NCBI GenBank assembly: GCA_029448655.1
Contig: JACCLO010000003.1
Span: forward strand, 1,488,001-1,552,000
DNA length: 64,000 nt
Direction of reading: 5' to 3'
Source: Wolfiporia cocos
Lineage: Eukaryota; Basidiomycota; Agaricomycetes; Polyporales; Phaeolaceae
In this document: piece after piece, positions 1-64,000 of the stretch
How positions within the stretch are numbered: the stretch's first letter is position 1
Layout: each line of letters starts with the position of its first letter
Notes under the pieces: model-generated
Told to the model about the DNA's origin: nothing
The model's input: the letters and a program-made list of their open reading frames with translations, nothing else
Databases searched by the model: none
Made by a program: the position numbers and the translations under genes

Positions 1-289
1 TACTAGTGCATATGCGTGCGTTCATCTGGATTTTTGTTTGTTAGTATGGCACCCTGATCACGACATGGACATTCTAATAGCATATCGATCGATCGGCCTG
101 TGCAGTCACTGTTGCCATTTTTCGAGTTGTCCAATACTTGTTATCTTATATCTGAGGACTGACAAATAATGTATACGTACTCGAATAGCGATCAATTATA
201 ATCTGTCTCTGATTGCAATGAATAGTACATCGTACACTATGGTGCTGCTCTACCCGCCAGATTCCCATAAAGTGCCTATTAGCATGGAC

Positions 290-1858
290 TAAGGCTCCAA
301 CTATTTAATGTATATACCATGTATATATGGTTTTTACTGTATACTATATACATGTATGTATGCATAAGGGCAGTACACAGTATATACATGATATATGTAT
401 ATAGTATATGGTTATCCTGTATATTGGATCAAGTGCTTTGAAACTATGATTCAAGCCTTTTATCCTCACTTCAAAACATGCTGTGTGCACATTATGAAAA
501 GGGGGAGTGACATAAGGCTACTCAACACTGGATGCAGGAGCAGCAGAGCATAACTCCCATGCTTTGATTTTGGTCAATGGTAATTATAGGTGCAAGTCTA
601 TAAAATACATTTTAATTGACACTTAAATCTATGGAATCACAAGTCACTGAACTCAGTGTGTCTTGCAGCCACAACATCAGCCTCTGAAGCCTCTCAGGAG
701 ATAATTGTACATCTGATTGAAGCCATCACATCCCTCAGCAAACAGCTGCCATTGTTTATATCAGGGGGGAAAGGATCTGTACTATCCCCTAGTCTGGTGG
801 AAGGTAAGTACTACACATCACATTATATCATTGATTGTGACTTTTTATGACTATCCAGGCTCATACACATGCATTTCTAGTCATATCTCTGTCAGACCGA
901 TGCCCAGACACAAGAGGAACTGAGGAGGATATACTTGATTAAAACCAAGCTGAGGATCAGACTTGGTGGGTTTCTACTATATATACATGAGTCTTTGTGT
1001 GTACCTATGTGTCTTGCATACCTGTAATGGTTTAGCGGTGTCTGGGTAGTGAACTAGGGTTAATAGACTTCGCTAGACCCTTGTTAAGGGTTCTTGTGGG
1101 TCGTAACATGTGTGATATGGCTGGGGATCTGCAATGTGTGGTAGCCATGTGTATCTACTGACTCCTGAATTGTGATTGAGTTAAAATTGTATGAATGCTT
1201 CCTGGAATGTATAGGTTTCTCAGGAATGCTTCTGTGAAGTATAAACTAATGAAAGAAGCGAACTTAGTTTCTGTGTGACTTTTGACCAAATATATCTCTG
1301 GTAGATCAGGAGCTTGTTAAACCTTATGTTTGAATGTCGCCTTATGGTAGCCTTGTATTTCTAGGGTTATTAGAATACTTCTTGGGGTTCTTTGTGGAGT
1401 TTATTGGGGCGTCTTCTGGGTCTTTTGTGATAATGGGATTTATTGGTTTTATCTTGAATGCTGCTGTGGTTTATAGTGTTATTGCTTTATGGATTTTGTT
1501 AGAGGGTTCGGATATGACTGGGTTGTTATTGGATTGAACCATTGAGATGTAGATTGGTTTGGGATTTATTATGACTGGTTTTTGGGAACCGTTTGGGATG
1601 TGTGTTATAATTGGTTCTTAAATCCTGACAATCTCACAGCTATTTCTGTCATCATGCCAGCTCTACTCAGACACCCATAGCTCACTGGGGGCAGAGAAAA
1701 TTTCAATGATGATGTGTACAAAGCGATGTATTAGTCAAGGCATACTGAAATTATAGACTCATAACAACCATAACAACCATATAAACCGTGTATATACTAT
1801 CTATATACACTATATACCATATATTTTTGTAAATGTAAACTAAATGGTTGGAGCCTTA
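290..1858. mobile_element. Nonautonomous hAT-like DNA transposon
   Basis: The ends are inverted repeats beginning TAAGGCTCCAAC (290 onward) and ending GTTGGAGCCTTA (to 1858). They are flanked by a perfect 8-bp direct repeat GCATGGAC (282-289 and 1859-1866). An 8-bp duplication with short TIRs is typical of hAT elements. Subterminal stretches (about 310-420 and 1780-1830) are AT-rich and rich in short ATATAC/GTATAT palindromes. No transposase is seen. A possible spliced remnant lies at 656-960: an open stretch, a GTAAGT donor at about 805 and later CAG acceptors; I do not recognise its product. The TIR/TSD call is firm, the superfamily less so. Confidence 0.75.
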
Positions 1859-1866
1859 GCATGGAC

Positions 1867-3165
1867 AAGAAGCATGACATTCTTACAACCCATGTTTTGG
1901 ATGATGAGAACAAACCGAGTCGACCACCCAGATCACAATAGAGACCACAATTGGCTGATAACAGGTCTCTCTAATATGGACAACCTCTCCATATGAGCCA
2001 TGGCCTTAGTTGCCCACAAACACTTTCTATAACAGCTCACTCGACATCTTTATCAACTAGTCAGAGGCTGGTGCGTCCCATGGTGCGTCCTGTGCTCACC
2101 AGCCGCCTTAGCAACGAGATACCTGGACGTGATCAGCGGATGATGCATGTGTTCAAGACCCATGTACATTCTGTCATGTGAAGCGTCCTAAAGCTTATGT
2201 TTGTCAATCCGACCCCGGAAGGCTACTGAAGCTACTGAACTGACCTCCCACCAAGACGCAGGAAATAACAGCCCAGTCCATACTCGTAACTTCACTTCCG
2301 CTAACCTCATAGGGATCTTAGGTTTCCTTTGATCAGTCTCCTGCCGGAACCAAGGTCCATTGGCTCAGCACACCACCGTACGCGAGAGCTCCATAAGTCA
2401 TTTTTGGTATGATTCCACATAGCTACCTCCGATCATGACTTGTGAATATGCCGCGCTCGGAGATATGTGAAGCATTGCTTATTTGATGTTCACTGCGGTT
2501 ACACTAACGGAGGCTAACCCATTCCTCTCTCAGTTGACTACTCGCCTAGTGTATTCATCCCTCGACCGCACAGCTGCGGGAAGAATAAAGATTATGCGAG
2601 TCAGCCCCGGCACCTGAAACTACGATTTGTCATAGTATGAGGAAGCAATGACAGCTCCTCTGGCAGCTAAAAAATGCTCACAGAATAATGCGGCATATAT
2701 GAGTTTCGGTCTACATCACATATTCTCGAAACATCTCCAACAAGTATAGTGTCAACAAGATGGCCTCGCCTGTGAGCTTTGCTGCTGAAGAGGCGGTCCA
2801 AATTGCGATGCAACAGTGTGTAATGCAGTCTCATTAGCCCGTACTGCTCATACCTAGCATTCTATCTATCATTCTGTACACTAGGGATATTGCTGGACAC
2901 TGCTGCATTGCTGTCGCTGGTAAGTCAGACTCAATTATCCATTTTGCTATATAACAGAGACACATACAGCACTGGTGATCTATGAGCACATCGTTACCTT
3001 TGACCGTGATTCTCGCTATTTGGTGATATCGGGTGACAGGAGTCACACTTCTCTTCTTGAATCAATATGTGCTCTTGCTGTTTGCTATCGTTGATGTGAC
3101 TCAAACATACAATTGGGCTTTCGACCAGGTGAACCATTGAATGAAGCGATAAGCAGAATCCTAAC
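1867..3165. other. Intergenic DNA, nothing recognised
   Basis: About 1.3 kb with only short unsupported ORFs on both strands and no repeat, RNA gene or element end that I can identify. Confidence 0.5.
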
Positions 3166-3410
3166 AATCCATCGGCAAAACGCGAGCTCTCATATCTAGT
3201 CCGCTAACTATTGTAAATAGCAGCTCAGTAGATATACATAGACACGAGCAGATACTACACGTGGGGTACTTGCAGGATCAATGGGGGCCGAAACATATTT
3301 TGTAGGATCAACAAGGACCGAAATACTATTTGCAGGATCAATGAGGACCGTATTTTCAGGATTAAAGAGGATGGACATATTCATTGCAGGACTAATGAGC
3401 ATACAGGTTG
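3166..3410 (+). repeat. Dispersed repeat copy 1, with ~30-bp tandem units
   Basis: From CATCGGCAAAA at about 3169 the sequence is homologous to the reverse complement of about 29700-29955. The inner part (about 3271-3400) is about five imperfect units of roughly 30 bp, each starting AGGATCAA or AGGATTAA and containing a GGACC(G)A block. The second copy carries the same unit type. Short ORFs across it read only the tandem units and are not believable genes. It may be the terminal repeat of an old element. Confidence 0.6.
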
Positions 3411-3689
3411 TCGTCCTGCGCTTATATTTTACTTTTGGTATTTTCGTTTATTTTCCTTACTGTACTAAAACCTCCACACCGACTCTACCAGCATGTGAGA
3501 CATGTCCCAAGGGAGTGGTACACAAACACAAAGTAGGATCCATGACGTTTCAGACCGACATTCCCATGCTGGAGGGTGGCGAGATGCACACGTAAATAGG
3601 ATGTGGTCTTGACATCGTTGACGGAATCCGAGCTATCACGTGTCGCAGGCGCACCTTGACCTTGAACCACTACCATCAGTTTAGACGCC

Positions 3690-5390
3690 CATCTACTATG
3701 CCACCCTCATCGCACCGTCCTCAACACCGTCCAACCTTCTCTCCTAATTCTGTCCTTTCTGTGCGTCCCCAGGACACCACCGAAGCCACTTTCGCCTTTA
3801 CCCTTTTGTTTGACCAGGCTCAGAGCATTTTCCATGCTCACAAGAGCCACTCCTCCACCCATTCGTTGCCTCTCTGGCACTCCCACATTTCATACCTTGT
3901 TGACGCCATCACCACAGGAGCTGACCTCCTTGCTGCCAACCCATCCGCACTCGTTCGTGTCCGTCAGGATGCGAATCGTCTTTGCCAACACCTCGACCAA
4001 CTTTTGGCCTCACCCCAACCTCATGGCACAGCGCCTATGGCACCCCCATCTTTCCCACCTAAACCCTTTACCCAACCCATGTCTCGCACAAAACCCTCAC
4101 GCATCCCACGCATCAAACCTCGTGTGACACCACCTCTGCGACACCCTCTACCGCCGAAACCGGTTTTCACTACCGTGAACCCATCCATACCTCAACCGGT
4201 CACACCCGATCCACCGTCTCCTCACGCTGAGGAAGACCATGATTCATGCTGTGGAGCGGTCCCTCCCACACCTCGACCAGTTATACCTGCGACACATTCT
4301 CCCCAACCTGATACAGACCACGATTCCCACTGGGAAACAGTCCCTCCCACTCCCGTCGAAGATTTATACCGCAGTCTTACTGGACCCACTGCTAGTCGTG
4401 TCCAAGAACCCGAATCTCGGATCACTTTCACCTTACGACAAGCAACTCCTTGACCGGCTGGCCCTCATCCAACAGGCACAGACCACCTGGGAGTGGCACA
4501 CCGTCGGTCGTTCTGGTAAGCACTCACCACATCCACCATCCCGACCTGCTTCGGCACCACCGACCCCTCGTGTCCCTACCATGACCATTGCTACACCGCC
4601 AAAGGTACCCACCCCACGTCCCACTACACCCGTACCTCCGACCATACCATCTCCAACGACACCACCTCCGCCTGTCATCTCACCACGTCCCACTACACCT
4701 GTTCCCCCTGCAACACCCACCCCGGTGACGACACCTCCGCGTGTCCCCTCACCTCAAACTGCTCCATCACCTACACCACCGGTCGCCACCTCTACAGAAT
4801 CGACCAAGGCGCTACCGAAAACGAAACAATTCTTCCCACGCACGGGGAGATATTCGAGACCCACCTCACCGTCTGAAGAAAAGCCGTGGCTTCCTTGGCA
4901 CGCCCAAGGCACAGCTATATTCGAGTCACACCTCCCTTTCCCACACATACCTGATCCACTACCCAGCGCTAGCGACGACTCCATACCCGTCGTCTTTACT
5001 AATGAACCCCCTCCGCGAACAGTTGGACCTTTCGACCTTTAAGTCCATACTAAAGTCAACACGATTCGTGTTAACCATGTCCACCTCCGCCCATCAGCGA
5101 AAGCACCCCTCTATTCTTCCAGAGATTTGCTCAACCGTCTTTGAGAAACACTCGACGCCAACGGTTTGCTTGCATACCTGCGCGAACATAACCACCCACT
5201 CATCTTTACTCGCTTCCCCTATTGGTGGAAAAAGAAATACACTGCCGAACAACAATTTGGCTCCTTCTGCTTCCAGTTCGGCGACACCGATGATGACTTC
5301 ACACGTGACGTTTTGCTACTTAGCACAAATAACATTAGGCTCTTTGACAACCTCTGTCGCCTTGACATCCCACCCCCACACAACCACTGA
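3690..5390 (+). pseudogene. Decayed proline-rich protein gene, unknown family
   Basis: I do not recognise this gene. An open frame starts near the ATG at about 3698 and runs to 4453 in frame 2. It has a plausibly folded N-terminal stretch (about residues 20-110, with WHSHISYLVDA) followed by Pro/Thr-rich low complexity with a repeated DHDSxxxxVPPTP unit. The same style of sequence continues in frame 3 from about 4400 to 5042, so a frame change (indel or intron) lies near 4400. After the TAA at 5040-5042 frame 3 continues, with one more in-frame TGA, into a well-formed C-terminal stretch at about 5145-5390 containing FPYWWKKKY and FCFQFGD. The pattern is one ancestral protein of about 550 aa broken by one shift and two stops. 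Element A is inserted in a CT microsatellite about 170 bp downstream. An alternative is an intron-containing live gene. Confidence 0.4.
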
Positions 5391-5563
5391 ACACATCTCT
5401 TCTCTGTCACTCCGTCCACACGATACCTAACACACGTTTGATCCTCACCACCACCCTACTCACTTTTTCGATACTCTTCTCTTCCATGTTGGCTCTCGTT
5501 AGCTGCCGCACATGTACTTAGGATACTGCCTGCGGGGTATAAATGGTTGTCTCTCTCTCTCTC

Positions 5564-6271
5564 TGTTACGGTTATTTTGATTTTTCGAATATCGGCAGAA
5601 CTCACCACTGGGCGAATACGATACAGGGACTTGTTGCGCAACCAACTCCCCTGGCTACTCGTAACTCTACTGGGCGCATCCCCAGTTGTACTAGTCTATA
5701 GGGCGCGTTTCACCTTTGGCAGATCCAACTCTGCCACCGTTTCATGTTCATCGTTTATTAGCTGATAGATGGCATTCAACCGCCATCATTCCTATCTATC
5801 GTCACAGGGATATCACTACATACCTATCAAACGTTTGATACTATAGCGTAGATAGTATCGGTGACATCTGGGACGGACTTGACCCCTGAAACCCAACGTA
5901 GTATATAAACTAATGTACCTACTGTCGAGGCTCTTCAGCTCGACCTTGTTGTACAAACAAGAAGTCTTATACTCGCTCTCAAACGTAGGAAACTACGCTC
6001 AGTATTTCTCACTCGAGCAACCGAACGACTAAGTCCTCGAAGTGCACACTGACTTCTCGGACTTAGGCGAGTCTTATATTCTATTCGACTCGCACCTGAA
6101 CACATTATATCCTCTAACGTGTATTGGATATTAACCGATCTCCTAAGAACTTCACTTAGGACCCGAAGGCATCTAACGAGTATTTGCCTTGCATACGGCG
6201 ACGTGCCTACGTGCAGAAGAATGATCTATATTCGCGATTCGAATATACGGACGGGTATTCGACCCGTAACA
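5564..6271 (+). repeat. 5' LTR of element A
   Basis: 708 bp, TGTTACGG to CCGTAACA. It matches 25250-25957, element C's LTRs, the solo LTR at 12523-13233 and the start of one at 63881. Contains the TATA box and predicted transcript start. Confidence 0.93.
5902..5947 (+). promoter_or_regulatory. Element A LTR promoter: TATA box and predicted mRNA start
   Basis: TATATAA lies at 5902-5908. About 30 nt downstream, AGCTCGACCTT (5937-5947) is the exact complement of the PBS at 6273-6283. This marks it as the likely 5' end of the element mRNA (start of R) under a self-priming model. The start site is inferred, not measured. Confidence 0.65.
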
Positions 6272-6272
6272 G

Positions 6273-6283
6273 AAGGTCGAGCT
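6273..6283 (+). other. Self-complementary primer binding site of element A
   Basis: AAGGTCGAGCT, one base inside the 5' LTR, is complementary over 11 nt to AGCTCGACCTT at 5937-5947. This is the geometry of Tf1/sushi retrotransposons, where the 5' end of the mRNA primes reverse transcription in place of a tRNA. Confidence 0.7.
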
Positions 6284-6317
6284 TATCACACCCTCACCTA
6301 CCACGGTGTAAGGGCAC

Positions 6318-8165
6318 ATGATATTTGGACCAGAATTCCCAGCACGACTGATTGAACTCTTGCCCGAGGACATTCAGGGAGTTTACAGACTCAACCGATA
6401 CGAGTGGACTGACACCATTGGAGCCTTCCGTAACCGCGGAGGAATTGTTGTCATTCCCAGAGAAGATAGGGCATCGAAGTGGGTAGAAGTATACCCCTCC
6501 GCAAGAACGACCGCTTGGGAAATAACGCGTGAAGCGTTCGAACGATTCGGAGAAATCCCTCCGATGTCAACCGCGACGTTGACCGAAAACGAAACCGAAA
6601 CCATCAACAGAACCTTCGATGCCGATGGAAATACGAATCAGCCTTCGGGCACCACAGGAATGGCAGGAATTGAGCGCATCGGAGATGATGGGAGAAATCC
6701 TGGAAACTTTACAGGAACAGATAACAGCCAGACCGGAGGACAGGACCCTCCAGGATTTATATCTGCTTTTGCGCAGAGTGGGATTGGGCCTATGGCTGGA
6801 GGAACAGACATCTTTGGAAGCCCCCCACAGAACGCACCCGGAATGGGTAGCAGAGGAAATCCGTCTTGGACTAGCCCAAGCGGAGGAATGGGAACGACAA
6901 ACCCAGGAACATGGCCTTCAGGCCTATTTGGACGAACCTCCGCAGGTACAAGCGGAGGAGGAATGGGAGGAAACTTTGGACTCGGAGGAGGGAATGCCCC
7001 CCCTCCTGGAGGACTCGGAAGATGAACCCCTGCGAACCCCGGAGGAAGAAACCCTGGAGGAAACCCAGGGAACCCCGGAGGAAACCCAGGAAACCCGGGT
7101 GGAGGATACCCGGGAGGAGGAGGACCCCCAGGCGGGCCCCCACCACCGAATGCGCCGCAACCCCAACCTCCGGCGCCGAACCCGTACTATCGACCCCCGA
7201 TGATAAAAATCAATCCCCCAGACGTATTCGATGGGGAACGATCCGACATGCAGAACTTCATAAACCAGTGCAATTCCTGGTTTACGATGTACGAAACGTC
7301 ATTCCAGAACGACGTTCAGAGAGTGATCTTTATCCTCTCTTATATTTCAAACAAGGGGAAAACGGGCCAATGGAAACAGAATTATCACCGGGTTTATACG
7401 AACCCCCAAACGAAACGATTCTTCCCGCCTAGTCTTGCACAGTTTGATGCAGACTTCCAGAAAGCCTTCGGAGCCATCGAAGAAGTACAAAAGGCGCGGA
7501 AGAGAATCCTGGACGTAACCCAGGACAGAAAGGACATCGATGATTATATCACCGAGTTCAACAACTTGGCCGGGAAGGCCCAGTACGATCGATACAGCGC
7601 GGACGGAAACGCGTTGCTCATAACCCTCTTCGAGAAAGGGTTACCCGAACATACGACCCGATATATCATCGGCGTTCGGCCGCTACCAGCGACCATTGAT
7701 GAATGGCAGTCCGCTGCCTCGTACTATGAAAACACGTACAAGATATTCTTGAAACGGGATAAACCGTTTGTCAAGAAAAAGGCTTGGCAAGCCTCGAACC
7801 AGAATAACGGACGCACTAGTGCTCCACAGACAACCGCACCGAAAGATCCGAACGCGATGGATGTAGATCGAATGACCACCCAGGAAAGGGACGATCACAT
7901 CAAGAAGGGAAAATGTTTCACCTGTCATCAGCCAGGGCATATGTCGCGAGATTGCCCAAAGAGGCCGAGGAAGCCAGCCCGCCCTAGGCGGACTACTCGA
8001 AAGACTAAAGAAGAAGAAACCGAGCAAGAAGCTCGCATCGAAGAAGTCTCTGAAGAAGAGACTGAATACATCACCGCGAACAGAGCGGTCACAGCGATTA
8101 GGGCCCTGAAAGCCAAGAACCCCGAGCTCCTAGCACAGCTCGTAGAAGAACAGGATTTTGCCTAG
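6318..8165 (+). pseudogene. Gag of element A, one internal stop
   Basis: Structural capsid/nucleocapsid protein. A single frame runs from ATG 6318 to TAG 8165, interrupted only by TGA at 7023-7025, where element C has GGA. Parts: a conserved N-terminal domain (about residues 1-90, starting MIFGPEFPARL); a long Gly/Pro/Asn-rich linker with many GGN and NPGG repeats; a retrotransposon capsid-like domain from about 7200 (INPPDVFDGE, then NSWFTMYETSF); a CCHC zinc knuckle CFTCHQPGHMSRDC (about 7915-7956); and an acidic tail. The stop falls in the low-complexity linker. Pol follows in the -1 frame 12 nt after the gag stop. Confidence 0.85.
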
Positions 8166-8176
8166 GAGGGAAGCCC

Positions 8177-10515
8177 ATGGTCTTACCCTCCGAGAAAGCA
8201 GCGCATGTAATTACCTCGTTCGAGAAGAATCGATCCCTCTTCATCCCGGTAATCATGACGCTGGCAAAACCTGTGAAGTGCAATGCACTAATCGACTCGG
8301 GAGCAATGTCGAACCTGATCCACAGCAGAGTGGTAGAAAAATACAAGGTGCCCACGCAACCCTTGAAGAACTCGATCATTGTCAAAAATGTTGACGGAAC
8401 AGAAAACAAAGATGGGCGAATAGACCGAGAAGCCACCATACTACTACGATATCCGAAGACCCAGAAAACGCGAAAGGTCCGATTCCTCGTAGGATCAATC
8501 GGAACAGAAAATATGATTCTAGGGTATGGATGGCTGAAAGACGAAAACCCCACGATCGACTGGAAGGACCAAACAGTCGATGTACGATCGATATTAGGGG
8601 CAGAAGAAAAGAAACAGGAAGCCACGATCCGAATGGATACGGTGGAGATGGTAGTTGCCCCAGAAGGAAAAATTCCAACAAGGGGGACCCAAGAAGCTGC
8701 AGGGTATGACCTTTACGCCACAGAAGAAACCGAGATTCCCGCCGGAGGATGGAAACTCGTCTCCACAGGAGTAAAAATGAAGATTCCGAAGGGATCATAT
8801 GGAAGGCTGGCCGGACGATCAGGCAACACCCTCAGACACGGATTGGTAGTACAAGCCGGGATCATAGACTCGGACTACCGAGGAGACGTCGGAGCCATCG
8901 TCTTCAACTACTCAGACAAAGCGCATAGAATTATCCCGGGGATGCGAATAGCCCAGATAATTTTCGAACGACACCTTACCCCCGACATCTTAGAGGTCGA
9001 AGACCTAGATGAAACAGAACGAGGGGAGAAAGGGTTCGGATCCACGGATCAGCCACAAGAAACAGCGCAGCGGCTCTATACTCCCAAAGAGTACGAAGCG
9101 ATCCGACGCTTCGCAAAAGACAACCCTAGGATCATAGGAAAGAAAGGGGAGACGCGAAAGAAGTTCCGAACAAAGATACAAATCATCAACGCTGTCAGGA
9201 AAGCGCTGACGAAATCCCAGGAATTCGCACAAAAAAAACCCGAACCAGAACGAACGATTGAGGAGATGGTCCCGAAACACCTACTGGACTTCGCCAAGGT
9301 GTTCAGTAAGGAGTCTGCAGCAGCGTTCCCCCCATCGAGACCATGGGACCACGCAATCGAATTAAAACCGGATTTTGTGCCGAAAGACTGCAAAGTCTAT
9401 GCACTCTCGCCTAAAGAGCAACAGGCGCTGGACGAATTCCTGAAAGAAAACTTGGCTAAGGGATTCATAGTCCCTTCAAAGTCCCCGATGGCGTCACCAT
9501 TCTTTTTCGTCCCAAAGAAAGACAGCGCCCTACGACCCTGTCAAGATTATCGATATCTGAACGAAGGGACGATAAAGAACGTCTATCCCTTACCACTGAT
9601 CTCAGAGCTCCTGGTAAAGCTAAAAGGAGCAAAGGTCTTCACAAAAATGGACCTTAGAGCGGGATACAACAACGTGCGAATCAAAAAGGGAGACGAATGG
9701 AAAGCGGCCTTCAAAACAAACCGAGGGTTGTACGAGCCCACGGTTATGTTTTTCGGATTGTGCAATGCACCCGGGACCTTTCAGGCAATGATGAACGAAG
9801 TCCTGAAAGAAGAAATCCTCGAAGGATGGGTGCTTGTTTATATGGACGACATCCTCATTTTCTCAGAAGACGAGAAAATACACAAGGAACGGGAGCGGCG
9901 GATCCTTCAGAGATTGATGGATAACCATCTCTTTGTGAAACCCGAGAAATGCGCCTTCGGTGTCGACAGAGTCGAATTCCTGGGGCTAGTCATCACCCCA
10001 GGAAATATCCAGATGGACCCAGCGAAACTCAATGGGATTAAGGAGTGGCCGACTCCCCGAAATCTCAAAGAAGTCAGATCCTTCCTAGGATTTGCGAACT
10101 TCTATCGGAAATTTATCAATCACTACTCTACGCACGCCCGACCCTTGGTAGACCTCACAAAAACGGTCACAGGGACAGGGTTCCAATGGACGAAGAAATA
10201 ACAGACAGCATTCGAATTCATGAAGAAAGCATTCACGACGGCGCCCGCACTAGGAACACCAGACAAGGAGAAACCGTTCATCCTCGAAACAGATGCATCT
10301 CAGTTCGCCACAGGAGCAGTACTGAAACAGATAGATGAAACAGGGAGCGAACGGCCGGTGGGATATCTCTCACAATCCCTGACACCAACAGAACGGAACT
10401 ACGAAATCTACGATCGCGAACTACTCGGAATAGTCCGAGCATTAGAAGAATGGCGGCACCTATTGGAGGGAGCACCGCATCGGATCTTGATCCGAAGTGA
10501 TCATCAGAACCTGAC
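8177..10515 (+). pseudogene. Pol of element A, first part: protease, dUTPase, RT, start of RNase H
   Basis: ATG 8177 opens a Pol in the -1 frame relative to gag. Residues from that Met: aspartic protease DSG at 40-42 and ILGYGW at about 114; a complete dUTPase at about 155-292 (GYDLYA 176-181, GRSGN 213-217, [11 protein letters not shown] 228-238, [10 protein letters not shown] 254-263, RGEKGFGST 282-290); RT from about 370 ([23 protein letters not shown]) with catalytic YMDD at 555-558; RNase H with ETDAS. A TAA at 10199-10201, where C has GAA, ends the frame early in the RT-RNase H connection. Reading continues to 10515, where the KDZ element is inserted after SDHQNLT. The rest is at 21886-25238. 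Confidence 0.88.
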
Positions 10516-11849
10516 CACCTGTACATTACCCAATCGATAGCTAATTAGCTTGGCCTACACGTGAGGCGCGCATAGCCAGTTAGCTTACAATTCGCGTTCA
10601 AGGCGTGCTGCCAGTTTCCTCCTGAGGTAGCCTGAGAAATTACCTTTTATAACAACATGTACTGTGAGCGCTGCCGACGGGGCGCTGCCGGCTCGGCACA
10701 GGATTCCCGCGCCCAACGACGCGCGCGCGCCCTTTGGCGCCTCGCCGCCGCCGTCGCGCACGATGAGCGCGGCTCCTACCTCAATACTCGGCCTTTTCGC
10801 ACGGTTCTTTCTACGTTACTAGGTTAATAGATAGTCTGAATACGATTATGACAACGATTTGCGTAATATATGAGGTCTTTGGGGTGGATTGACGGGCGAA
10901 TCCTTGGATGACGCGGGACGGGCGGCCCGAGGCACGTGCAGCCTGGCGCGCGCCTCTCCTAGCGGCTGTCAGCGCCTAATGAGCCGTGCGCCGCGCGCCC
11001 GGGGAAGCGCCCTATCGCGCCTGGGGAAGCGCCCTGCCGCCGCCGCAGCGCACGATGAGCACGGGTCCCGCGTCGACGGCAATCATTTCACGCGAATTTT
11101 TTTGCTTTCTATAGTTCTCAAACGTTATAGATTCAATTGTAGAAATTAAATTCGAATAGAACTGATATTTGGGATGGATGGGTGGCCGGTTTGTGGATGA
11201 CGCGCGCCCTGAAGCACGTGCACCGCTCGGCGCCTGCGCCCTCCAGTGGCTGTTGGCGCCTAGTGATCGGCGCAGATGGCGCGCGTCTATCTTATCGGCT
11301 CAAGATGGCTCAGCAAACCTTCGTATGCCGAGTGTTCTCTTGCTCACCTTAGCTTTCCGATGGCTCTAATGATAAAATCCAAGCTGTCATCGAATCTGGT
11401 GTCCTCTGACACCAGCTATCTCTTCAGGTGCGTTTTCTAACTCAGCTTACCATATCTTATCTAACGGGCGCTCCGTCCGATCTCCCATCCATCCCTCGAC
11501 CTCAGTACAAACACCAGCACTCCTAGTACGCCCAACTGGCGTGCTCTCTACGCGTCTTCGAAGACAGCGATTATTACCTACCACAGTCCTACGTCGACCG
11601 CAAGTTCAAGTTCAAGTGCGTATTATAATTCAGCTTACCATATCTTATCTAACGGGCGCTCTGCTCGATCTCCGATGCATCCCTCGACCTCAGTACAAAC
11701 ACCAGCACTCCTAGCGAATCTAGGCTACCTCTCCGATGGCTCTAATGATAAAATCCAAGCTGTCATCGAATCTGGTGTCCTCTGACACCAGCTATCTCTT
11801 CAGGTGCGTTTTCTAACTCAGCTTACCATATCTTATCTAACGGGCGCTC
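10516..11849 (+). repeat. Left terminal inverted repeat of the KDZ element
   Basis: 1334 bp, near-identical to the reverse complement of 20552-21885; for example, position 10536 differs by one base. GC-rich blocks with GGCGC and GCGCG runs occupy the outer 700 bp. The inner part contains the 188-bp repeat motif and a fused fragment of the transposase gene (about 11527-11601). Small ORFs here occur identically in the other TIR and are not genes. Confidence 0.93.
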
Positions 11850-12002
11850 CGTCCGATCTCTCATTCAACGCTAAGTCGACATCGCCTCATAGTTATGAAT
11901 ATTCGACCTATGCGATGTTTATACGTGCAACGTCCCAATGATTTGTATTGAATTCCAGGTGCTACATTATATACAAGCCTCAGAGCATGGATGCGCGGGC
12001 GA

Positions 12003-14617
12003 CTAAGTCCGCGCTGGAGGCGTATTCTCCTCACCATTCACAACTCTCTTAGATCGAGTCTTCCGCGTTTTCTTAGACGATTTAATACCATCCGATGTAG
12101 TAGTTGTGTGAATGAAATTCGTGAATGGAGGGTTATTGCTCTGCCGTTTACGCCCTCGGACTTGTTTGACGGCCGGGATAGAATGCTGAGTCACCGGAGA
12201 TGATACCACGCTATCCAGAACTGGGGGAGGTGAGTACTGAACTTGGGAGAACGTGGACGAAGGGTGCTCCTGCACCATGGACACGGGCGGCGGCACGGCA
12301 GCTGGCATGAGCGCAGGCGGAGTGCTTGCGAGCTGCACTGGACCCGATTGATGTTGTCCGGGCGAAGATAGCGCAAGCAGGACGGGATCGATCGGGATAG
12401 GTTCGGATGGCACGATGGAAGTCGGATTCTCCAGAGGCATGTGCTGCGAGGGTCCCTGGGGCGGTATGAGCTGCGGCGGCGGCGGCGTTGCGGAATCGTG
12501 CGTCGGCGGCATTGTGGAGGCATGTTACGGGTCGAATACCCGTTCATATATTCGAGTCGCAAATATAAATCGTTCTTCTGCACGTAGGCTTGTTGCCGTA
12601 TGCAAGGCAAATACTCGTTAGATGCCTTCAGGTCCTAAGTAAAGTCCTTAGGAGGTCGGTTAATATCCAATACGCGTTAGAGGATATAATCTGTTCAAGT
12701 GCGAGTCTGATAGAATATAAGACTCGCCTAAGTCCGAGAAGTCAGTGTGCACTTCGAGGACTTAGTCGTTCGGTTGCTCGAGTGAGAAATACTGAGCGTA
12801 GTTTCCTACGTTTGAGAACGAGTATAAGACTTCTTGTTTGTACAACAAGGTCGAGCTAAGGAGCCTCGACAGTAAGTACATGAGTTTATATACTACGTTA
12901 GGTTTTAGGGGTCAAGTCCATCCCTGATGTCACCGATACTATCTACGCTATAGTTCCAAACGTTTGATAAGTATGTAGTGATATATCTGAGACGATAGAT
13001 AGGAATGATGATGGCGGTTGAACGCCATCTGTCAGCTAATAAACGATGAACATGAAACGAGGGCAGAGTTGGATCTGCCAAGGATGAAACGCGCCCTCTA
13101 AACTAATACAACCGGGGATGCGCCCGGTACGAGTCACGAGTAGCCAGGGGGTTGGTTGTGCAACAAGTCCCTGTATCGTATTCACCCAGTGGTGAGTTCT
13201 GTCAGCGTTCGAAAAATCAAAACCACCGTAACAAGGCATGGGTCGGCGGCGGTAAGCAGGAATTAGTGGGATCACCACTACTTGAAGCTGCATTCTGATT
13301 TTCTGGCGATGATACCTGGTACCGGGCACCCTCCCAGCGCTTGAACTTGTCAGGGTCCATCAATCGAAAATAAGTAGTACCGCTCTCGAATGCGCGATAT
13401 AAAACCTGTAGCTCGTTCCTGGAGCCAACGTCGCTAGGGCTGCAGAACTTCTGCAATGGCCAGTTAACGTATATCACGCCATATTTTGCGGTTATCATCT
13501 CGTCGAAGTTGGGATAGAACATGCGCTTGATCTTTGTCTTTGCAACTTCATCTATAACCACATTAATAAAGGCCTTGTTCTACCATATTGTACTCACTGA
13601 GCTTTCGTAAGATAATCTCTGCAGTCTTCTTCTTAAGTTCACTGACTCCTTGGACATGGCTATCGACAGCTCCTGTCCCACATAATAATGAGATTACAGT
13701 TAGACTCTGAAGGCATCGGGCTGCTTACCTTGCACACCAGATATGAGATACGCTTCCATGCGCAGGCCAATATCGGCCACCGGCAACTTGAGTGTATTCT
13801 CGAAAAATTCCTTGACCTGGTTGCTTGTGACGTACTGAAACGGCTGATTGTACATATCCAAATTCTCGCGCGTGGCAATAAGGACGCATTCGATGCCTGT
13901 GCGCTGATGTAGCGTTTCGAGCTATTGATATCAGTCCCTAGACGAGACCCCGGGGAGATATAATGCACGTACCTCGCCCTTAAGCTTGCTCAACGTGTTG
14001 CGGCCGTCGTTGAATACGTGAACGGGAAGGTGGTGCTTTGCGACTGCCTTCGCCTCACGTATCTCCTCCAGTTGACCTGCGGCGCTTTCCGTGGCGGCCG
14101 CACGCTCATCGGCACTCATTTGCTTCCACCGAGCAGAAATCTCCCCGGTAAGTTCGGACGATTTTTTGCGAGGTACGTCATCCGGGAGTTCTAAACAGTA
14201 TGAATATTTAACTTAGCATGACACCAAAAAAATGAATGCACACATACCTGCGTTGATGCGACGGATCTCCTGACTAAGGAACGCGTTCCATCGGCTCACC
14301 TTCCTTTTGTTGGAGCGTAGGCGTGAGGACTGCATTAAAAGCTGATAGTAATACTCGCTAGAATGGGACCCGAAGTCTTCCCGAAGGGACTGAGCCAGTG
14401 CCCACACCTTCTGGCGCGCGTGTTCTAGCGCCGTCTTGAAGGCCTGGTTTCTTAGCGCTCGAGCAGCCTTCTGTCTCGCTAAGTCTTCCGCCGTTTTCCC
14501 GATAATCTTGCGTCGAGCTCGATATCTATGGGAGACCCGATCTTTGTCAGACTTCCGACTAAATCTTTGAAGAGTGGCATCCTGGAGACTGACAAGGTCG
14601 GGGGCATAGCGAGCCAT
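12003..14617 (-). pseudogene. HMG-box-like KDZ cargo gene, interrupted by a solo LTR
   Basis: Predicted exons: 14617-14248, 14190-13973, 13921-13729, 13672-13598, and 13551-12003 split by the solo LTR. All four introns are GT-AG and 51-57 nt, and phases agree throughout. An HMG-box-like segment spans the exon 1/2 junction (RWNAFLSQEIRRIN then ISARWKQMSADERAAATESA), a pattern common in abundant basidiomycete hypothetical proteins. The next part has KRMFYPNFDEMITAKYGV and WPLQKFCSPSDVGSRNE, also typical of that family. The tail is Pro/Ser-rich and ends in a basic RGRKRQ/KKTRKTRSKR patch, a likely nuclear or DNA-binding tail. Removing the LTR and one AGGCA copy restores one frame, so the gene was intact before that insertion. 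A DNA-binding accessory role is inference. Confidence 0.75.
12523..13233 (-). mobile_element. Solo LTR of the A/C/E gypsy family inside the KDZ element
   Basis: 711 bp, TGTTACGG to CCGTAACA ends, reverse orientation, flanked by a perfect 5-bp duplication AGGCA (12518-12522, 13234-13238). No internal sequence remains, so LTR-LTR recombination is implied. It lies in the last exon of the HMG-like gene. Confidence 0.93.
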
Positions 14618-14690
14618 AGCGGCCTACGAGGCCCGAGAACGTGAGAGCGCGAGATTTGATTTTGAATGATGAGGAAGCAGAACGTGGGCG

Positions 14691-14733
14691 AGAAGTCAAG
14701 AAGTCGAGAAGTCAAGAAGTCAAGAAGTGAAGA
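14691..14733 (+). repeat. AAGTCAAG-type simple repeat
   Basis: Imperfect tandem AGAAGTCA/AGAAGTCG units in the spacer between the HMG-like gene start (14617) and the end of the viroplasmin-like gene (15044). It may be promoter-proximal for the HMG-like gene. Confidence 0.6.
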
Positions 14734-15043
14734 CGAGAAGAATTTTCTTCGCGCACACGTGATGGTCCCAGTGTTCAGCCACACTCTTAGCCACAGTCTG
14801 TACAGACTGTGGCATTCATTCGATGGAGGAACAAGGGAAGCAGATGCTCTATTGTGGAGTCCTTTCCGAGCAGTGGCGCACGGTTACTAATCTGGTTTGC
14901 GAGTGCAGCGCGGACGTGCTGGGAGTTGTCTTGGCAGAGGTTGCGGACGCATGGGACAATGCGTGCCAGGATAACTTCCTTCTCTAGCAGCTTAGCGGAC
15001 CCAACGATTACGGTGTTCTATTGCGACTGGGTTGCAAGACTAA

Positions 15044-16360
15044 CTATAGATTTCCGAGCTCGTAAATGTAGTAAAGGAAGTCCATCTCAGAGATGTTGGC
15101 ACCGTATGGTGCCAACGTCGACGTGAACTCCTCGCGAGAATTGGAGTAGGTGATAGCCTGAACGATTCTCAGGCGTGTCTCCGTATCGTACCCGTGAGTC
15201 TCTATGTAATAGTCAGTAAGCAGTCCGAGCGACGCAATAGGAATATCGCGCAGAGCTGGGCGCTGCCCTGTGTGAACACGGGTGACTTCGCGAAACCCTC
15301 GTTCGACGTAGTGCACCCACTCTGCGGGCTGTAGAAGTTGCTCGGCCCCCCTATCTGTACTGCGCGGCGGCGGGGGAAGGAAGTGCTGGGTGTAGGGTCG
15401 TATCATGTCCTGCTCGCACGTACGAATGGGGAGATGAGGGGCCGCGGGCGCATGGACGACCGCGGGACGAGACGTTGCGTGCGCGTGTGTGTTGACAGTC
15501 GTGTTGCGAGGCATTGCGTGAACAGAAAGATGGCGAACATATGCTGCTTGTGATTCGGCACGACCTTGGGGACGCTGGCGAGCCGTCCCGGAGCTCTGGG
15601 ACACGCTTTCCCCGAGAGATAATCCTGTGATTGTTAACAATGTAATCATGTGGCTTGGAACACACATACATCAAGGTATACACACCTGACATCTGGGACA
15701 TCACGTTGTCTAACCCTTCTGTTGCAGCTTCTAGACATGTCATAAATTCATAAGTCTGCAACACAACCTGCTAACGACGCACCGTCCACGTTCTCCGAAA
15801 TATCGGTAACGTTTCCTCCTACGTTAAGCGACTCTGCACCTTTGTAGCAGTAATATTTGATCGCGTCGGCAAGCGTTTTGAAAGATTTGTGTTGCTGGCC
15901 AGAGAAGCCATAGGTAAGGGGGTAGACTTGATCCCTGATGGTCGATAGGTTCAAGAATATATTGCATGCAATATAATGTCTTACCACTTGAAGAATATAC
16001 CAGTTTTGCGTCCATATAAAACTACATGAAAACTCTTGACGTCGAGAAGACCTTCGATGATGCCGAGTGCCCGGGAGTCATGCAAATTCTCGACGATCTG
16101 CGTAACGATATGCGCCGGAGGATCATCGGTCATCGCGGATTTGAAGTGCTTCTCTTGAATATGGTAGAGCTTCTCCGCTTCTGTTTGATTGTTGCAATGA
16201 ATGACGATCGGAAACGGATAGGGCCAGTGCTTCTCAGCAAGTCCTCGTGGGCTGTCGAGCAAACGTCAACCTTCACGCCATTTGCCATAATAATATGCAC
16301 TTACCGGACGTCGTAAATTCCAGGTTGGGAGCCTCCAAGAACTACACAAGGGCCAGACAT
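15044..16360 (-). CDS. Viroplasmin / RNase H1 N-terminal-like KDZ cargo protein
   Basis: Exons, with start at ATG 16360: 16360-16305, 16251-15985, then from 15934, with two further introns near 15785-15735 and 15695-15635. Introns are GT-AG; the first two are 53 and 50 nt with matching phases. The start reads VVLGGSQPGIYD. After the second splice the protein reads FHVVLYGRKTGIFFKW then YPLTYGFSGQQHKSFKT. The GRKxGIF...W......GFSG...K.FKT....A pattern is that of the Cauli_VI/RNase H1 N-terminal fold, which binds RNA:DNA or dsRNA. There are probably two such repeats. The C-terminal part (about 15667-15044) is Pro/Arg/Ala-rich then helical, and I do not recognise it. No RNase H catalytic domain is present. 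The function in transposition is unknown. A perfect 48-bp inverted repeat lies just upstream. Confidence 0.7.
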
Positions 16361-16402
16361 GTTGAGTAACAGCAATAGTGAGTGTGACTGAAATGAGACG
16401 TG

Positions 16403-16510
16403 AGGCGAGCGAGATGGTAGTGGGGAGTGGACGCTGATCGAGCTGAGACGACTCGCGACTTGCGTCTCAGCTCGATCAGCGTCCACTCCCCACTACCATC
16501 TCGCTCGCCT
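16403..16510. repeat. Perfect 48-bp inverted repeat, 12-nt loop
   Basis: Left arm 16403-16450 and right arm 16463-16510 are exact reverse complements, with a 12-nt spacer ACTCGCGACTTG. It begins 43 bp upstream of the viroplasmin-like gene's ATG and about 190 bp beyond the transposase stop, so it sits in the promoter or 5' UTR of the cargo gene. Cruciform extrusion, a hairpin RNA or a protein site are all possible. Confidence 0.95.
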
Positions 16511-16699
16511 GCTGCGTCCCTTTTGGCCACATGCAAAATTGGATGCTATTTGAGCTTGTTCTATGTCTGAACACATAAGATGACAATTTATTAGCTTAGA
16601 AAATGAATAACCCAAGTTCTCGTGAGTTGATTGAATGCAGCAATGCAATATGTGAGAAGCAGCCGCCTCACCACTAATTCAAGGATTGTTTGAGTGCAA

Positions 16700-19600
16700 C
16701 TACATGGCAAGGTTACATACAAAATCCACTAGTGCATCCACTTCCGCTTCTCCCTCGTCGTCTTCGTCTCCCTCGTCATCTGAAATTCTTGTCTCTACAC
16801 TAACCTCGCCCTCTGCCCTGCTTCCGCCTGTCTCTACTCGAGTAGCGATCCTGCCCACTCGCGCTGCACTCTCTGCCGCTTTATCTGTTTGCGCGAGCAA
16901 TACACCACCAATCGCCGCATCCCCTTTACGAGCACCAGGGCTCGGCGTGCCGGTGAAGCCCTTTAACGCGTATAACTGTTGAAGTCGCTTGAGATGGCGT
17001 GCGTTGATATTGCGATGGCGTTCGCAGTATTCAGCAACCGCGCCATAAATTTGAGAGCCTTCGGACTTCAAGTGGTTCAATATCCTCGTAAAATGCGCGT
17101 CTTCGTCGCAAATAGACGTATGTAATCGACGCGCCTCAATATTGCAACGCGTTAATTCCTCGCGAGCGCGATCGAGCCTACGAGCCTGTCTCATTGTTTC
17201 TCGGATAGCGGGTCTTGTCCAGGGCTTGTCATGAACGTCATTTCGAGTGTCCTGTAGTAAATGGAATTCATCAAGGAAGCTATAGTGAGATACCTGCTCC
17301 CAATCCACTGTAGGCATCGGTGGATCCAAGCTGAGGGCCGCTCTATTGTATACTTTGACAGCATTCCGAATTGCCTTAGAACGAGCTTGTAAAGACTTGG
17401 CGATATGAGTGCGGACGCGATATCCTGCACAACCGCGTCAGATAAGTGGCGATGTTGAACAGCTAAATACTCACCCGATCGCGCGATATTCATCTTGTGC
17501 AACTCGAACAGACGTTGTATGACAAGGCGGTGAAGGTTTTCTAATGCGCGGTGATACTGTCGTGTTGCCATATACTTCAATGTTTCCGTATACTCATAAT
17601 CTGTGACCTCCCATCGCTTGGCAATACCCAACTGCGCCTCCATCTCTGTGACCTCACGCGTGAGCGTCGCTTGGCGTTCGCGTAGATATTTGCGCCTGGT
17701 CTCGAGTTTCCGGGTACGCGATGTATCAGCATTGTAATCGACCGCACTTGTTGTAGGCGGGGCAAAACGAATTTCTGCGGGCGCGGTACGATAGAATTGG
17801 GTCGATACGCCCTCAAGCTCCGCGGTTGTCTCACGTAACTCTTGTAACGCCTCGACGTACGCTATTGCGTGAACATGTTCGGCGGACTCGCTCCCGAGCT
17901 GCTGAAAGTATGCGCGTTCTTCTTCGTGCCAGGCATCAATTTCATTTCGAGTGATTTTGAGTGACCTCATGGCTTCATCCAGTGCAAGGGATTCGGATTC
18001 TATCATGTCCAAGGCCTGCTTATAGTTATTGAGGATCATTGTAGACAGGTTTGTGTACTTCTCATCATCCCATTGTCGGAAATAAGTGTCGATAAGGAGG
18101 CGGCGCCGATATGCTGACGCATGACGCGTAATCGACGCGAGACTGTTGGAAGAGCTGAATATACGTTCGAGGGTCTCCAAATCCTCTATCCCGGCGCCCT
18201 CAATTACATTGGGGTGGTTTCGCGTCTGGCATGGATAACAGTGAGTATATCCATGGAATGCATTTACACAGCATCGGCATCCGTTGGATTGCCATCGCGA
18301 CCCCAGTGAGCTGCGCCTGATCGTGCCCTCAAATTCGCATCCTATGTCGTATCCGACAAGAACGCGGTCTCCGAATACTTCAAGTACCTTGGAGATTGTA
18401 GAGAGGGGATACTTGGCACTGATAAAATGTCAGAAAGTAGACAGAAAATAAAATAGTACTTACAGTTCGCCACTTTGTATCATATCAGTAATCCACAGTA
18501 TAAAACTGTGCCGACAGGCACTGGCAAAAATTCCACACTCATCAAAAATGCCCCACATTCTCTTTTTTTCATCGGACGCTGCCGCTTTCCAATTCTTGGT
18601 ACAAGGTTCATATGCTGACCCATCCGCCGCGCCGTCGGTCGGATCACCCTCGCCGCCCTGAGCGACGTCATCCTCGTCTTCGCTATCATTTTCTGATGGG
18701 TTGTTTTGCGGCTGCCTACGGGATTGGACCTCGTCCGCGAAGCGGTGGACGTAGGACTGTGGTAGGTAATAATCGCTGTCTTCGAAGACGCGTACATCGC
18801 CCCGCATACGTCCGTTGATGGTAGCCAGACGTTTCAAAGAATTGTTGCCGTCCATACAGATGAGCCGCTTCCATTTCATGGGTGGCTCGCCATCAAGCTA
18901 AAGTTAATTAGTATGCGAATAGACAGATCGGCAACAACGTACCTCATATCCGCAAGCCGGACACGCGTAGAGAGCACGCCAGTTGGGCGTATCGCGTCCT
19001 AATGCAGCTAGAACCTGCTTGTCTACTATACGCCGCATGCGCAGATATATGTCAAACGCGTCTGAAATGGCGGTCCTCAATTCTTGTCTGTATGGAGTCT
19101 GAACATAGAGTGAGTAACCGACAGTTCTGAACTGATTCTCTCCTACCTTGTACAAATAGCAGATCACTTTACAGACAGATTCAATACTAAGAGAGGCTTT
19201 GAAAAGTCTCAGAGAAAACATAAGCTCCAGAGTCCTTAATGATATCGCCAGCGAGGGATTAATCGGGGTCGTGCCGAGGTACCCATACATGACGATTGCC
19301 TCCGCAACAGAGCGCGCCTCAGGAGGGCGCCGGATATGGACGGACGTTTCTAAAGAGTATATATCGAAAACGTTGATCTCGAAGTCATAACGCGAAGGTA
19401 GCAGATCGGCATTCGGTCTGCAATCGGAATACCGCCAGTCGACGTACGCCTCCGTGATCTCCGGGAGTACAAGCCGCCAATTTTCGTCCATGTTTTGCGT
19501 GCGCTGACGCCAAGTACGCCCATCGTTCCTCTTCCTCAGCTTGTACAGCCTGCTAAGATTAGTTGAAGAACGAGTCAAGCACTTTGCTACGCACCGCGAT

Positions 19601-19988
19601 CCTGCAATGTCCCGTAGCGCATACATGAAGTCCGCATTATTTCTAACCTCGCCTGGAAGGGTCTCCCACTCCTCATCATCCTGCAAAGCGTCGCTCATCC
19701 AATCATGAATTGATGTCGTGTCGTCGATATCCATTGGCTGATTGTCGCCACACATTTCAGCGAGCGCCTTGCGCGATTGGGGACCAAGTGCTGATGCAGA
19801 CATAAAATCGCGAAATACAGAAGAAATATGTATTACGCACCGAAAAGACACATCTCGTAACGCTCTCTAACTCTTTTCCTCTCCTTGAATAGTTCGCGCT
19901 GGTTCATGACCTTACTTACTGAGGACTTGCCTATGCCTTGCCCACAAGACACCGTAGCCTTACGAGAGAGCCCCCTGCGATTGCTCAT
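16700..19988 (-). CDS. KDZ transposase
   Basis: Catalyses excision and insertion of the KDZ element through an RNase H-fold nuclease. Five exons: 19988-19841, 19790-18943, 18897-18464, 18418-17475, 17424-16700. Introns are 45-50 nt, all GT-AG with consistent phase, giving 1032 aa. Family hallmarks: YLGTTPINPSLAISLRTLEL (exon 2), CPACGYE at the exon 2 end (zinc-binding), then CMDGNNSLKR, GIFDECGIFASACRH, ILWITDMIQSGELAKYPL, VGYDIGCEFEGT, FHGYTH, IEDLETLERIFSSSNSLAS, a long coiled-coil-rich middle, and AKSLQARSKAIRNAVKVYN after the last splice. The tail is acidic. Asp in DGN and in YDIG are likely catalytic, but this assignment is inferred from conservation. Exon 3 has an acidic Asn/Ser/Asp insert between the DGN and GIFDE blocks. 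The frame is intact. Confidence 0.92.
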
Positions 19989-20281
19989 GGAGATATATAC
20001 AGCAAGTAGTATTTGAAGGAAAGCAGGAACAGAGAAAGCCCTCAGAAGCAGCGCGCACGCTCAGGCTTAGGGAAGACGAGCACTTCGCACAATGTATTAT
20101 TACAGCACGTGATGGATAACGGAGATCAAAGACCTGGCGCTCCGAAAAGAAACGAAGCGCAAGAGATCAATCGATCACGATCGGCGAGAAGTCAGGAACA
20201 TAGAGAACAATCAGTACAGCGAAAGAGACAAACTCGTCTTAGACAGATAGCGAATTCGATAGCAGCTTGGATTTTATCATT

Positions 20282-20783
20282 AGAGCCATCGGAGAGGTAG
20301 CCTAGATTCGCTAGGAGTGCTGGTGTTTGTACTGAGGTCGAGGGATGCATCGGAGATCGAGCAGAGCGCCCGTTAGATAAGATATGGTAAGCTGAGTTAG
20401 AAAACGCACCTGAAGAGATAGCTGGTGTCAGAGGACACCAGATTCGATGACAGCTTGGATTTTATCATTAGAGCCATCGGAGAGGTAGCCTAGATTCGCT
20501 AGGAGTGCTGGTGTTTGTACTGAGGTCGAGGGATGCATCGGAGATCGAGCAGAGCGCCCGTTAGATAAGATATGGTAAGCTGAGTTAGAAAACGCACCTG
20601 AAGAGATAGCTGGTGTCAGAGGACACCAGATTCGATGACAGCTTGGATTTTATCATTAGAGCCATCGGAGAGGTAGCCTAGATTCGCTAGGAGTGCTGGT
20701 GTTTGTACTGAGGTCGAGGGATGCATCGGAGATCGAGCAGAGCGCCCGTTAGATAAGATATGGTAAGCTGAATTATAATACGC
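20282..20783 (+). repeat. 188-bp tandem repeat at the inner edge of the right TIR
   Basis: Units start AGAGCCATCGGAGAGGTAGC at 20282, 20470 and 20658. Two full 188-bp copies are near-identical and the third is cut after TATGGTAAGCTGA, where a variant sequence begins. A fourth related block lies at about 20874-21050. The left TIR has fewer copies, so the repeat extends beyond the shared TIR only on the right. Confidence 0.9.
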
Positions 20784-21885
20784 ACTTGAACTTGAACTTG
20801 CGGTCGACGTAGGACTGTGGTAGGTAATAATCGCTGTCTTCGAAGACGCGTAGAGAGCACGCCAGTTGGGCGTACTAGGAGTGCTGGTGTTTGTACTGAG
20901 GTCGAGGGATGGATGGGAGATCGGACGGAGCGCCCGTTAGATAAGATATGGTAAGCTGAGTTAGAAAACGCACCTGAAGAGATAGCTGGTGTCAGAGGAC
21001 ACCAGATTCGATGACAGCTTGGATTTTATCATTAGAGCCATCGGAAAGCTAAGGTGAGCAAGAGAACACTCGGCATACGAAGGTTTGCTGAGCCATCTTG
21101 AGCCGATAAGATAGACGCGCGCCATCTGCGCCGATCACTAGGCGCCAACAGCCACTGGAGGGCGCAGGCGCCGAGCGGTGCACGTGCTTCAGGGCGCGCG
21201 TCATCCACAAACCGGCCACCCATCCATCCCAAATATCAGTTCTATTCGAATTTAATTTCTACAATTGAATCTATAACGTTTGAGAACTATAGAAAGCAAA
21301 AAAATTCGCGTGAAATGATTGCCGTCGACGCGGGACCCGTGCTCATCGTGCGCTGCGGCGGCGGCAGGGCGCTTCCCCAGGCGCGATAGGGCGCTTCCCC
21401 GGGCGCGCGGCGCACGGCTCATTAGGCGCTGACAGCCGCTAGGAGAGGCGCGCGCCAGGCTGCACGTGCCTCGGGCCGCCCGTCCCGCGTCATCCAAGGA
21501 TTCGCCCGTCAATCCACCCCAAAGACCTCATATATTACGCAAATCGTTGTCATAATCGTATTCAGACTATCTATTAACCTAGTAACGTAGAAAGAACCGT
21601 GCGAAAAGGCCGAGTATTGAGGTAGGAGCCGCGCTCATCGTGCGCGACGGCGGCGGCGAGGCGCCAAAGGGCGCGCGCGCGTCGTTGGGCGCGGGAATCC
21701 TGTGCCGAGCCGGCAGCGCCCCGTCGGCAGCGCTCACAGTACATGTTGTTATAAAAGGTAATTTCTCAGGCTACCTCAGGAGGAAACTGGCAGCACGCCT
21801 TGAACGCGAATTGTAAGCTAACTGGCTATGCGCGCCTCACGTGTAGGCCAAGCTAATTAGCTATCGGTTGGGTAATGTACAGGTG
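20552..21885 (-). repeat. Right terminal inverted repeat of the KDZ element
   Basis: Reverse complement of 10516-11849 over 1334 bp. Ends GGGTAATGTACAGGTG at the duplication AACCTGAC. Identity breaks just inside 20552, where the extra tandem copies begin. Confidence 0.93.
20800..20874 (-). repeat. Transposase-gene fragments fused inside the TIR
   Basis: 20800-20852 matches transposase exon 3 at 18742-18794 (53 nt, one mismatch). 20846-20874 matches exon 2 at 18963-18991 (29 nt, exact). The two matches overlap at ACGCGTA, present at both breakpoints in the gene. The left TIR carries the same fusion at about 11527-11601. Confidence 0.9.
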
Positions 21886-23415
21886 AACCTGACGTACTGG
21901 AGAAGCACACAGCGCCTAAATCGGCGACAAGCGAGATGGCATCTATTCCTTTCGCAATTCGACCTGAAATTACAGCACGTCCCCGGAAGGAAATTAGTCA
22001 TGGCCGACACGCTTTCCAGGTTGTACCACCTGGACGAAAGCAACGAAGACAACGAGGGAATCACCATGATTCCAGACTAACTCGTCGTCCACGCAATCCA
22101 GATCCCGATCATCGATCGAATCAAGAACGCCAACGATCGAGATGAATCTGCGGAACAGGCAATCCGCGCTCTAGGGGGCACAGGCGAATTCCCCGCAAGA
22201 ACCACCGCAGATGAATGGCAACAAACGGATGGGATACTGCTCTACAGGGGCAGGATGTACGTGCCGAAAGATGAGGGCCTTCGACGGGACGTCATCTCGA
22301 AATACCACGACACGATCCCGGCCGGACACCCTGGGATCTGGGGTACAACAGTACAGGTTACGACCCACTTTTGGTGGCCTGACATGAGAACAATGATAGC
22401 GGAATACGTCCGGGGCTGTGCAATCTGTCAACAGATGAAACCTGATAGGAATCCGCTGAAACCCCCTTTGCAACCAATACCGACACGGGAAGACGCCCTC
22501 CCCTTCTCACAGTGCTCGGTCGATTTTGTCACCGACCTGCCAAGAGTCGGAAAGTATGACTCCATGATGGTGATTGTCGACCATGGCCTATCCAAGGCCA
22601 TCTCTCTCACCCCATGCGACAAAACGATCACTAGCGAAGGGGCGGCAGAGATATTTCACCGGAAAATCTACTCGCTATATGGCATCCCCCGAAAGATCAT
22701 TTCAGACAGAGGACCGCAGTTTGCATCAAAGCTTTTCAAGGAATTATGCAAGCTGCAGGGAACAGAATCAGCGATGAGTACGGCGTACCACCCACAGACC
22801 GACGGACAGACAGAAAGAATGAATCAACAGATCGAAGTATACCTTCGCATCTATTGCATGAACGACCCGTTCCAATGGGTACAGCGACTGCCTGACGTCG
22901 AATTTGCGCACAACACCAGACGAACCGAAAACCGGCCAGCGCCACTCGAAATAATCCTAGGATACGTCCCGAGGGGATTCCCAGATTATGACAGAGTAGG
23001 GAACGTCCCGGCAGCAGTTGACAGGATCAAGAAGATCAAAGAGGCGCGAAAGATGGCATTCATCGCGCATGAATTAGCCCAGAAAAGAATGGCAGGGCGG
23101 TTCCTCAGAGAACTGCCAAAGCTTGAGAAAGGGGACAAGGTCTGGCTCGATGCCAAGAACCTAACAATCCCCTACGAATCGAACAAACTAGCACCAAAAA
23201 GAGAGGGACCCTTCACCATCGCAGAAAAGATGGGACCCACGACATACCAGTTGCAGTTACCGACGAACTGGAAAATTCATCCGGTATTCCATGCCGCCTT
23301 ACTAAAACCGTTCAGAGAAACGAGGGTGCACGGACCCAATTACCTACGGCCGCCACCTGATATCATCAAGGGACAAGAAGAGTATGAAGTCGAAGCCATC
23401 TTGGCTGATAGATGG

Positions 23416-23964
23416 TGACACAAACTTACACGTTTGTGGGACTCTGTACTACAGAGGAATCCTAACGTGCCCTACAGGGCGGTGCGCAACCGCAACAGCG
23501 GTGAACTTGTCGGCTGTACCCTAAAGAGGGACCCCTAGAGTCGACATGTTGAGGCGCGCACAGTCAAGCAAGACGAGCTGGGCCCCCGGCCAGAGAGCGC
23601 ACACAAAGAGGTGAGAGTAAGGGGCTATGCCCAGTTGTCGAGAATCTTAGGAATGGGGAGTAAGCCCACATTCCGTCGTAATATATACATGCGCGATGGA
23701 GCTACTAGTACTGCCCTAAAGAGAAGGCCTGTGCGCCGTATCTACTGGGTCATGTGCTAAGTGACGCATCATGTAACTACTGTGACCATAGTGTGAGTAC
23801 TGGAGGCGCGCGCTACCCTACAGCGCTAACCTAACGACCAGGTGACCTGCAATAACTGGGAGGCGCTGGAGGTGGCTACAGCGCAGAGGCGCGGCGTACG
23901 CCTAGCGCCGCGCGTGCGTCCTATAGCGAGGGAGTACAAACCTGCATAGCGAAAGTTTGTGACA
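23416..23964 (-). mobile_element. Solo LTR, third gypsy family, in element A pol
   Basis: 549 bp with TG...CA ends, flanked by duplication GATGG (23411-23415, 23965-23969). Homologous in reverse to 44600-45149 and 52162-52709. The LTR sense strand, judged from the TATA box seen in those copies, is opposite to the host pol. It splits the chromodomain coding sequence. Confidence 0.9.
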
Positions 23965-24133
23965 GATGGCGAGGGAAGAAGCACCAGTACTTCGTCAAGT
24001 GGAAAGGCTATGCCACGGCCGACAACTCATGGGAAGACGAGGTGAACTTGGAGCATTCCAAGGAGCTGATAAAAGGCTACCACAGGACGAGAGTCAGGAC
24101 AACCCCGACACTCGAAAGTAGGACAGTAATAGT

Positions 24134-25195
24134 ATGTCGACGACTCGCCACCAACTTCCCCGCCGTACCGCGACCCCCGGCGATACAGATCGTCGAGAAG
24201 GCCGACCGCGAGGTACGCCACCAAGAAGGTACTCCCCCCAGCATCTGCAGATTAGACACGCCCTCCTCTGGTACAGGGCCGAGGGACCTTTTGCTGGCCG
24301 AGCCGATGGCTGGTCGGCCCTCTTCGACATCGCGCAGGACCTCACCCACGTATACAGCTCGTACCAGAACATCACCGAGGACCTCGTCCGAATGGAGGGG
24401 CAGATCAGAGCGCAGAGGGAGGGACTCGAGCTACTCACCGACAGACTTATCGACTGATTGGCCGCCACCACGACGGCCCGACTACGACACGTGCTCAACG
24501 ACTTCGAGGATCGCAAGCACGTTGCTCCCAATCGACCCGAATACACACCGCGACCCGCCCGCTTTTTCACCCCCGACGAACGACGCCGAGTTGCAAGGCC
24601 GTTTGATTTTATGGAGGGCGATAGAGTATTATTTCGGTTGCCTACCGAGACTCAGAGGGCCCGCCGAACAGGAGTTAGAGACCCGACGCCACGTATTTCT
24701 GGTATGGGAGGCAACGGGAGACGTGAACCACCTGCACGCCCGACGAGCCCTAGGGCTACCCCAGCGCGACAGCGAAGAGCGAATAGCACACCGCCTATTC
24801 GATGATCTCCTTCAGTGCAGAGTATTACCCGCGAGGAGTTTGAGCGAGGTGCGAGGGAGCACGAACGAGACACCGCCTCCCTACCAACGTGGGCCGCACG
24901 AAACCTCCACCGAGCCGCACACCACTGGAGGTACCAGCATAACGAATACCTCCGCGATATCCCTTCCCTACGGGTACCAGCGAGGCCCTCACCTGAACAG
25001 CCGTGCCGACAATGTGGTTCCGCTAACCACTGGATCCTCGACTGCCCCGATTATATTTGCAGAACTTGTGGGCTCAATCAACCAGGTCATCGACAGAATG
25101 AATGCCGCCAACACTTCGTATGGCGAACTCCTACGACCCCGTCCCTCAGCGGGAACCGCGACATTTACAACGAGCAGGACGCCGAGGCACTCTGA
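24134..25195 (+). pseudogene. ORF3 of element A: overlapping zinc-knuckle protein, two stops
   Basis: Same length (1062 nt) and start (MST) as the intact copies in C and E, in the -1 frame of pol. Broken by TGA at 24455-24457 and TGA at 24803-24805; C has CGA at both places, so CpG C-to-T changes explain both. Conserved parts remain readable: the helical N-terminal domain (LQIRHALLWYRAEGPF to LNDFED-like) and the C-terminal CX2CX4HX4C plus CX2CX6HX4C knuckles (about 25006-25110). See the element C copy for the full description. Confidence 0.75.
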
Positions 25196-25237
25196 AGAGG
25201 GGAACTTGGAAAATTCGTCGAGGCCGACGAATGCTTA

Positions 25238-25249
25238 GGGAGGGGCTGA
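25238..25249 (+). other. Polypurine tract of element A
   Basis: GGGAGGGGCTGA directly abuts the 3' LTR. It is the expected plus-strand primer site; elements C and E carry the same sequence. Confidence 0.75.
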
Positions 25250-25957
25250 TGTTACGGTTATTTTGATTTTTCGAATATCGGCAGAACTCACCACTGGGCG
25301 AATACGATACAGGGACTTGTTGCGCAACCAACTCCCCTGGCTACTCGTGACTCTACTGGGCGCATCCCCAGTTGTACTAGTCTATAGGGCGCGTTTCACC
25401 TTTGGCAGATCCAACTCTGCCACCGTTTCATGTTCATCGTTTATTAGCTGATAGATGGCGTTCAACCGCCATCATTCCTATCTATCGTCACAGGGATATC
25501 ACTACATACCTATCAAACGTTTGATACTATAGCGTAGATAGTATCGGTGACATCTGGGACGGACTTGACCCCTGAAACCCAACGTAGTATATAAACTAAT
25601 GTACCTACTGTCGAGGCTCTTCAGCTCGACCTTGTTGTACAAACAAGAAGTCTTATACTCGCTCTCAAACGTAGGAAACTACGCTCAGTATTTCTCACTC
25701 GAGCAACCGAACGACTAAGTCCTCGAAGTGCACACTGACTTCTCGGACTTAGGCGAGTCTTATATTCTATTCGACTCGCACCTGAACAGATTATATCCTC
25801 TAACGCGTATTGGATATTAACCGATCTCCTAAGAACTTCACTTAGGACCCGAAGGCATCTAACGAGTATTTGCCTTGCATACGGCGACGTGCCTACGTGC
25901 AGAAGAACGATCTATATTCGCGATTCGAATATACGGACGGGTATTCGACCCGTAACA
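25250..25957 (+). repeat. 3' LTR of element A
   Basis: 708 bp, TGTTACGG to CCGTAACA, followed by the duplication CTCTC and the rest of the CT microsatellite. Confidence 0.93.
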
Positions 25958-25962
25958 CTCTC

Positions 25963-26939
25963 TCTCTCGAGCTATCACGTGTTTTGTACACCAATCCTGA
26001 CAGTATGTCGGACGTGTCTGTAACATGGCTCCCATCCATTTTTCTCCACTACTTCACATGGACTCATAGTCACAGGACTGTTATGGTAGTCATTTTTCCT
26101 TATCAAGTTACATGATCACTTGCTTCTCTCAATCACATATCACTACTTTTCTTCTGTCGTATTTCGGTCGGCTCTCAAAACTGTGTCATCTGTAACATAT
26201 AACAGCAGCCACATGAAGTGCACAATCCATCTCTCTCCTTGCATTTTCTGTGTGACACTGTCCTCTGAGTCTTAGCGAGGCAACACCGAGCTCAACCACA
26301 GCCGATCAAGTCTTCGTGGTGAAAAGATCAGCAGCGAGGGAGTCAGAGCAGTGGATGGAGTCCAGCTGGTACTTACCAGTAAGTTGTTCCTCTCTCACTG
26401 GTAGGCTCATTTTCGCTCCGGTGATGTGCATATACTGATCCATATCGTCCCTAACATACAGGTACTTAATGTACCAGTCACTCCAGAATGTGCTGGCATC
26501 ATTTGGCAACCTCAAATCATTTACATCTGTGGGTTCTCATGACAAGGTACGTTTTCTGTCTGCTTTTCCTACTGAGTATGTTGAACCTTGGCCTGCACCG
26601 ATGTGGAGATCACCGCCATGTGACCACCTCAGCAAACTGCCTCATCAAGACGTGCGCTGACTGACATACATGTAAGTGTCTATCCCCACACCCATGTGTA
26701 TGCTGTTGCTCACGCAACGCACCAGCATGCACAGATCCTTCCACTATCTGTGCCGATTTGTGGTGTGAGCAGTGCATGTTGACGTTGATGCTCGAGGCTA
26801 CTGACTGATGCTCTCTGGTAGATCTTTTGTGACCCCTTCTGTTGCTTACTTTTACTACGGACATTGTTATACTCATACATATATTCAATTTTCATTGGCA
26901 CTACATTGAATGAACATGATATAGTACAAACTTGCCTCG
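25963..26939. other. Intergenic DNA, nothing recognised
   Basis: No supported gene, RNA or repeat. Its start contains CGAGCTATCACGTGT, also present near 3629 in the sequence upstream of the proline-rich pseudogene. Confidence 0.45.
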
Positions 26940-27440
26940 GGTGCTCCTAGGCCTGGCGACCGCTATTGTGTGGTCCTCACAATAGTGAAGGCCCTCAGGT
27001 GAGGTCCTTGCAATAGCATGGGCCCTCAGGTGAGGTCCTCGCAATAGCATGGGCCTCAGGTGAGGTCCTTGCAGGAACCTGTCCCCTGGGTGCTTGCTAT
27101 TGTGAGGACCTGCTACTATAAGGGGGTTATACATGAGTATACCGGTCCGGCTACAGTTACAGGACCTGCTAGGTATATCTATGTAGATACGACATCAGCA
27201 AAATGTGAGACCATAGATCTACTCATATCTATGTAGATATACCTAGCAGGTCCTGTAAATGTAGGCGGACCGGTATGGTCATGTATAGCCCCCTTATGGT
27301 AGCAGGTCCGTGCAATACCAAGCGCCCAAGGGACGGGTTCTTGCAAGGACGTGGTGCCCAGGCCCATGCTGTTGCAAGGACTTCACCTGAGGCCCTTGCT
27401 ATTGTGAGGACCATACAATAAAAGTCACCTGGGCAATGGC
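26940..27440. repeat. Foldback (imperfect inverted repeat) element
   Basis: Arms meet around a loop of about 34 nt (27193-27226). The closest part is TATCTATGTAGATA plus TACCTAGCAGGTCCTGTAA on the right, mirrored on the left. Outer arms contain several direct copies of a CAGGTGAGGTCCTTGCAATAG unit (about 26995-27080). It resembles a MITE or foldback element; no clear target duplication was found. Confidence 0.65.
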
Positions 27441-28382
27441 AGAGTGGGGACATTGCTTGAGGACACCGGTTCCAAAAATGCAGCTATTCAAATATATTGT
27501 AGTCACAGTATTCAGTTTTATTCGTAATACGTATATGTACAATCATATCAGTAGGGACAGCTACTGACCGAAGGAGCTATGGAATAACCACAGAAATGTA
27601 TTCAGTGACCTCCACTCCCGTCCGTGGCGTGCATGGTGGTGCGCTTATAGTATCAGCATGAGTGTACGCTGCGGGCACAGTGTGGATGCCATCTGCCACC
27701 GCCACGCACACATCCCATGTGTGGCGCTCACTGTCATCATACACAGTATGTCACCCATGAGTCACTACGAGCAGGAAGGAAGGGAAGGATCAAAGGGGGG
27801 ACACACATGAGCACGGTTATGACATCCGTTATGAACGACAGGTGGAGGAGGTCCATCCACCGGACAAGCACCGCATCCGCAACGGATGCAGGCTCTAAAA
27901 GTGCATAGACGGTGACATGAAGGTCTGTGGTTTTACCGTTGTGCTGCCTGCCATGGCTGAGAGAGCGAGGTGAGATAGGTATGCCAGGGAGAGGGAGGCA
28001 TGTGCAGTGAAGGTGCCGGTTGGAGTTAATGCGACGCACATCAGCGCAGGCCTGGCAAGCCGTGCTTAATGTTCAGTGGGAGGAGTGGGTAGGAAACGCA
28101 CCTTGTAAAACCGGCACATACATGCACGCATAGAGGGAGGGAATCAGCACACGAACAAGGACTGCCCACGAGCACGTGGTGGGGGGCATTATTTAGCGTT
28201 TGTGCCTGACGGACAAGCAGGTGGCAAATGCAGTAGGCAGGGTGCTCACCTCGTTGTGTTGCACCCTCAACGAGGGGAGCAGGACCAGAGAAACATTTAA
28301 GCCAGTAGCGACCAGGGCATGGCCGAGATCAGTCAGGAATTACATGGACGGTGCCAGTCAAGGAAGTAGAGACGGGTAGAGT
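27441..28382. other. Intergenic DNA, nothing recognised
   Basis: About 0.9 kb, purine-rich in the second half, with only short unsupported ORFs. Confidence 0.45.
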
Positions 28383-28590
28383 TTCAGTCAATTATCTTAA
28401 TCTGCCAACTGCCCTTCGCTTAAGAAATTGCAGTTGTGAGCTAGGTTTGCACGCAGATTAATCTGCTAACTGCGGCAGGTTAATCTACTGTGACAATAAA
28501 ATGGCACATCCCGGATTCGAACCAAGGACCTTAGCACAGATGAGAATAACAGCATCGCAGCGTAATTAGCCAACTGAGCTACGGTGCAAC
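28383..28590 (-). mobile_element. tRNA-derived SINE-like unit, copy 1
   Basis: On the minus strand, reading from about 28590: a pol III A box TAGCTCAGTTGG, a B box GGTTCGAATCC (about 28512-28522), then ATTTTATTGTCACAGTAGATTAA and a body ending at 28383. The tRNA-like head lacks a paired acceptor stem, so it is not a functional tRNA. It is inverted relative to copy 2 at 28878-29084. Confidence 0.7.
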
Positions 28591-28877
28591 TGATGTTGCC
28601 CCCATTTTAAGCAATATATAGAGTATTTTGTAAACTTCATTTTCGCAATTTAACATCTTCCATAACACAAATACAAATGAATCTGCCTCTAAAGACCTGT
28701 GATTCCAGTGTATTCAGCTTTACCATGGTGAGTTGCTCAAGGTCAAGCATGGTAAATCAAGCTACCACTATCATTGATTTCTGTGTGCTTGTTGGAGCAG
28801 TTGGTTGCCTTGATGATTTGCGAAAATTGTGTGTAAAATTTGCGTTATATATATTTTAATTGGTCAATGGTACCTGT

Positions 28878-29084
28878 TGCCACAATGGCTCAGTCGGCTA
28901 ATTATGCTGCGATGCTGTTATTCTCATCTGCGCTAAGGTCCTTGGTTCGAATCCGGGATGTACCATTTTATTGTCACAGTAGATTAATCTGCCGCAGTTA
29001 GCAGATTAATCTGCGTGCAAACCTAGCTCGCAACTGCGATTTCTTAAGCGAAGGGCAGTTGGCAGATTAAGATAATTGACTGAA
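28878..29084 (+). mobile_element. tRNA-derived SINE-like unit, copy 2
   Basis: Plus-strand copy with a TGGCTCAGTCGG A box and a perfect GGTTCGAATCC B box (about 28943-28953). The body is homologous to copy 1 to the outer end GATAATTGACTGAA. The two copies are head to head, about 290 bp apart. The pair could instead be TIRs of one 700-bp element. Confidence 0.7.
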
Positions 29085-29699
29085 GTCCCTCGAGATGGAG
29101 GAGGGAGAGCAGTGGGTGGGTTAGAAAGGGGTGGCTTGGGATGTCGAGAGGACACATATATTGAGGAAGAGAGAAGGTTGAGTACGTCGACAGTGAAAAG
29201 AGCCAGCTTTATTGACAAGATTTAAGAGCCGACTGAAAGTATGACAGATATGACGAAACGTGTTGCCCGATCAAGTAAGTGATTTACTAAATTGGATGAG
29301 AACTGCCTGTGTCATGAACATGACTACACTGTGCCCAGACATCACCTCATGGAAGCTATTCTGCCACATCGGTTGTGCTTAAGACCAACGGTGCTGCATG
29401 TGTGCTATTTCCACATTTACTATGTGCTGAACAGAGTTGCAGACTAGCATATGATGTGAGCTTGCAGCCAAAGTATGTAGACTGTCGGTGTGGTCCGTAT
29501 ACTGTTGGCATGAGGGATTTCTTGCAAGTATCGACGCCTCCTTTTCTTCAATGTATTTGGTTCTGATGATGGCTGTAACTGACCTGTAGTATATAACCCA
29601 CCACTCATGTAGCGAGAATAGATTCACATCGTTTTGTTTCGTGTGCTCTCTGTGGAGCTAAGCTAGGGCTATGATCATACACATAATTACATAAGTGGA
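29085..29699. other. Intergenic DNA, nothing recognised
   Basis: No supported gene or repeat; short ORFs only. Confidence 0.45.
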
Positions 29700-29955
29700 A
29701 GTGTGTCTTGAATCCTATCCTTGTTAATCCTGCCATTGATATTTCTGTCCTTGTTGATCCTTCCAATACTATTTCCGTCCTCTTTGATCCTGCAATGGAT
29801 ACCCCGGTCCTCATAAATCATTCACTGTCTGTGTTGTTCTTGCATGGTACGCAGAGTACCCCGTGCGTAATATCTGCTCATATATATGTATATCTACTGA
29901 ACTGGTATTTACAGTAGTTAACGGACTATATATGAGACCTCGCATTTTGCCGATG
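29700..29955 (-). repeat. Dispersed repeat copy 2, with ~30-bp tandem units
   Basis: Inverted homologue of 3166-3410: about four tandem units (AGGATCAACAAGGAC-type on the minus strand) at 29710-29815, then the shared flank ending TTTTGCCGATGGA. An extra stretch at about 29815-29860 is absent from copy 1. Confidence 0.6.
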
Positions 29956-30470
29956 GAGTAGATCTACGGTCTCGCACTTTGCTGATGTCTTGGCAGAGGT
30001 TGGATGCTTTATACAGCTTATGACAGATCTCGATCTAACGTATAACCCTATTAGTTGTAGTGCACAGCTTGTACTATCGCACTTTATGTACGTGCTATTG
30101 ATAGTAATAGGTAAGATTTGAAAGAGTGCCAAGATAGTGGTTTGTATGGTATCCTACTTATAGGGTTCCCGGCACTTCGCATCTATGCCATTGCGAGACA
30201 AAATAGGTTTTGGGCATTGCTGGTCCTACTGACGGGTCTTGTGCCTGCTGCAACGAATGCTGTGAGCCTCTATCTCTGTGCACTACTACTCAGGTGATCC
30301 AATGATCAGTATTTGTATGCCTTCGAAGGTCATCCATATGTAGCAATGGTTTCTGGTGTACCCATATGCAATCTATCACACCTGTCAGCGACGGTAGGTG
30401 ACGGTACCGGTGAAACGGCTTGTACCAATCCCTATTGATTCAGGTCAGCCGGCTGTTGGCCCACGATTTA
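29956..30470. other. Intergenic DNA, nothing recognised
   Basis: About 0.5 kb without a supported feature. Confidence 0.45.
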
Positions 30471-30479
30471 ACCATTAGG

Positions 30480-30688
30480 CCTACCGTCAGGTGGGCCCAC
30501 AACCAGATGGTAGTGACAGTTGTGGGTGCCCACAACCAGATGGTAGTGACAGTTGTGGGTCGGCCCACCATTGCTGCAACCTGACAGTAATGACAGTTGA
30601 AGGTTGGCCCACAACTGCCATGACTTGATGGTTATGATGGTTGTGGATCGGCCCATGACTGCTGCGACTTGGGTTATGATGGTTGCAG
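30480..30688. repeat. Imperfect tandem repeat at the left edge of element C
   Basis: Repeated GTCGGCCCAC(A/C)ACTG and TGACAGTTGTGGGT units with internal inverted symmetry. The same repeat continues at 49705-49844 on the other side of element C, showing that C is inserted in this array. Confidence 0.75.
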
Positions 30689-30971
30689 TGTTACGGGTCG
30701 AATACCCGCTCGTATATTCGGGTCGCGAATATAGATCGTTCTTCTGCACGTAGGCTCTTTGCCGTATGTAAGGCAAATACTCGTTAGATGCCTTCGGGTC
30801 CTAAGTGAAGTCCTTAGGAGATCGGTTAATATCCAATACGCGTTAGAGGATATAATCTTGTTCAAGTGCGAGTCAAATAGAATATAAGACTCGCCTAAGT
30901 CCGAGAAGTCAGTGTGCACTTCGAGGACTTAGTCGTTCGATTGCTCGAGTGAAAAATACTGAGCGTAGTTT
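30689..30971 (-). repeat. 3' LTR of element C, outer part
   Basis: First 283 bp (in plus coordinates) of the LTR, cut by element B at the duplicated AGTTT. It continues at 40975-41405. Confidence 0.93.
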
Positions 30972-31671
30972 TGTCACAGATTTGGGACATGCCACTATTT
31001 TTCCCGTATTTTTACCTATTTATCTGGTATTTCTACGACCTTGTAGACATTTACGCTGCTAAGCGCCCGTCTAGCACGTACACGCAACCAAACAACACGT
31101 ACACAACGCGGTATACGTCCACTTGTCATAACAACACGTACATAACACGCTTGTACGCGTCAATGACTCAGCGGACTAACCTCCGGTGTCACGCGCTTTA
31201 CTCATATCCCGATACCGGGCTATGTCAGTACGATTGGATAAGCGGCCCGCTCGTTATCACATGCCAATGCCCTTATGATTACTCATATCCCGATGCCGGT
31301 ATATAAGAATCACATGCATGGCTTACTAACGTAGCTACAGCCACTTCCACAACATGGACCTACGGTCCAAACAAACGATCTTACTGGTGCGGCCATTACC
31401 GGCGCACATGGTCTATTGTAGTTTACGACTTAACCATATTAGTTATGTCTGCGCACAGACCACCTTCATGTTTGGCTCCCTTACCGGTAACCAAACAAAG
31501 CATGTATATAAGTAGGGCTATCACTGCGGATAAGCCTTAGATTTGTTCTCTGCATTCGCACAGTTACATATCATCTCTGCTTGCGCCCACTAGCCTCCTC
31601 ACCAACCTCCAGCAACTCCTTCAAGTCGCTTATTAGGTTATAGTGTGAGTCCCACAGTCTAGTCTGTGTCA
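30972..31671 (+). repeat. 5' LTR of element B
   Basis: 700 bp, TGTCACAG to CTGTGTCA. A 111-aa ORF in it is repeated unchanged in the 3' LTR and is not a gene. Confidence 0.95.
31505..31549 (+). promoter_or_regulatory. Element B LTR promoter: TATA box and predicted mRNA start
   Basis: TATATAAG at 31505-31512; AGATTTGTTCT at 31539-31549 lies about 34 nt downstream and is the exact complement of the PBS at 31674-31684. This places the likely mRNA 5' end at about 31539. Confidence 0.65.
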
Positions 31672-31673
31672 TA

Positions 31674-31684
31674 AGAACAAATCT
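31674..31684 (+). other. Self-complementary primer binding site of element B
   Basis: AGAACAAATCT, two bases inside the 5' LTR, is complementary over 11 nt to 31539-31549. The 11-mer differs from that of A, C and D but the geometry is the same, which supports self-priming rather than a tRNA primer. Confidence 0.7.
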
Positions 31685-32692
31685 CCCCCCTACCCCCGCC
31701 CTTGCGCTTGCGCTTGGGTCTGGGTTTCTATCCTACAGGGGCTATTACTTGTTGCTGCGCACATCCCTTTCTGCCTGACAAGGCGATTGGGGTGATAGTT
31801 GAGATCTGGGGGATACATCGCCATCCTCGGCAGAGGATTGGCAACCAGGGAAGCCACACCGCCTTTTTAGGCAGGAGGCCTACCTAACCCGGACTCCAGG
31901 GTCAAGGAGACATGGTCCTCGCTGACAAGCTTGGACTATGCGCGGTTAAGACCCGCCTGTGGAGAAAAGGGGACGGTCTGCCTGTGTGCGCCCAACCCCC
32001 TGTCATGGCAAGCGTTGTTCAGCGCCCCATCACTATCCATAGGGTCGTCATCATGACGGCATGGGAATTTTCCAAAGCCGCCTCCCAGGCGTAAGGGACC
32101 TGCTTTGAACCCGTTATGGGAAAAGCAGTGAGGGGGGTGACGTAAAAAATCACCCTGCCATAGGTCACTCGCGGTAGCCAATAGCATAAGTCCTCCGGGC
32201 AGCTCGGCGTGCGAGCATGGGTCAAACGGATTTGGGGCCCCATTGGAAGAGAAGCGCGTGGCCCACTCCCTCGGGATGTGGAGCGCTGCTGTCTCGCGAT
32301 CCTAGATCGACAATGGTTTTTTAGCCCTGATGTGACACCCATGTGGCTACAGACGGCAACCTCATTGTTGAAGCATGGACAGGCTAAGGGATATAAAATC
32401 CCAGCCACTTTCCGGCATCGTCCCTCCGGGGCGGTGTCGTGTATCCGATTCCCAATCATCTGACCCAGGAACCGGCCTGGCAGTCAGCAACTCTACCCCT
32501 GGAGTCGGCGCCTCTGACCGTTAGGGTCATGCGAATATCCGCGCCGTCTCGGCACAGGGTTTGCGCGCAACATAAGAGTAATTATGCCCCGTAGTACACC
32601 TTCTTTGCTCCTGAAAAGGAGTCCACTACCCTACCTTACATAATCCCTTCTATTCCTGTTCTTGGACGTATCACTGGGAAACTTCGTTTCTC
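31685..32692 (+). other. Long leader of element B before the first ORF
   Basis: About 1 kb between PBS and ORF0 with no convincing coding sequence. It contains many short G/C-rich stem-like stretches and several upstream ATGs, as expected of a structured 5' UTR or packaging region. Function is inferred from position only. Confidence 0.5.
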
Positions 32693-33616
32693 ATGAAGGC
32701 TGCACTTTCTAGAATCATGCCCCGCGTTACCCGTCGCACACGTGGCTCCTCCACTGCCCCCTACGTCAAACCGGCAAAGCGGTCCCTTCTCAGCCGCATC
32801 GACACCGCCGACATTCCCCGGGCAGAGGACGTCACATACACTCTTCCTGTAAAGGAAGATTACACTGGGAAACTCCATCTTTGGGAGATTCCCGTCCACA
32901 TGCCAAAGCATATCGCTGAGGCTGGGAAACCCGCTCCTCGACCTCCCAAGCCAGTTCCACTTGCCAAGCGCATCTGGACAGAGGAAGAGAAGCTAGCGCA
33001 ATCCATTACCGCCATGGAGAACCTCATCGAACTCCGCGAACTCAACAAGCTCAAGCTCGCCCGCGATAAGCTGAATAAGCGAATCGCCGCCAAACAAGCC
33101 GCCAAGGAAGCCAAGCAAGCAGCTTCTTCACTGGCCCTCCGTCTCTCCAGCCCGGCGGCCGGACCATCCGTTCCGGTCAACCACAAAATTCTCGACCCTT
33201 CCCTCGTCTTCGGGAAGAAGAAGCCTCTCCAAGCATGCGACCAAGTTATTCCCATGCTAGAAGGCACTCTCACTCGTCTCACTCCTCTCGCCAACCACCC
33301 CCCTAATTACCCAGGCTTCCATATGGAAAACGACATGCGTTTCCATACTATGGTAGTAGAATTGGAGGATCTGGTGGATAACGTAAAGGATAGAGCGAGA
33401 CGGGGGAGGATCACCAATAGAGACTGGAGAATTATGAAAAAGTATTGCAAACAGCTCGGCAATATTTCCTTTTTGGATTGGCGTACGGACTTAGCTCGTA
33501 TCGTAGCAGAATGCGTAGCGCTACAAATTACTTTTGCCTTCGGTGTAACACCACCTGACAAGGTGGCAGGGCCCTCAACTACTTCGGTAGAAGAGGATAT
33601 ACTCGCGATTGTATAG
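32693..33616 (+). CDS. ORF0 of element B, unknown basic protein with coiled coil
   Basis: 307 aa, or about 299 if the second ATG (32717, MPRVTRRTRGSS) is used. I do not recognise the family. It is rich in Lys/Arg and Pro at the N-terminus. A strongly helical, probably coiled-coil Lys/Ala/Leu-rich stretch lies at about residues 98-145 (EEEKLAQSITAMENL, LNKRIAAKQAAKEAKQ). A compact C-terminal region contains MRFHTMVVELEDL and RDWRIMKKYCKQL. There is no zinc knuckle or enzyme motif. It is 144 nt upstream of gag and in frame 2, the same frame as gag, separated by a stop. Ty3/gypsy elements usually have only gag and pol; an extra first ORF is unusual. An RNA- or Gag-binding role is speculation. 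Confidence 0.7.
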   Translation: MKAALSRIMPRVTRRTRGSSTAPYVKPAKRSLLSRIDTADIPRAEDVTYTLPVKEDYTGKLHLWEIPVHMPKHIAEAGKPAPRPPKPVPLAKRIWTEEEKLAQSITAMENLIELRELNKLKLARDKLNKRIAAKQAAKEAKQAASSLALRLSSPAAGPSVPVNHKILDPSLVFGKKKPLQACDQVIPMLEGTLTRLTPLANHPPNYPGFHMENDMRFHTMVVELEDLVDNVKDRARRGRITNRDWRIMKKYCKQLGNISFLDWRTDLARIVAECVALQITFAFGVTPPDKVAGPSTTSVEEDILAIV

Positions 33617-33760
33617 TAGAAATACTATCATCTTTTAACTCTGAAATAGAGTGCGAGTGTGATCTATAACGAAAGTCGCAGCTTTCAAAACCAATCCCTT
33701 CTTAAGAATCTAAGACAATGAGTAACCGGAAACTAACATTCGTCACAAACAGTATTCACA

Positions 33761-35758
33761 ATGTCCTCCACCTCCTCCGTTAGCACTCCCCTCGCTCCCC
33801 GCAAGATGCGCCTCCGCTCAGAAGGCCCGGTGACACCGGTAGCTGGTCCCTCGGGAACCCAGCAACTGGTGACGCTGGAGCACCTAAGCGAGGGAGAAGA
33901 AGAAGAAGAGGAAGGAGAAGAGGAAATGCCGGAGTTCGCTCCCCCGCAAAGGGAATCTCCGACCAACCCCATGGGAACACGCCCAGGCTCCCCCATTGCC
34001 GGATATCCACCGGCTCGTCGAACTCGCCCTATCGGGCCCGCCACCACCCTGGAAATGGAATTTTCGGGTCCGACACGACAAACCAATGTCGCTGTCGAGA
34101 ACAACCTCAAAGCGTACCTCCCTGAGGAGGAACACCACAAGGTGGATGGGTCCCTACATGGGCCAATCATCGACGCCGCCGTACAACGAAGTGCGGCCAT
34201 CTCCCACGACACCACCGACACCCTCGGTCGAATGGTGCACGCTCGCCTGGAGCGAATCCACGGCAGAATCGACTCCCTGGTTGGGCAATCCAGGGCCATC
34301 GAACAAAAGGCCCAAGACGAGCTACATGAAGCAGTCAATTCGGTCCGAAACGAGGTACTGTCCACAATGGTGGACCTCGGCAAGGAACTCCGACAGGAGT
34401 ACACCGCCAAGTTCTCCGAAATGGAGAAACAGCTCCGAAGGGACTACCGGTCCCGGCTTGACGACCTCGAGGATGCGTTTGCCGAGCGCATGGAGAAGGT
34501 TGACGAGGAACTTCGGAGGATTCGCAAGAATCCCTCCGTTCCCAACCCTCCCGGCGTCCGCACGCCCCCGGAAGAACCCACACCGGCCCCCGGTCATGCT
34601 CAAGCCAGAGCAGCCGAGGCCGCTGCCGCCGCTCAAGCTGCAGCTGCTGCTGCAGCAGCCGTCGCCCCGCAGATTCCAGGTCTGCCTCAAAACCTGAAAA
34701 TCCCCCCTCCCCCCGAATTCTCTGGGTCATCTGGAAAGGTGACTGCACAGGAATGGGTGGAGAAGATGGGCCTGTACTTCGGTACGCTCAGGGTCTACGA
34801 TGACCATGACCGTATCACCACGGCCCTCTTCCGCGTCACAGGGGACGCATACAAGTTTTTCTCGCCTCTCATCAAGAAGGCAGGAAACGGTGAACCTCTC
34901 GGCACCTGGGAGGACTTCACCAAATCCGTAATGGTGCAATATGGGAAGATGACGGATAAGGAGATCGCGAAGAAGGAAATTCGCGGCTACTACGGCACGA
35001 AGGGCAAGGAACTGGCAGAATCGAACTATTTCAATTACTGCGAACGGTTCCGCACCCTCGGCCGGCTCTCCGAAACCGCCAACGAGACTCTGGTGTGGGA
35101 ATTCACCGAGACTCTCCCCGAAAAGGTTAAGGACACCTTAAACGTCCTCGGCAAGACTCCGTTCTTCAAGGCCCCGACCGACATCGAACCTCTGATCGAC
35201 TTCGCTCTGGAAATGTACCAAACGTCATATCCAGACAAGATCAAGGGCTCGATCTTCGAGAAGGTCGGCAAGAAGGACTCGGCACCTGCCGAAAAGAAGG
35301 AGACGTCCTCCGCTTCTGCAAAGAAGTCGGAGAAAAAGAAGGACAAGGGAAAGGCGCCCGCCAAAGCCCCCGCCGACACCACCAACGCCGTCTGCACATA
35401 CTGCAAGCAGACAGGACATTACTTCAACAAATGTCCTAAGCTTGCGGCAGACAAGGCCGCGGGAACATTCGTGCCTGCCGCTCAGCGGGCCGAGCAACAA
35501 AGGGCGAAGGATGCAGCTGCCGCGTCTGGAAAGACCACGGCTGCCCCTTCGGGTAGTGGAAAGGGACAGGCTTCTGGCAAGAAGCCGTACTCGGCGCCCC
35601 CCGCGGATGGCAAGACGTATCGTGCCCGAACGATCTGGGAAGAAGTGACGGCTGACTCAAGCTCAGCAGGACCCTCGGCCCCCGCCACCACCGTCGCCAA
35701 TGTCGGGACCATCTCGGTTCCCCTCGCCCCAACCACACGTCTCGAAGACGTTCTGTGA
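33761..35758 (+). CDS. Gag of element B
   Basis: 665 aa. Order: Ser/Pro-rich N-terminus with an acidic Glu run (about 45-60); a helical/coiled-coil segment (about 150-270, with ARLERIHGRIDSL and KELRQEYTAKFSEMEKQL); an Ala-rich stretch; a capsid-like domain from about 315 (PPPPEFSGSSGK, EWVEKMGLYFG, FTKSVMVQYG, YCERFRTLGRL, ETLPEKVKD); a Lys-rich linker; one CCHC knuckle CTYCKQTGHYFNKC (about 548-561); and a Pro/Ala-rich tail. ATG 33761 lies in a reasonable context (CACAATGTC). The stop at 35756-35758 lies 59 nt inside the pol ORF, which is in the +1 frame. Confidence 0.92.
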   Translation: MSSTSSVSTPLAPRKMRLRSEGPVTPVAGPSGTQQLVTLEHLSEGEEEEEEGEEEMPEFAPPQRESPTNPMGTRPGSPIAGYPPARRTRPIGPATTLEMEFSGPTRQTNVAVENNLKAYLPEEEHHKVDGSLHGPIIDAAVQRSAAISHDTTDTLGRMVHARLERIHGRIDSLVGQSRAIEQKAQDELHEAVNSVRNEVLSTMVDLGKELRQEYTAKFSEMEKQLRRDYRSRLDDLEDAFAERMEKVDEELRRIRKNPSVPNPPGVRTPPEEPTPAPGHAQARAAEAAAAAQAAAAAAAAVAPQIPGLPQNLKIPPPPEFSGSSGKVTAQEWVEKMGLYFGTLRVYDDHDRITTALFRVTGDAYKFFSPLIKKAGNGEPLGTWEDFTKSVMVQYGKMTDKEIAKKEIRGYYGTKGKELAESNYFNYCERFRTLGRLSETANETLVWEFTETLPEKVKDTLNVLGKTPFFKAPTDIEPLIDFALEMYQTSYPDKIKGSIFEKVGKKDSAPAEKKETSSASAKKSEKKKDKGKAPAKAPADTTNAVCTYCKQTGHYFNKCPKLAADKAAGTFVPAAQRAEQQRAKDAAAASGKTTAAPSGSGKGQASGKKPYSAPPADGKTYRARTIWEEVTADSSSAGPSAPATTVANVGTISVPLAPTTRLEDVL

Positions 35759-38700
35759 AGAACACACCAGCCCCGCAGCGGCTGGGAGTGTACAGCGCCC
35801 TGAAGAAGCGCACCTCTACGAAGAGGCTTCACAGAGACCCCTTATCTTGTGGGAAGATAGGGCGGTCGTACGTCACCCGGTATCCCATCTCGGTATATTC
35901 GGTAACTCGGCAATGGACTTTGCCCGGAGGACAAGGACACTAGCTACACGTGCCCCTCCTGTACAATACTTTCATCCTGACCCGCTCGCGTTGAAGTTTT
36001 TCACTTTGTATAATGTACATGGAAACGATTCTCGAGACGACAATAAATCGTTCTCTATCGAAGTGGAATTGTGGGTATATGGAAAGAAAGTCAACGCCAT
36101 GGCATTAATCGACACCGGTGCATCAATAAGCGTCATAGATAAGAAACTCGTCCATGAGGAGAAGTTAGTCACTCAGAAACTACCTTCGCCTCTCGAGATT
36201 CGCAACGCCGACGGTACCTCTAATACCGCCGGTAATATCAATATGGCAGTAAAAGCTTATATGGTGCACGAGGAACACAAGTCCACCGAATTCTTGTACG
36301 TAATGGACGTACAGAATGCGGATGTGATCCTCGGATATGACTGGTTCCTGAAACACAACCCGGACTTCAATTGGCCGGAAGGAACCTTCACATATCGGTG
36401 TACGGAAAAATGCAAACATGGCAAACGGGTTTCGATTTCTGAGGAAGAGGACGAAATCGAACCCCGCAACATCTATCAGATCATCAATGACTTTCCAATA
36501 GATTTTCTCGGCTTAGAGGAGCCGGAGAATCCCTTTGTCGCTTGGGTGAACACCCTTGACGAAGGAACGGAACTCCTTATCGATGCCATTCAGTCGATAA
36601 CGGAGAAGTCGGATGATGAATTCCTGACAGATGCGGATCTCCAGAAATGGAAATCCTTGGTTCCGGAGGAATACCAGGAGTTTGGTCCCACGGTATTTTC
36701 TCAACGCGCATCCGAAAGGATGCCCGAGCGGAAACCATACGACCACGCCATCGACTTCCCCGATGACGCGGTACTACCGCCCCCAAGTAAGGCATACAAG
36801 ATGTCTCCTCAGGAGGCGAACTCGCTAGATCAGTGGATTCAGGAAGAGTTACGGAAGGGCTACATCCGACACTCAAAATCCCCGATCGCGAGTCCGGTCT
36901 TCTTCGTCCCTAAAAAAGATGGCGGAGCCCGAATGGTAGTCGATTACCGAAAGGTGAACGACTTGACCATTAAAAATAGGTACCCTCTCCCACGCATAGA
37001 CGAGCTTATCGATAAGCTTAGCCAGGCTTCGATATTCACGAAGCTCGACTTGCGTTGGGGTTACAACAACGTAAGAATCAAGGAGGGAGATGAATGGAAG
37101 ACCGCATTCATTACGCCTAACGGCCTTTACGAAGCCGTAGTCATGTACTTCGGTTTCTGTAATGCACCCAGCACGTTCCAACACATGATGAACGATATTC
37201 TAGGTGACCTTATCAGAGAAGGAAAGGTCATTGTCTACCTAGACGACATCCTTGTGTTCGGAAACGACCTGTTGGAACACCGTCGTATTGTCAAGCAAGT
37301 ATTACAAATCTTGCAAGACAACGACTTGTTCGCGAAGCCTGAAAAGTGCTTTTTCGAACAAAGCAGTATTGAATACCTGGGAATGATCATTTCCAAAGGA
37401 AAAGTCGAAATGGACCCTAAGAAGGTAGCCGGTGTAATGGACTGGCCTACACCTGCCAAGGTGAAGGACGTCCAAGCCTTTGTTGGCTTCGCCAACTACT
37501 ACCGTCGGTTCATTAAAGATTTCTCCAAAGTGGTTAAGCCGTTAACCGAACTGTCCAAGAAAAACACGCAATGGAACTGGGGACCCGAACAAGCGGAAGC
37601 CTTCCAAACTCTCAAGGAAGCTTTCACATCGGCTCCAATACTCCGGATCCCAGATCAGGAGTCCCCGTTCCGCGTGGAAGCGGATTCTTCCGATTACGCA
37701 ACTGGTGCGGTGCTATCACAATACTCTTCGGAGGATAAGCTCTGGCACCCGGTAGCCTTTTACTCGAAATCTCTATCAGCACCCGAAAGGAACTATGAGA
37801 TTTACGATAAGGAGTTGCTCGCAATCATCCGTGCACTAGAGGAATGGAGACATTACCTCGAAGGACACCCACACAAATTTGAAGTATGGTCGGATCATCT
37901 CAATCTGACATATTTCAAATCGGCACAACGGCTAACCCGGAGACAGGCACGTTGGAGTCTTTACCTGACAAGGTTCAACTTCACCATGTGTCACAAACCC
38001 GGTAAAACAATGCTCACGGCTGATCCTCTGTCACGGAGGCCAGACCATGAAGAGGGGGTGGAACTCGACAATCGCGATCAAATTTTGCTGAAACCGGAAT
38101 ACTTTACGGTTAGGGCGCTAGAAGCGTCACAGCAGGAGATACAATCAGGCGACGAGGACCTTCTCCGACAAATCCGACAAGCCCTCATGGACGATCAAAT
38201 TACCAAGGATTACCAGGAACTACTGAAAAGTGGTCCCAAGGAATTCGGTAAAGATCTCCAGGAATGGAACATGGAGGCCGGATTACTCCTCAGACGAGGA
38301 AAAGTGTACGTTCCAAAAGAGCCTAAGGAATTGCGCACGAAGATTCTGGAGTTACATCATGACCATGTGACGGCCGGACACTTCGGACGATGGAAGACCT
38401 ATGAACTTCTATCACGCAATTACTGGTGGCCTGGAATGACCACGATGGTAAAGCAATACGTGGAAGGTTGTGACACATGTCAACGCATGAAGAACCACAA
38501 CCAGACCCCGTACGGACCCCTGCAACCGCTCCCAGTTCCGGAAGCACCTTGGGACACCGTCACAATTGACCTTATCGTCCACCTACCACCCAGCGGCGAA
38601 TTGAAACAATTCAATGCTATTATGGTAATAGTGGACCGGCTTACCAAACGAGCACACTTCATTCCCACGTTAGACAAGATAACGGCAAAAGAATTAGCGA

Positions 38701-40235
38701 ACCTCCTGTACCTTCGGATTTATCCGAACCACGGACTTCCGAAACAAATCATTTCGGATAGAGGCCCGCAATTCGCAGCCGCCTTATTCAAGGGATGGTG
38801 TGAGCAATTGGGAATCCAACGGTCAATGACAACCGCCTATCACCCGCAAGCGGATGGCCAGACGGAGAGAGTTAACCAGATCCTGGAACAATATCTTAGA
38901 TGTTACATCGATGTTATTCAAAAGGATAACTGGTCATGGTTTCTCCCAACGGCTGAATTCGCGTACAACAACGCGGCTAGTGAGACAACAAAGAATAGCC
39001 CATTCTTTGTCGAACTAGGAAGGCACCCTAATGCAGGACCTACGAATTTACGTCCAACACCATACACGGACCTAAATGTCATTGCTTACGAACGATGGTC
39101 AGCACAAGAACAAGCTAAGGCAGCAATGAAACTGGCTGCTGAACGCTGGTCTTGGTACTACGATCAACATAAGCGCTCGGTACCGTTTAAAGTCGGCGAC
39201 AAAGTTCTCGTTGACGCCCGAAGCTGGCAAGACTCCGAAAGAAGTCTTAGTCCACGCTATTTGGGACCATTTAGGATAATTGAACAATTATCTCCGGTCA
39301 CCTTTAGGGTACACATGGACGAGCAATACAGGGCTTACCACCCAGTATTCCACGCTTCCAAGTTGGTCATGTACAAGGACCCGGTGCATCAGAAAAAACC
39401 AGAGCCTCAACCAGAAATGGTCGACGGCGAGGAGTTATGGGAAGTCGAGAAGATCTTAGATCATCGTCTCCGCGCAGGAAGAGTTGAATACAGAATCCGT
39501 TGGAAGGGATTCGGTATCAATGACGACTCCTGGGTACGCGAAGCGGATCTCGACTCGGCATACGACATTTTGCAGGAATACAAGGCTTCACACCCTATTC
39601 CAATGCAGGATGTCCCCCTCAGGCGATCAGCTAGAAGGAAAGAAGCAGTTCATGTCTTCGACCCTGACAGCGACGACTGGGAAGCCGACGAATGCACGTG
39701 GCCAGACGACTGGCCGCAGTATCGCGAAGAATTTGCGAAGGATCCTAAGCAACGCATGGTTAGACACCCCGACGGGGGATGGATGTCAGCTGACATTAAC
39801 CAAAATGCGGATTTGAAAATCGTAGTCGGTGAAGGCGGCCGAATGCCAGAAAAGGGAACCAAGGACTCGGTTGGGTTTGACCTGTACACTGCAACAGGCG
39901 ACGTTCTGCCAGCTCACGGGCAGACAGAATACAATACCAAACTGAAAATCCAGGTACCTTTCGGCACTTACGGACGCATCGCCCCCCGCTCTAGTCTTGC
40001 CCGCAAAGGCATAGACGTAATGGGTGGCGTTATCGACCACGATTATCAAGGCGAAGTAATCATCATTCTCCGGAATCACTCCGACATATCTATTGATATT
40101 CGGGCCGGTGATAAGATTGCTCAGCTCATCTGCGAAGTGGCTAAGGACCCGCACATTACGCTACACGGAAAATCTTACTTTGAAAAGATTAAATCCGAGC
40201 GCGGTACTGGTGGTTTCGGCTCCACAGGAAAGTAA
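35700..40235 (+). CDS. Pol of element B: protease, RT, RNase H, integrase, chromodomain, dUTPase
   Basis: 1511 aa from ATG 35700, overlapping gag by 59 nt in the +1 frame; it may be made by frameshifting or internal initiation. Domains: protease DTGAS at 138-142 and ILGYDW; RT (KLDLRWGYNNVR, FGFCNAPSTFQ) with YLDD at about 513-516; RNase H (EADSS, YDKELLAI); integrase with HHCC zinc-binding region (ending CDTCQRMK), catalytic Asp in TIDLIVHLP, Asp in ISDRGPQF and Glu in DGQTERVNQ; GPF/Y module (YLGPFRI, HPVFHASKLV); a classical chromodomain at about 1246-1290 (WEVEKILDHR, YRIRWKGF, DDSWV); and a full dUTPase at about 1371-1511 (GFDLYT, PRSSLA, GVIDHDYQGEV, AGDKIAQLI, RGTGGFGST). The C-terminal dUTPase is the unusual part. 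All catalytic residues are present. Confidence 0.95.
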   Translation: MSGPSRFPSPQPHVSKTFCEEHTSPAAAGSVQRPEEAHLYEEASQRPLILWEDRAVVRHPVSHLGIFGNSAMDFARRTRTLATRAPPVQYFHPDPLALKFFTLYNVHGNDSRDDNKSFSIEVELWVYGKKVNAMALIDTGASISVIDKKLVHEEKLVTQKLPSPLEIRNADGTSNTAGNINMAVKAYMVHEEHKSTEFLYVMDVQNADVILGYDWFLKHNPDFNWPEGTFTYRCTEKCKHGKRVSISEEEDEIEPRNIYQIINDFPIDFLGLEEPENPFVAWVNTLDEGTELLIDAIQSITEKSDDEFLTDADLQKWKSLVPEEYQEFGPTVFSQRASERMPERKPYDHAIDFPDDAVLPPPSKAYKMSPQEANSLDQWIQEELRKGYIRHSKSPIASPVFFVPKKDGGARMVVDYRKVNDLTIKNRYPLPRIDELIDKLSQASIFTKLDLRWGYNNVRIKEGDEWKTAFITPNGLYEAVVMYFGFCNAPSTFQHMMNDILGDLIREGKVIVYLDDILVFGNDLLEHRRIVKQVLQILQDNDLFAKPEKCFFEQSSIEYLGMIISKGKVEMDPKKVAGVMDWPTPAKVKDVQAFVGFANYYRRFIKDFSKVVKPLTELSKKNTQWNWGPEQAEAFQTLKEAFTSAPILRIPDQESPFRVEADSSDYATGAVLSQYSSEDKLWHPVAFYSKSLSAPERNYEIYDKELLAIIRALEEWRHYLEGHPHKFEVWSDHLNLTYFKSAQRLTRRQARWSLYLTRFNFTMCHKPGKTMLTADPLSRRPDHEEGVELDNRDQILLKPEYFTVRALEASQQEIQSGDEDLLRQIRQALMDDQITKDYQELLKSGPKEFGKDLQEWNMEAGLLLRRGKVYVPKEPKELRTKILELHHDHVTAGHFGRWKTYELLSRNYWWPGMTTMVKQYVEGCDTCQRMKNHNQTPYGPLQPLPVPEAPWDTVTIDLIVHLPPSGELKQFNAIMVIVDRLTKRAHFIPTLDKITAKELANLLYLRIYPNHGLPKQIISDRGPQFAAALFKGWCEQLGIQRSMTTAYHPQADGQTERVNQILEQYLRCYIDVIQKDNWSWFLPTAEFAYNNAASETTKNSPFFVELGRHPNAGPTNLRPTPYTDLNVIAYERWSAQEQAKAAMKLAAERWSWYYDQHKRSVPFKVGDKVLVDARSWQDSERSLSPRYLGPFRIIEQLSPVTFRVHMDEQYRAYHPVFHASKLVMYKDPVHQKKPEPQPEMVDGEELWEVEKILDHRLRAGRVEYRIRWKGFGINDDSWVREADLDSAYDILQEYKASHPIPMQDVPLRRSARRKEAVHVFDPDSDDWEADECTWPDDWPQYREEFAKDPKQRMVRHPDGGWMSADINQNADLKIVVGEGGRMPEKGTKDSVGFDLYTATGDVLPAHGQTEYNTKLKIQVPFGTYGRIAPRSSLARKGIDVMGGVIDHDYQGEVIIILRNHSDISIDIRAGDKIAQLICEVAKDPHITLHGKSYFEKIKSERGTGGFGSTGK

Positions 40236-40261
40236 TCGTTCCATTAGGGACAATGAAACCT

Positions 40262-40274
40262 GAAGAGGGGGTAA
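40262..40274 (+). other. Polypurine tract of element B
   Basis: GAAGAGGGGGTAA directly before the 3' LTR. Confidence 0.75.
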
Positions 40275-40974
40275 TGTCACAGATTTGGGACATGCCACTA
40301 TTTTTCCCGTATTTTTACCTATTTATCTGGTATTTCTACGACCTTGTAGACATTTACGCTGCTAAGCGCCCGTCTAGCACGTACACGCAACCAAACAACA
40401 CGTACACAACGCGGTATACGTCCACTTGTCATAACAACACGTACATAACACGCTTGTACGCGTCAATGACTCAGCGGACTAACCTCCGGTGTCACGCGCT
40501 TTACTCATATCCCGATACCGGGCTATGTCAGTACGATTGGATAAGCGGCCCGCTCGTTATCACATGCCAATGCCCTTATGATTACTCATATCCCGATGCC
40601 GGTATATAAGAATCACATGCATGGCTTACTAACGTAGCTACAGCCACTTCCACAACATGGACCTACGGTCCAAACAAACGATCTTACTGGTGCGGCCATT
40701 ACCGGCGCACATGGTCTATTGTAGTTTACGACTTAACCATATTAGTTATGTCTGCGCACAGACCACCTTCATGTTTGGCTCCCTTACCGGTAACCAAACA
40801 AAGCATGTATATAAGTAGGGCTATCACTGCGGATAAGCCTTAGATTTGTTCTCTGCATTCGCACAGTTACATATCATCTCTGCTTGCGCCCACTAGCCTC
40901 CTCACCAACCTCCAGCAACTCCTTCAAGTCGCTTATTAGGTTATAGTGTGAGTCCCACAGTCTAGTCTGTGTCA
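40275..40974 (+). repeat. 3' LTR of element B
   Basis: 700 bp; I found no difference from 30972-31671 on reading. Confidence 0.95.
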
Positions 40975-41405
40975 AGTTTCCTACGTTTGAGAACGAGTAT
41001 AAGACTTCTTGTTTATACAACAAGGTCGAGCTGAAGAGCTTCGACAGTAAGTACACGAGTTTATATACTACGTTAGTTTTCAGGGGTCAAGCCTGTCCCA
41101 GATGTCACCGCTACTATCTACGCTATAGTACCAAACGTTTGATAAGTATGGAGTGATATATCCGAGACGATAGATAGGAATGATGGCGGTTGAACGCCAT
41201 CTATCAGCTAATAAACGATGAACATGAAACGGTGGCAGAGTTGGATCTGCCAGCGATGAAACGCGTCCTATAGACTAGTACAACTGGGGATGCGCCCAGT
41301 AGAGTCACGAGTAGCCAGGGGAGTTGGTTGCGCAACAAGTCCCTGTATCGTATTCGACCAGTGGTGAGTTCTGCGGATGTTCGAAAAATCAAAATAACCG
41401 TAACA
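40975..41405 (-). repeat. 3' LTR of element C, inner part
   Basis: Starts with the second copy of AGTTT and completes the LTR begun at 30689; ends CCGTAACA at 41405, next to the element C polypurine tract (minus-strand GGGAGGGGCTGA, 41406-41417). Confidence 0.92.
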
Positions 41406-41459
41406 TCAGCCCCTCCCTAGGCATTCGTCGGCCTCGGCGAATTTCCCAAGTCCCCCTCT

Positions 41460-42521
41460 TCAGAGTGCCTCGGCGTCCTGTTCGTTATAGATGTCACCGT
41501 TCCCGCTGAGGGACGGGGTCGTAGGAGTTCGCCATACGAAGTGTTGGCGGCATTCATTCTGTCGATGACCCGGTTGATTGAGCCCACAAGTTCTGCAAAT
41601 ATAGTCGGGGCAGTCGAGGATCCAGTGGCTAGCGGATCCGCACTGCCGGCAGGGTTGTTCAGGCGAGGGCCTCGCTGGTACCCGTAGGGAAGGGATATCC
41701 CTGAGATATTCGTTGTGTCGGTATCTCCAGTGGTGGGCGGCACGGTGGAGGTTCCGTTGCGCCCACGTGGGTAAAGAGGCGGTGTCTCGTTCGTGCTCCC
41801 TCGCACCTCGCTCAAACTCCTCGCGGGTAATGCTCTGCACTGATGGAGATCGTCGAACAGGCGGCGTGCTATTCGCTCTTCGCTGTTGTTCTGGGGGAGC
41901 CCTAGGGCCCATCGGGCGTGCAGATGGTTCACGTCTCCTGTCGCCTCCCATACCAGGAATACGTGGCGTCGGGTTTCTAACTCCTGTTCGGCGGGCTCTC
42001 TGAGTCTCGGTAGGCAGTGGAAATAATACTCTATCGCCCTCCATAAAATCAAACGGCCTTGCAACTCGGCGTCGTTCGTCGGTGGTGAAAAAGCGGGCGG
42101 GTCGTGGTACGTATTCGGGTCGATTGGGAGTAGCGTGCTCGCGATCCTCGAAGTCGTTGAGCGCGTGTCGTAGTCGGGCCGTCGTGGTGGCGGCCAATCG
42201 GTCGATAAGTCTGTCGGTGAGTAGCTCGAGTCCCTCTCTCTGTGCTCTGATCTGCCCCTCCATTCGGACGAGGTCCTCGGTGATGTTCTGGTACGAGCTG
42301 TAAACGTGGGTGAGGTCCTGCGCGATGTCGAAGAGGGCTGACCAGCCATCGGCTCGGCCAGCAAAAGGTCCCTCGGCCCTGTACCAGAGGAGGGCGTGTC
42401 TAATCTGTAGATGCTGGGGGGAGTACCTTCTTGGTGGCGTACCTCGCGGTCGGCCTTCTCGACGATCTGTATCGCCGGGGGTCGCGGTACGGCGGGGAAG
42501 TTGGTGGCGAGTCGTCGACAT
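41460..42521 (-). CDS. ORF3 of element C: intact zinc-knuckle protein overlapping pol
   Basis: 353 aa from ATG 42521 (MSTTRHQLPRR), wholly inside the pol ORF in its -1 frame. Parts: basic Pro-rich start; helical domain at about 38-150 (LQIRHALLWYRAEGPF, IAQDLTHVYSSYQNI, RPFDFME); an Arg/Pro/Ser-rich disordered middle; a second conserved block (SITREEFERG, LPTW, YRHNEYLRDIPS); two zinc knuckles, CX2CX4HX4C (PCRQCGSASHWILDC) and CX2CX6HX4C (CRTCGLNQPGHRQNEC); and the end IYNEQDAEAL. Elements A and E have the same 1062-nt frame. Diverged element D keeps the same blocks and the MST start, so selection on this frame is likely. A nucleic-acid-binding role follows from the knuckles; the family is unknown to me. 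Confidence 0.82.
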   Translation of the reverse strand: MSTTRHQLPRRTATPGDTDRREGRPRGTPPRRYSPQHLQIRHALLWYRAEGPFAGRADGWSALFDIAQDLTHVYSSYQNITEDLVRMEGQIRAQREGLELLTDRLIDRLAATTTARLRHALNDFEDREHATPNRPEYVPRPARFFTTDERRRVARPFDFMEGDRVLFPLPTETQRARRTGVRNPTPRIPGMGGDRRREPSARPMGPRAPPEQQRRANSTPPVRRSPSVQSITREEFERGAREHERDTASLPTWAQRNLHRAAHHWRYRHNEYLRDIPSLRVPARPSPEQPCRQCGSASHWILDCPDYICRTCGLNQPGHRQNECRQHFVWRTPTTPSLSGNGDIYNEQDAEAL

Positions 42522-44599
42522 ACTATTACTGTCCTACTTTCGAGTGTCGGGGTTGTCCTGACTCTCGTCCTGTGGTAGTCTTTTATCAGTTCCTTGGAGT
42601 GCTCCAGGTTCGCCTCGTCTTCCCATGAGTTGTCGGCCGTGGCATAGCCTTTCCATTTGACGAAGTATTGATGCTTCTTTCCCTTCCATCTGTCAGCCAA
42701 GATGGCTTCGACCTCGTATTCTTCCTGTCCCTTGATGATATCAGGTGGCGGCTGTAAGTAATTGGGTCCGTGCACCCTTGTTTCTTTGAATGGTTTTAGC
42801 AAGGCGGCGTGGAATACCGGATGAACTTTCCAGCTCGTTGGTAACTGCAGCCGGTATGTCGTGGGTCCCATCTTTTCTGTGATAGTGAAGGGTCCTTCTC
42901 TTTTTGGTGCTAGCTTGTTAGACCCGTAGGGGATTGTTAGGTTCTTTGCGTCGAGCCAGACCTTGTCCCCTTTCTCAAGCTTCGGCAGTTCTCTGAGGAA
43001 CCTCCCTGCCATTCTTTTCTGGGCTAACTCATGCGCGATGAATGCCATCTTTCGCGCCTCTTTGATCTTCTTGATCCTGTCGACAGCTGCCGGGACGTTC
43101 CCTACTCTGTCATAATCTGGGAATCCTCTCGGGACATATCCTAGGATTATTTCGAGTGGCGCTGGCCGGTTTTCGGTTCGTCTGGTGTTGTGCACAAATT
43201 CGACGTCCGGCAGTCGTTGTACCCATTGGAATGGGTCGTTCATGCAATAGATGCGAAGGTATACTTCGATCTGTTGATTCATCCTTTCTGTCTGTCCGTC
43301 GGTCTGTGGATGGTACGCCGTACTCATCGCTGATTCTGTTCCCTGCAGCTTGCATAATTCCTTGAAGAGCTTTGATGCAAACTGCGGCCCTCTGTCAGAA
43401 ATGATCTTTCGGGGGATGCCATATAGCGAGTAGATTTTTCGGTGAAATATCTCTGCCGCCCCTTCGCTAGTGATCGTCTTGTCGCATGGGGTGAGAGATA
43501 TGGCCTTGGATAGGCCATGGTCGACAATCACCATCATGGAGTCGTACTTTCCGACTCTTGGCAGGTCGGTGACAAAATCGACCGAGCACTGTGAGAAGGG
43601 GAGGGCGTCTTCCCGTGTCGGTATTGGTTGCAAAGGGGGTTTCAGCGGATTCCTATCAGGTTTCATCTGTTGACAGATTGCACAGCCCCGGACGTATTCC
43701 GCTATCATTGTTCTCATGTCAGGCCACCAAAAGTGGGTCGTAACCTGTACTGTTGTTCCCCAGATCCCAGGGTGTCCGGCCGGGATCGTGTCATGGTATT
43801 TTGAGATGACGTCCCTTCGAAGGCCCTCGTCTCTTGGCACGTACATCCTGCCTTTATAGAGCAGTATCCCATCCGTTTGTTGCCATTCATCTGCGGTAGT
43901 TCTCGCGGGGAATTCGCCTGTGCCCCCTAGAGCACGGATCGCCTGTTCCGCAGATTCATCTCGATCGTTGGCGTTCTTGATTCGATCAATGATCGGGATC
44001 TGGATTGCGTGGACGACAAGTTCGTCTGGAATCATGGTGATTCCCTCGTTGTCTTCGTTGCTTTCGTCCAGGTGGTACAGCCTGGAAAGCGTGTCGGCCA
44101 TGACTAGTTTCCTTCCGGGGACGTGCTGCAATTTCAGGTCGAATTGCGAAAGGAATAGATGCCATCTCGCTTGTCGCCGATTTAGGCGCTGTGCGCTTCT
44201 CCAGTACGTCAGGTTCTGATGATCACTTCGGATCAAGATCCGATGCGGTGCTCCTTCCAATAGGTGTCGCCATTCTTCTAATGCTCGGACTATTCCGAGT
44301 AGTTCGCGATCGTAGATTTCGTAGTTCCGTTCTGTTGGTGTCAGGGATTGTGAGAGATATCCCACCGGCCGTTCGCTCCCTGTTTCATCTATCTGTTTCA
44401 GTACTGCTCCTGTGGCGAACTGAGATGCATCTGTTTCGAGGATGAACGGTTTCTCCTTGTCCGGTGTTCCTAGTGCGGGCGCCGTCGTGAATGCTTTCTT
44501 CATGAATTCGAATGCTGCCTGTTCTTTCTCCGTCCATTGGAACCCTGTCCCTGTGACCGTTTTTGTGAGGTCTACCAAGGGTCGGGCGTGCGTAGAGTA

Positions 44600-45149
44600 T
44601 GTCACAAATTATTCCACTAATAGTTTGTACTCCCTCGCTATAGGACGCACGCGCGGCGCTAGGCGTACGCCGCGCCTCTGCGCTGTAGCCACCTCCAGCG
44701 CCTCCCAGTTATTGCAGGTCACCTGGTCGTATGGTTAGCGCTGTAGGGTAGCGCGCGCCTCAGGTACCGTCACTTATGGTCACATTGTTACATGTCTTGT
44801 TACCTAGCACATGACTCATTAGCTACACGGTGCACAGACCAGTAGTTTAGGGCGGGCTCGGTAGTAGATACAAAGCATGTATATAATACGGCGAGATGTG
44901 GGCTTACACCCCATCTCTCAGATTCTCGACAATGGTGTATAACCCTTTCTCGCTTATTGCTGTGTGATCTACTGGCCCGGGGCCCATATCTCGTCTACCT
45001 TGTCTGTGAGCCGCCGCTGCCATCTCGACGTATGACATGCGTGCATGAGCCTCTGCGTTCAGCGCTGGCGCGGTGCCTTGTAGCCTCGATTGTAGGCCTG
45101 TATGGATCCCCCTGAGCCCAGGGGTCGCACAGACAGTGAGTCTGTGTCA
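44600..45149 (+). mobile_element. Solo LTR, third gypsy family, in element C pol
   Basis: 550 bp, TGTCACA to TGTGTCA, flanked by duplication GAGTA (44595-44599, 45150-45154). Carries TATATAATACG at about 44880-44890 in plus orientation, opposite to the host pol. Confidence 0.92.
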
Positions 45150-47112
45150 GAGTAGTGATCGATAAATTTCCGATAGAAGTTTGCAAATCCTAGGAAGGAT
45201 CTGACTTCTTTGAGGTTTCGGGGAGTCGGCCACTCTTTAATCCCGTTGAGTTTCGCTGGGTCCATCTGGATATTTCCTGGGGTGATGACTAGCCCCAGGA
45301 ATTCGACTCTGTCGACACCGAAAGCGCATTTCTCGGGTTTCACAAAGAGATGGTTATCCATCAATCTCTGAAGGATCCGCCGCTCCCGTTCCTTGTGTAC
45401 TTTCTCGTTTTCTGAGAAAATGAGGATGTCGTCCATATAAACGAGCACCCATCCTTCGAGGATTTCTTCTTTCAGGATTTCGTTCATCATTGCCTGAAAG
45501 GTCCTGGGTGCATTGCATAACCCGAGAAACATAACCGTGGGCTCGTACAACCCTCGGTTTGTTTTGAAGGCCGCCTTCCATTCGTCTCCCTTTTTGATTC
45601 GCACGTTGTTGTATCCCGCTCTAAGGTCCATTTTTGTGAAGATCTTTGCTCCTTTTAGCTTTTCCAGGAGTTCTGAGATCAGTGGTAAGGGATAGACGTT
45701 CTTTATCGTCCCTTCGTTCAGATATCGATAGTCTTGACAGGGTCGTAGGCCGCTGTCTTTCTTTGGGACGAAAAAGAATGGTGACGCCATCGGGGATTTT
45801 GAAGGGACTATGAATCCCTTGGCCAAGTTTTCTTTTAGGAATTCGTCCAGCGCCTGTTGCTCTTTAGGTGAGAGTGCATAGACTTTGCAGTCTTTCGGCA
45901 CGAAATCGGGTTTTAATTCAATTGCGTGGTCCCATGGTCTCGATGGGGGGAATGCTGCTGCGGACTCCTTACTGAACACCTTGGCGAAGTCCAGTAGGTG
46001 TTTCGGGACCATCTCCTCAATCGTTCGTTCTGGTTCTGGGGTTTTTTGTGCGAATTCCTGGGATTTCGTCAGCGCTTTCCTGACAGCATTGATGATTTGT
46101 ATCTTTGTTCGGAACTTCTTTCGCGTCTCCCCTTTCTTTCCTATGATCCTAGGGTTATCTTTTGCGAAGCGTCGGATCGCTTCGTACTCTTCGGGAGTAT
46201 AGAGCCGCTGCGCTGTTTCTTCTATCTGATCCGTGGATCCGAATCCTTTCTCCCCTCGTTCTGTTTCATCTAGGTCTTCGACCTCTAAGATGTCGGGGGT
46301 GAGGTGTCGTTCGAAAATTATCTGGGCTATTCGCATCCCCGGGATAATTCTATGCGCCTTGTCTGAGTAGTTGAAGACGATGGCTTCGACGTCCCCTCGG
46401 TAGTCCGAGTCTATGATTCCGGCTTGTACTACCAATCCGTGTCTGAGGGTGTTGCCTGATCGTCCGGCCAACTTTCCATACGATCCCTTCGGGATCTTCA
46501 TTTTTACTCCTGTGGAGACGAGTTTCCATCCTCCGGCGGGAATCTCGGTTTCTTCTGCGGCGTAAAGGTCATACCCCGCAGCTTCTTGGGTCCCCCTTGT
46601 TGGAATTTTCCCTTCTGGGGCAACTACCATCTCCACCGTATCCATTCGGATTGTGGCTTCCTGTTTCTTTTCTTCTGCCCCTAGTATCGATCGTACATCG
46701 ACTGTTTGGTCCTTCCAGTCGATTGTGGGGTTTTCGTCTTTCAGCCATCCATACCCTAGAATCATATTTTCTGTTCCGATTGATCCTACAAGGAATCGGA
46801 CTTTTCGCGTTTTCTGGGTCTTCGGATATCGGAGTAGTATGGTAGCTTCTCGGTCTATTCGCCCATCTTTGTTTTCTGTTCCGTCAACGTTTTTGACGAT
46901 GATCGGGTTCTTCAAGGGTTGTGTGGGCACCTTGTATTTTTCTACCACTCTGCTGTGGATCAGGTTCGACATTGCTCCCGAGTCGATTAGTGCATTGCAC
47001 TTCACGGGTTTTGCCAGCGTCATGATTACCGGGATGAAGAGGGATCGATTCTTCTCGAACGAGGTAATTACATGCGCTGCTTTCTCGGAGGGTAAGACCA
47101 TGGGCTTCCCTC

Positions 47113-48947
47113 CTAGGCAAAATCCTGTTCTTCTACGAGCCGTGCTAGGAGCTCGGGGTATTTGGCTTTCAGGGCCCTAATCGCTGTGACCGCCCTGTTC
47201 GCGGTGATGTATTCAGTCTCTTCTTCAGAGACTTCTTCGATGCGAGCTTCTTGCTCGGTTTCTTCTTCTTCAGTTTTTCGAGTAGTCCGCCTAGGGCGGG
47301 CTGGCTTCCTCGGCCTCTTTGGACAGTCTCGCGACATATGTCCTGGTTGATGACAGGTGAAGCATTTTCCCTTTTTGATGTGATCGTCCCTTTCCTGGGT
47401 GGTCATTCGATCTACATCCATCGCATTCGGATCTTTCGGTGCGGCTGTCTGTGGAGCACTAGTGCGTCCGTTGTTCTGGTTCGAGGCTTGCCAAGCCTTT
47501 TTCTTGACAAACGGTTTGTCCCGTTTCAAGAATATCTTGTACGTATTTTCATAGTACGAGGCAGCAGACTGCCATTCATCAATGGTCGCTGGTAGCGGCC
47601 GAACGCCGATGATGTATCGGGTCGTATGTTCGGATAACCCTTTCTCGAAGAGGGTTATGAGCAACGCGTTTCCGTCCGCGCTGTATTGATCGTACTGGGC
47701 CTTTCCGGCCAAGTTGTTGAACTCGGTGATATAATCATCGATGTCCTTCCTGTCCTGGGTTACGTCCAGGATCTTCTTCCGCGCCTTCTGTACCTCTTTG
47801 ATGGCTCCGAAGGCTTTCTGGAAGTCTGCATCAAACTGTGCAAGACTAGGCGGGAAGAATCGTTTCGTTTGGGGGTTCGTATAAACCCGGTGATAATTCT
47901 GTTTCCATTGGCCCGTTTTCCCCTTGTTCGAAATATAAGAGAGGATAAAGATCACTCTCTGAACGTCGTTTTGGAATGACGTTTCGTACATCGTAAACCA
48001 GGAATTGCACTGGTTTATGAAGTTCTGCATGTCGGATCGTTCCCCGTCAAATACGTCTGGGGGATTGATCTTTATCATTGGGGGTCGGTAGTACGGGTTC
48101 AGCGCCGGAGGTTGAGGCTGCGGCGCATTCGGTGGTGGAGGCCCTCCTCCTCCCGGGTATCCTCCACCCGGATTTCCTGGGTTTCCTCCGGGGTTCCCTG
48201 GATTCCCTCCAGGGTTTCCTCCTCCGGGGTTCGTGGGGTTCCTCCTCCGAGTCCTCCAGGAGGGGGGGCATTCCCTCCTCCGAGTCCGAAGTTTCCTCCC
48301 AGTCCTCCTCCGCTTGTACCTGCGGAGGTTCGTCCAAATAGGCCTGAAGGCCATGTTCCTGGGTTTGTCGTTCCCATTCCTCCGCTTGGGCTAGTCCAAG
48401 ACGGATTTCCTCCGCTACCCATTCCGGGTGCGTTCTGTGGGGGGTTTCCAAAGAGGTCTGTTCCTCCAGCCATAGGCCCAATCCCACTCTGCGCAAAAGC
48501 AGATATAAATCCTGGAGGGTCCTGTCCTCCGGTCTGGCTGTTATCTGTTCCTGTAAAGTTTCCAGGATTTCTCCCATCATCTCCGATGCGCTCAATTCCT
48601 GCCATTCCTGTGGCGCCCGAAGGCTGATTCGTATTTCCATCGGCATCGGAGGTTCTGTTGATGGTTTCGGTTTCGTTTTCGGTCAACGTCGCGGCTGACA
48701 TCGGAGGGATTTCTCCGAATCGTTCAAACGCTTCACGCGTTATTTCCCAAGCGGTCGTTCTTGCGGAGGGGTATACTTCTACCCACTTCGATGCCCTATC
48801 TTCTCTTGGAATGACAACAATTCCTCCGCGGTTACGGAAGGCTCCAATGGTGTCAGTCCACTCGTATCGGTTGAGTCTGTAGACTCCCTGAATGTCCTCG
48901 AGCAAGAGTTCAATCAGTCGTGCTGGGAATTCTGGTCCGAATATCAT
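47113..48947 (-). pseudogene. Gag of element C, one 1-nt deletion
   Basis: ATG 48947 to TAG 47113. N-terminal domain, Gly/Pro/Asn linker, capsid-like domain and CCHC knuckle CFTCHQPGHMSRDC as in element A. Comparison with A shows one base missing at about 48234 in the low-complexity linker (A has CCCCTGCGAACC, C has CCCCACGAACC), which splits it into two frames. Apart from that base the protein is conserved. Confidence 0.87.
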
Positions 48948-48981
48948 GGGCCCTTGCACCGTGGTAGGTGAGGGTGTGATA

Positions 48982-48992
48982 AGCTCGACCTT
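48982..48992 (-). other. Self-complementary primer binding site of element C
   Basis: Minus-strand AAGGTCGAGCT one base inside the 5' LTR; its complement AGCTCGACCTT lies at the predicted mRNA start (49331-49321), about 30 nt downstream of a minus-strand TATATAA at 49366-49360. Confidence 0.7.
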
Positions 48993-48993
48993 C

Positions 48994-49704
48994 TGTTACG
49001 GGTCGAATACCCGCTCGTATATTCGGGTCGCGAATATAGATCGTTCTTCTGCACGTAGGGCGTACTAGCCGTATGCAAGGCAAATGCTCGTTAGATGCCT
49101 TCAAGGTCCTAGGTGAAGTTCCTAGGGGATCGTATAATATCCAATACGCGTTAGAGGATATAATCTGTTCAGATGCGAGTCTAATAGGATATAAGACTCG
49201 CCTAAGTCCGAGAAGTCAGTGTGCACTTCGAGGACTTAGTCGTTCGGTTGCTCGAGCGAGAAATACTGAGCGTAGTTTCCTACGTTTGAGAACGAGTATA
49301 AGACTTCTTGTTTATACAACAAGGTCGAGCTGAAGAGCCTCGACAGTAGGTACATTAGTTTATATACTACGTTGGGTTTCAGGGGTCAAGTCCGTCCCAG
49401 ATGTCACCGATACTATCTACGCTATAGTACCAAACGTTTGATAAGTATGGAGTGATATATCCGAGACGATAGATAGGAATGATGGCGGTTGAACGCCATC
49501 TATCAGCTAATAAACGATGAACATGAAACGGTGGCAGAGTTGGATCTGCCAGCGATGAAACGCGTCCTATAGACTAGTACAACTGGGGATGCGCCCAGTA
49601 GAGTCACGAGTAGCCAGGGGAGTTGGTTGCGCAACAAGTCCCTGTATCGTATTCGACCAGTGGTGAGTTCTGCGGATGTTCGAAAAATCAAAATAACCGT
49701 AACA
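48994..49704 (-). repeat. 5' LTR of element C
   Basis: 711 bp, A-family LTR in reverse orientation, followed by the duplication TGCAG. Confidence 0.93.
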
Positions 49705-49844
49705 TGCAGGTCGGCCCACAACTGTCATGACTTGACAGTTATGATGGTTGTGGGTCGGCCCACAACTGCCACAACTTGATGGTTGTAGGTCGGCCCACCA
49801 CTGCTGCAACCTGGCAGTAATGACAGTTGTGGGTCGGCCCATGA
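49705..49844. repeat. Tandem repeat between elements C and D
   Basis: Continuation of the GTCGGCCCACAACTG-type array of 30480-30688; D's LTR begins immediately after GGCCCATGA. Confidence 0.75.
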
Positions 49845-50387
49845 TGTTACGGATCGAATATCCATTCAACGCAAAATAACTAAGTCGAGTTACTCAGCGT
49901 ATCGAGTAGCGCACTACTCGTCGGACTCCTCTGAGTCAGAGCGTCGATATACAAGCTGCAGGCTTAATTGCTTAAGCCTTTGAGAACGAGTATAGGATCC
50001 TTGAATTCAACAAGGTCGAGCTGAGGAACTCGACCGATATTTACATCAGGTTATATACTGCGATCCGTTAATCGGGGTCGTAGTGTCTTTGGTACTACTA
50101 CTATTAAGTCCGTCGGGCTAACGACATGAGTAATAAAGGAGAAGCGTTGCGGTTGAGCGCAACAAGAGATGAAACACGGAACTACTGTGGTTGGACACAG
50201 AATATCAGCTAGAACGAGATGCCGACACAGGGAGTGGGCATAGGGTTGTTATACATGAAACAGGGCCTACGGTTGAGCGGAGGCCCCCCTAGAAATAGAG
50301 CGCTGGGTACAGCGGTTGAACGCTAAGTCCTCATACACGGTGAGGCGTCAAACGGAATATTCGAGTGTACCTGGTAGAACTGTAACA
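49845..50387 (-). repeat. 3' LTR of element D
   Basis: 543 bp; matches 57827-58369. The D polypurine tract (minus-strand GAAGGGGGGGTGA) follows at 50388-50400. Confidence 0.92.
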
Positions 50388-50442
50388 TCACCCCCCCTTC
50401 AAGCCTTCATCGCCCTCGATGAAATCCAAGCTTCACAGCCAC

Positions 50443-51522
50443 TCAGAGGGCCTCTGGGTCAGGGTCGTTGTATCCCGCATCTGTATTGGGGAGCGGAGGC
50501 GTCGGAGGGGGGATCCATACCTGATATAAGGCGCACTCACCGACGCAATGTCCTGGCTGCGTGACTCTGCAGGTGGGGCATCTGTAATCGGGACAGTCGA
50601 GGACCCAATGCCAGGGGTTACCACATCGACGGCAGGGCTCTTCGGCGGATGGTCGAGGTGGTGAGCGGGCTGAGGGGACGGCGCGAAGATACTCTCCTGA
50701 TTCGTACCGCTGGTGGTGGTGGTGGGCCCAGAGACGCTGTCAGAGCCAGGTAGGCAGCTGGTAAAGAGACTCGTCCCATCCGTCCCTCCCTCGCTCCCAT
50801 TCCTCCCGGGTAATGATCTCAACTGATGGAGATCTGTTGCTAACTCCGTCGCTAGCAGCTGCAGAGGTCGGCGAGGGGGGAGCCCTACCATCGCCCGACC
50901 CCTCTCGAACTGGGCGTCATTCATCGTCTTGTGGATGCGGAGGAGGGCGCGCTGATTCTCGAGGTCGAGGTCCTGCGGGGGCGGTCGGTACGGCAGCGTC
51001 ACGAGGTACCACATGACTGTATTCCATAAAATCGAATGGTTCTGCGATTCGATCCAGCTCGCTGTCGTCGAGTAACCAGGGGGGCATGGCTGGGACAGGG
51101 CTTCGCGTTCGTGGTAAGCGGGGCGGGCCCGCTTCGACCTCTGTGAACGCTCGCCGGATTCGCGATGGTGTCGACGCCCCGAGGTGGTCGATCCACTGAC
51201 CGATGCACCGCCCAAGCCTCTGCCACTGAAGGAGGGCTGTGCACTCGAGTTGGACGATTCTCTCTGTGACGTCCTGGTACTGGTCGAATATGTTGGTGAG
51301 TTCCTGTACGAGTTCAAATTGATCGGTCCAGGGGGTCGCCTGCCCTCCGGGGGGGATGTCGGACCTGTGCCAGGTGAGCGCATGTCTGATGCGGACGTGG
51401 GCATCCTCTGAGCAGCCGTAACACCTGCCTGTCTGGTACCCCATGCGGACTGCGAGGGATCGCCGCATCGTCGGGGCGGTAGGTCGCTCAGACGGGCTAG
51501 TTGTAGGGAGTGGCGTCGACAT
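50443..51522 (-). pseudogene. ORF3 of element D, two stops, frame otherwise kept
   Basis: Starts MSTPLPTTSP at ATG 51522 and ends YNDPDPEAL at 50443, 1080 nt. Only two in-frame TGA stops (50917-50919 and 50740-50742) and no shift. Conserved with C despite family divergence: IRHALTWHR, FDFME, SVEIITREEWERG, LPTW, EYLRAVPS, PCRRCGNPWHWVLDCPDY, CPTCRVTQPGHCVGEC. The two zinc knuckles keep every Cys and His. The Arg/Pro-rich middle is not conserved. Confidence 0.78.
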
Positions 51523-52161
51523 GCTATTTCTTCGACCTGCCGGGCCTTGGTCTTCGTCCTCTTGCTTTTAAACTCCTTGAGGACGTCCGGGGAGTTCTTT
51601 AAACTGGCTTCACCTTCCCATGAGTCTTCTGCCGATGGGTAGCCTTTCCAGTGGACGAGGTATTGCTTCTTCCCTCGGTATTGTCGTTGGTTCAGGATGG
51701 CTTCGACTTCATACTCTGCTTCCCCATTGACTAATTCCGGGGGCGGCTTCATATGATTGGGTCCGTGCACCCTTGTCTCATTGAACGGCTTCAGTAGGGC
51801 TGCATGGAAGACCGGATGTACCTTCCATCGCGGTGGTAGGGCTAGTCGATAAGTTACATTCCCAAGCTTTTCAGTGATAGTGAATGGTCCCTCCATTTTG
51901 GGGGCGAGCTTCCGAGATTCGTATGGGAGGTGGAGGTTCTTGGCATCGAGCCAGACCTTGTCCCCTTTGTCGAATTTAGGGAGGTCTCGTAGGGTCCTTC
52001 CTGCCATTCACTTCTGCATTAGCTCATGAGCGGCAATTGCCTTTTCCCTTGCTTCTTGTGCGGCTTTTAGTCGGTCAGCTGCTGTTGGTACCTGGGTGGT
52101 TTTAACTTCATCGGGTAATCCTCTCGGGATGTATCCCATGATTACTTCTGTAGGGGCAGGC

Positions 52162-52709
52162 TGTCACAGACTTTCTCTATGCAGGTCTGGACTCCCTCGC
52201 TATAGGACGCACGCGCGGCGCTAGGCGTACGCCGCGTCTCTGCGCTGTAGCCACCTCCGGCGTCTCCCAGTTATTGCAGGTCACCTGGTCGTTTGGTTAG
52301 CGCTGTAGGGTAGCGCGCGCCTCAGGTACCGTCACATATGGTCACATTGTTACATGTCTCGTTACCTAGCACATGACCCATTAGATAGCGGTGCACAGAC
52401 CACGTCTTTAGGGCGGTCTCGGTAGTATACACAAGCATGTATATAATACGACGAGATGTGGGCTTACACCCCATCTCTCAGATTCTCGACAATGGTGCAT
52501 AACCCTTTCTCGCTTATTGCTGTGTGATCTACTGGCCCGGGGCCCATATCTCGTCTACCTTGTCTGTGAGCCGCCGCTGCCATCTCGACGTATGACATGC
52601 GTGCATGAGCCTCTGCGTTCAGCGCTGGCGCGGTGCCTTGTAGCCTCGATTGTAGGCCTGTATGGATCCCCCTGAGCCCAGGGGTCGCACAGACAGTGAG
52701 TCTGTGTCA
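52162..52709 (+). mobile_element. Solo LTR, third gypsy family, in element D pol
   Basis: 548 bp, TGTCACA to TGTGTCA, duplication CAGGC (52157-52161, 52710-52714); near-identical to the copy in C over most of its length, and again antisense to the host pol. Confidence 0.92.
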
Positions 52710-55700
52710 CAGGCCGCCCCTCCGTCCTTCGTGTGTTGTGAGCAAATTCTACATCTGCTAATCGCGTCGCCCAAAGTCTTGGGTCGTTCATACAGTATAT
52801 GCGCAGGTAGACTTCGATTTGTTGGTTCATTCTTTCTGTCTGTCCGTCTGTCTGTGGGTGATAGGCCGTGCTGAGGGCGGACTCGATTCCAAGGACTTTA
52901 CAGGGTCCTTGAAAGAGCTTGGACGCGAATTGCGGTCCTCGATCGGATATGATTTTCCGGGGGAGTCCATACTTTGAATAGATTTGCCGATGGAATATGT
53001 CAGCTGCCCCTTTGCTGGTGATGGTCTTGCTGCATGGGGTTAGCGATATCGCCTTGGACGACCCATGATCGATGATGACCATGATCGAGTCATACTTCCC
53101 TACCGGGGAAAGGTCCATGATGAAGTCAACAGAGCATTGCGAAAAGGGGAGGGCATCCTTTTTTGTCGGAATCGGTTGTAGTGGCGGCTTCGTCGGGTTT
53201 CTGTCGGGTTTCATTTGCTGACATATGGCGCACCCTTTGACGTATTCTGCCACCGTTTTTCAGAGATCAGGCCACCAGAAGTGTTCCTGTACTTTTAGCG
53301 TCGTCCCCCAGATTCCGGGGTGACCTGCTGCGATTGGATCGTGATATCTAGAGACCACATCCCTTCTCAGGGCAGGGTCTCTGGGAACATACATTCGTCC
53401 TTTGTACAAGAGGACTCCTTCGCTGGACTGCCAGTCTTCCATTGCTGTCCTCGAAGGGGCAGTCTCTCCTTGTTCCAGGGCGTGGAGAGCCTGTTCCGCG
53501 ATCGGGTCGAAAGGCTTCGCGATCTTGATCCGATCGATGATCGGTATCTCGATGGCGTGGACAAACAGTTCGTTGGGTAACATGAGGATGTTTTCGTTGT
53601 CATGTTCCGAGTCGTCTAGGTTCAGGAGACGCGAGAGAGTGTCTGCCATTATTAATTTCTTTCCGGGTACGTGCTGTAGGTGGATGTCGAACTGGGACAG
53701 CAGGAGGTGCCATCTTGCCTGTCGCCGATTCAATCTCTGAGCGCTTCGCCAATATGTAAGGTTCTGGTGATCGCTTCTGATCAGAATCTGGTGGGGTGCT
53801 CCTTCTAGAAGGTGGCGCCATTCTTCAAGAGCGTGGACTATTCCGAGAAGTTCCCGATCGTAGATTTCATAGTTTCGTTCAGCTGCGGTTAGGGATTGAG
53901 AGAGGTAGCCTACTGGCCGTTCATTTCCTTCGTCATCTTTCTGTTTGAGTACCGCCCCAAGGGCGTACTGGGATGCATCTGTTTCGAGGATAAATGGTTT
54001 CCCTTTATCGGGGAGTGACAAGGCCGGGGCTTTTACGAATTGGCCCTTCAAGAATTCGAAGGCCTTCTCTTCTCGATCAGTCCACTTGAAACCATTCCCG
54101 GTTGCAGTCTTTGTGAGGTCGATGAGTGGTCGGGCATGTGCGGAGTAATGATCGATGAATTTTCGATAGAAGTTTGCAAAGCCTAGGAAGGAGCAGACCC
54201 CCTTAACATTCCGTGGGGCGGGCCACTTCCAAATTCCTTGGAGCTTGGCTGGGTCCATCTGGACATGTCCTGGGGCGATTACCAGCCCTAGGAATTCCAC
54301 CTTGTCAACTCCAAAAGCACATTTCTCTGGTTTCACAAACAACTTGTTGTCGGCGAGTTTCCGCAGAATTCGTCGTTCTCGCTCTTGGTGTGTATTCCGA
54401 TCTGGGGAAAAGATGAGGATGTCGTCCATGTACACCACCACCCATCCCTCTGCTATTTCTTCCTTGAGGATTTCGTTCATCATGGATTGGAATGTAGCGG
54501 GTGAATTGCACATTCCGAAGAACATTACAGTGGGCCCGTAGAGGCCTCCATTCGTCTTGAACGCACCCTTCCATTGGTCGCCTTCTTTGATCCGCACATT
54601 ATTGTACCCTGCTCGCAGGTCCATTTTGGTGAAAATTTTCGCCCCCTTCAGCTTTTCGATAAGTTCGGATATTAAGGGTAAGGGATATGCGTTCTTGATC
54701 GTTCCCTCGTTCAGATACCTGTAGTCTTGGCAGGGTCTCAGGCCTCCATCTTTTTTCGGGACAAAGAAAGCGGGGGAGGCCATCGGAGACTTCGATGGTC
54801 GGATAAAACCCTTTGCGAGATTTTCTTCTAAGAATTCGTCCATGGCCTTCTGTTCCCTGGGGGACAGTGCATAAACCTTGCAGTCTCATGGTATGAAATC
54901 GGGTTTTAGTTCGATGGCATGGTCCCAGGGTCTCGAAGGTGGGAAGGAGGCAGCTGCCGATTTGCTGAAGACTTTCGCAAAGTCCTTCAGGTGCTTGGGG
55001 AGGATTGTTTCGTCAGTGCTTTTTCCTGTCATTCCCGCAAATTCTTGAGATTTGGTCATAGCTTTTCGAATGCAGGAGAGTTGCGTGATCCTTTTCCTGA
55101 ACCTGTGTTTGGTCTCGGTTCGCGGGGCAGTCAGCTTCCTTTCCATTTTGATAAACCTTCGCAGGAGTTGGTGTTCTTCTTCGGAGGGTAGCTCCTTCGA
55201 GGGGTCTTCTGAACTAGGGTCCTTTGGTGTTTCTTCTTTGTCGGTGGAGCCAAAGCCTTTCTCTCCTCGGTTAGTCTCGTCGAGCTCTTCGACCTGAATT
55301 ATATCAGGGGTTATGGCTTGCTCAAATATAATCTGTGCAATCCTCATTCCAGGAATGATGCGGTGGGTGGTCGTCAATTGGTTGAATAGTATGACTTGGA
55401 CCTCTCCTCTGTAGTCGGGGTCAATGACGCCTCCTCCTATTGTCAGGCCGTGCCTGAGAGTGAGGCCCGATCGGGAGGCGATCCTCCCATAGGATCACTT
55501 CGGGATTTTCATATGGACTCCAGTGGGGATTGCCTTCCATCCTCCGGGGGCTATCTCTTCTGGTTTAGAGGCATAGAGGTCGTAGCCGATGGCTCCATCG
55601 GTTCCGTGGGTTGGTAGTTTTCCTTCGGGTGTAATGGTCATTTCGACTGTATCGAGGCGAAGAGTGACGTCTGCGCTTCGGGTTTTTTCTGGGGTTTCAT

Positions 55701-56120
55701 TAGGGGTGACGTCGACTTTTCCCTTGGCCCAATCGATTTTGGGTCCTTCCTTTTTTAACCAATTATATCCGAGGATCATATCTTCCTTTCCGATGTTTCC
55801 GACGAGGAAGCGGACCTTGCGTTTCTTTCCTCTGTATCTGATAGCGAGGACTACTTCGCAATATATCCGTCCGTCTTTATTGATGGTTCCATCAACGTTT
55901 CGAATGGTGATGGGGTTCTTGATTGGTCGGGTCAGGATCCTGTGTCGAATGACGAGTTTTGGGTGGATGAGGGAGGACATAGCTCCTGAGTCGATTAGGG
56001 CATTTACTGTCACGGGTTTCTGCAGCTCCAGGGTTATAGGGATGAATAGCGACCTGTCGCGTTCATACGATGTAATTACATGGGCTACGCTTTCGGGAGG
56101 TAAGACTGTGCGCTTCCTCC

Positions 56121-57782
56121 CTACTCGAAATCCTGCTCGTCAAGAATTTGGGCGAGGTATGACGGGTTCTTAACCTTGAGAACCCTGATTGCAATGACCG
56201 CTTCTTCTATGGCGGTTGCTCCGTCGCTGTCTTCATCATCTGTGTTTTCTTCGACTTCCTCAATATGAGTTGTGAAGGTGTCTTCCTCGGCTTTCCGGGC
56301 TTTTCCCCTGGTGGTGGGTTTCTTCTTTCATTTGGGGCAGTTGCTGGAGAGATGTCCCTTCTCCTTGCAGTTGAAGCAGCATCCTTCGGTTTGGAGCCTG
56401 CGACGTTCTTCTGTGGACATCCGATCGATATCCATCGCGTTCGGGTCTTTAGTCGAGGCCGCTGTGGTCGGGGTACTCTGGGCCTTGGCTCGCCATTGCG
56501 GCTTCTTCTTAATCATTCCCTTGTCCCTTGATGAAGGTGTTATAATTGTTTTCGTTGATGGATGCTTGTTTCATCCATTCGGTAAGGGTGACGACGGGGG
56601 GAACGATATTTATGATGTGGGTTACTAGTGCGGGTCGAATAGCTCTCTTGTATGCTGTGACGAAGAGAGGGTCGCAGTGTACGCGGTCTAACCCTGTTTC
56701 TCCTACAAGGTTGTCGAATTCGATATTGAAATCGTCGATGCTCTTCTTGTCTTGTTTGAGATCAAAGAGATTGTCGTTGGTTTTTTGTTTTTCTTCGATC
56801 GGTTCGAAGGCTGCATCGAATTCGGCGCTGAACTGGGCCAGCGGGGGCAACACGAACACCCGGGTGATCGGGTCGGTGTATTTGGCGTAGTAGTTTTCTT
56901 TCCATTGGTTCACCCGGTCGCTTCCCTTGATGTATGACATGATGAAGAGGATCTTCTGGTCGTCGGACTGATAGTCTGCTGCGAACATGGTGAACCAGGT
57001 GTTGCAGTCATTCTTGAAGCTCTGTGGCTTCTTTCGTTCCCCTTTGAACGGCTCGGGGGTGGCGAGCTTTATGCGATTTCCTCTGGCTGGCTGAGGGGCT
57101 TGAGCACCCCAGCCTAGCGGGGCTCCTCCTCCTGGTGGGCCTCCGCCTCCTGGTGGGCCTCCGCCTCCACCTCCTGGCAGTCCTGCTGGATTGCCTCCCA
57201 CGCCGCCTGCTGGATTGCTGCCGCCGCCTGGGGGACCTCCGCCTCCTGCGCCGCCTGGGGGATCTCCCCCTCCAGGAAGGCCTCCTCCTCCAGGAGTTCC
57301 TGTTCCGGAGGGGTTTGCTCCGACAGTATGGCTAGGGAGCGGATTATTAGCCGGCGGAGGGTTAGGGGTACTTCCCCCTGCGCCCTGGCTTGCACCTGTG
57401 CTTCCTGGAATAGTACTGCCGCCCATGGCTTACCTGACACACCCATGGTTCCTCCGGCGGAGGGGGTGTTCGTCGTCTGTCCTCCCTGTTGTTGTCCATC
57501 AGCTCGGTGGATGGTAAGCGTCGGTGTCATAATATCAATGACCATTGGAAACCGCTCGAACGCGGCACGTGTCTGATCCCAGGGATCGTTCGAAGATGGG
57601 GGAACCTGTACCCAAGTGGGCAAAAGCCTGTCTGGGGATGGGATGGTGAGGTATCCTCCTTTTGTGAAGAATCCTGCTGGGGGATCTCTCCACTCGTATT
57701 TCTCTTTGTAAGAGATTCGTCGGTATGCTTCGGGGAGTGTTTCAATCAACCTGGTCGGGAGATCCGGGTCGAATCGTTGCAT
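56121..57782 (-). pseudogene. Gag of element D, shifted and with stops
   Basis: ATG 57782 (MQRFDPDLPTRL), an N-terminal domain like that of A and C, then a frame change near 57430 into a Gly/Pro/Asn-rich linker (GGGGPPGGG repeats), a capsid-like domain (PEPFKGERKKPQSF, NTWFTMFAADYQ), a frame change near 56515, and a CCHC knuckle CFNCKEKGHLSSNC. A stop near 56330 follows the knuckle; the acidic tail continues to 56121. Confidence 0.82.
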
Positions 57783-57814
57783 AGGCTTGCACTTCGGTGA
57801 GTGAGCTTTGTTAG

Positions 57815-57825
57815 AGCTCGACCTT
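57815..57825 (-). other. Self-complementary primer binding site of element D
   Basis: Same 11-mer as A and C (minus-strand AAGGTCGAGCT). Its complement is at 58004-57994 in the 5' LTR, about 30 nt downstream of a minus-strand TATATAA (58039-58033). It is conserved although the rest of the LTR has diverged from the A family. Confidence 0.7.
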
Positions 57826-57826
57826 C

Positions 57827-58369
57827 TGTTACGGATCGAATATCCATTCAACGCAAAATAACTAAGTCGAGTTACTCAGCGTATCGAGTAGCGCACTACT
57901 CGTCGGACTCCTCTGAGTCAGAGCGTCGATATACAAGCTGCAGGCTTAATTGCTTAAGCCTTTGAGAACGAGTATAGGATCCTTGAATTCAACAAGGTCG
58001 AGCTGAGGAACTCGACCGATATTTACATCAGGTTATATACTGCGATCCGTTAATCGGGGTCGTAGTGTCTTTGGTACTACTACTATTAAGTCCGTCGGGC
58101 TAACGACATGAGTAATAAAGGAGAAGCGTTGCGGTTGAGCGCAACAAGAGATGAAACACGGAACTACTGTGGTTGGACACAGAATATCAGCTAGAACGAG
58201 ATGCCGACACAGGGAGTGGGCATAGGGTTGTTATACATGAAACAGGGCCTACGGTTGAGCGGAGGCCCCCCTAGAAATAGAGCGCTGGGTACAGCGGTTG
58301 AACGCTAAGTCCTCATACACGGTGAGGCATCAAACGGAATATTCGAGTGTACCTGGTAGAACTGTAACA
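57827..58369 (-). repeat. 5' LTR of element D
   Basis: 543 bp, TGTTACGG to CTGTAACA; abuts element E gag sequence at 58370. Confidence 0.92.
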
Positions 58370-58731
58370 ATAGCGGATGCACTAGTGCCCCACAGACAAC
58401 CACGCCGAAAGATCCGAATGCGATGGATGTAGATCGAATGACCACCCAAGAAAGGGACGATCACATCAAGAAGGGCAAGTGTTTCACTTGCCATCAGCCG
58501 GGGCATATGTCTAGAGACTGCCCAAAGAAACCAAAGAAGTCAGCACGCCCCAGGCGGACTACTCGAAAGACCGAAGAAGAAGAAGCCAAGCAAGAAGCTC
58601 GCATCGAAGAAGTCTCTGAGGAAGAGACTGAATACATCACCGCGAACAGAGCGGTCACAGCAATTAGAGCCCTAAAAGCCAAGAACCCCGAGCTCCTAGC
58701 ACAGCTCGTAGAAGAACAGGATTTTGCCTAG
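58370..58731 (+). pseudogene. Gag of element E, C-terminal fragment
   Basis: Retains the MDVDRMTTQERDDHIKKG stretch, the CCHC knuckle CFTCHQPGHMSRDC and the acidic tail to TAG 58731. The upstream part is missing. Confidence 0.85.
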
Positions 58732-58742
58732 GAGGGAAGCCC

Positions 58743-61700
58743 ACGGTCTTACCCTCTGAAAAAGCAGCACATGTAATTACCTCGTTCGAGAAGAATCGAT
58801 CTCTCTTCATCCCGGTAATCATGACGCTGGAAAAACCCGTGAAATGCAATGCATTAATCGACTCAGGAGCAATGTCGAACCTGATCCACAGCAGAGTGGT
58901 AGAAAAATACAAGGTGCCCACACAACCCTTGAAGAACCCAATCATTGTCAAAAACATTGACGGAACGGAAAACAAAGATGGGCAAATAGATCGAGAAGCC
59001 ACCATACTACTACGATATCCAAAGACCCAGAAAACACGAAAGGTCCGATTCCTGGTAGGATCAATCAGCACGGAAAACATGATTCTAGGGTATGGGTGGC
59101 TAAAAGAAGAAAACCCCACAATCGACTGGAAGGACCAAACAGTTGACGTACGATCAGTACTAGGGGCAGAAGAAAGAAACAGGAAACCACAATCCGAATG
59201 GACACGGTAGAAATGGTAATTGCCCCAGAAAGAAAGGTTCCAACAAGGGGGACCCAAGAAGCTGCGGGATACGACCTTTATGCTGCAGAAGAAACTGAGA
59301 TCCCCACAGGGGGATGGAAACTTATCCCCACAGGAGTAAAAATGAAGATCCCAAAAGGATCGTACGGGAGGCTGGCCGGACGGTCAGGCAACACCCTCAG
59401 ACATGGATTGGTAGTACAAGCTGGAGTCATAGACTCAGACTACCGAGGAGACGTTGGGGCCATTATCTTTAACTACTCAAACCAAGCACATAGAATTATC
59501 CCGGGCATGCGAATAGCCCAGATAATATTCGAACGACACCTGACCCCCGACATTGTGGAAGTTGAAACCCTAGATGAAACGGAACGAGGGGAGAAGGGCT
59601 TCGGATCCACAGACCTGCCAGAAGAAACAGCGCAACGGCTCTATACCCCCGAAGAGTACGAAGCGATTCGATGCTTTGCAAAGGATAACCCTAAAATCAT
59701 AGGAAGGAAGGGGGAAACGAGAAGGAAATTCCGGACAAAGATGCAGATCATTAATGCCGTCAGGAAAGCATTAACGAAATCCCAAGAATTCGCACAGAAA
59801 ACCCGTGAACCAGAAAAAACGATCGAGGAGATGGTCCCGAAACACCTATTGGACTTCGCCAAAGTATTCAGCAAGGAATCCGCAGCGGCGTTCCCTCCAT
59901 TGAGACCATGGGACCATGCGATTGAATTAAAACCCGACTTTGTGCCAAGAGACTGCAAAGTCTACGCGCTATCACCAAAAGAGCAACAGGCACTGGATGA
60001 ATTCCTGAAAGAGAACTTGGCCAAGGGATTCATAGTCCCTTCAAAATCCCCGATGGCGTCACCCTTCTTTTTCATCCCAAAGAAAGACGATGGCTTACGG
60101 CCGTGTCAAGATTATCGATATCTGAACGAATGGACAATAAAGAACGTCTATCCCCTGCCGCTCATCTCGGAACTCCTAGAGAAGCTAAAGGGAGCAAAAA
60201 TCTTTACGAAGATGGACCTTAGGGCGGGATACAACAACGTTCGAATCAAGGCAGGAGACAAGTGGAAAGCAGCCTTCAAAACGAATCGAGGGTTATACAA
60301 GCCCACGGTTATGTTCTTCGGGCTATGCAATGCACCAGGAACCTTTCAGGCGATGATGAATGAAATCCTGAAAGAAGAAATCCTTGAAGGATGGGTACTT
60401 GTCTACATGGACGACATCCTCATTTTCTCGGCAGATGAAAGAATGCACAAAGAACGAGAACGGCGGATCCTCCAGAGATTGGTGGATAACCACCTCTTTG
60501 TGAAGCCCAAAAATTGCCCCTTTGGCGTCGACAGAGTCGAGTTTCTGGGGTTAGTCATCACCCCGGGAAATATTCAGATGGACCCAGCGAAACTTAAGGG
60601 GATCAAAGATTGGCCGACCCCCCGGAACCTCAAAGAAGTCAGATCCTTCTTAGGATTTGCAAACTTCTACCGGAAATTCATTGATCACTACTCGACGCAC
60701 GCCCGACCCTTGGTAGACCTCACAAAAACAGTCACAGGAACGGGTTTTCAATGGACAGACAAAGAACAAGAAGCGTTCGATTTCATGAAAAGGGTGTTTA
60801 CAACAGCGCCCGTATTAAGGATGCCGGACAAGGAAAAGCCATTCATCCTCGAAACAGATGCATCCCGGTACGCCACAGGAGCAGTGCTGAAACAGACAGA
60901 TGAAACAGGGAGCAAACGACCTGTGGGATATCTCTCACAATCCCTGACACCAGCAGAGCGGAACTACGAAATCTACGATTGCGAACTACTTGGGATAGTC
61001 TGCGCATTAGAAGAATGGCGGCATCTGTTAGAAGGAGCACCGCATCGGATCTTGATCCGAAGTGATCATCAGAACCTGACGTACTGGAGAAGCCCACAGC
61101 ATCTAAACCAGCGCCAAGCAAGATGGCATCTGTTCCTCTCGCAGTTTGATCTAAAGTTGCAGCACGTCCCTGGAAGGAAGTTGGTCATGGCCGACACACT
61201 CTCGCGGTTGTACCACCTATACGAAAGCAAAGAAGACAACGAGGGAATAACGATGATTCCAGACGAGCTGGTAATACACGCGATCCAGATCCCGATCATT
61301 GATCGAATCAAGAACGCCAGAGATCGAGATCAATCGGCGGAACAGGCTCTCCACGCACTAAACAATGAAGGCGAGTTCCTCTCAGGAACCAAGGCAGACA
61401 ACTGGCAGGAAACAGACGGAGTTTTGCTCTACAAAGATAGGATATACGTGCCGAAAGATGAGGGTCTCCGACGGGACGTCATCTCCAAATATCATGATTT
61501 GATCCCAGCTGGACACCCTGGGATCTGGGGTACAACAATAAAAGTCAAGACCCATTTCTGGTGGCCCGACATGAGAACAACGATAGCGGAATATGTTCGG
61601 GGTTGTGCAATCTGTCAACAGATGAAACCTGATCGGAACCCGATAAAACCCCCGCTACAACCGATACCGACGCAAGAAGATGCTCTTCCATTCTCACAGT

Positions 61701-63869
61701 GCTCGGTCGACTTTGTCACCGACCTGCCAAAAGTCGGAAAATATGATTCCATGATGGTGATCGTCAACCACGGCCTATCCAAGGCGATCTCTCTCACCCC
61801 ATGCAACAAAACGATCACAAGTGAAGGAGCGGCAGAAATATTCCACCGAAAAATCTACTCGCAATATGGTATCCCCCGAAAGATCATCTCCGATAGGGGG
61901 CCGCAATTCACATCAAAACTCTTCAAGGAATTATGCAGGTTGCAAGGAACAGAATTGGCAATGAGTACAGCGTACCACCCACAGACAGACGGACAAACGG
62001 AAAGGATGAACCAACAGATCGAAGTTTACCTTCGAATTTATTGCATGAACGACCCTTTCCAATGGGTACAACGGCTACCTGACGTCGAATTTGCGCACAA
62101 CACCAGACGAACCGAAAACCGGCCTGCGCCACTTGAAATAATCCTAGGATATGTCCCAAGGGGATTCCCAGACTATGACAGGGTAGGGAACGTCCCGGCA
62201 GCAGTCGATAGGATCAAGAAAATCAAGGAGGCGCGAAAAATGGCATTCATCGCACACGAACTAGCCCAGAAAAGAATGGCAGGACGTTTCCTCCGAGAAT
62301 TACCCAAGCTTGAGAAAGGGGACAAGGTCTGGCTTGATGCGAAGAACTTGACGATACCGTATGAGTCAAACAAGCTAGCACCGAAAAGAGAAGGACCCTT
62401 CACCATCACGGAAAAGAGGGGCCACAACCTATTGGCTACAATTACCAATGAGCTGGAAGATTCACCCTGTCTTCCATGCCGCGTTATTAAAACCATTTAA
62501 GGAAACGAGGGTGCACGGACCCAATTACCTACGGCCGCCGCCTGATATCATCAAGGGACAAGAAGAGTATGAAGTCGAAGCCATCCTGGCTGATAGATGG
62601 CGAGGAAAGAAGCACCAGTACTTTGTCAAATGGAAAGGCTATGCCACGGCCGACAACTCATGGGAAGACGAGGGAAATTTGGAGCACTCCAAGGAGCTGA
62701 TAAAAAGCTACCACAGACTGCGAGTCAGGACAACCCCAGCACTCGAAAACCGAACAGTAATAGCATGTCGACGACTCGCCACCAGCTTCCCCGCCGCACC
62801 GCTACTCCCGGCGACGCAGACCGTTGGGAAGGATGGCCGAGAGGTACGCCACCAAGGAGGTACTCCCCCCAACACCTGCAGATCAGACACGCCCTCCTCT
62901 GGTACAGGGTAGAGGGACCTTTTGCTGGCCGAGCCGATGGCTGGTCGGCCCTCTTCGACATCGCGCAGGATCTCACCCACGTATACAGCTCGTACCAGAA
63001 CATCACCAAGGACCTCGTCCGAATGGAGGGGCAGATCAGAGCGCAGAGGGAGGGACTCGAACTACTCATCGACAGACTTATCGACAGACTGGCCACCACC
63101 ACAACGGCCCAATTACGACATGCCCTCAACGACTTCGAGGATCGCGAGCACGCTACTCCCAATCGACCCGAATACATACCACGACCCGCCCGCTTTTTCA
63201 CCACTGACGAACGACGCCGAGTTGCAAGGCCGTTTAATTTTATGGAACGTGATCGAGTATTATTTCCACTGCCTACCGAGACTCAGAGAGCCCGCCGAAC
63301 AGGAGTTAGAGACCCGACGCCACGTATTCCTGGTATGGGAAGCGACGGGAGACGTGAACCATCTGCATGCCCGACGAGCCCTAGGGCTACCCCAGCGCGA
63401 CAGCGAAGAGCGAATAGCACGCTGCCTATTCGACGATCTCCTTCAGTGCAGAGCATTACCCGCGAGGAGTTTGAGCAAGGTGCGAGGGAACACGAACGAG
63501 ACACCGCCTCCCTACCCACATGGGCAGCACGGAACCTTCACCGAGCCGCACACCACTGGAGGTACCGGCACAACGAATACCTCCGCGACATCCCTTCCCT
63601 ACGGGTACCAGCGAGGCCCTCACCCGAGCAGCCTTGTCGACAATGTGGTTCTGCCAACCACTGGATCCTCGACTGTCCTGACTATATTTGCCAAACTTGT
63701 GGGCTCAATCAACCGGGTCATCGACAGAATGAGTGCCGCCAACACTTCATATGGCGAACTCCTACGACCCCGTCCCTCAGCGGGAACGGCGACATCTACA
63801 ACGAACAGGACGCCGAGGCACTCTGAAGGGGGGAACTTGGAGAATCTGTCGAGGCCGACGAATGCCTAG
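58743..63869 (+). pseudogene. Pol of element E, two shifts and one stop
   Basis: The usual pol ATG is ACG (58743). Protease DSGA, dUTPase ([39 protein letters not shown]), RT with YMDD, RNase H ETDAS, integrase ([25 protein letters not shown]), GPF/Y, chromodomain. A 1-nt loss in an A-run at about 59175 shifts the frame between protease and dUTPase. A net 2-nt loss at about 62415-62450 shifts it in the GPF/Y module. A TAG at 62910-62912 ends the extension in the pol frame while remaining Val in ORF3. The central 59198-62500 frame is 1100 codons long. Confidence 0.87.
62765..63826 (+). CDS. ORF3 of element E: intact overlapping zinc-knuckle protein
   Basis: 353 aa from ATG 62765 (MSTTRHQLPRR) to TGA 63826, exactly the length of the element C copy and fully open even though E's pol is shifted twice and stopped. 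Upstream the frame is also open to 62597, but the Met shared with C and D is at 62765. Domains as in C, with both knuckles complete (PCRQCGSANHWILDC, CQTCGLNQPGHRQNEC). Differences from C are scattered and mostly conservative. Confidence 0.82.
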   Translation: MSTTRHQLPRRTATPGDADRWEGWPRGTPPRRYSPQHLQIRHALLWYRVEGPFAGRADGWSALFDIAQDLTHVYSSYQNITKDLVRMEGQIRAQREGLELLIDRLIDRLATTTTAQLRHALNDFEDREHATPNRPEYIPRPARFFTTDERRRVARPFNFMERDRVLFPLPTETQRARRTGVRDPTPRIPGMGSDGRREPSACPTSPRATPARQRRANSTLPIRRSPSVQSITREEFEQGAREHERDTASLPTWAARNLHRAAHHWRYRHNEYLRDIPSLRVPARPSPEQPCRQCGSANHWILDCPDYICQTCGLNQPGHRQNECRQHFIWRTPTTPSLSGNGDIYNEQDAEAL

Positions 63870-63880
63870 GGAGGGGCTGA

Positions 63881-64000
63881 TGTTACGGTTATTTTGATTT
63901 TTCGAATATCGACAGAACTCACCACCGGGCGAATACGATACAGGGACTTGTTGCGCAACCAACCCCCTGGCTACTCGTGACTCTACTGGGTGTATCCCCA
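63881..64000 (+). repeat. Start of 3' LTR of element E
   Basis: TGTTACGGTTATTTTG onward matches the A-family LTR; cut by the window end. Confidence 0.9.

Follow-up and report, generated by a model that had tools for sequence, protein, structure and literature searches.

The window, that is, the whole stretch of 64,000 nucleotides analysed here, belongs to a genome of 64.43 Mb in 76 contigs, in which it occupies G000:C23:1488001-1552000, and contains an LTR retrotransposon, element C, whose features are listed in Table 1. The element has the two LTRs and, in order, the reverse transcriptase, RNase H, integrase and chromodomain of a Ty3/gypsy chromovirus. The Pfam models RVT_1, RT_RNaseH, Integrase_H2C2 and Chromo scored above their cutoffs and rve scored 30.5, just under its cutoff of 32.6. 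For Gag, Retrotrans_gag was above the cutoff and Ty3_capsid just below it. A third open reading frame, ORF3, is found after the chromodomain and before the 3' LTR; its ATG lies about 15 codons past the end of the chromodomain match (pol residue 679). The pol stop is located 43 nt beyond the ORF3 stop and 7 nt before the 3' LTR match, and the 3' end of the element has nearly no spare non-coding space.

Table 1. Features of element C and further copies of ORF3 (positions refer to the window)
Feature	Position	Strand	Remarks
ORF3 of element C	42521..41460	minus	353 aa + stop; ATG at 42521; -1 frame of pol
ORF3 segment A (residues 1-145)	42087..42521	minus	N-terminal; long predicted helix; ORF3-frame constraint
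ORF3 segment B (residues 146-223)	41853..42086	minus	Pro/Arg-rich linker; ORF3 frame nearly free, pol frame constrained
ORF3 segment C (residues 224-353)	41463..41852	minus	predicted helices and two zinc knuckles; ORF3-frame constraint
First zinc knuckle (ORF3 residues 291-304)	41610..41651	minus	C-X2-C-X4-H-X4-C; sub-threshold Pfam zf-CCHC_2/zf-CCHC
Second zinc knuckle (ORF3 residues 309-324)	41550..41597	minus	C-X2-C-X6-H-X4-C, non-canonical spacing; read from sequence
Conserved pol-tail domain, pol frame, overlying the ORF3 linker	41789..42103	minus	predicted helical, low confidence
3' part of pol	41417..44605	minus	RNase H, integrase, chromodomain (pol residues 630-679), tail to residue 1062
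5' part of pol	45059..47101	minus	protease, dUTPase, reverse transcriptase; separate open frame in copy C
gag of element C	47113..48354	minus	own single CCHC knuckle
3' LTR of element C	40975..41409	minus	blastn match extent; 97.7% identical to 5' LTR
5' LTR of element C	49274..49709	minus	blastn match extent
ORF3 of element E	62765..63826	plus	1062 nt, open
ORF3 of element A	24134..25195	plus	1062 nt, two stops
ORF3 of element D	51522..50443	minus	1080 nt, two TGA inside

The initial annotation had described ORF3 as a frame of 353 residues at 41460..42521 that is shifted by -1 relative to pol and nested in its 3' end. Both the coordinates and the nesting were confirmed, and the frame lies on the minus strand, for which no indication had been given. 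Its account of the copies (C and E intact with 1062 nt, A of the same length with two stops, D of 1080 nt with two stops) was equally correct. The MST start, the DxEAL end and the motifs that it named are present, FDFME being replaced by FNFME in E.

Other features were noted in these elements. In element B (35700-40235, plus strand) a dUTPase, recognised from the translation, forms the C-terminal end of pol, the place taken in C by the tail and ORF3; the dUTPase of element C lies between the protease and the reverse transcriptase. A stretch of about 528 bp in the pol region is 96% identical between C (44623-45149) and D (52185-52709), and in C it sits where the two pol frames part. Moreover, an open frame lies upstream of gag and overlaps it in both C (48099-48959, minus strand) and D (57114-57851, minus strand). 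The starts of the two are recognisably similar, the C copy had no Pfam match, and the frame could represent an N-terminal extension of Gag or a further overlapping gene. At 20254-21005 a 188-nt unit is repeated in tandem in four copies, which are 73-100% alike.

Families of ORF3 in the genome

Several families of ORF3 are present genome-wide, with well over 100 copies. The searches scored the best candidates only, and the loci recovered therefore lean to conserved copies. With the ORF3 of C as query, 115 copies were scored of 633 candidates, all of them full-length at 92% identity or more; 100 of these were free of internal stops and 15 had stops (counted by eye; lower bounds from the best-scoring copies). 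The ORF3 of D recovered D copies, subfamilies at about 72-79% identity, the families F1 (70%) and F2 (65%), and C (about 40%). Family F1 has 22 full-length ORF3 copies, 20 of them without stops in a count by eye. Between C and D, tblastn gave 39.6% identity in the ORF3 frame (E 8e-60) and 29.5% in the pol-tail frame (E 6e-14), and between C and E 92% and 80%, respectively. Among the 150 matches listed, the open frame holding the pol-tail domain has, by a count made by eye, 1704 codons in at least 15 matches of F1, 1727 in at least 4 of D and 1731-1743 in at least 13 of C.

Element D (49845-58369, minus strand) has LTRs that are 99.8% identical, yet its ORF3 contains two TGA codons. A copy with the same ORF3 protein, stops included, is found on the other strand at a distance of about 33 kb (G000:C23:1572114). 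Nearly all of the stops listed inside ORF3 copies genome-wide are TGA, a pattern that C-to-T changes at the CpG of CGA arginine codons could account for.

Selection is divided along the overlap

The openness of the two frames was evaluated by holding the protein of one frame fixed, shuffling its synonymous codons and counting the stops in the other frame. With the pol tail fixed, 10.4 (C), 8.2 (D) and 9.6 (F1) stops were expected in the ORF3 frame and none was observed (P <=0.0003). With ORF3 fixed, 4.3, 4.4 and 2.9 stops were expected in the pol frame and again none was observed (P 0.003, 0.002 and 0.02). The procedure was calibrated on five single-coded stretches of the window. At the ORF3 offset it over-expected stops in all five (observed/expected 83/85.8, 14/18.7, 18/21.4, 13/21.6 and 13/18.1; 141 observed against about 166 expected, an excess of about 15%), so that the P values for ORF3 openness are somewhat optimistic, which does not change the verdict that this frame is not open by chance. 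At the pol offset the calibration was good (61/65.9, 40/36.8, 35/33.7, 27/23.0 and 13/11.7). The tests of selection described next are independent of this calibration. For segment C taken by itself, the openness of the pol frame does not go beyond chance (P 0.24-0.45), and the third frame has 6-19 stops across ORF3. Over the overlap both frames stay open beyond chance.

In this overlap ORF3 position 3 corresponds to pol position 2, and pol position 3 to ORF3 position 1, so that constraint in ORF3 and constraint in pol show up as opposite patterns of change. In columns 1-150 and 241-360 the substitutions among D, F1 and F2 fall mostly at ORF3 position 3, and in columns 151-240 they fall mostly at pol position 3; in this middle part the counts at ORF3 positions 1/2/3 are 32/17/16 for D-F1, 35/16/14 for D-F2 and 17/7/7 for F1-F2. 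The segment borders were chosen after this mosaic had been seen, and the variants within families C and D constitute a fresh test.

Omega was obtained by classing changes according to their effect in both frames, with substitution weights that were assumed and not fitted. Seven pairs were taken among D, its 79% subfamily, F1 and F2; their branches overlap and the loci L063, L064 and L065 among them carry an ORF3 stop. In these pairs ORF3 omega was 0.16-0.55 in segment A, 0.62-1.29 in segment B and 0.14-0.37 in segment C, and pol omega was 0.61-1.56, 0.25-0.57 and 0.69-1.54, respectively. The pair formed by C and L028 agrees, with an ORF3 omega of 0.07 in segment A and 0.00 in segment C and a pol omega of 0.12 in segment B. 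Its pol omega is also low in segment A (0.42, from few changes), and pol may be weakly constrained there too. The comparisons of C with D and of C with F1 gave no segment pattern, all omegas being 0.7-1.4, and these sequences are too diverged and saturated.

Within families, variants common to at least three copies were counted in 32 copies of C and 30 of D, leaving aside the window's own C and L031; the two-copy class was omitted in D because the ORF3 of L032 is the same as that of D. At ORF3 positions 1/2/3 the shared variants of family C number 27/9/7 in the single-coded pol upstream, 10/3/25 in segment A, 9/2/3 in segment B and 5/4/29 in segment C; those of family D number 30/13/10, 10/11/39, 13/2/6 and 7/5/31. 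The comparison of ORF3-synonymous with pol-synonymous variants in segment B against segments A and C gave P 3e-4 for family C and 2e-5 for family D (Fisher). Upstream, the single-copy variants, most of which arose after insertion, are evenly spread (31/36/30 and 9/9/9); elsewhere they are less skewed and show the same tilt, strongest in segment C (7/8/17 and 12/11/22).

Purifying selection is detected in each frame, in ORF3 in segments A and C and in pol in segment B. Selection is divided along the overlap, ORF3 being constrained at both ends and pol in the middle, over some 80 codons, and the linker of each protein overlies a domain of the other. A dN/dS near 1, which the initial annotation had regarded as evidence against the gene, was not found in the outer segments, where ORF3 omega was 0.14-0.55. 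The picture of ORF3 as a constrained gene holds for these segments and needs refining for its middle 78 or so codons, which are close to unconstrained (0.62-1.29) and where the pol frame is the constrained one.

An ORF3 that is open by accident, through pol codon usage or composition, could be argued from its Arg/Pro-rich sequence and from the many young copies, in which open frames would persist. We give almost no credence to this explanation in view of the openness beyond the shuffles, the frame-specific selection replicated in two families and the stops of the third frame. ORF3 as a product of chance or a by-product was rejected on the synonymous shuffles together with the frame-specific selection between and within families. 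The pol tail as a by-product of ORF3 was rejected as well, segment B being pol-constrained between and within families and the tail lying in open frames of about 1700 codons.

Products of the two frames and their expression

The predicted model of ORF3 had a mean pLDDT of 45, with a long helix at residues 60-128 (block pLDDT 50-74, low confidence), and that of the pol-tail domain a mean pLDDT of 57, with four helices predicted at low confidence; these values were too low for fold matching of either protein. The hydrophobic content switches between the frames in step with the segments. In the pol frame it is 0.10-0.18 in segment A, 0.32-0.33 in segment B and 0.16-0.21 in segment C, and in ORF3 it is 0.13-0.17 in segment B. 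The pol-frame domain of segment B has 27 invariant positions among eight aligned sequences from C, D and F1. No protein relative of the pol tail was obtained in the protein database searches. Codon usage was uninformative as a clue to the age of the frames, the correlations (0.35-0.59) being without order and equally high in the third frame.

The eight zinc ligands of ORF3 are kept in all 41 open copies fetched and in 26 of the 28 with stops. These 69 sequences, which lean to conserved copies, are those used of the 71 fetched, L001 and L031 having been dropped from the count as repeats of the window copies C and D. The loss of the knuckles from intact copies, another observation that would have spoken against the gene, was thus not encountered. 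The spacing is canonical in the first knuckle only. For the window copy the knuckle models PF00098 and PF13696 gave 14.5 against a cutoff of 20.8 and 17 against 27, and no other Pfam model exceeded its cutoff; when 11 ORF3 members were scanned, the best E values for the knuckles were 0.0012 and 0.00049. No capsid domain (Ty3_capsid, Retrotrans_gag) was found in the window copy or in the 11-member scan. In addition, phmmer gave no match between ORF3 and the element's own Gag, the PHROGs and PDB searches gave no firm match, and no relatives were found in the scan of viral contigs. PF14319 (IS91 zinc-binding) matched 11 of the 11 members (best E 0.0005) and was below its cutoff for the window copy; it was judged to be a resemblance in the cysteine pattern and set aside.

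ORF3 had been called a Gag-like zinc-knuckle protein. The two knuckles are present, but the Gag-like label is weak, given the sub-cutoff Pfam scores and the lack of a capsid domain and of a match to Gag. Like the CCHC proteins of Gag and nucleocapsid, ORF3 has tandem knuckles near its C-terminus, and the first knuckle weakly matches the Gag polyprotein 8pug_A (E 0.026). It differs from them in having no capsid match and an X6 spacing in the second knuckle, and the element already possesses a Gag with one knuckle. ORF3 has a mildly positive net charge in C, and in D and F1 its segments B and C are negatively charged; a strongly basic RNA-binding protein is not favoured by these values. An envelope-like protein, such as the third ORFs of some other LTR elements encode, would suit the position before the 3' LTR, which in the parts of PMC5408684 covered is the site of additional ORFs, env-like ones among them, in other elements. 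Nevertheless, with knuckles in every open copy fetched and hydrophobic residues making up only 0.13-0.27 of ORF3 by segment, this assignment is very improbable.

ORF3 starts with a methionine in all 71 fetched sequences, with a purine at -3 in every one. A TAG or TAA in the third frame lies one base upstream of the ATG (42519-42525 in the window, for example) in 68 of the 71. Frameshifting is common in retroelements, and a -1 slip just past the chromodomain would make ORF3 an alternative C-terminus of Pol, giving two Pol forms that end in the tail domain or in the knuckles. ORF3 is indeed in the -1 frame, and upstream of the ATG 3 to 62 codons of this frame remain open in the 71 sequences. However, many C copies have only 4 open codons at this point, the start codon and its surroundings are conserved, and inspection by eye, in 16 sequences, of some 90 nt upstream of the ATG revealed neither a slippery heptamer (X-XXY-YYZ) nor a splice acceptor common to the families. 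We regard such a slip as unlikely.

Protein searches (4095, 7981 and 7972 candidates) gave, as the only protein relatives among these candidates, four W. cocos proteins, P0001-P0004, two of them C-like and two D/F-like, in which ORF3 segment A is joined to the pol frame at a matching place. They were compared with references from the window genome (window C for P0001 and P0002, L061 for P0003 and P0004). The identities for P0001 to P0004 were 115/156, 100/146, 126/160 and 120/160 in segment A (ORF3 frame), 38/51, 32/49, 42/52 and 33/52 over the first 55 residues past the join (pol frame, segment B), and 82/135, 74/125, 79/128 and 76/128 over the remainder (pol frame, segment C). The ORF3 frame in segment A and the pol frame in segment B are therefore mostly better conserved than the pol frame in segment C. 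At the join site a GT is present in 33/33 C sequences, 2/2 of F1, 2/3 of F2 and the 79% D subfamily, and it is missing (CCATTC) in all scorable D sequences (29 of 31) and in L066.

Gene callers can introduce short introns of this kind, and the join seems to be of such origin or, in some families, a true intron. If it were real, an intron of about 52-55 nt (a length read from the DNA of the window genome and not from that behind the W. cocos models) would splice ORF3 segment A to pol segment B; this fusion would be the functional accessory protein, and full-length ORF3 would be a by-product or a second isoform. The join in four of four proteins and the GT in C, F1, most of F2 and the 79% D subfamily agree with such a fusion. 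Nevertheless, the donor GT is missing in the 29 scored D sequences, although D has open copies (9/30), and splicing of this kind does not explain the strong ORF3-frame constraint in segment C (0.14-0.37). The D sequences without donor lower the weight of the short intron, and we consider the fusion quite improbable. The invariance of the pol frame inside the supposed intron was not used as evidence, since the FDFME of ORF3 covers the same bases.

The explanation that we favour, with some reserve, takes ORF3 to be a true third gene in a group of chromodomain Ty3/gypsy elements; its -1 frame lies fully over the 3' end of pol, and its product would act as an accessory protein. Judging from the sequence, this product is most probably small, binds RNA and has an mRNA of its own. 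Two separate proteins would then be produced from the overlap. Pol would bear the tail domain as a C-terminal extension of the integrase and chromodomain, and this tail could, as a guess, modify the action of either. ORF3 would be translated from its own conserved ATG on a subgenomic mRNA that is probably spliced or internally started; a subgenomic RNA is probable because pol does not end before ORF3, and in LTR retrotransposons the expression of ORF3s from spliced messages is typical, according to PMC5408684. The protein would probably oligomerise through its long helix, bind nucleic acid through the two zinc knuckles and serve in the replication of the element as an accessory nucleocapsid-like or RNA-handling protein.

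Relation to other overlapping genes and retroelements

In compact viruses, overlapping genes that divide the constraint between them are a familiar phenomenon. In HIV-1, rev lies over env (PMC9119678, parts covered), where, as here, two proteins come from one stretch and the constraint is divided between the frames; cases of such division are on record in which a structured product is paired with a disordered one (PMC9119678). No sequence kinship with this system is claimed, and here the blocks alternate over the full overlap of 353 codons in a fungal retrotransposon.

ORF3 is an additional LTR-retrotransposon ORF, and what is apparently new about it is that it overprints pol over its whole length, with the domains of the two proteins interleaved. 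No such ORF was described in the open-access literature, by titles and openings of abstracts, among the matches listed. The LTR elements of bdelloid rotifers also have an extra gene beyond gag and pol, with a dUTPase in three of four retrovirus-like lineages (PMC5408684). Their additional ORFs are env-like, GDSL, DEDDy, coiled-coil or transmembrane, whereas here a zinc-knuckle ORF3 lies wholly over pol; the terms 'overlap', 'CCHC' and 'zinc knuckle' do not occur in the parts of that text covered. PosPlaTy3-5 of Postia placenta is a chromodomain Ty3/gypsy element with a dUTPase between the protease and the reverse transcriptase, like element C, and in Polyporales chromoviruses the dUTPase is found at different places in pol (PMC2864245). 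The legend of Figure 3 of this 2010 survey refers to an unspecified additional ORF in fungal elements, which may or may not be the same gene as ORF3, so that prior art is possible. The parts of the survey covered place the C-X2-C-X4-H-X4-C motifs in Gag and describe no overlapping gene.

More tentatively, a fungal LTR element may have acquired, through overprinting of its pol at the 3' end, an accessory gene in the style of retroviruses; the domains of the two proteins would be interleaved, and the product would be an RNA-handling regulator separate from Gag. As the four W. cocos models join both frames, gene callers may misread the accessory genes of such elements. A high-copy LTR element with three alternating blocks over 353 codons in several families is a natural data set for the sharing of DNA by two proteins. 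Moreover, these observations suggest that fungal elements can give rise to retrovirus-type accessory genes.
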